From: Verrucomicrobiota bacterium
GTDB taxonomy: Bacteria; Verrucomicrobiota; Verrucomicrobiia; Chthoniobacterales; Terrimicrobiaceae
Length of the DNA stretch: 37,175 nucleotides
Reading direction: 5' to 3'
Assembly: GCA_018970255.1 (NCBI GenBank)
Contig: JAGWWS010000024.1
Location: forward strand, 1-37,175
The position numbers were made by a program, and so were the translations under genes. Position 1 is the first letter of the stretch. Every line of letters begins with the position of its first letter. Below the pieces are notes generated by a model that worked only from the letters and a program-made list of their open reading frames with translations, searched no databases and had not been told where the DNA came from. This document shows, piece by piece, positions 1 to 37,175 of the stretch.

Positions 1-234
1 CGCCTCATCGAGGAAAACCGCCGCCGCGGCCCGGCCGACCCCGAGTTCGAACTCCTCGACACCGGCGCCTTCGACAAAGGGGTCAGTCCCGCGTTTTGTC
101 GCATTTCGGGAGTGCTCACAGTGCAGAAATTTTCACTGGCAAGCGAAACAACCGCCCCGCCGCCACCCCCTGTGGTCAACTTCGACAATTTCGGTATGAA
201 TAAACGCCATGCCCGCCTACCGCATCGGCATTGA
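1..234 (+). pseudogene. Truncated MGH1-like glycoside hydrolase fragment (5' end outside window)
   Basis: The first frame is open from the window edge to a TGA at 232-234. Its first ~24 residues contain EENRRRGPADPEFELLDTG, which matches my recollection of the N-terminal part of large MGH1-like (GH63-related) glycosidases, where a motif like EFELLDTGxFD is followed by RYFDV and several hundred more residues. Here the resemblance stops right after TGAFD (about position 75). The following residues (KGVSPAFCRISG onward) look like ordinary intergenic DNA read through, and the frame runs into the Hsp70 start. The break coincides with a hairpin at 73-100. I read this as the 3' stub of a gene truncated by rearrangement or element insertion. 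An alternative is a short unrelated protein. The family call rests on about 20 residues. Confidence 0.5.
73..100. repeat. Imperfect palindrome at the truncation point
   Basis: GACAAA (73-78) plus GGG (79-81) pair with CCC (88-90) plus TTTGTC (95-100), with an internal GCG bulge. The sequence around GGGGTCAGTCCC resembles small palindromes that I associate with REP/IS200-type debris, but only one copy is present in this window. It sits exactly where the glycosidase homology ends. Confidence 0.4.
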
Positions 235-2875
235 CCTCGGCACCACGAACTCGGCACTCGCGTTCGTCCCATCCGCTTCGGCTGATGGCATCCCAAAAGT
301 TCTCCCCATCCCGCAGCCCGAGACCGCGCATTCGTCCATCGCCGCGGAAATGTTACCCTCGTTCCTCCTCCTCCCGCCTGCAAACGAGGGTCCAGACTGG
401 GTTGTCGGCCGCTTTGCCCGCCAGCGTTCGGCCGAAGTCCCCGGCCGCGTGGTGCAATCCGCCAAGTCCTGGCTCGTCCACCACGCCGCCGACCGCACGA
501 CGAAATTCCTGCCCTTCGGTTCCAGCGACATCCCCGCCGGCTCGCGCATCAGCCCGGTCGATGCCCTCGCCAAAATTCTCGCCACCCTCGCCGCCGCATG
601 GGACTCCGCACACCCCGATGCCCCGCTCGCAGGGCAGGACATCGCCATCACCGTCCCGGCCTCGTTCGACCCCGCCGCGCAGGAACTCACCCTCCGCGCC
701 ACACGCGAAGCGGGCTTCCCGCCCTCCACGATCCTCATCGAGGAACCCCAGGCCGCCTTCTACGCCTGGCTCGAATCGTCCAGCGAAACAACCGCCGCCC
801 TCGCCCCGGGAAAAACGAGCCACATTCTCGTTATCGACATCGGCGGCGGAACGACCGACCTCAGCCTCTTCTCGGCGGAATGGAAACCCGACAGCCCGCT
901 CCCGCACCTGCAGCGTATGGCGGTCAGCGACCACATCCTCCTCGGCGGCGACAACCTCGACCTCGCCCTCGCCCACCACCTCGAGGAAAAGCTCGCACCC
1001 GGCTCCCAACTCCACCCAACCACTTTCGCCCAACTCGCCGCCCGCGCCCGCGAACTCAAGGAAGCCGCCCTCTCCCCGCCGGCAGGGGAGGAAAAAACCT
1101 GGCCGGTTGCCGTGGCGAAGCCCGGTGCCTCGCTCCTCGCGGGCACGCTCCAAACCGAAATCGCATCGTCCACCGTCCGCTCGCTCCTGCTGGATGGATT
1201 CTTCCCGGATGTCCAAGCGGGCGAGCAGCCCCTCCGCGCCGCGCCGGGCCTGCGCGAGATGGGGCTGCCGTATGCGAAGGATGCCGCCATCACCCGCCAC
1301 ATCTCGGATTTCCTGCGGAACCGCCCGCCCGTGGATTTCATCCTGTTCAACGGCGGCGTCACAAAATCCCCCGCCATCCGCGCCCGCCTCGCCGACAACA
1401 TCGCCCGCTGGCAGCCCGGCCATCCCGCAAAAATCCTCGAAAACACCGATCCCGACCTTGCCGTTGCGCGCGGGGCGGCACGCTTCCTTTGGCTGCGGGC
1501 ATCGGGCGGCCCGGCCTGCATCGAAGCCGGCGCGTCCCACGCCTACTACATTGCAGCCGGGGAAAATTCCGCCGTTTGCGTGCTCCCGCAAAACGCCGCC
1601 GCCGAGCAGCCCCAAACCGCTTCGCCACCGAACCTCCGCGCCACCGTGGGGCAACCGGTCTCGTTCCGCCTTTTCCGCAACGCCCGCCGCCCGTCCGACC
1701 AAACCGGCGCCATCGTTCCCACCGGCGGCGAGGGGTTTTTCGAAATCCCGGCCGTCGAAACCATCCTCGCCCCGCCCGCAGGCAAGCGGCCGCCGCGGAA
1801 CCCCTCCATCCGCGTGGAAATCCAAACCACGCTTCGCTCGACCGGCCTCCTCCGCATCGAACTCCTCGCCGCCGACCCCGCACTGGACTGGAAAACCGCC
1901 TGGCCGCTGGATTTCCAGCTCCGCGCCGCAGCCACCGGCGAAAAAAAATCCGCCGACACCTCCGACACCGTCTCCCAAGCCGCGCGCCAACTCGCCCTCC
2001 TCTTCGATCCCGGCCGCAAGTCCCGCCAAAGACTCACCGCGAACACCTTTTTCACGGTCGGCGAAAAAGCCCTCGGCACGCAGAAGTCCGCATGGACCGC
2101 AGGAATCGTCCGCCGCATTTTCGATGAAATCCTCCCCCTGGCCGAAAGCCGCCGACTCTCGCCCGACCACGAGGAGACCTGGCTCCACGCGGCCGGTTGG
2201 CTGTTGCGCCCCGGTTGCGGGATGACCGGCGACCCCGAACGCGCCGCAGCCCTCGCGGAAATCCTCTCCCAGCCGCTCATCCACAGTTCGGGCGCCGTCA
2301 AAATCCAACGCTGGATTTGCGCCCGAAGGATTGCCGCCGGCCTCGACCCCCAAACCGCCCTTGGAATCTGGTCGGCCGCCGGGGCTGATTGGAAGACGGG
2401 CTCCAACCCATCCGCCGAAACCGCCCTGCTCGCAGGCGCCCTCGAATTCCTCCCGGCCGAACTCCGCGCCGCCACCGCATCGCGCCTGGCCGAAGCCATC
2501 CTCCGCCAGCCCTCGAACCCTGCGTATTGGAAAGGGCTCGGCCGCCTGCTCTCGCGGGTGCTTTTCCACGCAGGCGCCGAGCAAATCCTCCCGCCCGCCT
2601 GCGCCGAATCCGCATGGGCCCAACTCTCCGAATGCGACCCCGGCCCCTCCATCCGCCCCGAGGCCGCCGCCTGCTGGCTGCGCGCCGCCCGCCTCACCGG
2701 CCTGCGCGCCGCGGACCTGCCAAAACACACGCGCCAGCAAATCGACTCCCTCCTGAAAGGTTGGGAAATCCCCGAGCCCCGCCGCCGCTCCCTGCACGAA
2801 ACCGTCCCCCCCGCCGCCGCAGACCAAACCGGCCTCCTCGGCGAATCCCCTCCCCCCGGTCTCAGCTTCGATTAG
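209..2875 (+). CDS. Hsp70 (DnaK)-family protein with long C-terminal region
   Basis: The 888-aa product is an actin-fold ATPase of the Hsp70 superfamily. The phosphate-1 motif IGIDLGTTNSALAF lies at residues ~6-19, the phosphate-2 motif VIDIGGGTTDLSLF at ~207-220 and the adenosine motif LFNGGVTKSPAIRARL at ~378-393. Residues ~440-620 resemble the linker and beta substrate-binding region. The remaining ~270 residues are a helical, Ala/Leu-rich C-terminal region that is longer than in DnaK (about 640 aa in total). There is no EEVD-type tail; it ends in PPGLSFD. It is therefore a divergent Hsp70 paralogue rather than housekeeping DnaK, probably a cytoplasmic ATP-dependent chaperone with unknown clients. 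No grpE or dnaJ is adjacent. The ATG at 209 is chosen because the phosphate-1 loop begins at residue 6; no strong Shine-Dalgarno is visible. Its stop overlaps that of convergent alaS by 4 bp. Confidence 0.9.
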   Translation: MPAYRIGIDLGTTNSALAFVPSASADGIPKVLPIPQPETAHSSIAAEMLPSFLLLPPANEGPDWVVGRFARQRSAEVPGRVVQSAKSWLVHHAADRTTKFLPFGSSDIPAGSRISPVDALAKILATLAAAWDSAHPDAPLAGQDIAITVPASFDPAAQELTLRATREAGFPPSTILIEEPQAAFYAWLESSSETTAALAPGKTSHILVIDIGGGTTDLSLFSAEWKPDSPLPHLQRMAVSDHILLGGDNLDLALAHHLEEKLAPGSQLHPTTFAQLAARARELKEAALSPPAGEEKTWPVAVAKPGASLLAGTLQTEIASSTVRSLLLDGFFPDVQAGEQPLRAAPGLREMGLPYAKDAAITRHISDFLRNRPPVDFILFNGGVTKSPAIRARLADNIARWQPGHPAKILENTDPDLAVARGAARFLWLRASGGPACIEAGASHAYYIAAGENSAVCVLPQNAAAEQPQTASPPNLRATVGQPVSFRLFRNARRPSDQTGAIVPTGGEGFFEIPAVETILAPPAGKRPPRNPSIRVEIQTTLRSTGLLRIELLAADPALDWKTAWPLDFQLRAAATGEKKSADTSDTVSQAARQLALLFDPGRKSRQRLTANTFFTVGEKALGTQKSAWTAGIVRRIFDEILPLAESRRLSPDHEETWLHAAGWLLRPGCGMTGDPERAAALAEILSQPLIHSSGAVKIQRWICARRIAAGLDPQTALGIWSAAGADWKTGSNPSAETALLAGALEFLPAELRAATASRLAEAILRQPSNPAYWKGLGRLLSRVLFHAGAEQILPPACAESAWAQLSECDPGPSIRPEAAACWLRAARLTGLRAADLPKHTRQQIDSLLKGWEIPEPRRRSLHETVPPAAADQTGLLGESPPPGLSFD

Positions 2876-5577
2876 GAAACAAGAGCTTTGGCGGCCTGCA
2901 GGGCCTCCGCAATTTTCGAAGCGTCCTTGCCACCGCCGCGAGCCATGTCGGGTTTTCCACCGCCTTTGCCGCCGACAACCGGCGCAACCGCTTGGATGAT
3001 TTTCCCAGCTTGGATTTTTGAAACAAAAGACGGCGACACAGATGCCCCGAGCGAAACGGCTCCATTTGCAGCACCCGCCAAAACAACCACTCCGTCGAAG
3101 TCCCCCTTTAGAGCTTCCAGCACCGCTTGGATGGAATCCCCATCGACCGCGCCGAGGTTCGCAGAGACAAAAGGAACCCCATTCACATTTTCCGCACCGC
3201 CGAGCAACTCCTTCGCCCGTCCTGCCGCCTCGCGCGCCCGGGCGGCTTTCAGCGTTTTTTCCAATTCCTTCTCGCGGGCCAGCAAGGCCTCGAGCTTCCG
3301 TTCGATTTCCGCCTCCGGCGAATTGAGCATTCCAGCCAAACCCTTCAACCTCGCGGCGTCTCGTGCCGCAGCCTGATAAGCTTCTAAACCCGCAACCGCC
3401 TCGATGCGCCGGACGCCAGCTGCAATCGCAGATTCGCCAAGAATCCGGAACAAACCAATCTCGCCGGTCGAACGCACATGCGTGCCGGCACAAAGTTCCA
3501 TCGAATAGCCGTCGAGCGCGCCGGAATGCCCCCCGATTTGGACCACGCGCACCGTTTCGCCGTATTTGTCCCCGAAGAATTGCATGATGTCGCCGCGCCC
3601 CTTCACATCGGCATACGGGACTTCGGTCCAGCCGACGGGGTCGTTCAAAACAATCCGCTCGTTCACCAGCGCCTCGATGGCGGAAACCTGCTCGGGCGTG
3701 AGCGCCGCGCTGTTAAAGTCGAAAGTCAATTTCTCGGGCGCCACGGAGGAACCCTTCTGCGTCGCTTCCTTCGAGACCACTTCATGTAGCGCCCAATGCA
3801 AAAGATGGGTCACCGAATGGTGCCGTTGGATAGCCCCGCGACGGGCGGCATCGACCACCACCTCGACTTCGCACCCCACAATCGGTGCATCGGCCGAGTC
3901 CAGGAAATGCAAAACCGTGTTCCCGGTCTTCCGCGTATCCGCCACGCGCCACGAATGCCCGCCGCATCGGATTTCACCAGTGTCCCCGACCTGCCCGCCC
4001 ATTTCGGCATAGCAAGCCGTCGCATCCAAAACCACCGCCGTGCGCCCCTTGATGCCGACGACATCAACCACCTTGGCATTCGACGAGAGCCGGTCGTATC
4101 CCGAGAAAACCGTCGCCGCACCGCCGCCGACCTCCGACAACTCGATGACCTCCTTCTTCTGCGCTGCCCGCGCCCGCGCCCTCTGCGCTTCCATCAACTT
4201 CTCGAACCCCGCCGAGTCCACGCGGATTCCGCGCTCCCTCGCCATCAACTCGGTCAGGTCGAGAGGGAACCCCTGCTCGTCGTAGAGCTTGAAAGCCACC
4301 GCGCCGGAGATGTCGCCCTTCGCCGCCTCTTCGTTGAACATCGCGATGCCCTTGTCGAGCGTGCGGTTGAACGACTCCTCCTCGGTTTTCAAAACCTGCT
4401 CGATGTGTTTCTGCCTCGCCCGAAGCTCGGGAAAAACATCCCCCATCGTGCGCGCGAGCACCTCGGCGAGTTTGTGGAAGAACGGCTCCCGGAATCCCAG
4501 CGAACGCCCATACCTCACCGCCCGCCGCAGGATTCGGCGCAGCACATAATTCCTGTCGGTGTTGCCGGGCTGGATGCCGTCAGCGACCGCGAAGGAAAGC
4601 GTCCGCACATGGTCTGCGATAACGCGAAACGCCACATCATTCCGCTCCTGCTCGGTGTCGCCGGTCGACCCCGCATTCGGCAGCGTGGAGCCATAGGCCT
4701 TGCCGCTGAGTTTTTCCAACGCATCGAAGATCGGGCGGAAAACATCGGTCTCGTAGTTCGAGATGCGCGCGTTCGCGAAGTCGGTAAGGTTTTTCGTCCC
4801 CTGGATGATCGAAGCCACGCGCTCGAATCCCATCCCGGTATCCACATGCCGGGCGGGCAGTGGCGAGAAGCTCCCGTCCGCATTCGCGTTGAATTGGATA
4901 AACACCAGATTCCAAATCTCCATGCAGCGCGCATCTCCGGAATTCACCAACGCCCCACGGGTGTCGCCGGCAGGCGTCAGGTCCACATGCAGCTCGGAAC
5001 ACGGACCGCAAGGCCCCGTCTCGCCCATCATCCAAAAATTGTCCTTCTTGTTGCCATTGACGATGTGCACCGCGGGGTCGAGACCCGCCGCCCGGAACTT
5101 CTCCGCCCAGAAACCCCAAGCCTCCTCGTCGCGCTCCGCAGGGTCGCCGGGCGCAGGATTGTAAATCGTGGCATAGAGCCGCTGCGGCGGGAATTTCCAC
5201 CGCCCGACCACCAGTTCCCACGCCCAATCAATCGCCTCTTTTTTGAAATAGTCGCCGAACGACCAGTTCCCGAGCATTTCGAAAAAGGTGTGGTGGTAGG
5301 TGTCGAGCCCCACATCCTCGAGGTCGTTGTGCTTGCCTCCGGCGCGGATGCACTTCTGGGTATCCGCCGCGCGCCGGTCGCTGCCGGGAATCGCGCCCGC
5401 CCACTTGGAAACATCCGCCGCCTTTTGCCCGAGGAAAATCGGCACGAACTGGTTCATCCCGGCATTCGTGAAAAGCAGGTTCGGCGAATCGGGCATGAGG
5501 CTCGACGAAGGCACGACCGTGTGGGCTTTCTCGCGGAAAAAATCGAGGAACGACTGGCGGATTTGGGCTGAGGTCAT
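2872..5577 (-). CDS. alaS: Alanyl-tRNA synthetase
   Basis: This is a full-length 901-aa class II synthetase that charges tRNA-Ala in the cytoplasm. The N-terminus SAQIRQSFLDFFREKAH and the segment LFTNAGMNQFVPIFLG are characteristic of the AlaRS catalytic core. The editing domain carries the zinc-binding HxxxH (HHSVTHLLH, residues ~583-592) and the distal CAGTH (~693-697). The C-terminal DHHA1/C-Ala domain ends in the typical GGGKPDMARGGGKD (~875-888). The length fits the family (about 870-900 aa). It lies 55 bp downstream of the DUF4340 gene on the same strand, so read-through from that cluster is possible, although its own promoter could lie in the gap. The start ATG at 5577 gives the standard N-terminus. 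I see no truncation or frameshift. Confidence 0.98.
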   Translation of the reverse strand: MTSAQIRQSFLDFFREKAHTVVPSSSLMPDSPNLLFTNAGMNQFVPIFLGQKAADVSKWAGAIPGSDRRAADTQKCIRAGGKHNDLEDVGLDTYHHTFFEMLGNWSFGDYFKKEAIDWAWELVVGRWKFPPQRLYATIYNPAPGDPAERDEEAWGFWAEKFRAAGLDPAVHIVNGNKKDNFWMMGETGPCGPCSELHVDLTPAGDTRGALVNSGDARCMEIWNLVFIQFNANADGSFSPLPARHVDTGMGFERVASIIQGTKNLTDFANARISNYETDVFRPIFDALEKLSGKAYGSTLPNAGSTGDTEQERNDVAFRVIADHVRTLSFAVADGIQPGNTDRNYVLRRILRRAVRYGRSLGFREPFFHKLAEVLARTMGDVFPELRARQKHIEQVLKTEEESFNRTLDKGIAMFNEEAAKGDISGAVAFKLYDEQGFPLDLTELMARERGIRVDSAGFEKLMEAQRARARAAQKKEVIELSEVGGGAATVFSGYDRLSSNAKVVDVVGIKGRTAVVLDATACYAEMGGQVGDTGEIRCGGHSWRVADTRKTGNTVLHFLDSADAPIVGCEVEVVVDAARRGAIQRHHSVTHLLHWALHEVVSKEATQKGSSVAPEKLTFDFNSAALTPEQVSAIEALVNERIVLNDPVGWTEVPYADVKGRGDIMQFFGDKYGETVRVVQIGGHSGALDGYSMELCAGTHVRSTGEIGLFRILGESAIAAGVRRIEAVAGLEAYQAAARDAARLKGLAGMLNSPEAEIERKLEALLAREKELEKTLKAARAREAAGRAKELLGGAENVNGVPFVSANLGAVDGDSIQAVLEALKGDFDGVVVLAGAANGAVSLGASVSPSFVSKIQAGKIIQAVAPVVGGKGGGKPDMARGGGKDASKIAEALQAAKALVS

Positions 5578-5632
5578 GGCTGGAAAAATGTGGCGGAAGG
5601 AAAAACGAGTGCGCGCGGCTTGGCAATGGCGA

Positions 5633-6955
5633 TCACTCGGCGGGGAGGCGGTTTAAAAAGGATCCCGGGACGAACGCGATCTCGGGTGCGCCCCCGATGT
5701 GGACCGGCAGGGTGCCATCGGGTTGCGTCGCGCCGATGGCCAGGGAAAGGACAGGGTGCTCGCCAGCGAGGGCTTCGGGGGTGTTTTCGGAAAGGACGGA
5801 AAGGAATTCCAGGCGGGATACCGGCGGGTCGAGCGATGCGGCGGCGAGACCGGCAGGGGTGGCGGCTGCATAGCGCGAGGCCTTCGTTTCGGAGAGGCTT
5901 TTGAAAAACCCTTCCATTGCGCCACTCCAGCTTCCCTCGACGCGACAGATGTCGGTTTTGATGCCGCCATCGTGCCAGCGGATGAGGTCAACGAGGTCGG
6001 GGTTTAGTCGGGCGAGCGAGCGGTCGCGGAGTCTGTCGAGCTGGATTGCTGCGGCTTCGGCGAGCGCGGGGGGGGCGGTGCCGCTGATGTTGCGGGGTTG
6101 CAGCCGCACGGGCACGAAGCCATCGGAGGCGGGCTTGCCGATGGAAATGGTTGCCGGGGTTTCACTATCCCCGCCGAAAATCCGGATTTCGGAAGTCTGC
6201 TCGAACGGATCGCCGGAACGGTCGCCCCCGTTGCTGGGTGTGTCGAAAGAGGCGAGGCGCAGGTCGGCCAACTTTTTCAGCAGGTCGGCCACGGCTTCGT
6301 TGTCGGCAGGCGCATTGAGAGGCTTGGTGATGCGCCAGCCCCGCCCGTTGTTTTCAAGTTCCAGCGCAGTGGTCCCTTGCCGAATTTCGATGCGGCGAAC
6401 ACCCTCCGGGTCATTGGGCGCAAGGCGCCGGTCGCGGAAGTTGTCTGGCGGGAGCATCGCAAACCTCAGTAACCCGTCACTAACCAAATAAACCGTGTCG
6501 GAACCTTGGAATGACGCATAAACCCGCGAAGGATCCGCGGCGGTTTTTCCAAAAAACAACCTGTTCGGGCGGTCATTGTTGAAATCGAACATCACCCCGC
6601 TCTTCAAAACGCCATAAGCCGCCCGGCTCTTCTCGTCCGACAATTCCTCCCCATCGATGCGGTCGAAAACCATCGTCTCCGCTGCCGCGCGAAAAATAGC
6701 CCTCACCGCTTCCGGCGAGGCATCGTCCTCCACCGCTCCTGCAAAAACCCACTTGTCGCCCCGTTTCACGAGCACGACCGAGCGCTCGCCATTCTGAAGC
6801 CGGATTTCGCTGATTTTCTCCTCGTCCGGATCAAACATCTGCGAGCCGGGTTGCAGCTTCCACTCCGGCGAAGTCCGGAATTGCTCGGTCGTCAGCACCA
6901 GCACCACCGCCACTGTGGCAGCGAGCAGAAGCAAAAGAGTCGCCGCGCGGTTCAT
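5633..6955 (-). CDS. DUF4340-domain membrane-anchored protein, ABC cluster copy 1
   Basis: The 440-aa product starts MNRAATLLLLLAATVAVVLV, a single N-terminal membrane anchor, followed by a large soluble region. Motifs such as ISEIRLQNGERSVVLVKRG (residues ~45-63) and repeated beta-rich units with the theme 'rIeI..g...l.l...g.gW.i..P' are typical of DUF4340 proteins. An upstream in-frame extension to 7132 is possible, but it lies inside the GldG-like gene and is low complexity. The ATG at 6955 overlaps the upstream stop as ATGA, which fits translational coupling. DUF4340 proteins usually follow GldG-like genes; their role is probably as a periplasmic partner of the exporter, with no proven substrate. 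Strand composition changes abruptly near 6470 within this gene. Confidence 0.85.
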   Translation of the reverse strand: MNRAATLLLLLAATVAVVLVLTTEQFRTSPEWKLQPGSQMFDPDEEKISEIRLQNGERSVVLVKRGDKWVFAGAVEDDASPEAVRAIFRAAAETMVFDRIDGEELSDEKSRAAYGVLKSGVMFDFNNDRPNRLFFGKTAADPSRVYASFQGSDTVYLVSDGLLRFAMLPPDNFRDRRLAPNDPEGVRRIEIRQGTTALELENNGRGWRITKPLNAPADNEAVADLLKKLADLRLASFDTPSNGGDRSGDPFEQTSEIRIFGGDSETPATISIGKPASDGFVPVRLQPRNISGTAPPALAEAAAIQLDRLRDRSLARLNPDLVDLIRWHDGGIKTDICRVEGSWSGAMEGFFKSLSETKASRYAAATPAGLAAASLDPPVSRLEFLSVLSENTPEALAGEHPVLSLAIGATQPDGTLPVHIGGAPEIAFVPGSFLNRLPAE

Positions 6956-8424
6956 TTCCGCCGCTTCAACCAAACCAGAAAACCGAAGAGCGCCGCACCC
7001 GCTGGAACCGCCACCATCACCACCAGCGCCAACTGCGAAAGCTGCTCCTGCGTCAGATTGAGTGAAAACCGGGAAACCGATTTCGGCATCACCCCGGTCA
7101 CCGCCCCGCGGTCGATGAGCGAATTCACGCAACCAATCAGAAAGTCCAACCCCTGCCGGCTCAGGGAGGCATTCATCGCGAATTGCGCCGTTCCAACAAC
7201 AATCAACCGCGAAGACTGGATATCCAGACGGTCATCCTCCACGCCACCGCGGTCCGCCGCAGCGGCGATAATGATAGGCTGACCATTGTCGATGCCGTCC
7301 TGGTAAGCCACGCCGTCGGGCTGGTTCGGCGCGTATTCGGTCTCGCCCCAAAACTCCTCCGCCGCCTGAACGAGCGGGCGAACCAGAATCTTCTCCGCCT
7401 CCGCCAGCTTGGCATCCACGCCAAGCGATTGCGTGGCGCCCGGAAACAAAATGTTCATCTGGTCGAGACGCCGAACCACCTCGGTGTTTGTCAGAACCTG
7501 CCCTGTCACATCGCGCAAAATCCCGGTCGCAAAAGGAAGTTCGATCAACCTCAGCACCCGATCATTCTTTGGCAAAATTCCAGAGGATGCCGCCAATCCC
7601 CGCAACCTGGGTGTGTCGCTGTTCGGATCGAGCAAAAGCAGCATCCGCCCGCCCTGCCGCAGCCAAGCTGCCAGCACAGCCGCCTCGCGCTCGTCCAAAT
7701 CCGTCCTCGCCGCCGCTACCACAATCGCGGAGGCATCGTCCGGAACCGTATCCCGCGCGGCAAGCGACAGCCCCTCCACATCCGCATTCTGCCGCTCGAT
7801 GAAGTCGACAAAGTTCGACAACTCCCCGCGCGCCGATGCCTCGCCATGTCCCTCCAAAAAATAAACCTTCTCGCGCTCGGGCTTCAGCAAACCAATCAGC
7901 GCCGCCGTGAGCGCCTGCTCGCCCCGAAAGGCTTCCAGGACCGGCGCCCCGCCATTCGCCACCGGCGACATGTCGAACTCGCCCATCTCCGCGATTTCAA
8001 GCAACCGGTGCCGACCGTCGAACTCGATGATCAAGAGATTGTCAAAAGCCGCGAGGTTGTATTTCGCCTTCAAATCCTGCATCCGCGTCGGATTCCTCAC
8101 CGGGTCGACATACTCAACCCGCACGCCCTCGCGCTTGAAAAACACGACCTCGTTCAGCAGCCCCCGCAAGTCGCCCAGAATCGCCGCCACCGGCGAGGCG
8201 AATGTCGGCGAAGCCACCACAATCAGCTCCACCGGTTTCTTGAACTCCCGCAAAACAGCCTTCGTCTGACCGGCGAGCGCGAACCTCTGCGACCTCGAAA
8301 AATCCCGACGCTCGTAGTGGAAAAACCCGAGGTAATTGACCATCGCGTAAATCGCTAGGACGGACAGCACCTGCAGCCCGATTCCGATCCGGATTTCTGC
8401 GCGCGGCGGCTTCACGCTTTCCAT
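6952..8424 (-). CDS. GldG-like ABC auxiliary protein (PF09822 type), copy 1
   Basis: The 490-aa product has an N-terminal membrane helix (IGIGLQVLSVLAIYAMVNYL, residues ~13-32), a large extracytoplasmic domain, and a C-terminal helix (~462-485) ending in the basic LKRRK. The motif FSRSQRFALAGQTKAVLREF after the first helix matches GldG/ABC_transp_aux proteins, in which a 'YsLs..T..vLk.l..pv.i' segment is conserved. KVYFLEGHGEA near the middle and GGRMLLLLDPNSDTP fit the same family (GIFT-like fold). The coding region overlaps the permease gene by 13 bp and the DUF4340 gene by 4 bp. It probably acts with the ATPase and permease as a third transporter subunit. The substrate is unknown. Confidence 0.87.
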   Translation of the reverse strand: MESVKPPRAEIRIGIGLQVLSVLAIYAMVNYLGFFHYERRDFSRSQRFALAGQTKAVLREFKKPVELIVVASPTFASPVAAILGDLRGLLNEVVFFKREGVRVEYVDPVRNPTRMQDLKAKYNLAAFDNLLIIEFDGRHRLLEIAEMGEFDMSPVANGGAPVLEAFRGEQALTAALIGLLKPEREKVYFLEGHGEASARGELSNFVDFIERQNADVEGLSLAARDTVPDDASAIVVAAARTDLDEREAAVLAAWLRQGGRMLLLLDPNSDTPRLRGLAASSGILPKNDRVLRLIELPFATGILRDVTGQVLTNTEVVRRLDQMNILFPGATQSLGVDAKLAEAEKILVRPLVQAAEEFWGETEYAPNQPDGVAYQDGIDNGQPIIIAAAADRGGVEDDRLDIQSSRLIVVGTAQFAMNASLSRQGLDFLIGCVNSLIDRGAVTGVMPKSVSRFSLNLTQEQLSQLALVVMVAVPAGAALFGFLVWLKRRK

Positions 8425-9167
8425 CGGCGGTGTTGGAAGACATGGAACAGCGCAAAAAGCACCGCCAGTGTGGACGAGAGATAAAACACCACGGGGCGCG
8501 TGTCGAAAATGCCCCGCGAAAAATCCATCATGTGTTCAATCGGCGAAAAATAGTAGGTCGCCTCCCGCAGGAAACTCCCCGTTGCGGGCAAAAGAAACGA
8601 CAGCAACCCGATGAAAAACAAAAAGAGGATCGCCGCAAAAGTCATGATTGCCGCAACGATTTGGTTGTCCGTAAGCGCCGAGGCGAGGCAACCGATTGCC
8701 AGAAAAAACATCCCCATCAGCACCAGCATCGAATACGCGCCGACATAGCTGCCAACAGCTGTGCCCGGGTCGATCCCGACGATTTGCCGGAACATCACGA
8801 AGTAAATCGCACTCGGCGCCCACAGCACCGCGAAGAAAAAGACGCAGCCGGCATACTTCGCCAGCACCACCTGGTAATCCCGAACCGGCGCCGTCATCAG
8901 CATTTCGATTGTCCCCGACCTCGCCTCCTCCGCGAAGACCCGCATCGTGATCAACGGAAACGCCAGCGTGAACGGAAACCAAAAATAGACCGTGTTGAAA
9001 AACGCCTCGACCATCGTGGTCGTGGAATCGCCTTGGTTCAGAAGCGTGACGCCGGCTTGGAAATTGAATCCCGTCACGAGCAGGAAGAAAAACAGCACCA
9101 CATAAGCCAGCGGCTGCCGGAAGGCACACGCGACCTCGCGCCCGAATAGAATGAAAAACTTCCTCAC
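8412..9167 (-). CDS. ABC-2 type permease (GldF-like), copy 1
   Basis: The 251-aa integral membrane protein has about six hydrophobic helices. The N-terminus MRKFFILFGREVACAFRQPL is typical of ABC-2 permeases ('i.kREl..yf.sP.ayv'). The cytoplasmic coupling segment FAEEARSGTIEMLMTAPVRD (~70-89) is a clear GldF/NosY-type motif. It overlaps the ATPase stop by 4 bp (ATGA) and is followed by the GldG-like gene, giving the standard ATPase-permease-auxiliary order. It would form the membrane channel of the exporter. Confidence 0.92.
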   Translation of the reverse strand: MRKFFILFGREVACAFRQPLAYVVLFFFLLVTGFNFQAGVTLLNQGDSTTTMVEAFFNTVYFWFPFTLAFPLITMRVFAEEARSGTIEMLMTAPVRDYQVVLAKYAGCVFFFAVLWAPSAIYFVMFRQIVGIDPGTAVGSYVGAYSMLVLMGMFFLAIGCLASALTDNQIVAAIMTFAAILFLFFIGLLSFLLPATGSFLREATYYFSPIEHMMDFSRGIFDTRPVVFYLSSTLAVLFALFHVFQHRRWKA

Positions 9168-10105
9168 CGCCCCTCCTCCCCGCTCGTCACTTCAGCGAAA
9201 ACCTCTTCGAGAGTCACGGGCGGACGGCTGATCTCCCGCACCCGCCAGCGGTTCTCCATCGCATGATTGTAAAGCGCCTCGCGCGGATCATGGTCGGTCT
9301 CCGCCTGCACCTCGAAAACCGTCCAATCCCCGTCCGCCCGAAACTCCACACTCTTCACCCCTCCCAATTCCCTCAGCGTCGCAGCCGCCGCCCGCGCATC
9401 GGGAACCACGGCATCGAACAAAATCTTCCCCGCCCGCCCGAGCCGCTGGCGCAGGTTTTGCGGAGTGTCGAGCGCCTCGATCCGACCCTTGTTGATAATG
9501 ATCACCCGCGAGCAGAGCATCTCGACCTCGGTAAGGATATGCGTCGAAAGGAGGATCGTGTGGTGCCGGCGCAAATTGCGGATCAGGCTCCTCACCACCC
9601 GCACCTGGTTCGGATCCAGCCCGATGGTCGGTTCGTCCAAAATCAAAAGCCCCGGCTCGTGCACCATCGCATCCGCCAAGCCCACCCGCTGCCGGTAGCC
9701 CTTGGAAAGGTGCGCGATCATTTTCCGCCGCACTTCCACCAACCCGCAAAGCTCCACCACATCCCCGATCCTCTCCGCCAGCCTCCGCCGGGGCACACCT
9801 TTCAACGCCGCACGGTAGCGCAGGTATTCCTCCACCCGCATATCCGTGTAGAGCGGCACATTCTCGGGCATGTAGCCGATGTGCTCCCGCGCCCGCAGCG
9901 ATTGGGAAAAAACATCATAGCCCGCCACCTCGGCGCGCCCGCTCGTTGGCGGCAAAAACCCCGCGAGCATCCGCATCGTCGTGGTCTTGCCCGCCCCGTT
10001 CGGCCCCAGGAACCCAACGATCTCGCCCTTGCCCACCTCGAAGTCCACGGAATCCACCGCCGTGACACTCCCGAAGCGCCGCGTGAGCTTTTCAACTTTG
10101 ACCAT
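9164..10105 (-). CDS. ABC transporter ATP-binding protein (GldA-like), copy 1
   Basis: The 313-aa nucleotide-binding subunit has Walker A GPNGAGKTTT (~34-43), Q-loop region YMPENVPLY, signature LSKGYRQRVGLA (~133-144), Walker B LLILDEPTIGLDP (~154-166) and H-loop STHILTEVE (~190-198). The ~90-residue C-terminal extension is typical of the GldA/CcmA subfamily. It begins 48 bp after the NYN gene on the same strand and overlaps the permease by 4 bp. It would hydrolyse ATP in the cytoplasm to drive the linked permease. The paralogue at 13781 shares all motifs but is clearly diverged, for example SKGYRHRICFAQ in the signature region. Confidence 0.96.
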   Translation of the reverse strand: MVKVEKLTRRFGSVTAVDSVDFEVGKGEIVGFLGPNGAGKTTTMRMLAGFLPPTSGRAEVAGYDVFSQSLRAREHIGYMPENVPLYTDMRVEEYLRYRAALKGVPRRRLAERIGDVVELCGLVEVRRKMIAHLSKGYRQRVGLADAMVHEPGLLILDEPTIGLDPNQVRVVRSLIRNLRRHHTILLSTHILTEVEMLCSRVIIINKGRIEALDTPQNLRQRLGRAGKILFDAVVPDARAAAATLRELGGVKSVEFRADGDWTVFEVQAETDHDPREALYNHAMENRWRVREISRPPVTLEEVFAEVTSGEEGR

Positions 10106-10153
10106 CGCGGAAAAAATACCCGCCCGCCCCTCGCCGTGGAAGCAAAAGACCCC

Positions 10154-10588
10154 TCACCTTCCCCGCCGCGAAAACTTCTCCCTCAAATCCCGCCCCGCCG
10201 CATCGACCTCCTCGCGCAGCCGCGCCGCCCCGATGGTCAGGCACCCGAACGCCTCGACTGTCGTCCGCTCGAGCGAATCCTCCGTCGCCACCGTCACCTC
10301 GTGCGTCCTCGAATACTTCGCTGCAAGCCGCTCGATCACAGAGTCCGCGCTCTGCCCGCTCGCCGAATAAAACACCGCCACCCCGCCCTCGCCCCCTTCG
10401 CTGCTCGCCTTGGCGCCCTTCCCATCGAATACCACCGCCACCGTCCAATCCGAAAAATCCTGCACCCCCGTGAGCATCCTGACCAACTCCCCCCTCGCCG
10501 CCGCCGTGTTCCTCCCATGCCGCTCCGCAAGGTCGGCCCATTGGAAAACCATGCTGTGCCCGTCCACCAACAAAATCCGCCCCTTCAT
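10154..10588 (-). CDS. NYN-domain (YacP-like) putative ribonuclease
   Basis: The 144-aa protein has the layout of the YacP/NYN (PIN-like) nuclease fold: ILLVDGHSMVFQW with Asp9, VAVVFDGKG with Asp55, SGQSADSVIERL with Asp82, and TVATEDSLERTT with Asp104. These acidic residues fit a metal-dependent RNase active site. YacP-like proteins are usually ~170 aa, so this one is slightly short. The gene sits between the 691-aa exported protein (9 bp gap) and the ABC ATPase (48 bp gap) on the same strand. Neighbourhood gives no clear substrate; RNA processing or decay is the family expectation. Confidence 0.77.
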   Translation of the reverse strand: MKGRILLVDGHSMVFQWADLAERHGRNTAAARGELVRMLTGVQDFSDWTVAVVFDGKGAKASSEGGEGGVAVFYSASGQSADSVIERLAAKYSRTHEVTVATEDSLERTTVEAFGCLTIGAARLREEVDAAGRDLREKFSRRGR

Positions 10589-10597
10589 CGCGGAGGG

Positions 10598-12673
10598 CTA
10601 TTTCGCATCCGGCAGGACCTGCGCACTCACCCGCTCGATCCCGTCCCGCGCGAACCGGCTCGCTGGATATTTCTCCCGCGCTTTCAAATACCACGCAAGC
10701 GACGACCCCGACCGCCCGCGCTTCTCCATCTCGCCGGCCTTGTTGACCGCATAAACAAAATCCGAGGCCTGCGTGGTGAGGTCGGCGCGCAGTTGGTTCA
10801 GCTTGTTGTCCTCCGGGAATTCCTTGTAGGCGGCCTCCGCGCTTTCCCAAGCCCCCGCCGTATCGCCGCGGGATGCAATCTCCTGGGCCTTCATGATCGC
10901 CGCCTCGACTTTCGACATCCGCTCCAGCACACCCTTCAACTCCTCCTGTTTCTCGGGGAACATCGCCGCCGCTGCAATGAAGCGTTCCTTGTCATCGAAA
11001 ATCCCGCGGTAGTTTTTTTGCCCGAGCAAGGCGTCGAAATCATTGATCGCGCCTTGCTGCACATCGGCCTGTTGAAAAATTGCCGTTCCCATTTCCGAGA
11101 GTGCCGGGTTCCTGGGCCAAATCTCCGCCGCAGCCCGAAGTTCAGATTCCATCGCTGCCTTGTCGCCGGAGACTGCCGCATTCCTGGCCTTGGCGAGATG
11201 CATCGCACTCATCGTTTTTGCGGTTTCAATTTTTGCGAGCGGCTTGCTCGTATCGAAATCCTTCGCGATTCCCTGGATTTCATCCACCAACTTCTCGGCT
11301 CGCGTAAGGTCATTCACCTCGAGGGCGGCCAAAAGTTCATTGCTCTTCTGCGTGAACTCAAGCGCACGCCGCTTGTCCTCACGCGGCAACAAGCGCACGC
11401 TCGGCATGTATTCGCCGAGGGCAAAAGTCTCCTGCAACCGCTCAGTCGCGCTTTGCAATTCGCCCTGCTCGAGTAGGAATTTGTAGGCTTCGACGCCCTC
11501 GTTCACATCTCGAATCGCCTCGTTGGCGAGGCTGTCGATCTGGCTTAGGGAACTGACCAAACGGCTGATCGTCTGCGCCGCCACCGCCGCGCCGCCCGTG
11601 AGGCTTTCCACACCGAAATTTTCGAGCCCCATTTTAACCCCCCGTGCCGAGAACGAACTCCCCGCCGCAGCCGGTGAGACATTGTTGTAAACATTCACAT
11701 TCGTCCCGTTGCCGCCCGCACCGGCGCCCGCTCCCACATCCTGTGACGGCATGCCCTGCGCCGCAGAGACCCTCGGATCGAACTCCGCGTTGATCTTGGC
11801 CTGCCCGGCGTCTTTGTTGACTGGCAACGATTCCACCATCTTCTTGTAAACGTCGATCGAGTTGTCCCCGTCGGTGTAGATCGCGCGGTAGAAGCGGTTG
11901 GCGATGATCACGTGTTCGAACCGCCGCGTCGCGAAATACTGCATGATCAAAGCCTGCAGGTGCCCCTTCGTCGTCATCTCCAGCATCGCAATCCGAAGCT
12001 TGTTGTTCTCGATGGTCTGGCCCACATCCGCCAGTTGGCGGCGCGCCGTGGCGAGTTTCGCATCACGCTCGATTCTCATATTTTCCTCGCGAACCGCAGA
12101 GGCATTGCCATCGCCGCTGCCGAGCCCGAGCGTGTTGAAACGGGCCGCCATCTGGTTGTTCCATTCAGCAGTCTTGCGCTCCTTCTCGAGTGCCACATTT
12201 TCGCGCTTGATCCGCTCGATGGTCTGCAAACTCGTCCGCGCCGCGTGGATCGCATCGGACATCGTCCGACAGAGGTTCGCGTCGTCGCGGTAGGCCGAAG
12301 CCTTCTTCAACAATCCAAAAGCGGCATCGATATTCTGCTTGTTCGCGCTCCCGGGAGCGAGGAGCTCAAGGATACGATCAATCGTCTGCCGATATGCCAC
12401 ATCCTGCTCGCCCGTGGCAGGTGGCGCATTCAGGTATTTTTCGAACCTCGCCCGAAAAACGCGGTTGTTGTTGATGTTCCAAATTTTCCCGTCATACGAG
12501 ACAACCTCGCTGCCCGGGTCGAATGCCGGAAGATCCCGCCCGATAAAACCCTCGTTCATCTGTGGCGGTCGCGCCCCGCCCGTCGCAGCCTTCGAATCGC
12601 CAATCCCGCCCTGCGCGGACGCGGATAAAATCCCCGCCAACGGCGCCGCCAGCCAAAGTGCAACCCGCGTCAT
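10598..12673 (-). CDS. Exported helical-repeat protein of unknown function (691 aa)
   Basis: I do not recognise a named family. The N-terminus MTRVALWLAAPLAGILSASA looks like a signal peptide with cleavage near residue 20. Residues ~150-235 are charged and heptad-like (ERIKRENVALEKERKTAEW and following), which suggests a coiled coil. A Gly/Asn-rich linker (GAGAGAGGNGTNVNVYNN, ~315-332) separates it from a second half of amphipathic helices (~400-690) with TPR-like phrases such as AKARNAAVSGDKAAMESELR and AWYLKAREKYPASRFA. It probably acts in the envelope as a scaffold. It overlaps the upstream 129-aa membrane protein gene by 4 bp (ATGA), so the two are likely translated together. The position directly upstream of the exporter genes suggests, without proving, a shared role. 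Confidence 0.8.
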   Translation of the reverse strand: MTRVALWLAAPLAGILSASAQGGIGDSKAATGGARPPQMNEGFIGRDLPAFDPGSEVVSYDGKIWNINNNRVFRARFEKYLNAPPATGEQDVAYRQTIDRILELLAPGSANKQNIDAAFGLLKKASAYRDDANLCRTMSDAIHAARTSLQTIERIKRENVALEKERKTAEWNNQMAARFNTLGLGSGDGNASAVREENMRIERDAKLATARRQLADVGQTIENNKLRIAMLEMTTKGHLQALIMQYFATRRFEHVIIANRFYRAIYTDGDNSIDVYKKMVESLPVNKDAGQAKINAEFDPRVSAAQGMPSQDVGAGAGAGGNGTNVNVYNNVSPAAAGSSFSARGVKMGLENFGVESLTGGAAVAAQTISRLVSSLSQIDSLANEAIRDVNEGVEAYKFLLEQGELQSATERLQETFALGEYMPSVRLLPREDKRRALEFTQKSNELLAALEVNDLTRAEKLVDEIQGIAKDFDTSKPLAKIETAKTMSAMHLAKARNAAVSGDKAAMESELRAAAEIWPRNPALSEMGTAIFQQADVQQGAINDFDALLGQKNYRGIFDDKERFIAAAAMFPEKQEELKGVLERMSKVEAAIMKAQEIASRGDTAGAWESAEAAYKEFPEDNKLNQLRADLTTQASDFVYAVNKAGEMEKRGRSGSSLAWYLKAREKYPASRFARDGIERVSAQVLPDAK

Positions 12674-13059
12674 GCCTTGTCGACCCCCCGGGTGCGGAGG
12701 ATTCCCTTTTCATCCACTTCGACCACCAAAACCAGCTTCTGCTCCTTCTGTATGTTCATTCCGTTGAAATCCGCCGTCACCAGCACCGGAAGAATCCCCC
12801 CATCGGTCGCCACGGCAATCAACCGGCCGCCATCCGGCGACCATGCGAGCGATTCCTCAACCGTGCCCGTGATTTTGTAGGTGTTTCCGCGCAGCGTGTT
12901 CGAATCCCCCAAATAATCCGCCACCACCAGCTCGGGCAGGGTGCGGTGCGGGTCGGCATTGCCTGCCGAGAACCACCACGCCAAAACCAGCCCAAGAAAC
13001 ACAAGCGCGAGCGCAACAACCATCCCGGGTGCGAACGATGACTTTTTCCTGCGTGCCAC
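12670..13059 (-). CDS. Small single-pass membrane protein of unknown function (129 aa)
   Basis: MARRKKSSFAPGMVVALALV places a basic stretch before one membrane helix (~12-30), giving an N-in topology. The ~95-residue remainder is beta-rich and outside the membrane; KITGTVEESLAW and ADFNGMNIQKEQKLVLVVEV look like an OB-fold or small beta-barrel. No catalytic motif is visible. The gene lies 9 bp after the glycosylase gene and overlaps the 691-aa exported protein gene by 4 bp, so it is coupled to the latter. It may anchor or assist that protein. Confidence 0.75.
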   Translation of the reverse strand: MARRKKSSFAPGMVVALALVFLGLVLAWWFSAGNADPHRTLPELVVADYLGDSNTLRGNTYKITGTVEESLAWSPDGGRLIAVATDGGILPVLVTADFNGMNIQKEQKLVLVVEVDEKGILRTRGVDKA

Positions 13060-13068
13060 GGCTTACCC

Positions 13069-13701
13069 CTAACTTCCACCCGCACGCCCCGCAAGATTGC
13101 GTTGGCGCCCGCCCGCCCCGCCGCTCACACAGGGATTCCCCGCCGCAAAAAACCTCCACGGCAAATCCACGGACTTCGTGATCCCCACCCGCGGACCGCT
13201 CACAACTTCAAAATCCCCCACCCCATGCCGGAGTAAAAACCCGCTCCCCTGCGAAAACGCATCGCACCCGTGCACCTCTCCGTCCATACCCAGCGCCCGC
13301 GTGAGTTTCCCCGGTCCCGAGCAAAGCGCCTCCAAATCCGCCTTGCCGGTCCGCCGCTTCATTTCCCCGATTCCACGCGTCGGCTGCAGCGCCCTCACCA
13401 GCACGAACCCATCCTCCCCGCCGCCCTTCACCAGAAAATTCAGCAGCCAGTGCACCCCGTAGTTCAAATACACATACGCGCTCCCCGCCGGCAGTTCCCC
13501 GGCGAATTTCCGCGACGACGGCCGCGCGAAGGTGTGGCACGCCTCGTCGCCCTCCACCGAATACGCCTCGGTCTCCACCACCAACCCGCCGCAACCGTTC
13601 CACACCAGCTCGCACCCGAGCAGCCCCCGCGCACACTCCACGGGCGTCCCCGAGAAAAAATCCCGCGCCGCCGCACCCTCCCGCAAATTTTTTTTGAACA
13701 T
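13069..13701 (-). CDS. mpg: 3-methyladenine DNA glycosylase (AAG/MPG family)
   Basis: The 210-aa protein fits bacterial AAG proteins (about 190-210 aa), which excise alkylated purines in base-excision repair. Family motifs in order are ARGLLGCELVW, VVETEAYSVEGDEACHTFAR (containing the catalytic Glu of VETEAY), GSAYVYLNYGVHWLLNF, VLVRALQPTRGI, LCSGPGKLTRALG, PRVGITKS and PWRFFAAGNPCVS. The start at 13701 (MFKKNLREG) is chosen because the first conserved block follows at once; the longer open frame to 13989 runs over the divergent ABC gene. It heads a closely packed minus-strand gene series, 9 bp before the next gene, although its function is unrelated to export. Confidence 0.93.
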   Translation of the reverse strand: MFKKNLREGAAARDFFSGTPVECARGLLGCELVWNGCGGLVVETEAYSVEGDEACHTFARPSSRKFAGELPAGSAYVYLNYGVHWLLNFLVKGGGEDGFVLVRALQPTRGIGEMKRRTGKADLEALCSGPGKLTRALGMDGEVHGCDAFSQGSGFLLRHGVGDFEVVSGPRVGITKSVDLPWRFFAAGNPCVSGGAGGRQRNLAGRAGGS

Positions 13702-13780
13702 TTTCAAAGCTTGGATATCTAACCCCGCCGCCACAGTTTTTTCGAGAAAGGATGGCTCCGTCTCAACCCGAAAAAATCCC
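13702..13780. promoter_or_regulatory. Divergent intergenic region between mpg series and second ABC cluster
   Basis: These 79 bp separate two start codons that point away from each other, so promoters for both transcripts should lie here or in the neighbouring coding sequence. On the minus strand TTAGATAT (about 13725-13718) is a plausible -10 element about 16 bases before the mpg start. No convincing -35 or operator can be fixed by eye, and no clear Shine-Dalgarno precedes either start. Confidence 0.4.
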
Positions 13781-14740
13781 ATGATCCAAGCACGCAACCT
13801 GACAAAACACTTCGGTCCCAAGGTCGCGGTCGACGGCATTTCGTTTACGCTGGAAAAGGGCGAGGTCCTCGGTTTCCTCGGCCCCAACGGCGCGGGCAAG
13901 TCCACCACCATGCGAATGGTGACAGGCTTCATCCCGCCCACTTCCGGCGAAATCTCCGTCGGCGGCCACGACATCGCCCGCGAACCCATCGCAGCCCGCC
14001 GCCTCCTCGGCTACCTGCCCGAGAACGCCCCGTCCTACAGCGACATGACGGTCACCGGCTTCCTCGGCTTCGCCGCAGAAATGCGCGGCCTCTCGGGCGA
14101 TTCGAAAAAACGCGCCATCCACCGCGTGGCGGAGATGTGTTTCCTCGGCCCCGTCCTCCAGCAGGGCATCGACACGCTCTCGAAAGGCTACCGCCACCGC
14201 ATCTGTTTCGCACAGTCGATCATCCACGACCCCGAAATCCTCATCCTCGACGAACCCACCGACGGCCTCGACCCGAACCAAAAGCACGAAGTCCGCTCGC
14301 TCATCCGGGACATGGGAAAAAACAAAGCCATCATCTTCTCGACCCACATCCTCGAGGAAGTCGAAGCCGCCTGCTCGCGCGCCATCATCATCGACCGCGG
14401 CCGCATCGTGGCCAACGGCACCCCGGCCGAACTCAAGGCCCGCTCGCCCGAGTCCGGCGCCCTCACCATCCACCTCGGCGGCTCGCCGGGCGAAGGCGCC
14501 GGGAAAAAACTCCGCGCCCTCGCCGGCGTGGAGCGCATCGCGACCCTTGGTGAAAACCCCCTCCGCGTGCGCCTCTACCCCGCGAAAAACACACCCTCCG
14601 CGGACCTCGCCCGCGCCGTCCTGCAAGCCGCCTCCGCCCACGCCTGGCAAATCGAGGACCTCCGCATCGAGGAGGGCCGCCTCGACGATGTCTTCCGCTC
14701 CATCACCCTCCCCGACACAACCAAGGAATCCCGGAAATGA
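13781..14740 (+). CDS. ABC transporter ATP-binding protein (GldA-like), copy 2
   Basis: The 319-aa ATPase has Walker A GPNGAGKSTT (~33-42), signature LSKGYRHRICFAQ (~134-146), Walker B ILILDEPTDGLDP (~153-165) and H-loop STHILEEVE (~188-196), with a C-terminal domain of ~100 residues as in GldA. The start MIQARNLTKHFGPK at 13781 gives the normal family N-terminus; the open frame extends further upstream, but that part overlaps mpg. It overlaps the permease by 4 bp (ATGA). It is the first gene of a four-gene set that repeats the order of the minus-strand set, so it is a paralogue of 9164-10105. Confidence 0.96.
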   Translation: MIQARNLTKHFGPKVAVDGISFTLEKGEVLGFLGPNGAGKSTTMRMVTGFIPPTSGEISVGGHDIAREPIAARRLLGYLPENAPSYSDMTVTGFLGFAAEMRGLSGDSKKRAIHRVAEMCFLGPVLQQGIDTLSKGYRHRICFAQSIIHDPEILILDEPTDGLDPNQKHEVRSLIRDMGKNKAIIFSTHILEEVEAACSRAIIIDRGRIVANGTPAELKARSPESGALTIHLGGSPGEGAGKKLRALAGVERIATLGENPLRVRLYPAKNTPSADLARAVLQAASAHAWQIEDLRIEEGRLDDVFRSITLPDTTKESRK

Positions 14741-15468
14741 ACCCGATCCTCGTCATCGCCAAGCGCGAACTCGGCGGCTACTTCGCCTCGCCGGTCGCCT
14801 ATGTTTTCCTCGTGATCTACCTCCTCCTCGCCGGCTTCTTCACCTTCATGGTCGGCGGTTTTTTCGAGCGGGGCGCCGCCACACTGGATTCGTTCTTCGT
14901 CTGGCAGCCCTGGCTCTACCTGTTCCTCGTGCCGGCCGTCGGCATGCGCGTCTGGAGCGAGGAGCGCCGCATGGGAACGCTGGAACTCCTCTTCACCATG
15001 CCCGTCTCCCCGTGGCAGGCGATCATCGGGAAATTCCTCGCAGCATGGGCAGTCCTCGCCCTGGCCTTGCTCCTCACCTTCCCGCTGGTTTTCACGGTGA
15101 ACTACCTCGGCCGCCCGGACAATGGTGTCATCCTCGCCGGCTACCTTGGCAGCCTGCTCATGGCGGGGGCATACCTCGCCATTGCGTGCATGACCTCGGC
15201 CGCCACGCGCAACCAGGTCGTGAGCTTCATCCTCTCGGTCGTCGTTTGCCTTTTCCTCATCCTCTGCGGCTGGCCGCCCGTGACGAACCTCCTCGTCCAA
15301 TGGGCGAACCCCGCCGTGGTCGATGCCGTCGCGTCCTTCAGCGTCATGGCCCATTTCAATTCCATATCCAAGGGCGTGCTCGACTCGCGCGACCTCCTCT
15401 ATTTCGCGAGCGCGATCGTGTTCTGCCTCTTCGCCACCAGCGTCGTCCTCCGCACCCACCGCGGCTGA
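14737..15468 (+). CDS. ABC-2 type permease (GldF-like), copy 2
   Basis: The 243-aa protein has about six membrane helices. It begins MNPILVIAKRELGGYFASPV, a very typical GldF/ABC-2 N-terminus, and has the coupling motif WSEERRMGTLELLFTMPVSP (~73-92). The same position in copy 1 reads FAEEARSGTIEMLMTAPVRD, which shows the paralogy. It is coupled to the ATPase by a 4-bp overlap and followed after 13 bp by the GldG-like gene. It would form the exporter channel with an unknown substrate. Confidence 0.93.
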   Translation: MNPILVIAKRELGGYFASPVAYVFLVIYLLLAGFFTFMVGGFFERGAATLDSFFVWQPWLYLFLVPAVGMRVWSEERRMGTLELLFTMPVSPWQAIIGKFLAAWAVLALALLLTFPLVFTVNYLGRPDNGVILAGYLGSLLMAGAYLAIACMTSAATRNQVVSFILSVVVCLFLILCGWPPVTNLLVQWANPAVVDAVASFSVMAHFNSISKGVLDSRDLLYFASAIVFCLFATSVVLRTHRG

Positions 15469-15481
15469 GATTTCCCGCCGT

Positions 15482-17359
15482 ATGAAGAAACCACTCCACA
15501 CCATCCTCTATTCGGGCATCGGCATCGCCGCCGTGCTCGCACTCGTTGTCGCACTGAATTTCCTCGCCGGGATCTTCAAGCAACGCATCGACCTCACCGG
15601 GGAAAAAGCCTTCACGCTCTCGCAAGGCACCCGCGAGATCCTCGGCAAACTCGACACACCCGTCAAAATCCGCCTCTACGCGAGCCTCGCCAACCCAGAC
15701 ATGCCGGTCATCCTGAAAAACTATGCGCGGCAGGTCGAAGACCTCCTCTCCGAATACCAGCAAGCCTCGAAAGGCCTCGTCACCATCCAAAAACTCGACC
15801 CCGAACCCGATTCCGAAGCCGAGGACTCCGCGCGCCTGGACGGCATCGACGGCGAGCAACTCCCGAATGGCGACCGAATCTTCCTCGGCCTCAGCGTCGC
15901 CATGCTGGACCAGAAGCAATCCATCCCCTTCCTCGCGCCGAACCGCGAGCGCCTCCTCGAATACGAAATCACCCGCGCCATCTCCCGCGTCGCCACCCCG
16001 AAAAAACCCGTCGTCGGCATCATGACCCCGCTCCCCGTCTCCGGCATGGGCAGCCCGATGATGATGGCCCCGCAATCCTCCCGCCCGTGGATCATCTACA
16101 ACGAACTCAAGGGCGACTACGATGTCCGCAACATCCCGATGGCCTCCACGGAAATCCCGCAGGACCTCGCCGTGCTCGTCGTCATCCACCCGCAAAACAT
16201 CTCCGAGCAAGCCCAGTTCGCCATCGACCAATTCCTTCTCAAGGGCGGAAAAATGGTCGCATTCCTCGACCCCGCCAGCCCGCTGCAATCCCCGAACCCC
16301 ATGATGACCCCGGGCACCATGCCGGGCTCCACGCTCGACAAGCTCCTCCCCGCCTGGGGCCTCAATTTCGACACAAGCAAAGTCGTTGCCGACATGACAT
16401 ACCTCGCCGAGACGCGCGAAGGCCGCCAACCCACCTACCTCGTTCTTTCGGAAAACGCGCTCTCCCCCGAGGATGTCGTCACCGCCGATGCCGGCAACAT
16501 GGTCCTCATCCTCGGCGGCGCCTTCACCGGCCAGCCCGCAGAGGGCCTTAAGAAAACCGTCCTCGCGAAATCCTCGAAGGAATCCGAACTCATCGATCCC
16601 ATGATGGCGCAGATGGGCGGCGAAGCGATCGTCCGCAGTTTCAAGCCCTCGGGCATCGAATACGACCTCGCCATCCGCCTCACCGGAAAATTCAAAACCG
16701 CGTTCCCGAATGGCAAGCCCGAGCCCGCCACCGCCCAGCCCCAGCCATCCCCCACCCCGGCGGAAAACAAGGACGCCACCGCACTCAAGGAAGCCACCGC
16801 CGAGGCAAGCGTGATTCTTTTCGGCGACAGCGATTTCATGCAGGACGCCATCGCCGTGCAGGAATTCCCCGGCCCCTTCGGCCAGCGCCTCGTCATGCCC
16901 GCCAACGGCAACCTCGGCGTCGTCCAGGCCGCCATCGAAAACCTCACCGGCGATACCAGCCTCATCTCCATCCGCAGCCGCGCCAGCCGCGACCGCCCGT
17001 TCACCGTCGTGCGCGAACTCCAGGCAAAAGCCGAATCCAAATTCCGCGACAAAATCGCCCAACTCGAACAAGGCCTCGCCGAAACCGAGCGGCGCCTCAA
17101 CGAACTCCAGTCCCGCAAGGAAGGCGCCTCGCAACAATTCATCCTCTCGCCCGAACAACAAAAGGAACTCGAAAACTTCCGCAAAAAGGAAGCCGAGGCC
17201 CGCAAGGAACTCAAACTCGTCCGCCGGAACCTCCGCACCGAAATCGACGCGCTTGAGACGCGGCTGAAGTGGCTCAACATCGCCGCCGTCCCCGCCATCG
17301 TCGCCCTCTTCGGCACCGGCCTCGCCCTCCACCGCAAAAAACGCTCCGCCGCGAAATAA
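15482..17359 (+). CDS. GldG-like ABC auxiliary protein (PF09822 type), copy 2
   Basis: The 625-aa protein has an N-terminal membrane helix (ILYSGIGIAAVLALVVALNF, ~8-27), then the family phrase LTGEKAFTLSQGTREILGKL (~38-57), a long extracytoplasmic domain including LLKGGKMVAFLDPASPLQS, and a C-terminal helix before KKRSAAK. It is 135 residues longer than copy 1. The extra length includes a Pro-rich stretch near ~415-430 and a charged, heptad-like coiled coil at ~510-595 just before the last helix. The start at 15482 (MKKPLH) is chosen because an upstream extension would overlap the permease gene. Position and topology indicate a third subunit of exporter 2. Confidence 0.88.
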   Translation: MKKPLHTILYSGIGIAAVLALVVALNFLAGIFKQRIDLTGEKAFTLSQGTREILGKLDTPVKIRLYASLANPDMPVILKNYARQVEDLLSEYQQASKGLVTIQKLDPEPDSEAEDSARLDGIDGEQLPNGDRIFLGLSVAMLDQKQSIPFLAPNRERLLEYEITRAISRVATPKKPVVGIMTPLPVSGMGSPMMMAPQSSRPWIIYNELKGDYDVRNIPMASTEIPQDLAVLVVIHPQNISEQAQFAIDQFLLKGGKMVAFLDPASPLQSPNPMMTPGTMPGSTLDKLLPAWGLNFDTSKVVADMTYLAETREGRQPTYLVLSENALSPEDVVTADAGNMVLILGGAFTGQPAEGLKKTVLAKSSKESELIDPMMAQMGGEAIVRSFKPSGIEYDLAIRLTGKFKTAFPNGKPEPATAQPQPSPTPAENKDATALKEATAEASVILFGDSDFMQDAIAVQEFPGPFGQRLVMPANGNLGVVQAAIENLTGDTSLISIRSRASRDRPFTVVRELQAKAESKFRDKIAQLEQGLAETERRLNELQSRKEGASQQFILSPEQQKELENFRKKEAEARKELKLVRRNLRTEIDALETRLKWLNIAAVPAIVALFGTGLALHRKKRSAAK

Positions 17360-17365
17360 CACCCA

Positions 17366-18541
17366 ATGAACCTCCGCACCGCACTCCTCCTCCTCGCCGC
17401 CGCCCTCGTCATCGGCGGCATCGGCCTCCGCTACTACGACCTCGAACAATTCAAAAAGGAAACCGCGCAAGCCGAACGCTTCCTGCCCGAATTCGACCTC
17501 AACTCCGTCGCCGAAATCACCGTCAAAACCAACAACTCCACCGCCACCCTCAAAAAAACCGAAACCGGCTGGACCGTCGCCGAACGCGAAAGCTACCCGG
17601 CCGACTTCGCCGCCGTGGGCGAAACCGTCCAGCGCCTCTGGGACTTCAAACCCGCCCAGGATGTCATCGCCGGCCCCTCGCAATTCGCCCGCCTCGAAAT
17701 CGTGGAACCAGATGGAAAAGCCGAAGGCGCCGGCACCCTCATCGACCTCAAGGACAAGGACGGCAAACGCCTCGCCGCCGTCGTCGTCGGCAAACAATCC
17801 TTCGGCCAGCCCGAACCCGACTCCCCCTTCCCGCCCGCGCCGAACGGCCGCTTCATCGTTGCCGCCGGTTCCGAAGGCCCCGTGGGCATCGCCGCCGAAG
17901 GCTTCGACCTCGTCCGCGACAAACCCGAAATGTGGCTCGACCGCGATTTCGTAAAACTCGGCGACATCAAATCCATCGCCCTCGATTCCCCCGACAAAAA
18001 ATGGCGCGTCTTCCGCGACGCCCCCGCCACCCCATGGAAACTCGACGGTGCCACCCCGAACGAATCCGCCGACAGCACGAAAATCGACCCCATCGCATCC
18101 ATGATGGCATCGCCCTCGTTCAACGACATCGCCCCCAAATCCACAGCCGACACCGCCTTCTCCGCCCCATCCACGCTCACGCTGGAAAACTTCGACGGCT
18201 TCACCGCCACCTACACGATCGGCGCCCGCGCCGGCGAGTCCTACCCCGCCAAAGTCGCCGTAGCCGCCAGCCTCCCCACCCAACGCACCCCCGCCGCCGA
18301 CGAAAACCCCGAAGACAAGGACCGCCTCGAAAAAGAATTCCAGGACAAACTCTCAAAACTCAAAGCCGACCTGGAAGGGACCAAAAAATTCGCCGGTCGC
18401 ATCTTCCTCCTCCCGGTCCAACCCATCGAAGCCGCCCTCAAACCCCGCGACCAACTCCTCGCCGCCCCCGCCCCAACCCCGACCCCATCTCCCTCCCCGT
18501 CCCCCAGCCCCACCCCAGTCCCCAAAAAGAAAAAGAACTAG
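17366..18541 (+). CDS. DUF4340-domain membrane-anchored protein, ABC cluster copy 2
   Basis: The 391-aa protein starts MNLRTALLLLAAALVIGGIG, a single N-terminal anchor. The next segment, FDLNSVAEITVKTNNSTATL (~40-59), followed by KTETGWTVAERESYPADF, is the typical DUF4340 beginning. Residues ~305-335 are charged and helical (DKDRLEKEFQDKLSKLKADL). The C-terminus is a Pro/Ser/Thr tail of PTPSPSPS type ending in KKKKN, which copy 1 lacks. It begins 6 bp after the GldG-like stop and ends the four-gene set. A REP-like hairpin with a following T5 run (18544-18575) may end transcription. Confidence 0.85.
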   Translation: MNLRTALLLLAAALVIGGIGLRYYDLEQFKKETAQAERFLPEFDLNSVAEITVKTNNSTATLKKTETGWTVAERESYPADFAAVGETVQRLWDFKPAQDVIAGPSQFARLEIVEPDGKAEGAGTLIDLKDKDGKRLAAVVVGKQSFGQPEPDSPFPPAPNGRFIVAAGSEGPVGIAAEGFDLVRDKPEMWLDRDFVKLGDIKSIALDSPDKKWRVFRDAPATPWKLDGATPNESADSTKIDPIASMMASPSFNDIAPKSTADTAFSAPSTLTLENFDGFTATYTIGARAGESYPAKVAVAASLPTQRTPAADENPEDKDRLEKEFQDKLSKLKADLEGTKKFAGRIFLLPVQPIEAALKPRDQLLAAPAPTPTPSPSPSPSPTPVPKKKKN

Positions 18542-18543
18542 CC

Positions 18544-18575
18544 TGGAGGGCGCAGCTCCGTCTGCGCCGATTTTT
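18544..18575 (+). repeat. REP-like GGAG palindrome, copy A (possible terminator)
   Basis: The order is TGGAGGG, stem CGCAG (18551-18555), loop CTCCGT (18556-18561), stem CTGCG (18562-18566), then CCGATTTTT. Closing GG-CC pairs extend the stem. A GGAG tetranucleotide 5' of a hairpin is the layout of REP elements recognised by RAYT transposases. The same flank and loop with a different but complementary stem recur at 22535-22563 on the other strand. The T5 run after the stem could also let it work as a terminator for the preceding ABC set. Confidence 0.65.
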
Positions 18576-18629
18576 GGGTCATCCGCCGGATACCAAAGCC
18601 ACAAAATGACCGGATTTCCACGTTCCCAA

Positions 18630-18695
18630 ATGTAGGGCAGCGTCCCGCCTGCCATGGGAATTTTTACGACCGCAGGCGGGACGCCCGCACTACAT
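18630..18695. repeat. BIME-like inverted pair with outward GTAG ends
   Basis: GCGTCCCGCCTGC (18640-18652) and GCAGGCGGGACGC (18672-18684) form a perfect 13-bp inverted repeat around a 19-base spacer. The outer ends carry GTAG (18632-18635) and its complement CTAC (18690-18693), as expected for two REP units facing each other. Nothing else is coded in 18576-18798. Confidence 0.65.
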
Positions 18696-18798
18696 CGCAG
18701 AAGACCAAAAGGAAACGGATTTTGGTATGAATACAATCTGCCATGGCGAGTTTGGCTTGAAGGTGCACTTTGAAGCTGGGTTTACGCAGAAAACCAGG

Positions 18799-18832
18799 TT
18801 GTCAAAAAAACCCATGCATTTAGTATTTATCC
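18799..18832 (+). promoter_or_regulatory. Candidate promoter of the toxin-antitoxin pair
   Basis: TTGTCA (18799-18804) and TAGTAT (18821-18826) are spaced by 16 bases and match a sigma-70 type -35/-10 pair. A start about 7 bases after the -10 would fall on or next to the antitoxin ATG at 18833, so the message may be leaderless; no Shine-Dalgarno is present. CATG occurs on both sides of the -10, which could be part of an autoregulatory operator. Confidence 0.45.
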
Positions 18833-19078
18833 ATGACAACAACCGTCACCTCGAAAAACATGGTTACCATACCAATGGAAATCGCAAGAATGTTTGAGAT
18901 CAAACCTGGGTTTTCCTTCAATTGGTTTGCTACGGGAAAACCTGACGAAATCGCAATTCGTGTGATTCCAGATCGCAAGGAGTTGTCACGGAGACTAAAA
19001 GGCGCCGGAAAATCCTACTCTCCAAAAAGGAATGCGGTGGACGAACTCATCAAAGAGCGCGTTAAAGAAATGGCATGA
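18833..19078 (+). CDS. vapB: AbrB/MazE-fold antitoxin (VapB-type)
   Basis: The 81-aa protein begins MTTTVTSKNMVTIPMEIARM, the swapped-hairpin AbrB/SpoVT signature of the form 'vt.k.qvTIP..i...l.ikpG' (FEIKPGFSFNWF follows). The C-terminal part, rich in charged residues (SPKRNAVDELIKERVKEMA), would bind and inhibit the toxin. It overlaps the toxin gene by ATGA. AbrB-fold antitoxins usually repress their own operon by binding DNA near the promoter. The DNA is visibly richer in A/T than its neighbours, which suggests horizontal transfer. Confidence 0.87.
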   Translation: MTTTVTSKNMVTIPMEIARMFEIKPGFSFNWFATGKPDEIAIRVIPDRKELSRRLKGAGKSYSPKRNAVDELIKERVKEMA

Positions 19079-19473
19079 CGATTGTCCTGGATACCTCCGC
19101 TCTCTTGGCACATCACCGCGACGAGGAGGGCGCGAATCGTGTGCAATCCCTTTTTGAGAATGACAACATCCGGTTGCTGATCGCCAGCATCACGCTCACG
19201 GAGTTCGGCAGACGGATGTTGGAACTGGGAGCAGGCCCGGAGGAAATCCAAAGAATCCTGGCGGATTACAGGCATCTCCTCGATGGAGTCGTTCCGATCG
19301 ATGAGGAGATTTCCATGCGAGCGCTGTCACTGGCTGCGCATGCCACCAAACGCATTCCCTTGGTGGATTCCATCATCGCCGCAGTGGCCTGTTCCCAAAA
19401 AGCAAAGTTGGTGCACCGGGACCGCCACTTCGATTCCATTCCCAAGTCGCTCCTGAAAACCGAAAGCCTCTAA
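19075..19473 (+). CDS. vapC: PIN-domain toxin (VapC-type RNase)
   Basis: The 132-aa protein has the PIN-domain acidic set: Asp6 in IVLDTSALLA, Glu43 in ITLTEFGRR, Asp98 in IPLVDSIIAA, and Asp116 in HRDRHFDSIP. VapC toxins are Mg-dependent endoribonucleases that cleave tRNA or rRNA when not held by the antitoxin. The target cannot be read from the sequence. Length and gene order (antitoxin first, 4-bp overlap) are standard. All catalytic residues are present, so it looks intact. Confidence 0.92.
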   Translation: MTIVLDTSALLAHHRDEEGANRVQSLFENDNIRLLIASITLTEFGRRMLELGAGPEEIQRILADYRHLLDGVVPIDEEISMRALSLAAHATKRIPLVDSIIAAVACSQKAKLVHRDRHFDSIPKSLLKTESL

Positions 19474-19548
19474 AAGGCCTAACACTCCCTCCACGCAATA
19501 GCCCCCCAAAATCTTGCCCCTGTGCCTTCCCGCGCCAATCCTACCGCC

Positions 19549-20970
19549 ATGCCAAAGCCACTCGCACTCCTCCTTCTCGCCGCCTCCACCGCTCTCGCCT
19601 CGCCGGGGCTCACCATCTACAACGCCGACTTCGCCGTGGTCCGCGATTCCGTTCCGCTGGACCTCAAGGCGGGCGACAACGAAGTCATCTACGAAGGCGC
19701 CACCATCCTGCTTGAACCCGACTCCGTCGTTTTCCGCAGCACCACGGGCGCACCGCTCCGCATCCTGGAACAAAATTACCGCAACGACGCCCTTACCCAG
19801 CCCTACCTGCTCTCGCTGTTCGAGGGACAGAACATCGATTTCACCGTGCGCGAACCCCAAAAGCCCGACCGCACCATCTCCGCAAAAATCATCCGCTCGG
19901 GCTACGGAACCAACACCGAGCCCGTCGTGGAAGTGGACGGCAAAATCCAATTCGGCCTCCCCGGCCAGCCTATCTTCCCGTCGCTTGGGGACGGCACCAT
20001 CCTGAAGCCCCGCCTCGCCTGGAAAATCGCCGCCACCGAACCGTTCAAAGGCACGGCCGAACTCGGCTACATCACCGGCGGCCTCTCGTGGCTCGCGAGC
20101 TACAACCTCGTCTCCCCCGAAAAAAGCGGCACCATCGACCTCTCCGGCTGGATCACCATGCAAAACAATTCCGGCCGCGATTTCACCGGTGCCCGCACGA
20201 AGCTCATGGCCGGCGATGTTTCGAAATTCACCCCCGCCATGGACAGCGCCATGCCCCGCCGCATGATGGCCATGGCCGCCGCCCCGGAGGCCGATGCCGT
20301 CACCGAAAAAGCCTTCGACGAATTCCACCTCTACACGCTCCCCCGCCCCGTCACACTCCGCGACCGCGAGACCAAGCAGGTCGAATTCGCCCGCGCCTCG
20401 GGGGTCCAATCCGAAGTCCTCTACATCTACGACGCCCTCGGCGATTCGCTCGGCCGCTACGGAGGCGCCGACGCCCGCTTCCGCGCCGCCGCCGAGGAAA
20501 TGGGTTCCGATTCGCAAAACAAAATCGCCGTCGTCCGCGAAATCAAAAACTCGAAGGAAAACAACCTCGGCATCCCCCTGCCGAAGGGTCGCGTCCGCTT
20601 CTACCGCGCCGATGGGGACCAACTCGAATTCACCGGCGAGAATTTCATCGGCCACACGCCGGCCGACGAAACCATCAAGCTCCGCACCGGCGACGCCTTC
20701 GACCTCGTCGGCGAGCGCAAGCGCACCCTCTTTCGCGTGGACAACGCGAACCGCCGCACCACCGAGGAATTCCAAATCACCCTCCGCAACCGCAAAAAGG
20801 AACCCGTCACCATCCTCGTCCGCGAACAGCTCTACCGCAGCGCGAATTGGCAGGTTTCGAAAAACTCCGCCCCCTTCGAAAAACTCTCCGCCAGCGAAAT
20901 CGAATTCCGCATCCCCGTCCCCGCCGGCGCCGAGGAAAAAATCTCCTACACGGTGGACTACTCCTGGTAG
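19549..20970 (+). CDS. Secreted DUF4139-domain protein
   Basis: With the ATG at 19549 the product is 473 aa and starts with a clean signal peptide, MPKPLALLLLAASTALA, with likely cleavage after ALA. A GTG at 19522 would add nine residues that spoil the signal, so I reject it. The body is beta-rich: VTLRDRETKQVEFARASGV begins the C-terminal DUF4139 part, with IPLPKGRVRFYRADGDQLEF and the final EKISYTVDYSW fitting the usual C-terminus. LSWLASYNLVSPEKSGTIDL is also typical. Function is unknown for the family. It lies 75 bp after the toxin gene and 65 bp before the helicase, with no obvious operon partner. Confidence 0.85.
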   Translation: MPKPLALLLLAASTALASPGLTIYNADFAVVRDSVPLDLKAGDNEVIYEGATILLEPDSVVFRSTTGAPLRILEQNYRNDALTQPYLLSLFEGQNIDFTVREPQKPDRTISAKIIRSGYGTNTEPVVEVDGKIQFGLPGQPIFPSLGDGTILKPRLAWKIAATEPFKGTAELGYITGGLSWLASYNLVSPEKSGTIDLSGWITMQNNSGRDFTGARTKLMAGDVSKFTPAMDSAMPRRMMAMAAAPEADAVTEKAFDEFHLYTLPRPVTLRDRETKQVEFARASGVQSEVLYIYDALGDSLGRYGGADARFRAAAEEMGSDSQNKIAVVREIKNSKENNLGIPLPKGRVRFYRADGDQLEFTGENFIGHTPADETIKLRTGDAFDLVGERKRTLFRVDNANRRTTEEFQITLRNRKKEPVTILVREQLYRSANWQVSKNSAPFEKLSASEIEFRIPVPAGAEEKISYTVDYSW

Positions 20971-21035
20971 CGCCCGGCGGCGGCGCAGACATTTTGTTGC
21001 CTCCGAGCCCCCGAAGCCCCACAACACCCGCCGAC

Positions 21036-22262
21036 ATGTCATTCCAAAATCTCGGGCTATCGGAGCCCGTCGTCCACGGCGCGCAGCGGATGGGTTATTC
21101 GGACCCCACACCCATCCAACTCCGCGCAGCCCCTGTCATCCTCGCCGGCCGCGACCTCATCGCCTCCGCCCAAACGGGCACCGGGAAAACCGCCGCCTTC
21201 GCCCTGCCCATCCTTTCAAAGCTCGACCACCACGAGCCGCGCATCCGCTGCCTCGTCCTCGAGCCCACCCGAGAACTCGCCATGCAGGTCGAGACCGCCT
21301 TCCGCGACTACATGCGCTTCATGCACACCGAGGTCACCCTCATCCACGGCGGCGTGGGCTACGGCCGCCAGCGCGAGGACCTCAAGCGCCAGTGCGATGT
21401 CGTCGTCGCCACCCCCGGCCGCCTCCTCGACCTCATGCAACAAAGCGCCGTGGACCTCGGCGGCCTCCAGTTCCTCGTCCTCGACGAGGTGGACCGCATG
21501 CTCGACATGGGCTTCCTCCCCGATGTCCGCCGCATCGTGGAAAAGTGCCCGAAGGAACGCCAAACGCTGCTGTTCTCGGCCACCATCCCCGAGGAAATCC
21601 AGCGCCTCTCGGCCTGGTGCCTCCGCGACCCCGAGCGCATCGAGATCGGCGCCCGCCGCTCCCCGGCCGAAACCGTCACGCACGCGCTCTACCCCGTCGC
21701 CCTCGACCAGAAATTCGACCTCCTCCTCACACTCCTCGAGCGCACGAACTACGATAGCGTCCTGATTTTCACCCGCACCAAGGACGGCGCCGACCGCATC
21801 TCCCGGCAGCTCAAAAAAAACAACCACTCCGTCGCCACGCTCCACTCGAACCGCACGCAGAACGAACGCGTGGACGCCCTCGAGGGCTTCAAGGCCGGCC
21901 GCTACGAAGTCATGGTCGCCACCGACATCGCCGCACGCGGCATCGACATCGCCGGCGTCAGCCATGTCATCAACTACGATGTCCCCCAGCACCCGGAGGA
22001 CTATGTCCACCGCATCGGCCGCACCGGCCGCGCCCAAACCGTCGGCGACGCCTTCACCATCATGACTGCCGAGGAACTCCCCCATGTCCTCGATATCGAG
22101 CGCTTCATCGGCCAAAAAGTCCCCCGGAAAAAAATCGAGGACTTCAATTACGTCTACACCGCGCTCTTCAACGAGGAGAGCGTGATGTCCTCGCTCAAGG
22201 GCGCCAAAGGCGTCCGCACGCACAAAGGCATGCGCTTCGGCGCAAGCCGCCGCCGACGGTAA
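21036..22262 (+). CDS. DEAD-box ATP-dependent RNA helicase (RhlE-like)
   Basis: The 408-aa core helicase has few extensions. Motifs in order are Q-motif GYSDPTPIQLRAAPVIL (~20-36), Walker A AQTGTGKT (~46-53), PTRELA, TPGRLLD, motif II DEVD (residues 150-153, instead of DEAD), SAT, LIFTRTKDGADR, ARGIDIAGVSHVINYDVPQ and HRIGRTGRA (~326-334). It ends in a basic tail (GASRRRR) that may bind RNA. The start MSFQNLGLSEPVV is chosen at 21036 because it gives the usual N-terminus; the longer open frame upstream lies inside the DUF4139 gene. RhlE-type helicases unwind short RNA duplexes in ribosome assembly and mRNA decay. Confidence 0.93.
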   Translation: MSFQNLGLSEPVVHGAQRMGYSDPTPIQLRAAPVILAGRDLIASAQTGTGKTAAFALPILSKLDHHEPRIRCLVLEPTRELAMQVETAFRDYMRFMHTEVTLIHGGVGYGRQREDLKRQCDVVVATPGRLLDLMQQSAVDLGGLQFLVLDEVDRMLDMGFLPDVRRIVEKCPKERQTLLFSATIPEEIQRLSAWCLRDPERIEIGARRSPAETVTHALYPVALDQKFDLLLTLLERTNYDSVLIFTRTKDGADRISRQLKKNNHSVATLHSNRTQNERVDALEGFKAGRYEVMVATDIAARGIDIAGVSHVINYDVPQHPEDYVHRIGRTGRAQTVGDAFTIMTAEELPHVLDIERFIGQKVPRKKIEDFNYVYTALFNEESVMSSLKGAKGVRTHKGMRFGASRRRR

Positions 22263-22272
22263 CGAGTCCCTC

Positions 22273-22313
22273 AAAAAAGATGCGGGCCGAAGGTTCCCCA
22301 ACCTCCGGCCCGC
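22273..22313 (-). terminator. Strong hairpin terminator, best oriented for minus strand
   Basis: GCGGGCCG (22282-22289) pairs with CGGCCCGC (22306-22313), and AGGTT with AACCT, around a CCCC loop: 13 pairs with one mismatch. Read on the minus strand the stem is followed by TCTTTTTT (from A6 at 22273-22278), a classic intrinsic terminator that would end the giant gene's transcript about 340 bases after its stop. It also lies 19 bases after the helicase stop and may act in both directions, although the plus side lacks a T run. Confidence 0.8.
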
Positions 22314-22534
22314 GATGTCCAACCCCCCATTGGTTGAACGGCGACAAACAAACCATCGAACGTCCGTTCGGGCAAACGAAGTTTTGAAACAATTTCGTCA
22401 CACAGGGAGTCATCGAAGCGCTCGTTGAAACTGGATGAAACGGCGTTTCGTATCATCACCGCTTCGGCGGCGGACCCGCACCTGTTTCCCACCGACTGGA
22501 AAGAGCCCCGTGAAACCCGGCTTTACAGTGTGAG

Positions 22535-22563
22535 AATCGGACGACACGGAGGTCGTCCCTCCA
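22535..22563 (-). repeat. REP-like GGAG palindrome, copy B
   Basis: Read on the minus strand the order is TGGAGGG, ACGAC, CTCCGT, GTCGT, CCGATT. Flanks and loop are identical to copy A at 18544. The 5-bp stem differs at four positions, and each change is matched on the other arm. It lies between the giant gene's stop and its candidate terminator. Confidence 0.65.
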
Positions 22564-22654
22564 AAGCCTGCGCCTACGATTTGGTCAGCCCTTCGGCAGT
22601 GATCAGCTCGGGCATAATGGAGAATGGAAAAGTCACGGAGGTGGCGGTGTCGGA

Positions 22655-25600
22655 TCAGGGGGCGATTTGGATGGTGAGGGACTGGGTGGCGTTGCCGCCG
22701 GGGGTGGTGGCGGTGAGGTTGGCGGTGAAGTTGCCGCCGGCTGTGGGCGTGCCGGTGATGAAGCGGGTGGTGGCGTTGAAGGTGAGGCCGGCAGGCAGGC
22801 CGGTGGCGCTGATGGTGGCGAGGGCAGCCAGGGGGCCGCTGCTGTTTGAGGCGGCTACATGGTGGCTGAAGGGCTGGCCGGCGCGGCCGGTGGCGGTGGG
22901 GCGGGAGACGAATGCAGGGGCGGGGAAATTCCTCACGGTGCGGAAGCCCGCGTCGTTGTATCCGCCGCCAGCTGCGGTGAGCTTGGCTTTCACATTGATG
23001 AAGGTGTCGAGTTTGTTGGTGGCGGGCGGGGTTTTATAGCTGCCACCCATGAGCGCGGGGTAGTGCGTGTCCGCGCCGAAGGTGTTGTCGTGGTATTGGC
23101 TGTCCCAAATCCATTCCCAGACGCTGCCGGCCATATCGAAAATCCCATTGGCGTTCGATGGAAGCTGGCGAACGGTGTGTTCGGGCGCATCCATGTTCCA
23201 AGTGGCGTTGTAGGAGGCGGTGTTGAGCGTGGCGTTGTTGGAAAACGCCCCGCCGTGGGAGAGCGTTCCGTTGCTTGTCCCGGCGCGGAGCCACTCGGCG
23301 GCGGTGGGGAGGCGGTAGCCGTTGGCGTTGGAATCGAGCGTGACGGAATCGGTGCGGTTTCCAGCCGGGTAGCCCTGCTTGTAGGTTTGGCCGCTGAGTT
23401 TGTAGGCGGGGGCGAGGCCGGCGAGTTCGCTCTTGGCGTTGCAGAATTTCAGGGCGTCGAACCAGCTTACGCCGACGATCGGGCGGGATTGCCAGTTCGT
23501 GCCGCCGTAATAGGTCGCATTGCCGAGGGCGTAGCCGGCCGGGAGGTTGTTGGCGACCTCCACCCACTCGCCGGCGGTGACCTCGGTCTGGCTGATGAGG
23601 AAGGCGGGGGTGGTGGCAGGCGGCGGATTGGTGGAGCCGCCGAAAAGCGCGCCTCCGATGCCCATGGCCAGGCGTGTGAGCAAGTCCGCCGACTGGGCTT
23701 GATAAAACTCGTTCAGGAAGGTCTGCAGGCGATTGTTGTAGGCGGTTCCGGAAATTGTTTGGCTGGATTGCTGGAAGGCCGTGAAGCCGCCGTCTTCGAT
23801 GAAGATGGTGAAGTTCGAGGTGAGGTTGCCGGCGGGGTTGGTGGCCATGGCGCGATAGGTGGCGTTGGCGCCTTGGAAACGGAGCGAGGGGATGCCCTCA
23901 ATGGAGGCGTTGGTGGTGATAGTGGCATTGACCGTGGCATTGATGCCGCCCGCGAGGAGGCTGGCGGAGTGGGTGGCATCGGTATCGGCGGAGATGGCCA
24001 GGCGTTCCAGGACTCTCATGAATGGCACGGGCTGGATGTTCCAGAAGGTGAATTCCGGTTGGTTGAATGAGGTGGGGGTTTTCCAAACCTTGAGCGGGAG
24101 CGTGGCCGTGGCGGTGCCTCCGTCGTTTTGCAGGGTGAGGATGACGGAGAAAGTGCCGGAAGCCGTGGGCGTGCCGGTGATGAGGCCGGTGGTGGCATTG
24201 ATCGAGAGGCCGGGCGGGAGGCCGCTGGCGGAGTAACTGGTTGGCGAGTTGCTGGCGGGCGGGGTGTAGTTTTGGGCCGAGTTGAGGATGTAATTGACCG
24301 GGGTGGCTGGCGGAGTGAGCACGGGCGGGGCGGGTTTGATCGAGATCGGGAGTGGGACGGCGGCGCTGGTGCCGGAGGCGTTCTCCACCGTGATGTTGGC
24401 GGTGAAATTGCGGGTGAGGCCGTTGAATCCGGTGTTCAACGGCGTGCCGGTGATGAGGCCCGTGGTGGCATTGATCGAGAGGCCGTCGGGCAGGCCGGTG
24501 GCGGCGTAGCTGCGGACATTTTTGGCGATGGGTTGGATGGTTGCGAAGGCGGCTCCGACTTGGCCGGATGCGGATGTGGCGGCCGTGCCGTTCGCGGTGA
24601 AGGTGAATCCACGGATGACGGGCGGGCCGCTGCGGACGATACGGAGGCCAACAGTGTTCGAGAACTGGGCGATGTTTTGCGGCTGGTTGAGGGCAGCGGC
24701 ATCCGAGCCCCATGCCCCGCCGAGGGCTGCGATCGCCTTGGTGGAATTTTCACCCTGCACGATTTCGGCGACATTTCCGTTCATATCGAAAATGCCGAGC
24801 GCGTTGGCGGCTTTCGAGCCGACCGGGAAGGTTCCCCCGGCGGCGACGCGGAGCGTCGTTGAAAGCGAATCGCCATCGAACAGCAACCCGCTGCCCCCGG
24901 CCAGGGTGTTGAAGAGCGGGAGGGTGGAGCCCGAGGAGTTGTCGCGGAAAACAGCGACCTCGGTGGCATTGTTGCTTCCGCTGTAGGTGGTGCTGGAGGA
25001 GTTGCCGCCGCGCATGGCCCACTCCCATTCCTCCTTGGTGGGGAGGCGGTAGCCGTTGGCATTGACGAGATCGGGCACGGGGTCGGCATCGCCGGTGACA
25101 TGGGACTCGCCTTTCCACAGGCCCGAGCGGTAGGGGCTCCGCGAATTGGATGCCACCCCTTCCTGGAACCGGGTGAGGAGTTTGTTGTTTTGGGCCTGCA
25201 GGACGGGCCACCTGTAAACCGGGGTGAGGCCGTTGAGTTCGCTGAGGGCGTTGCAGTATTTCGCGGCGTCCGAGTAGCTGAGCGAGTGCATCGGCAGGTC
25301 GGCGGTGGCGGCCGTGTTTGGCTGGCTGCCGGTGCCTTGGCCGAAGAACTCGAGCGTTTGGTTCACCGAGATGGTGTTGTTGGCGTCGCGGGCGAGGAGT
25401 TGGATTTTAGCGCGATACCAGGCGGGATCGGCATAGGGCGGGCGGAAACTCACGGTGAGGGTGAAGGCGGTGTTGTGGACCGTGTTGATCGAGGCGGTGG
25501 GGGCGTTGGTGCTGCCGTTGATGGAGACGCCGATGGCGGGCTGTCCGAATACGGCGAAGTCCGGCTTGCCGTCCGAGCTGAAAGAGAAAGAGAGGTTCTG

Positions 25601-28600
25601 GCCGGAGAGGTTCGTGATGGTGAAGTTCCGGGAGACCGTGGAGTTGGTGGTGGCTTGGCCGAGGTCGTAGGGGTTCCTGCCCGGGGTGGGCTCGGGCATG
25701 ATCCAGACTTTCGGCCACCCGGGGATGCTGCTGCCGTTCGAACTGAAGACGAGCGGCCTGCCCTGCAAGGCTTCATCGAAATCGTAATCGAGGTTGCGGC
25801 GCCTGGCGGCATCCACGGCATAGTCCCACTCGGCGCGGGTGACCTCGTATTTTCCGATGGAGAAGGGGTCGATGGTGCTGGATGCGGGGACGGAAACGAG
25901 CGAGCGGTCCCAGATGGCGAATGTGGCGGTGGAGTTTGCCGTCGCGGTGGGATTGGTTGCGGAGAGGGTGGCCGTGAAGTTGCCTGCGGCGGTCGGAATG
26001 CCCGAAACCACACCGGTGGAGGCATTGAGGGTGAGGCCGGGCGGCAGGCCGCTGGCGGAGTAGCCCGTCGGGGAGTTGGTCGCGTTGATTTGGTGGGAGA
26101 GGAAAATGCCCGTGAAGCCAACGGGGCTGGCCGGGGCGATCACGGGCGCGGGCGGCAGCGGGAGGATGCGGAGGAGGATGGGTGTGGTGGCGTTGCCGAA
26201 GGCGTTCGCCACCGTGATGTTCACCGTGAAATTTCCGGCCGTGGAACTGGTGCCGGTGAGGAGTCCCGTGGAGGAGAGCGAGAGGCCCTGCGGGAGGCCG
26301 GTGGCGGAATAGGAGGTCGGGGAATTCGTGGCGGCGAGTTGGTAGGAGACAGGTTTCGTGGCGTAGCCGATGGAGGGTGCCAAGTCACCGGAAACCACGG
26401 CGGCGGCAGTGTTGCGGGCGGGGCGCATGCCGCGGTGATCGCAGCCGACGCGGCTCCCGAAAGTTAGGTGGGAAATGCCGCCGAGGTTTTTTCCTAGCAT
26501 GTCGTTGCGGTTGTCCACGCGGAGGAGTCCGGATTGCCACGGGGCGTTCGGCACCAGCGTCACCTGCTCGCCGGAGCGGTAGTGGCCGCCGCGCTCGCGG
26601 CGGTAGCGCAGAAAGCCATCGGTGTCGGCGTAGAAATCGAAGCACCACTCGGAGACTCCGCCCGAAAAATCGTAGAGGCCGAGTTCATTCGGGAGTTTCA
26701 GCCCGACCGGGTTTTTGGCCCCCCAAGAGTTGCCATGATACCACGCCACGGCGTTCAGGTTGTTGCCGCCGCTGTAGGTGGAATTTTGCGAGAGGGTGCC
26801 GCCGCGCGCGGCCCATTCCCACTCGGCCTCGGTGGGCAGGCGGTAGCCGTTGGCGGCGGGGTCGGCCACGGGCTCGCCGTCGGTGCGCGACAGGTTGCCG
26901 GAGCCGGTTTTGAACACGGCGCCATCCAAGTAATAAACCGGGGCAAGACCCTCCTTCTGGCTGCGGGCGTTGCACCATTTGGCGGCGTCATACCAGGTGA
27001 AGTTGTTGGCGGGTTGGAGGGGGGCGGTGGCGGCGTTCCGGGCCACGGTCGTGGAGTTGTCCGAGAAATCGTAGCCGTTTGCGTCGCCCCAGGAACGGAT
27101 GGCGTTCCACTCGACCCAGGTGGTTTCGAATTTGGAGATTTGGAAGCGGCCGACACCTGTGCCATTGAGTGTGTTCGAGGTGCGGAGGGTGCCGTTCTCG
27201 ACTTCCACGAAGCCGGAGGAGACCGAGAGGTTCACCGTGGCGTTGCCCGAGCCGGCGGGGTTCGAGGCGGTGACGGTGAAAGTGTAATTCCCCGGCGCGG
27301 GCATTCCCGAGAGGAGGCCGGAGGTGGCGTTGAGGGAGACGGCGGCGGGCAGGCCGGAGGCGGAGTAGCCGGTCGGGGAGTTGGTGGCTGTGATTTGGTA
27401 GGCGAGGGCCGGGTGGGTGGCGATCGAGGTCGGACTGGTGATGGCGGGCTTGTCGAAAACGGCGATGGAGAGCGTGGAAGCGGTGGTGGCCCCGTTCGAG
27501 GCGGTGGTGCCGATCGAGTAATTGCCCGCTTGGGCGGTGCCGGTGAGCGCGCCGGTGGTGACGTTCAGCGAGAGCCAGGATGGCAGTGCGGTGGAATTTC
27601 CAAATGCGAGGGGGGTGAGGGAAACGGACTGGTTGTTCGTGGCGGCGAGGATGTGGGTGAAGGGTTGTCCGGCGTAACCGATGGCTGTGGCATTCGAGGT
27701 GAAGGCGGGGGCCACGGGCAGGACGCGGATTTGGATTGTCGCGGGAATGGATGTTCCAGCGGGGTTCGAGGCGGTGGCGTTCACCGTGAAGTTGCCGATC
27801 TGGGCGGGAGCGGTGCCGGAGAGCAGGCCTGTGGCGGTATTGAGCGAGAGCCAGGATGGCAGGGCGGTGGAATTCCCGTAGCCGGTGGCATTCGTGGCTT
27901 GGATCTGGTGTGAAAACGCAGTCCCGACCGTGGTGGTGAGCGGGGGCGGGGCGGAAACCACGGGGCGGCCGAGGATGGTGATCGAGAGGGTGCCGAAGCC
28001 GGTGGAGCCATTCGAGGCGGTGAGGTTGGCTATGGTGGTTTCGGACGGGGCGTCGGCGGAACCTGCAACGATTCCCGAGACGACCCCTGTGGTGACGTTC
28101 AGCGAGAGGCCGGCGGGCAAGCCGGTGGCGGAGTAGCTGGACGGTGAGTTGGTGGCATTGAGGGTGAAAGTGAAATTTGCGCCGCGGTAGGCGGTAGTGA
28201 CCGAAGGATTGGTGAAGATCGGGTTGAGCGGGAGGACACGGATGAGCAGCGACCCTTGCGCGGAACCGATCGAATTCGAGGCGGTGAGGTTGGCCGTGAA
28301 GTTCCCGACTTGGGAGGGGGTGCCGGAGAGCAGGCCGGTTGTGGCGTTGAGGCTGAGCCCGGCGGGCAGGCCGGTGGTGGCGGTGAGGTTGTTGGAATTG
28401 AAAACGGGGACGGCGAATGTGATCGGTTGGCCGACCGTTACCGAGGCGGTGATGTTGGCAGCGAAGGCCGGGGCGGCAGCGGCGGATGGGAGGGCGAAGC
28501 GCAAGCCGACGAAGTCGTCGCGGGATTCGGGAGTTAACGCCGAGAAGGTTCGTTGCTCGCCTTGGGCCAGTGTTTCCCCGGAACCATTCAGCGCGCCGCC

Positions 28601-31600
28601 AACCGAGCCACCCTCAGGGAACGAGCCGTTTTTGGTGACCCATTCCCGCACATTTCCGCTCATGTCGAAAATGCCGAGGGCGTTCGGGAGCTTCAGGCCG
28701 CCGGGTTGGGCGCGGCCCTCGGTGGTTTTCAAGTCCACATTGAACCAGGCCACATCGGCCATGGTGTTGCCGCCGCTGTAGGTGAAGTTCGATGTGGTGC
28801 TCGCGCCGCGGGCGGCCCAGAACCATTCGCGGTGGTCGGGCAGGCGGTAGCCATTGGCGCCGGGAAGGGCGACGAAGCCTTCGACGAAATACGATTCATA
28901 AACGCTGATTTGCCTGTAGCCGATCCCGCCGGTCTTCCAAACACTGCCATCCTGTTTGCGGTAGGCGGGCACCAAGCCTTCCATCTCGCTGCGGGCGTTG
29001 CACCATTTGATGGCGTCGTTCCAAGAAACATTCCGGGCGGCGCGGTTGACCTGGCTGCTCTGGGGCAGGTCGGTGTAGCCCCGGGAACCCGCCCAGGAGC
29101 GGACCGCATCCCACTGGGCACCGGATAGCTCGAGGCGGCCGATGCGGAAGGCGGCGGTATTGTTCCCGGCCGGGACTTCCACGAACGCGGAGAGGATGGA
29201 CAGTGTGAGATTGGCCGAGGTGGTGCCGGCGCGGTTGGCGGCGGTAACGCGCACGGTGAAGTTGCCAGGCGCAGAGGGCGTGCCAGAAATGGCGCCGGTG
29301 GTGGAGTTGAGCGTGAGGCCGGCCGGGAGGGCCGTGGAATTTCCGAACGCCAGCGGGACCGTGTCGCCGTTGGTGGCATTGAGCGTGAGGCTGAAGGGGA
29401 TTTCCTGGTGGGCGGTGGCGGAGAGGTTGCCGGTGAAAGCGGGCAGTGGCACGAGGGAGCCGAAATTGAAGGCCACAGTGGCATTGCCCGTGCCGCCGGG
29501 ATTGGTGGCAAAGAGGGTGACGGAGAAATTGCCCGGCGCGGCGGGCGTGCCGGAGATGACCCCCGTGGCAGGATCGAGCACAAGCCCTTCGGGCAGCGCG
29601 GATGTGGAGTAGCGCTGGGGATTGTTGGTGGCGTTGATCGTATAGCTGGTCGCCACATTGGCATTGCCCGGTTGGGGTGCGGTGGCCGCCACAACCGGCG
29701 GGGCGGGCTTTGGCGCGATCGTGAAGACCACATCGGCGGTTTTCGATCCGAACTCGTTCGAGGCGGCGAGGATGGCGCTGATGTTTCCAGACTGGGTGGG
29801 GATGCCCGAAATGGTGCCGGTTTGCGGATCGATTTCGAGGCCGACCGGCAGGCCTTGGGCGCTGAAGGTGGCGGGTGAGGCCGAGGTGACATTGCGGCTG
29901 AACGCGTAGCCGAAAGCGCCGGTGAACACGCCGCCGGGCAGGGAAAAATCGGGCACCCCGGAGGCGATGGCAAGGGTAAGCGTGGCTGTGGCTTTTTTGG
30001 CATTGGACGCTTCCAGCGTGACGGGGTAGTTGCCGGCCACGAGCGGGGTGGCGGAGATGAGGCCGGTGGCGGCGTTGAGCGAGAGACCGCGTGGCAGGCC
30101 AGTGGCTTTGTAGGAGGTGGGGCTGTTCGCCGCAGTGATCTGGTATTGGAAAGTCTGGCCCTGTTTGGCGGAGGCCGAGAGGTTGCCGGTGATGACGGGG
30201 GGCTCCTGGCCGATGACGGTGATGGTGAGCGGGCGGGAAATGGTTGCACCACCTTTCGAAGCCTCGACCACCACCGTGTGGGCAGCCTCGAATGTCGGTG
30301 TGCCGCTGATGATCCCGCTGGTGGCGTTCATGGAGAGCCCGGCCGGCAGCGACCTGGCCCTGAAAACCACCCCCGTGGTGTTGGTGGCTATTGTGGCGGT
30401 GAAAGGTTGGTTCAGCGTGGCATTGAACGAAGCCGTGCCCGTGAACGCGAGGGAGAGGTTGCGCGCCAAACGGATGCCGGTGCCGGCTTCCGACCAGCTG
30501 GAGCTATCCCGGAAATCGACGGTTCCACCCTCGTAAATAGGAGAAGTGGCCCCTCCGCCCGTCCAAGACCACCACCCGCGGACATAGTCCAACAATTCCC
30601 AGACATTTCCATTCATGTCGTGGATGCCGAGTTCATTGGCGGCCTTTGAGCCGACGGGCTGGGGTTGGTTGTTGCTGTTGCCGGCGTGCCACGCCACCTC
30701 CGAGGCATTGTTGCTGCCGCTGTAGGCGAAGTTTTTTGAGAGCTGTCCGCCGCGCATGGCCCATTCCCACTCGCTGCGCATGGGGAGGCGATAGCCGTTG
30801 GCGGCCGGTTGCGTTAAATCATACATGGAATATCCGGCAAAATCCCAAGGCACGAGTTGAGTCCCCGTTTTGAAAACCGGAGTGCCGGTGGCATTGCGGG
30901 TGTAAACCGGCGTGAGGCCTTCCATCTGGCTCTTGGCATTGCACCATTTCATGGCGGTGAGAATGTCCACAGATTGCACCGGACGGCCGCCGCTTCCCGC
31001 TACCGCCGCCAAATCGGTATATCCATTCGATGCAGCCCAATCGGCGACATATTTCCACTCGTCCCAAGTCACCTCGGTGCGGCCGATTTGGAAATCCGCC
31101 ACGGCGGTGACATTCCCGCCATAGCTACTTAAATCGACGGAGCCATTGCCCACGGGGACGAGTTCCGTGATGCTGCGGGCCACGCGGAAGCCGACCATCG
31201 TGTCCTTCCATTCGTGCGGCCACTGATCTATATTAAAAGCACCGCCGCCGCGGTAGGAGAGCATGGCGAAAGGATCCCTCCAGGTATTGAAGCCGCCGCC
31301 GCGGAGCCGCCGCCCGCCATTGAGTAGATCCCAGCACCACTCCCAGACATTTCCGCTCATGTCGTGGATGCCAAGTTCGTTGGCAAGTTTGGTGGCGACG
31401 GCCTGGGTGCCGACCCACCTGTTGAACGCGGAATTATAGATTAGGAATCCCGGCGAATTGTCGAAGGTCCATGCGACATCGGCCGGGTTGTTGCCGCCGC
31501 TGTAGGTGTAGTTTTTCGTGAGGAGTCCGCCGCGGGCGGCGAAGTCCCACTCGGCCTCGGTGGGGAGACGGTAGCCGTTGGCACCACCGCGGAGCGAGAC

Positions 31601-34600
31601 CGTGGTGACATTGCCGGTTTTGTAGGTGGCGTTGCCATTGAGGTAGACGGGGACAAGGCCCTCGCGCTCGCTGCGGGCATTGCACCATTTGACCACCTCG
31701 AACCAGTTCACATTCCGCACAGGGTGCTCGGCGGCGGTGCCGGCGCCGCTGTTCGCGAGGTCCGCGTAGCCGTTGGAGACCGCCCAGTTCCTGACATCCT
31801 GCCACCCGGCCCAAGTGACTTCGGTGGTGCCGATGCGGAAGCCGGCCACGGCGTTGCCCGAAAGCCCCGAGGCCGGCGGCAATGTGCCGCCTTGGACAAA
31901 GGCAAGCTCGTCCCTAAGCGAGAGGTTGAGCGTGCCGGTGGCGGTGCCGTTCGCAGTGGTGGCGGAAATGGCGACCGAGTAATTCCCGGCGAAGGCGGGC
32001 GTGCCGGTGATGGCTCCGGTGGTGGCGTTGAGGGTGAGGCCGGTCGGAAGGCCGCTGGCGCTGTAGGTGGGCGTGCCGCCGCTGGCGGAGAGGTTAGCGG
32101 CGAAGGAGAGACCGGCGGTGCCATTGGCCGTGGATGCGCTGGTGATGAGCGGGCCCGCAGGCTGGACGACAATGATCAGGTCTGCCGCAACGGAGTGGTC
32201 GGCATTGATGGCTTGGATGGTGGCGGGATAGCTGCCGGCGGTGGTGGCGTTGCCGGAGAGGCGACCCGTGGTGGAATTGAAGGTCAGGCCGGCAGGCAGG
32301 CCGGTGGCATTGTAGGAAACCGCATCCGTGGCGGTGAAGGTTTGGTTGACCGTGGCTGCGGGCAGTTGGACTTCGAGGGATGTGGGGAAATTGCTGAACA
32401 CGGGCACCGGCTCCACGACGCGGATGGCGAGCGTTTCGGTATTGTTGGCGCTTTGGCTGTTGGAAACGCGGATCGTCGCATTTGTGGTGCCGCGCGTGGT
32501 CGGCGTGCCGGTAATCCGTCCATCGGCAAACGAGAGCCCTGCGGGAAGCCCGGTGGCATTCGAGGTTTCAAAGTTTCTTCCACCAATCGCGTAGATGAAT
32601 GGCACGCCCCTGGTGGCATTGGCCGAGAGGGCCGTGGTGATCCAAGGGAGTTCGGAATTGCGGGCCAGCCGGAAGCCGATGGTCGGGTGGATGGATGCCC
32701 CGGTGGTCCCGGCGATGGAAAGGGAGCTGTCCTGGGTGGACCAACCGCCCCCCATGGCGGTGGATGGGCCGGTGAGTTCCCACGCATTGCCATTCATGTC
32801 GTAAAGTCCGAGCTCGTTCGGGGTCTTGCCCGCAACGGGGCGTGATTGGCCGCCGCTGTTGGCCGCAAACCAGGCAACGGCGTCCAGCGAGTTGCCACCG
32901 CTGTAGGTGAAGTTGCCGCCTTGCAGGCCGCCGCGGGCCGCCCATGCCCACTCCGCCTCGTTCGGCAAGCGGTATCCGTTGGCTGCGGGATCGGCGGAAG
33001 GCGACGAACTTCCCGTCCGCAACACGGCGCCGTTGACCTTGTAAACCGGCTCCAACCCGTCGCGCTCGCTCTTGGCGTTGCACCATTTCACCACATTGAT
33101 CCATGAAACACTGGTTGCGGGATTCAAGGGGCCGGTGGCGGTGGCATTGCCGATCGAGTAGCCGTTCTTCAACGCCCAATCGCGCACTTCGTCCCAATCC
33201 GCCCCGGTGGTTTCGGTGCGGGCGATGCGGAATGGCGGCACACGCGTGCCGTAACGGCTGCCGCCGGCGACATCGACGAACGGTTCGAGGAACGAGAGGG
33301 ACAGTGTGGCCGTGGCGTTTTGTTGGAGGTTTTGGTTCGCGGCGGTGAGGGTGACGGTGAAATTCCCGGCCGTGGCGGGCGTTCCCGAGATCACACCCGT
33401 GGTGGAATTGATGGTAAGCCCGGCGGGCAGTCCGCTGGCCGTGTAGGTGGTGGTGGAGTTCCAAGTGGTGGCATTGACCGTGTAGCGGAATCCGGCGCCG
33501 GACATGCTGGTCGCGCCGAGGGGGCCATTGATGGCGGGCGCGGGCGGCTGGGCGGCGACTGCGATTTTCAACCGGGTGGTGAAATTGCCGGAGGCGTTGC
33601 TGGCGGTGATATTCGCGGTGAAGGTTCCGTTTACCGACGGGGTGCCGGAGACAAGGCCCGTGGCGGCATCGTAGGACAGGCCGCCGGGCAAGCCGCTGAT
33701 GGAGATTACCGCAGGGTTTTCGGCGGGCACCAGCAAGGCGAACGCCAATGGATAACCTTGCATGCCGGTGGCGGACAGGTTGGCCGCGAGGAACGGCAGG
33801 GCAATGTTCCGGGCCGGGCGGAAGCCAAGGTTGTTCGTGCGGTCGCCGGGATTGGCCGTTCCGTTGGTGGACAAGAGCGGGTCGACATCCACGTAACTGC
33901 CGCCGCGGATTTGACCGGTCTCCTGAAGGAGTTCCCAAACATTTCCGGTCATGTCGAAAACACCGAGTTCGTTGGCTGCCTTGCCCCCGACCGGCAGCGT
34001 GCCGCCGCGCACCCAATTCGGGAAATTGGCACTGCCTTGGTTGTAAAGATTGTCGAGTTTCACGGGGGCGGCGTGGGAGTTTTGGCGATACCATCCCGCC
34101 GCGTTTGCGTCGTTGCTTCCGCTGTAGGTGTATCCAAGGCCCGCCAATCCGCCCCGCGCGGCCCAATCCCACTCGGCCGCCGTGGGCAGGCGGTAGCCAT
34201 TGGCCAGCGGGTCGATCGCGGGCGCGGCCTCGCCCGAGGTGTAGGTGGCGCCATTGAGGATGTAGGCGGGCAATAGCCCTTCCATCTCGGACTTGGCATT
34301 GCACCACTTCGCGGCGTCATACCAATTGATGTTCCGCACCGGGTTGTCGGCGGCGCTGCCGTTGCCCACAGCAAAATCGTAGGTTCTGTTCCCGGCGAGC
34401 GCCCAGGTCCGGACCCTCTGCCATTCGTCCCAGCGCACTTCGGTCCTGGCGATCTCGAACCCGGCAACCTTGCGACCGGCGGGATCGTCCCAAGTGTTGT
34501 TCACGCCACGCACGGCGACCATGGGTTCCCTGATGGTGAAAGTGAAATTGGCGCTCGCGGCGGAGTCCGCGTTCGAGGCCGTGACAGTGGCATTGAAGTT

Positions 34601-37175
34601 TCCCGCCGCCGTCGGGCTTCCGGAGAAAACGCCTGTCGTGGCATTCAAGGAAACACCCGGCGGCAACTGGGTGGCGTTCACGCTGTAGGCGGTCGGTTGG
34701 TTCGTGGCATTGATGGAGAACGACAGCGGGCTCCCTAGCGAGGCGGCCAGCGAAAGCGGTCCCTGGAAGGAAATCTGTGCCGTGTTCCTTGCGACGCGGA
34801 ATCCGACCCCGAACGAGCGTTCGAGCGCGGAGGCGGATGGCACGCCATAGTCGTCCAAGGCAATCGCGACAGGCGCGGAGTTCCAATTCCCGCCCCAAAC
34901 TTTTGCCGAATCCCCTGCGGCATCGGGGCCGGTGATGTAATCCCAAACCCACTCGCCGACATTGCCGGTGAGGTCGAACAAGCCAAGGCTGTTGGGCGTT
35001 TTTGAGCCCACCGGCCGTGTTCCGCGGGCGTCCAGGATTCCGGGATCGGCACCGGGCGAATTGCCAAGGTGCACGGCCACCGGGTTGGCATCGTTCCCGC
35101 CGCTGTAGGCGAAGGACTCGTTGGCCCCGCCTTTGGATGCCCACCAGAATTCATACCGGGTCGGCAAGCGGTAGCCGTTGGCGGAGGCGTTCACCCCGAT
35201 CGCATCCGGCCTGGGTTGCCCCGACCGGAAGGCTTGCGAGTTCACCGAATAAAAAGGCTGCAACCCTTCGCGCTCGCTGCGGGCGTTGCACCACTTGATC
35301 ACATCGAAGAAGTTGACGCCCCGCACCGGATGGCTATCGGCACTGCCTTCGCCCACCGCGAGTTCGTAGCCATTGGCAATCGCCCACTCGCGCACCGCCC
35401 GCCATTCGCCGAAAGTCGTCTCCGCCCTCGCCAAGCGGAATGCCGGCAACGCTCCCACGTTATACACGCCATCGACGTAAAACTGCCCACCCCCCAAAGC
35501 AGGGTATCCATATTGCCCGGGATCGAAGGCAGGCACATCGCGAAGCGGGGCCAAAACGGAAACGCCCAGCGTGGCGTTCCCGGTGCCAACGCTATTTGTG
35601 GCGTTAAGGGAAACCGTGGCATTGCCGCTGGCGGGCGGGGTTCCGGAAAGTTCGCCGGTGGTGGCGTTGAGGCCCAGCCAGGCGGGCAGGCCGCTGGCGC
35701 CAAAGGACGACGGAAGGAAAGTGGCGGGAATCCGGTAGCTGAACGGCACGCCCGCGAATGCGAAAACCGTGGACGGACCGGTGATGGCGGGCCGGTCCAA
35801 GACGCCTTGGATGCGGAGCGTCGCGCGCGAAGTGCCCATGGAGTTTGTCGCCGTGATGTTCACCGAAAAATTCCCGGCGGTCTGCGGCGTGCCCGAGAGG
35901 GCGCCGGTTGTGGAATTGATTGTGATCCAGGAGGGGATTTCCGTGGGATTTTCGATCGAGAAGGAGCGCGGGGCGTTCGTGGCGTTAAGAGAAAAGCTGA
36001 ACGCCTCCCCCACATTCACCACCCGCACCGCGGAGAGGTCCAGGCCGGGCGGGGCGGAGGGCGCCGCGTATTCATCGTAAAGGGCCACAACCTCGGATGC
36101 GGAAAGCCCGCGGTCGTAAATCCTGGCTTCGTCGAATGTGCCGAAAGGTTGGTTCCCTCCGTTGTTGCCGATTTTCGTCAGCGGCACCGGCACCACGGCC
36201 GCCGCCGTGCCCATGAGCGAGCCATCCACATAGAATTTCGTCTCCCCGCCCGAAGCGACCGCAGCGAGGTGGCGCCATCCCGCGCCGATCGCGCCCAAAT
36301 TCAACCCCGAGGAGAAGAATCCGTCGTTGTAAACGCCAAGGTTCCCTGCACCGTCGGCAATGACATGGTGGCGGCTTCCCGCCCCCCAGGCAAAGGTGCG
36401 CCAGTCATTGATCGATGGAATCGGGAAGCGAATCCATGCGGCAACCGTGTAGTTTCCCGAACCCGGGGGAAGGACCGGCGAATCAAGCGACAAATGCTTC
36501 GCTCCATCCGGACACGAAACGGCCCCGCCCGTGTAGCCATCAGCGATGAGCGTGGCGCCGTTTGAAAGCGTGGCATTCGGCCCGCTGCCGGAGACATCGG
36601 CTGTGGAATTCCCATCGAAGCGGTAATGCGCCACCAGGCCCGGGATTTTTCCGGTGGCCGCCCCGTAAACAGGAAGCTTCGCCACGGCACCCCGGGAGTC
36701 GTTGGAAAGGATCTGGATCTCGGAACTGAACGCGCCCGCCCGAGAAGGCGCAAAGTAAACATCGATGCTTCGCGAAGTCCCCGCCGCAACGACAAAATTT
36801 CCCGACAAGTTCCCCGAAAACCCGGGCGGGAAGACAATGCTCTGGACGGTCAAATTCCCCGAACCGGTGTTGGCGACCTGCATTGGCCTCACCACAAATT
36901 GGCCGATGGCAAGATTGCCGAAGGTGAGATTGCCCGAAGCAGAAATAAGCCGAGTCCCCTCGCCCACGCCGCTCACTGCGATGGTCTGATTCCCTGAAGT
37001 GGCGTTGGAGTTGACCGTCAGATTCCCGCTATAGCTTTGCGGCGCCGTAGGCTTAAAGGACACGGTCACATTTTGCGTGGCGTTGGGCGCGATGGATCCA
37101 CTCCAATTTCCGCTGAAACCCGCCGGATAACTGATCCCGGTGACACTCAGGTTTCCGCTCCCGCTGTTCCGGATC
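22655..37175 (-). CDS. Giant multidomain surface-type protein: ASH, LamG, nine FGE-like and ~23 He_PIG domains (partial, start outside window)
   Basis: The frame is open from the right edge to a TGA at 22655, at least 4,839 residues. The first possible start in the window is a GTG at 37069, but ASH-domain sequence continues upstream of it, so the true start lies beyond the edge. Visible order: two ASH/HYDIN-like domains, one LamG domain, then blocks of Ig-like He_PIG domains alternating with nine SUMF1/FGE-like domains (A to I). Each FGE-like unit has a 'TE.tw.eW..v..W' start, a WCNAKSE-like core, an ANGYRLPTEAEWEWAARGG segment, a DMNGNVWE segment and a GFRxARN end. It ends in a He_PIG domain (SLTIQIAP) with no sorting signal or membrane anchor. 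A secreted or surface location is expected from the domains; no signal peptide is visible because the N-terminus is missing. Very high Asn, Thr, Ala and Ser content and many N-X-S/T sequons are unusual. Confidence 0.93.
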   Translation of the reverse strand, partial: IRNSGSGNLSVTGISYPAGFSGNWSGSIAPNATQNVTVSFKPTAPQSYSGNLTVNSNATSGNQTIAVSGVGEGTRLISASGNLTFGNLAIGQFVVRPMQVANTGSGNLTVQSIVFPPGFSGNLSGNFVVAAGTSRSIDVYFAPSRAGAFSSEIQILSNDSRGAVAKLPVYGAATGKIPGLVAHYRFDGNSTADVSGSGPNATLSNGATLIADGYTGGAVSCPDGAKHLSLDSPVLPPGSGNYTVAAWIRFPIPSINDWRTFAWGAGSRHHVIADGAGNLGVYNDGFFSSGLNLGAIGAGWRHLAAVASGGETKFYVDGSLMGTAAAVVPVPLTKIGNNGGNQPFGTFDEARIYDRGLSASEVVALYDEYAAPSAPPGLDLSAVRVVNVGEAFSFSLNATNAPRSFSIENPTEIPSWITINSTTGALSGTPQTAGNFSVNITATNSMGTSRATLRIQGVLDRPAITGPSTVFAFAGVPFSYRIPATFLPSSFGASGLPAWLGLNATTGELSGTPPASGNATVSLNATNSVGTGNATLGVSVLAPLRDVPAFDPGQYGYPALGGGQFYVDGVYNVGALPAFRLARAETTFGEWRAVREWAIANGYELAVGEGSADSHPVRGVNFFDVIKWCNARSEREGLQPFYSVNSQAFRSGQPRPDAIGVNASANGYRLPTRYEFWWASKGGANESFAYSGGNDANPVAVHLGNSPGADPGILDARGTRPVGSKTPNSLGLFDLTGNVGEWVWDYITGPDAAGDSAKVWGGNWNSAPVAIALDDYGVPSASALERSFGVGFRVARNTAQISFQGPLSLAASLGSPLSFSINATNQPTAYSVNATQLPPGVSLNATTGVFSGSPTAAGNFNATVTASNADSAASANFTFTIREPMVAVRGVNNTWDDPAGRKVAGFEIARTEVRWDEWQRVRTWALAGNRTYDFAVGNGSAADNPVRNINWYDAAKWCNAKSEMEGLLPAYILNGATYTSGEAAPAIDPLANGYRLPTAAEWDWAARGGLAGLGYTYSGSNDANAAGWYRQNSHAAPVKLDNLYNQGSANFPNWVRGGTLPVGGKAANELGVFDMTGNVWELLQETGQIRGGSYVDVDPLLSTNGTANPGDRTNNLGFRPARNIALPFLAANLSATGMQGYPLAFALLVPAENPAVISISGLPGGLSYDAATGLVSGTPSVNGTFTANITASNASGNFTTRLKIAVAAQPPAPAINGPLGATSMSGAGFRYTVNATTWNSTTTYTASGLPAGLTINSTTGVISGTPATAGNFTVTLTAANQNLQQNATATLSLSFLEPFVDVAGGSRYGTRVPPFRIARTETTGADWDEVRDWALKNGYSIGNATATGPLNPATSVSWINVVKWCNAKSERDGLEPVYKVNGAVLRTGSSSPSADPAANGYRLPNEAEWAWAARGGLQGGNFTYSGGNSLDAVAWFAANSGGQSRPVAGKTPNELGLYDMNGNAWELTGPSTAMGGGWSTQDSSLSIAGTTGASIHPTIGFRLARNSELPWITTALSANATRGVPFIYAIGGRNFETSNATGLPAGLSFADGRITGTPTTRGTTNATIRVSNSQSANNTETLAIRVVEPVPVFSNFPTSLEVQLPAATVNQTFTATDAVSYNATGLPAGLTFNSTTGRLSGNATTAGSYPATIQAINADHSVAADLIIVVQPAGPLITSASTANGTAGLSFAANLSASGGTPTYSASGLPTGLTLNATTGAITGTPAFAGNYSVAISATTANGTATGTLNLSLRDELAFVQGGTLPPASGLSGNAVAGFRIGTTEVTWAGWQDVRNWAVSNGYADLANSGAGTAAEHPVRNVNWFEVVKWCNARSEREGLVPVYLNGNATYKTGNVTTVSLRGGANGYRLPTEAEWDFAARGGLLTKNYTYSGGNNPADVAWTFDNSPGFLIYNSAFNRWVGTQAVATKLANELGIHDMSGNVWEWCWDLLNGGRRLRGGGFNTWRDPFAMLSYRGGGAFNIDQWPHEWKDTMVGFRVARSITELVPVGNGSVDLSSYGGNVTAVADFQIGRTEVTWDEWKYVADWAASNGYTDLAAVAGSGGRPVQSVDILTAMKWCNAKSQMEGLTPVYTRNATGTPVFKTGTQLVPWDFAGYSMYDLTQPAANGYRLPMRSEWEWAMRGGQLSKNFAYSGSNNASEVAWHAGNSNNQPQPVGSKAANELGIHDMNGNVWELLDYVRGWWSWTGGGATSPIYEGGTVDFRDSSSWSEAGTGIRLARNLSLAFTGTASFNATLNQPFTATIATNTTGVVFRARSLPAGLSMNATSGIISGTPTFEAAHTVVVEASKGGATISRPLTITVIGQEPPVITGNLSASAKQGQTFQYQITAANSPTSYKATGLPRGLSLNAATGLISATPLVAGNYPVTLEASNAKKATATLTLAIASGVPDFSLPGGVFTGAFGYAFSRNVTSASPATFSAQGLPVGLEIDPQTGTISGIPTQSGNISAILAASNEFGSKTADVVFTIAPKPAPPVVAATAPQPGNANVATSYTINATNNPQRYSTSALPEGLVLDPATGVISGTPAAPGNFSVTLFATNPGGTGNATVAFNFGSLVPLPAFTGNLSATAHQEIPFSLTLNATNGDTVPLAFGNSTALPAGLTLNSTTGAISGTPSAPGNFTVRVTAANRAGTTSANLTLSILSAFVEVPAGNNTAAFRIGRLELSGAQWDAVRSWAGSRGYTDLPQSSQVNRAARNVSWNDAIKWCNARSEMEGLVPAYRKQDGSVWKTGGIGYRQISVYESYFVEGFVALPGANGYRLPDHREWFWAARGASTTSNFTYSGGNTMADVAWFNVDLKTTEGRAQPGGLKLPNALGIFDMSGNVREWVTKNGSFPEGGSVGGALNGSGETLAQGEQRTFSALTPESRDDFVGLRFALPSAAAAPAFAANITASVTVGQPITFAVPVFNSNNLTATTGLPAGLSLNATTGLLSGTPSQVGNFTANLTASNSIGSAQGSLLIRVLPLNPIFTNPSVTTAYRGANFTFTLNATNSPSSYSATGLPAGLSLNVTTGVVSGIVAGSADAPSETTIANLTASNGSTGFGTLSITILGRPVVSAPPPLTTTVGTAFSHQIQATNATGYGNSTALPSWLSLNTATGLLSGTAPAQIGNFTVNATASNPAGTSIPATIQIRVLPVAPAFTSNATAIGYAGQPFTHILAATNNQSVSLTPLAFGNSTALPSWLSLNVTTGALTGTAQAGNYSIGTTASNGATTASTLSIAVFDKPAITSPTSIATHPALAYQITATNSPTGYSASGLPAAVSLNATSGLLSGMPAPGNYTFTVTASNPAGSGNATVNLSVSSGFVEVENGTLRTSNTLNGTGVGRFQISKFETTWVEWNAIRSWGDANGYDFSDNSTTVARNAATAPLQPANNFTWYDAAKWCNARSQKEGLAPVYYLDGAVFKTGSGNLSRTDGEPVADPAANGYRLPTEAEWEWAARGGTLSQNSTYSGGNNLNAVAWYHGNSWGAKNPVGLKLPNELGLYDFSGGVSEWCFDFYADTDGFLRYRRERGGHYRSGEQVTLVPNAPWQSGLLRVDNRNDMLGKNLGGISHLTFGSRVGCDHRGMRPARNTAAAVVSGDLAPSIGYATKPVSYQLAATNSPTSYSATGLPQGLSLSSTGLLTGTSSTAGNFTVNITVANAFGNATTPILLRILPLPPAPVIAPASPVGFTGIFLSHQINATNSPTGYSASGLPPGLTLNASTGVVSGIPTAAGNFTATLSATNPTATANSTATFAIWDRSLVSVPASSTIDPFSIGKYEVTRAEWDYAVDAARRRNLDYDFDEALQGRPLVFSSNGSSIPGWPKVWIMPEPTPGRNPYDLGQATTNSTVSRNFTITNLSGQNLSFSFSSDGKPDFAVFGQPAIGVSINGSTNAPTASINTVHNTAFTLTVSFRPPYADPAWYRAKIQLLARDANNTISVNQTLEFFGQGTGSQPNTAATADLPMHSLSYSDAAKYCNALSELNGLTPVYRWPVLQAQNNKLLTRFQEGVASNSRSPYRSGLWKGESHVTGDADPVPDLVNANGYRLPTKEEWEWAMRGGNSSSTTYSGSNNATEVAVFRDNSSGSTLPLFNTLAGGSGLLFDGDSLSTTLRVAAGGTFPVGSKAANALGIFDMNGNVAEIVQGENSTKAIAALGGAWGSDAAALNQPQNIAQFSNTVGLRIVRSGPPVIRGFTFTANGTAATSASGQVGAAFATIQPIAKNVRSYAATGLPDGLSINATTGLITGTPLNTGFNGLTRNFTANITVENASGTSAAVPLPISIKPAPPVLTPPATPVNYILNSAQNYTPPASNSPTSYSASGLPPGLSINATTGLITGTPTASGTFSVILTLQNDGGTATATLPLKVWKTPTSFNQPEFTFWNIQPVPFMRVLERLAISADTDATHSASLLAGGINATVNATITTNASIEGIPSLRFQGANATYRAMATNPAGNLTSNFTIFIEDGGFTAFQQSSQTISGTAYNNRLQTFLNEFYQAQSADLLTRLAMGIGGALFGGSTNPPPATTPAFLISQTEVTAGEWVEVANNLPAGYALGNATYYGGTNWQSRPIVGVSWFDALKFCNAKSELAGLAPAYKLSGQTYKQGYPAGNRTDSVTLDSNANGYRLPTAAEWLRAGTSNGTLSHGGAFSNNATLNTASYNATWNMDAPEHTVRQLPSNANGIFDMAGSVWEWIWDSQYHDNTFGADTHYPALMGGSYKTPPATNKLDTFINVKAKLTAAGGGYNDAGFRTVRNFPAPAFVSRPTATGRAGQPFSHHVAASNSSGPLAALATISATGLPAGLTFNATTRFITGTPTAGGNFTANLTATTPGGNATQSLTIQIAP
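22925..23610 (-). other. FGE-like domain I (C-terminal)
   Basis: FLISQTEVTAGEWVEVANN opens it, then FCNAKSELAGLAPAYKLS, ANGYRLPTAAEWLRAGTSN, IFDMAGSVWEWIWDSQ and GFRTVRN. The core Trp of WCNA is replaced by Phe. It is followed by the last He_PIG domain. Confidence 0.85.
23610..24060 (-). other. Atypical Ig-like and helical linker before FGE-like domain I
   Basis: This stretch lacks the He_PIG core. It has a VNATITTNASIEGIPSLRF beta part, then a probable helix (RLQTFLNEFYQAQSADLLTR) that runs into a hydrophobic LAMGIGGALFGG segment and a Pro-rich joint. It is the only clearly helical, hydrophobic section of the visible giant protein. Confidence 0.6.
24620..25905 (-). other. FGE-like domain H with a nested beta domain
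   Basis: FSIGKYEVTRAEWDYAVDA opens it, but the YCNALSELNGLTPVYRWP core comes only after ~165 extra residues. The extra part (~25330-25680) reads like an ASH/HYDIN Ig-like domain (TVSRNFTITNLSGQN, LTVSFRPPYADPAWYRAKIQ). After it the domain resumes with ANGYRLPTKEEWEWAMRGG, IFDMNGNVAEIVQGE and GLRIVRS. Confidence 0.82.
26400..27215 (-). other. FGE-like domain G
   Basis: FQISKFETTWVEWNAIRSW opens it, then WCNARSQKEGLAPVYYLD, ANGYRLPTEAEWEWAARGG, LYDFSGGVSEWCFDFYAD and GMRPARN. It has the longest C-terminal loop of the uninterrupted copies, including VGCDHRGMRP. Its Cys residues do not form the FGE pair. Confidence 0.85.
28490..29190 (-). other. FGE-like domain F
   Basis: FRIGRLELSGAQWDAVRSW opens it, then WCNARSEMEGLVPAYRKQ, ANGYRLPDHREWFWAARGA and IFDMSGNVREWVTKNG. 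It ends GLRFALP rather than the usual GFRxARN. It lies between the two five-copy He_PIG blocks. Confidence 0.85.
30450..31155 (-). other. FGE-like domain E
   Basis: FQIGRTEVTWDEWKYVADW opens it, then WCNAKSQMEGLTPVYTRN, ANGYRLPMRSEWEWAMRGG, IHDMNGNVWELLDYVRG and GIRLARN. It is directly joined to domain D, giving the only FGE-FGE pair in the visible protein. Confidence 0.87.
31160..31912 (-). other. FGE-like domain D
   Basis: FRIGTTEVTWAGWQDVRNW opens it, then WCNARSEREGLVPVYLNG, ANGYRLPTEAEWDFAARGG, IHDMSGNVWEWCWDLLNGG and GFRVARS. It runs straight into domain E with no Ig-like spacer. The Cys in WEWCWD is not at the FGE catalytic position. Confidence 0.87.
32645..33285 (-). other. FGE-like domain C
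   Basis: FRIARTETTGADWDEVRDW opens it, then WCNAKSERDGLEPVYKVN, ANGYRLPNEAEWAWAARGG, LYDMNGNAWELTGPS and GFRLARN. It is the shortest of the nine (about 210 residues) and has no catalytic cysteines. Confidence 0.87.
33800..34526 (-). other. FGE-like domain B
   Basis: FEIARTEVRWDEWQRVRTW opens it, with WCNAKSEMEGLLPAYILN, ANGYRLPTAAEWDWAARGG and VFDMTGNVWELLQET following and GFRPARN at the end. It lacks catalytic cysteines. One He_PIG domain precedes it and two follow. Confidence 0.87.
34770..35530 (-). other. FGE-like domain A
   Basis: RLARAETTFGEWRAVREW opens the domain. WCNARSEREGLQPFYSVN, SANGYRLPTRYEFWWASKGG and LFDLTGNVGEWVWDY follow, and GVGFRVARN closes it. The usual WEWAARGG reads FWWASKGG here. 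No C-terminal cysteines are present. Confidence 0.85.
36060..36650 (-). other. LamG/concanavalin-A-like domain of the giant protein
   Basis: It starts GLVAHYRFDGNSTADVSGSG and contains YTVAAWIRFP, WRHLAAVASGGETKFYVDGS and FGTFDEARIYDRGLSASEV. All are hallmark phrases of bacterial LamG-type jelly-roll domains that bind glycans or proteins. It is the only such domain in the visible part. Confidence 0.88.
36650..37175 (-). other. Two ASH/HYDIN-like domains of the giant protein
   Basis: Two repeats share the phrases NSGSGNLSVTGISYPAGFSG and NTGSGNLTVQSIVFPPGFSG, each followed by a 'F.P......g.l.v.SN' strand (VTVSFKPTAPQSYSGNLTV and IDVYFAPSRAGAFSSEIQIL). This is the layout of HYDIN/ASPM-type Ig-like domains often found in bacterial surface proteins. 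The first repeat begins before the window edge. Confidence 0.75.

Follow-up and report, generated by a model that had tools for sequence, protein, structure and literature searches.

A giant Verrucomicrobiota reading frame with nine FGE-like domains on He_PIG spacers: a candidate multivalent binding fibre

In this study we report a giant open reading frame in which nine FGE-like domains, each without the cysteine pair of the formylglycine-generating enzyme, are held in an array of 23 Ig-like He_PIG domains and have diverged strongly from one another. The reading that we favour, with confidence somewhat above even, is that of a secreted multivalent giant fibre, whose Ig spacers hold nine non-catalytic FGE-fold binding beads. 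The window (the whole stretch of DNA analysed, 37,175 bases) is an entire contig, G000:C18, of a genome of 2.56 Mb in 88 contigs that is 93.4% complete. In these 2.56 Mb a 16S match was not found, and the host of the gene is an uncultured bacterium, probably of freshwater and, to judge by the labels of loci encoding relatives of the bead, probably near Chthoniobacterales.

Results

Extent and integrity of the giant frame

A sequence-only reading of this DNA had described a frame of at least 4,839 residues, and the count is borne out: 4839 codons on the minus strand run without a stop until the contig end, which cuts the 5' end of the gene, the true start probably lying off the contig (Table 1). 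From the earliest start codon within the contig, the predicted protein has 4804 aa. A collapse of near-identical repeats inside the frame, the artefact that the same reading had named as its own possible undoing, is judged unlikely, since the direct DNA repeats reported within the gene reach 60-84% identity with their reference copies and the FGE copies, compared as protein, are 34-45% identical to copy 4. The latter values also agree with its statement that the nine copies are diverged from each other.

The missing N-terminus was sought by comparing the last 201 bases of the window with the genome, where they match themselves and one other place, at the beginning of contig C58 (its first 36 bases). 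Over 37 bases, the start of C58 and the end of the window agree at 34 positions, and this inexact overlap suggests that the two ends are more likely neighbouring repeat copies, between which some sequence is lost, than simply overlapping. On the minus strand of C58:1-189 (locus L223) we found a start codon, a signal-peptide-like stretch (read by eye) and the first part of an ASH domain. This domain is matched weakly by choice_anch_D (23.9 bits), continues up to the contig edge and ends in nearly the same residues with which the window frame begins. The edge of C58 is thus a likely N-terminus of the giant gene, and its signal-peptide-like start suggests that the giant protein is probably secreted. 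Signal-peptide-like starts, again read by eye, are present in the He_PIG and FGE proteins of contigs C85 and C59 of the same genome. Directly upstream of the C58 start (L223 ~240-650, minus strand) lies a short frame that by eye resembles a signal peptide followed by part of a He_PIG domain and by an RCC1-like stretch, and that may be the remnant of another surface protein; a 137-aa frame from this region, possibly in a different reading frame, has no Pfam match.

Domain architecture

Profile searches of the genome DNA place PF03781 (FGE-sulfatase) at nine separate sites of the frame, with 63.4-106.6 bits against a cut-off of 23.3, and He_PIG (PF05345) at 23 separate sites, all over the curated cut-off. 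On the protein, PF03781 matches in nine stretches (E 1e-195) and He_PIG in 23 (688.7 bits, E 2.4e-212), and at such scores chance is no issue. The nine SUMF1/FGE-like domains and the roughly 23 He_PIG domains first recognized by sequence alone were therefore recovered in full, a SUMF1-family domain being found at every one of the nine sites, and so was the lead of ASH and LamG domains, with ASH-type matches within aa 1-172 and LamG_3 at aa 224-362 by Pfam.

From the N-terminal side the order is partial ASH, ASH, LamG, two He_PIG, FGE1, one He_PIG, FGE2, two He_PIG, FGE3, three He_PIG, FGE4, FGE5, five He_PIG, FGE6, five He_PIG, FGE7, two He_PIG, the split FGE8, two He_PIG, 138 residues, FGE9, one He_PIG and the stop. 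The description of FGE domains spaced by He_PIG domains thus holds for the array as an alternating whole, but FGE5 directly adjoins FGE4 without a spacer, and FGE8 is split in the alignment of copies by an insertion, which weakly matches choice_anch_D (23.2 bits, E 1.5e-4; family cut-off 45). The structural model of the FGE8 region is poor (mean pLDDT 66.6). Among the Pfam and NCBIfam matches listed for the giant protein there is no anchor or sorting domain.

Table 1. Features of the giant frame, in window coordinates
Feature	Position	Strand	Basis or remark
Giant open frame, 4839 codons	22655..37174	-	5' end cut by contig end
ASH/choice-of-anchor D domain 1, partial	36995..37174	-	cut by contig end; Pfam match
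ASH/choice-of-anchor D domain 2	36695..36988	-	Pfam match
LamG_3 (concanavalin A-like), aa 224-362	36089..36505	-	Pfam match
He_PIG 1	35819..36031	-	profile search
He_PIG 2	35555..35791	-	profile search
FGE-like domain 1, aa 553-797	34784..35518	-	profile search and alignment
He_PIG 3	34532..34753	-	profile search
FGE-like domain 2, aa 884-1123	33806..34525	-	profile search and alignment
He_PIG 4	33560..33709	-	profile search
He_PIG 5	33299..33538	-	profile search
FGE-like domain 3, aa 1294-1506	32657..33295	-	profile search and alignment
He_PIG 6	32417..32602	-	profile search
He_PIG 7	32180..32404	-	profile search
He_PIG 8, N-terminal part of folded model	31922..32152	-	profile search and model
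FGE-like domain 4, aa 1753-2001, modelled with He_PIG 8	31172..31918	-	profile search, alignment, model
FGE-like domain 5, aa 2002-2239	30458..31171	-	profile search and alignment
He_PIG 9	30215..30436	-	profile search
He_PIG 10	29966..30202	-	profile search
He_PIG 11	29717..29887	-	profile search
He_PIG 12	29471..29701	-	profile search
He_PIG 13	29198..29428	-	profile search
FGE-like domain 6, aa 2661-2896	28487..29194	-	profile search and alignment
He_PIG 14	28244..28471	-	profile search
He_PIG 15	27974..28222	-	profile search
He_PIG 16	27722..27964	-	profile search
He_PIG 17	27467..27709	-	profile search
He_PIG 18	27221..27412	-	profile search
FGE-like domain 7, aa 3316-3588	26411..27229	-	profile search and alignment
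He_PIG 19	26183..26383	-	profile search
He_PIG 20	25916..26086	-	profile search
FGE-like domain 8, aa 3756-4182, split by insertion	24629..25909	-	profile search and alignment
ASH/choice-of-anchor D-like stretch inside FGE8	25436..25696	-	23.2 bits, below cut-off 45
He_PIG 21	24356..24583	-	profile search
He_PIG 22	24092..24340	-	profile search
138 aa between He_PIG 22 and FGE9	23678..24091	-	no He_PIG/FGE match listed
FGE-like domain 9, aa 4500-4749	22928..23677	-	profile search and alignment
He_PIG 23, protein end directly after	22664..22918	-	profile search

Cysteine loss and fold of the bead domain

In the alignment of the nine copies, 31 columns are invariant. In FGE, the cysteine pair of the GGSxxCxxxxC region binds copper. 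This pair (GGSFLCHPxYC) is kept in both of the ordinary FGEs of the same genome that were aligned and is absent, at both aligned places, from all nine copies, which are probably not formylglycine enzymes for this reason; an array of active FGEs was rejected on the same ground. Among 66 aligned relatives the motif was found by pattern in 43, none of which has the pair (0/43), so that its loss looks like a trait of the wider bead family.

In a sequence-profile search of solved structures, CarF (5aoh, E 7.4e-42) and the variable protein 1 of Treponema denticola (2y3c, E 1e-37) lead by a wide margin over PorK/GldK chains (E about 1e-16), which are followed by SUMF2 and FGE; the 5aoh file names the CarF chain 'Spore coat protein CotH'. 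He_PIG 8 and FGE4 were modelled together with a mean pLDDT of 93.2 and a pTM of 0.88, giving a well-predicted fold for a single bead and its spacer. Foldseek ranks 5aoh first for this model and 2y3c second (E 1.2e-17), followed by SUMF2 and FGE, and PorK/GldK also match by fold. The C-type-lectin-like character attributed earlier to the domains is supported, as regards the fold, by these nearest neighbours. Shorter fold matches of ~80-150 columns, which we assume to cover the Ig half of the model, are headed by the putative alpha-galactosidases 4ogz and 4nzj and then by SraP (4m02, 4m00, 4m03). In the viral library, the bead is matched best by a Microcystis phage protein of sulfatase-modifying-factor-like type. 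For the whole protein, the best NCBIfam match is the Fibrobacter-type lipoprotein family TIGR02171, in eight stretches (301.3 bits, E 1.4e-89) but below its cut-off of 544.35, and TIGR03525 (T9SS PorK/GldK) matches in nine stretches with 227 bits, below its cut-off of 350.

Divergence and origin of the nine copies

Residues 201-249 (copy 4 numbering) are the least alike among the nine copies, with a mean pairwise identity of 0.24 as compared with 0.33, 0.47 and 0.46 in the remaining three segments. With FGE8 left out of the alignment, the other eight copies are less alike in all four segments (0.26-0.49) than are 66 relatives from other genomes (0.34-0.57), which were chosen by likeness to the query and are therefore biased towards each other. 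Since the relatives, too, are least alike in the last segment (0.34), the variability of this segment appears to be a family trait and is no proof of selected binding faces.

In a tree of 60 rows the nine copies are scattered with weak support (six changes), and constraining them to stand together gives a likelihood better by 11.4 (p-AU 0.69); without FGE8 and FGE9 the p-AU for a single clade is 0.67. The end branches of the copies are long in this tree (1.0-2.9 against a median of 0.53), which may reflect relaxed constraint. A quick tree of 137 rows has five changes, of which well-supported branches force two or more, and speaks against a single clade, the long branches making both trees unsure. 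Duplication within the gene followed by fast divergence is thus allowed by the trees. The array had earlier been called old and maintained, which the data do not support: a single clade is not rejected, the constrained tree scores better, and a lineage-specific gene whose copies diverged fast once duplicated would fit as well as age. A comparable frame is also missing among the matches listed for the 15 other genomes of the genus and, at a strict cut, for the order, a weak absence given how broken the assemblies are.

Rarity among relatives

Of 244 loci examined, 22 lay inside the window's own contig and were removed; the other 222, once split matches had been merged and frames contained in longer ones removed, gave 159 distinct frames that match a profile of the nine copies at least once. 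One copy is present in 135 of these, two in 21, three in two and four in one; a locus or contig end truncates 23 of the 159, and since fragmented metagenome assemblies break long genes, the copy numbers are lower bounds. A PF03781 search of 147 genomes (best matches) was kept out of these counts. The sequence-only reading had held that SUMF1 domains normally occur once or twice per protein, as they do in 156 of the 159 frames; the maximum among these frames is four, against the five or more for which it proposed a search.

Within the genus (16 genomes, its own included), the longest of the other frames with listed matches has 3439 residues, is cut by a contig end and combines two FGE-like copies with He_PIG, RCC1, FG-GAP, LamG and C-type lectin domains. 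Wider searches used strict E-value cuts and scored at most 12 (order) or 7 (phylum) candidates per genome, so that weaker arrays could escape them. In the order, 26 of 213 genomes (own included) have a match at E 1e-60, with more than three close copies in no other listed frame; in the phylum sample it is five of 387 (own included) at E 1e-58, with more than two copies in no other listed frame. By label, as sorted by eye for 80 of 519 loci, the bead relatives comprise 69 of Verrucomicrobiota type (e.g. Spartobacteria, Chthoniobacteraceae, Opitutales), nine Ignavibacteriae, one Acidobacteria and one Bacteroidota. Nine beads per chain therefore exceed any relative examined, and the component parts are all known.

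Related proteins and genomic neighbourhood

The proteins of C85 (1575 aa) and C59 (1626 aa) in the same genome have both spacer and bead families in common with the giant. Frames of the genus share the FGE-like domains, the Pfam check for He_PIG among them covering G003:C17. The FGE-like frames of the same genome and genus carry one or two beads, often at the extreme C-terminus, whereas the nine of the giant are internal and a He_PIG domain comes last. A similar layout is that of an Opitutia frame (L110 1150-5817, from contig PXDN01000124.1), 1556 aa of which are visible before the contig end leaves it open, with at least four FGE-like domains alternating with an Ig-like spacer that is of ASH/HYDIN type rather than He_PIG. 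The bead-and-spacer layout thus occurs elsewhere with a different spacer.

Further large frames of 2407, 2292 and 1844 aa with choice_anch_D or He_PIG matches are present on G000:C65, C28 and C70, and the organism appears from its sequence to encode several large Ig-type proteins. Neighbouring short frames at L010 (G000:C38, 2-1438) and L011 (G000:C53, 1-1070), some broken at contig ends, fuse an N-terminal stretch, presumably SAM-like, to an FGE-like domain and form a family of small FGE-like proteins. Beside them at L010 (1556-4372, minus strand) lies a frame of 938 aa that by eye resembles an autotransporter made up of a repeated passenger and a terminal barrel. Elsewhere in the window, 212-2875 encodes an Hsp70-like protein with DUF3731 at its C-terminus, and 5636-8424 and 15323-18541 hold separate pairs of ABC_transp_aux and DUF4340 genes, one per strand.

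Conservation of the neighbourhood was dropped as a line of evidence, because gene order is not kept and the comparison is little informative. Of 14 further window genes sought in eight stretches around the helicase (90-93% identical), none recurs at high identity; weak matches were to an ABC ATPase (26-30%, two stretches) and a DUF4340 protein (39%, one stretch), and at E 1e-10 no match was obtained with the last 439 residues of the giant protein.

Discussion

The binder reading is suggested by the combination of Ig spacers, a fold of ligand-binding type without the enzyme cysteines, a LamG domain near the start and the divergence of the beads. We infer a protein that would be exported through the signal-peptide-like start on C58 and would form an elongated fibre, along which 23 cadherin-like Ig spacers could hold nine non-catalytic FGE-fold domains. 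In this way a single molecule might display as many as nine C-type-lectin-like binding faces that have diverged from one another, LamG near the N-terminus would add a further binding module, and the role of the protein would lie in multivalent contact with extracellular ligands such as a polysaccharide, a particle or a cell surface rather than in chemistry. Adhesion, capture or predation, roles that the sequence-only reading had put forward with reserve, stay conjectural. Secreted bacterial proteins often contain FGE-like domains that lack the catalytic cysteines, with few ligands established for them. Adhesins with cadherin-like Ig domains such as SraP resemble the Ig-like part of the giant by sequence and fold, but SraP is not known to carry FGE-like domains. 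As a separate line, an N-glycosylated adhesin was considered and set aside: the giant protein has 158 N-x-S/T sequons where 68 are expected from composition, but the count of the reversed motif is likewise raised (120), and a match to STT3 was not found.

The main rival is that the beads are purely structural, a rigid mass that stiffens or widens the fibre of a matrix, sheath or stalk protein and has no ligand of its own. We regard this as unlikely, though a serious alternative, since the FGE fold does occur in the PorK/GldK ring complex, the core motifs are conserved while the C-terminal part drifts, and the end branches of the copies are long. The 31 invariant columns indicate a constrained fold, although they are silent on ligands, and the nearest structures, CarF and the Treponema variable protein 1, are not known to serve as ring scaffolds. 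Chemistry of another kind, with the nine domains as FGE-superfamily enzymes of EgtB, PvdO or OvoA type, is highly improbable; the corresponding NCBIfam models do match the whole protein, but their scores fall far below the cut-offs (PvdO 126.3 of 500, EgtB 65.2 of 360, OvoA 54.7 of 400) and the FGE cysteine pair is missing from every bead. A comparably slight chance is left to separate genes stitched together by the assembly: the contig breaks within the gene, in an ASH domain with a near-copy at the end of another contig, but the domains stand in order in a single uninterrupted frame of 4839 codons, and the internal repeats reported reach 84% identity at most.

Two further proposals concern what such a fibre would do and how its beads came to vary. 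A predation or contact weapon that seizes other cells, as proposed for giant genes of other PVC lineages, is improbable but has a precedent, in that an excerpt of PMC12057145 takes giant extracellular PVC proteins with carbohydrate-binding domains as suggesting predation; the 18 Pfam families listed for the giant frame include no hydrolase, toxin or membrane-active domain. Giant surface proteins in lactic acid bacteria are the subject of an excerpt of PMC12863079, and a multi-FGE giant protein is not named among the matches listed in open-licence PMC text. Beads that are targets of a diversity-generating retroelement are the least probable reading of all. It would suit the likeness of the fold to Treponema variable protein 1 and the naming of sulfatase-modifying-factor proteins among such targets in a passage of PMC6642488, but the copies differ over their entire length, and the 93.4% complete genome has no match to reverse transcriptase (PF00078), for which reason retroelement-driven variation of the beads was rejected.

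The binding fibre thus remains our preferred reading, and its parts recall known systems to differing degrees. FGE/SUMF1 and SUMF2 have the PF03781 family and fold in common with the beads and differ in the cysteine pair that the beads lack. CarF and the Treponema variable protein 1, the best matches of the bead by both sequence profile and fold, are short chains of 273 and 294 residues, respectively, as compared with the 4839 codons of the giant, and the latter protein is diversified by a retroelement. In working, the giant may be compared with the macrophage mannose receptor, a eukaryotic protein with tandem C-type lectin domains in a single chain and no spacer array of Ig domains; the analogy lies in the many C-type-lectin-like domains per chain, and we claim no kinship of sequence. 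More tentatively, and with distinct doubt on our part, the nine beads could bind different ligands, which would make the protein a recognition fibre with several specificities, the analogue in bacteria of tandem C-type-lectin receptors; it would have arisen by duplication within the gene and been diversified without a retroelement.

Nine natural variants on one scaffold in one chain would offer a compact set for comparison. If it is true that the beads bind different things, the fold would represent a lectin-like toolkit outside retroelement systems.
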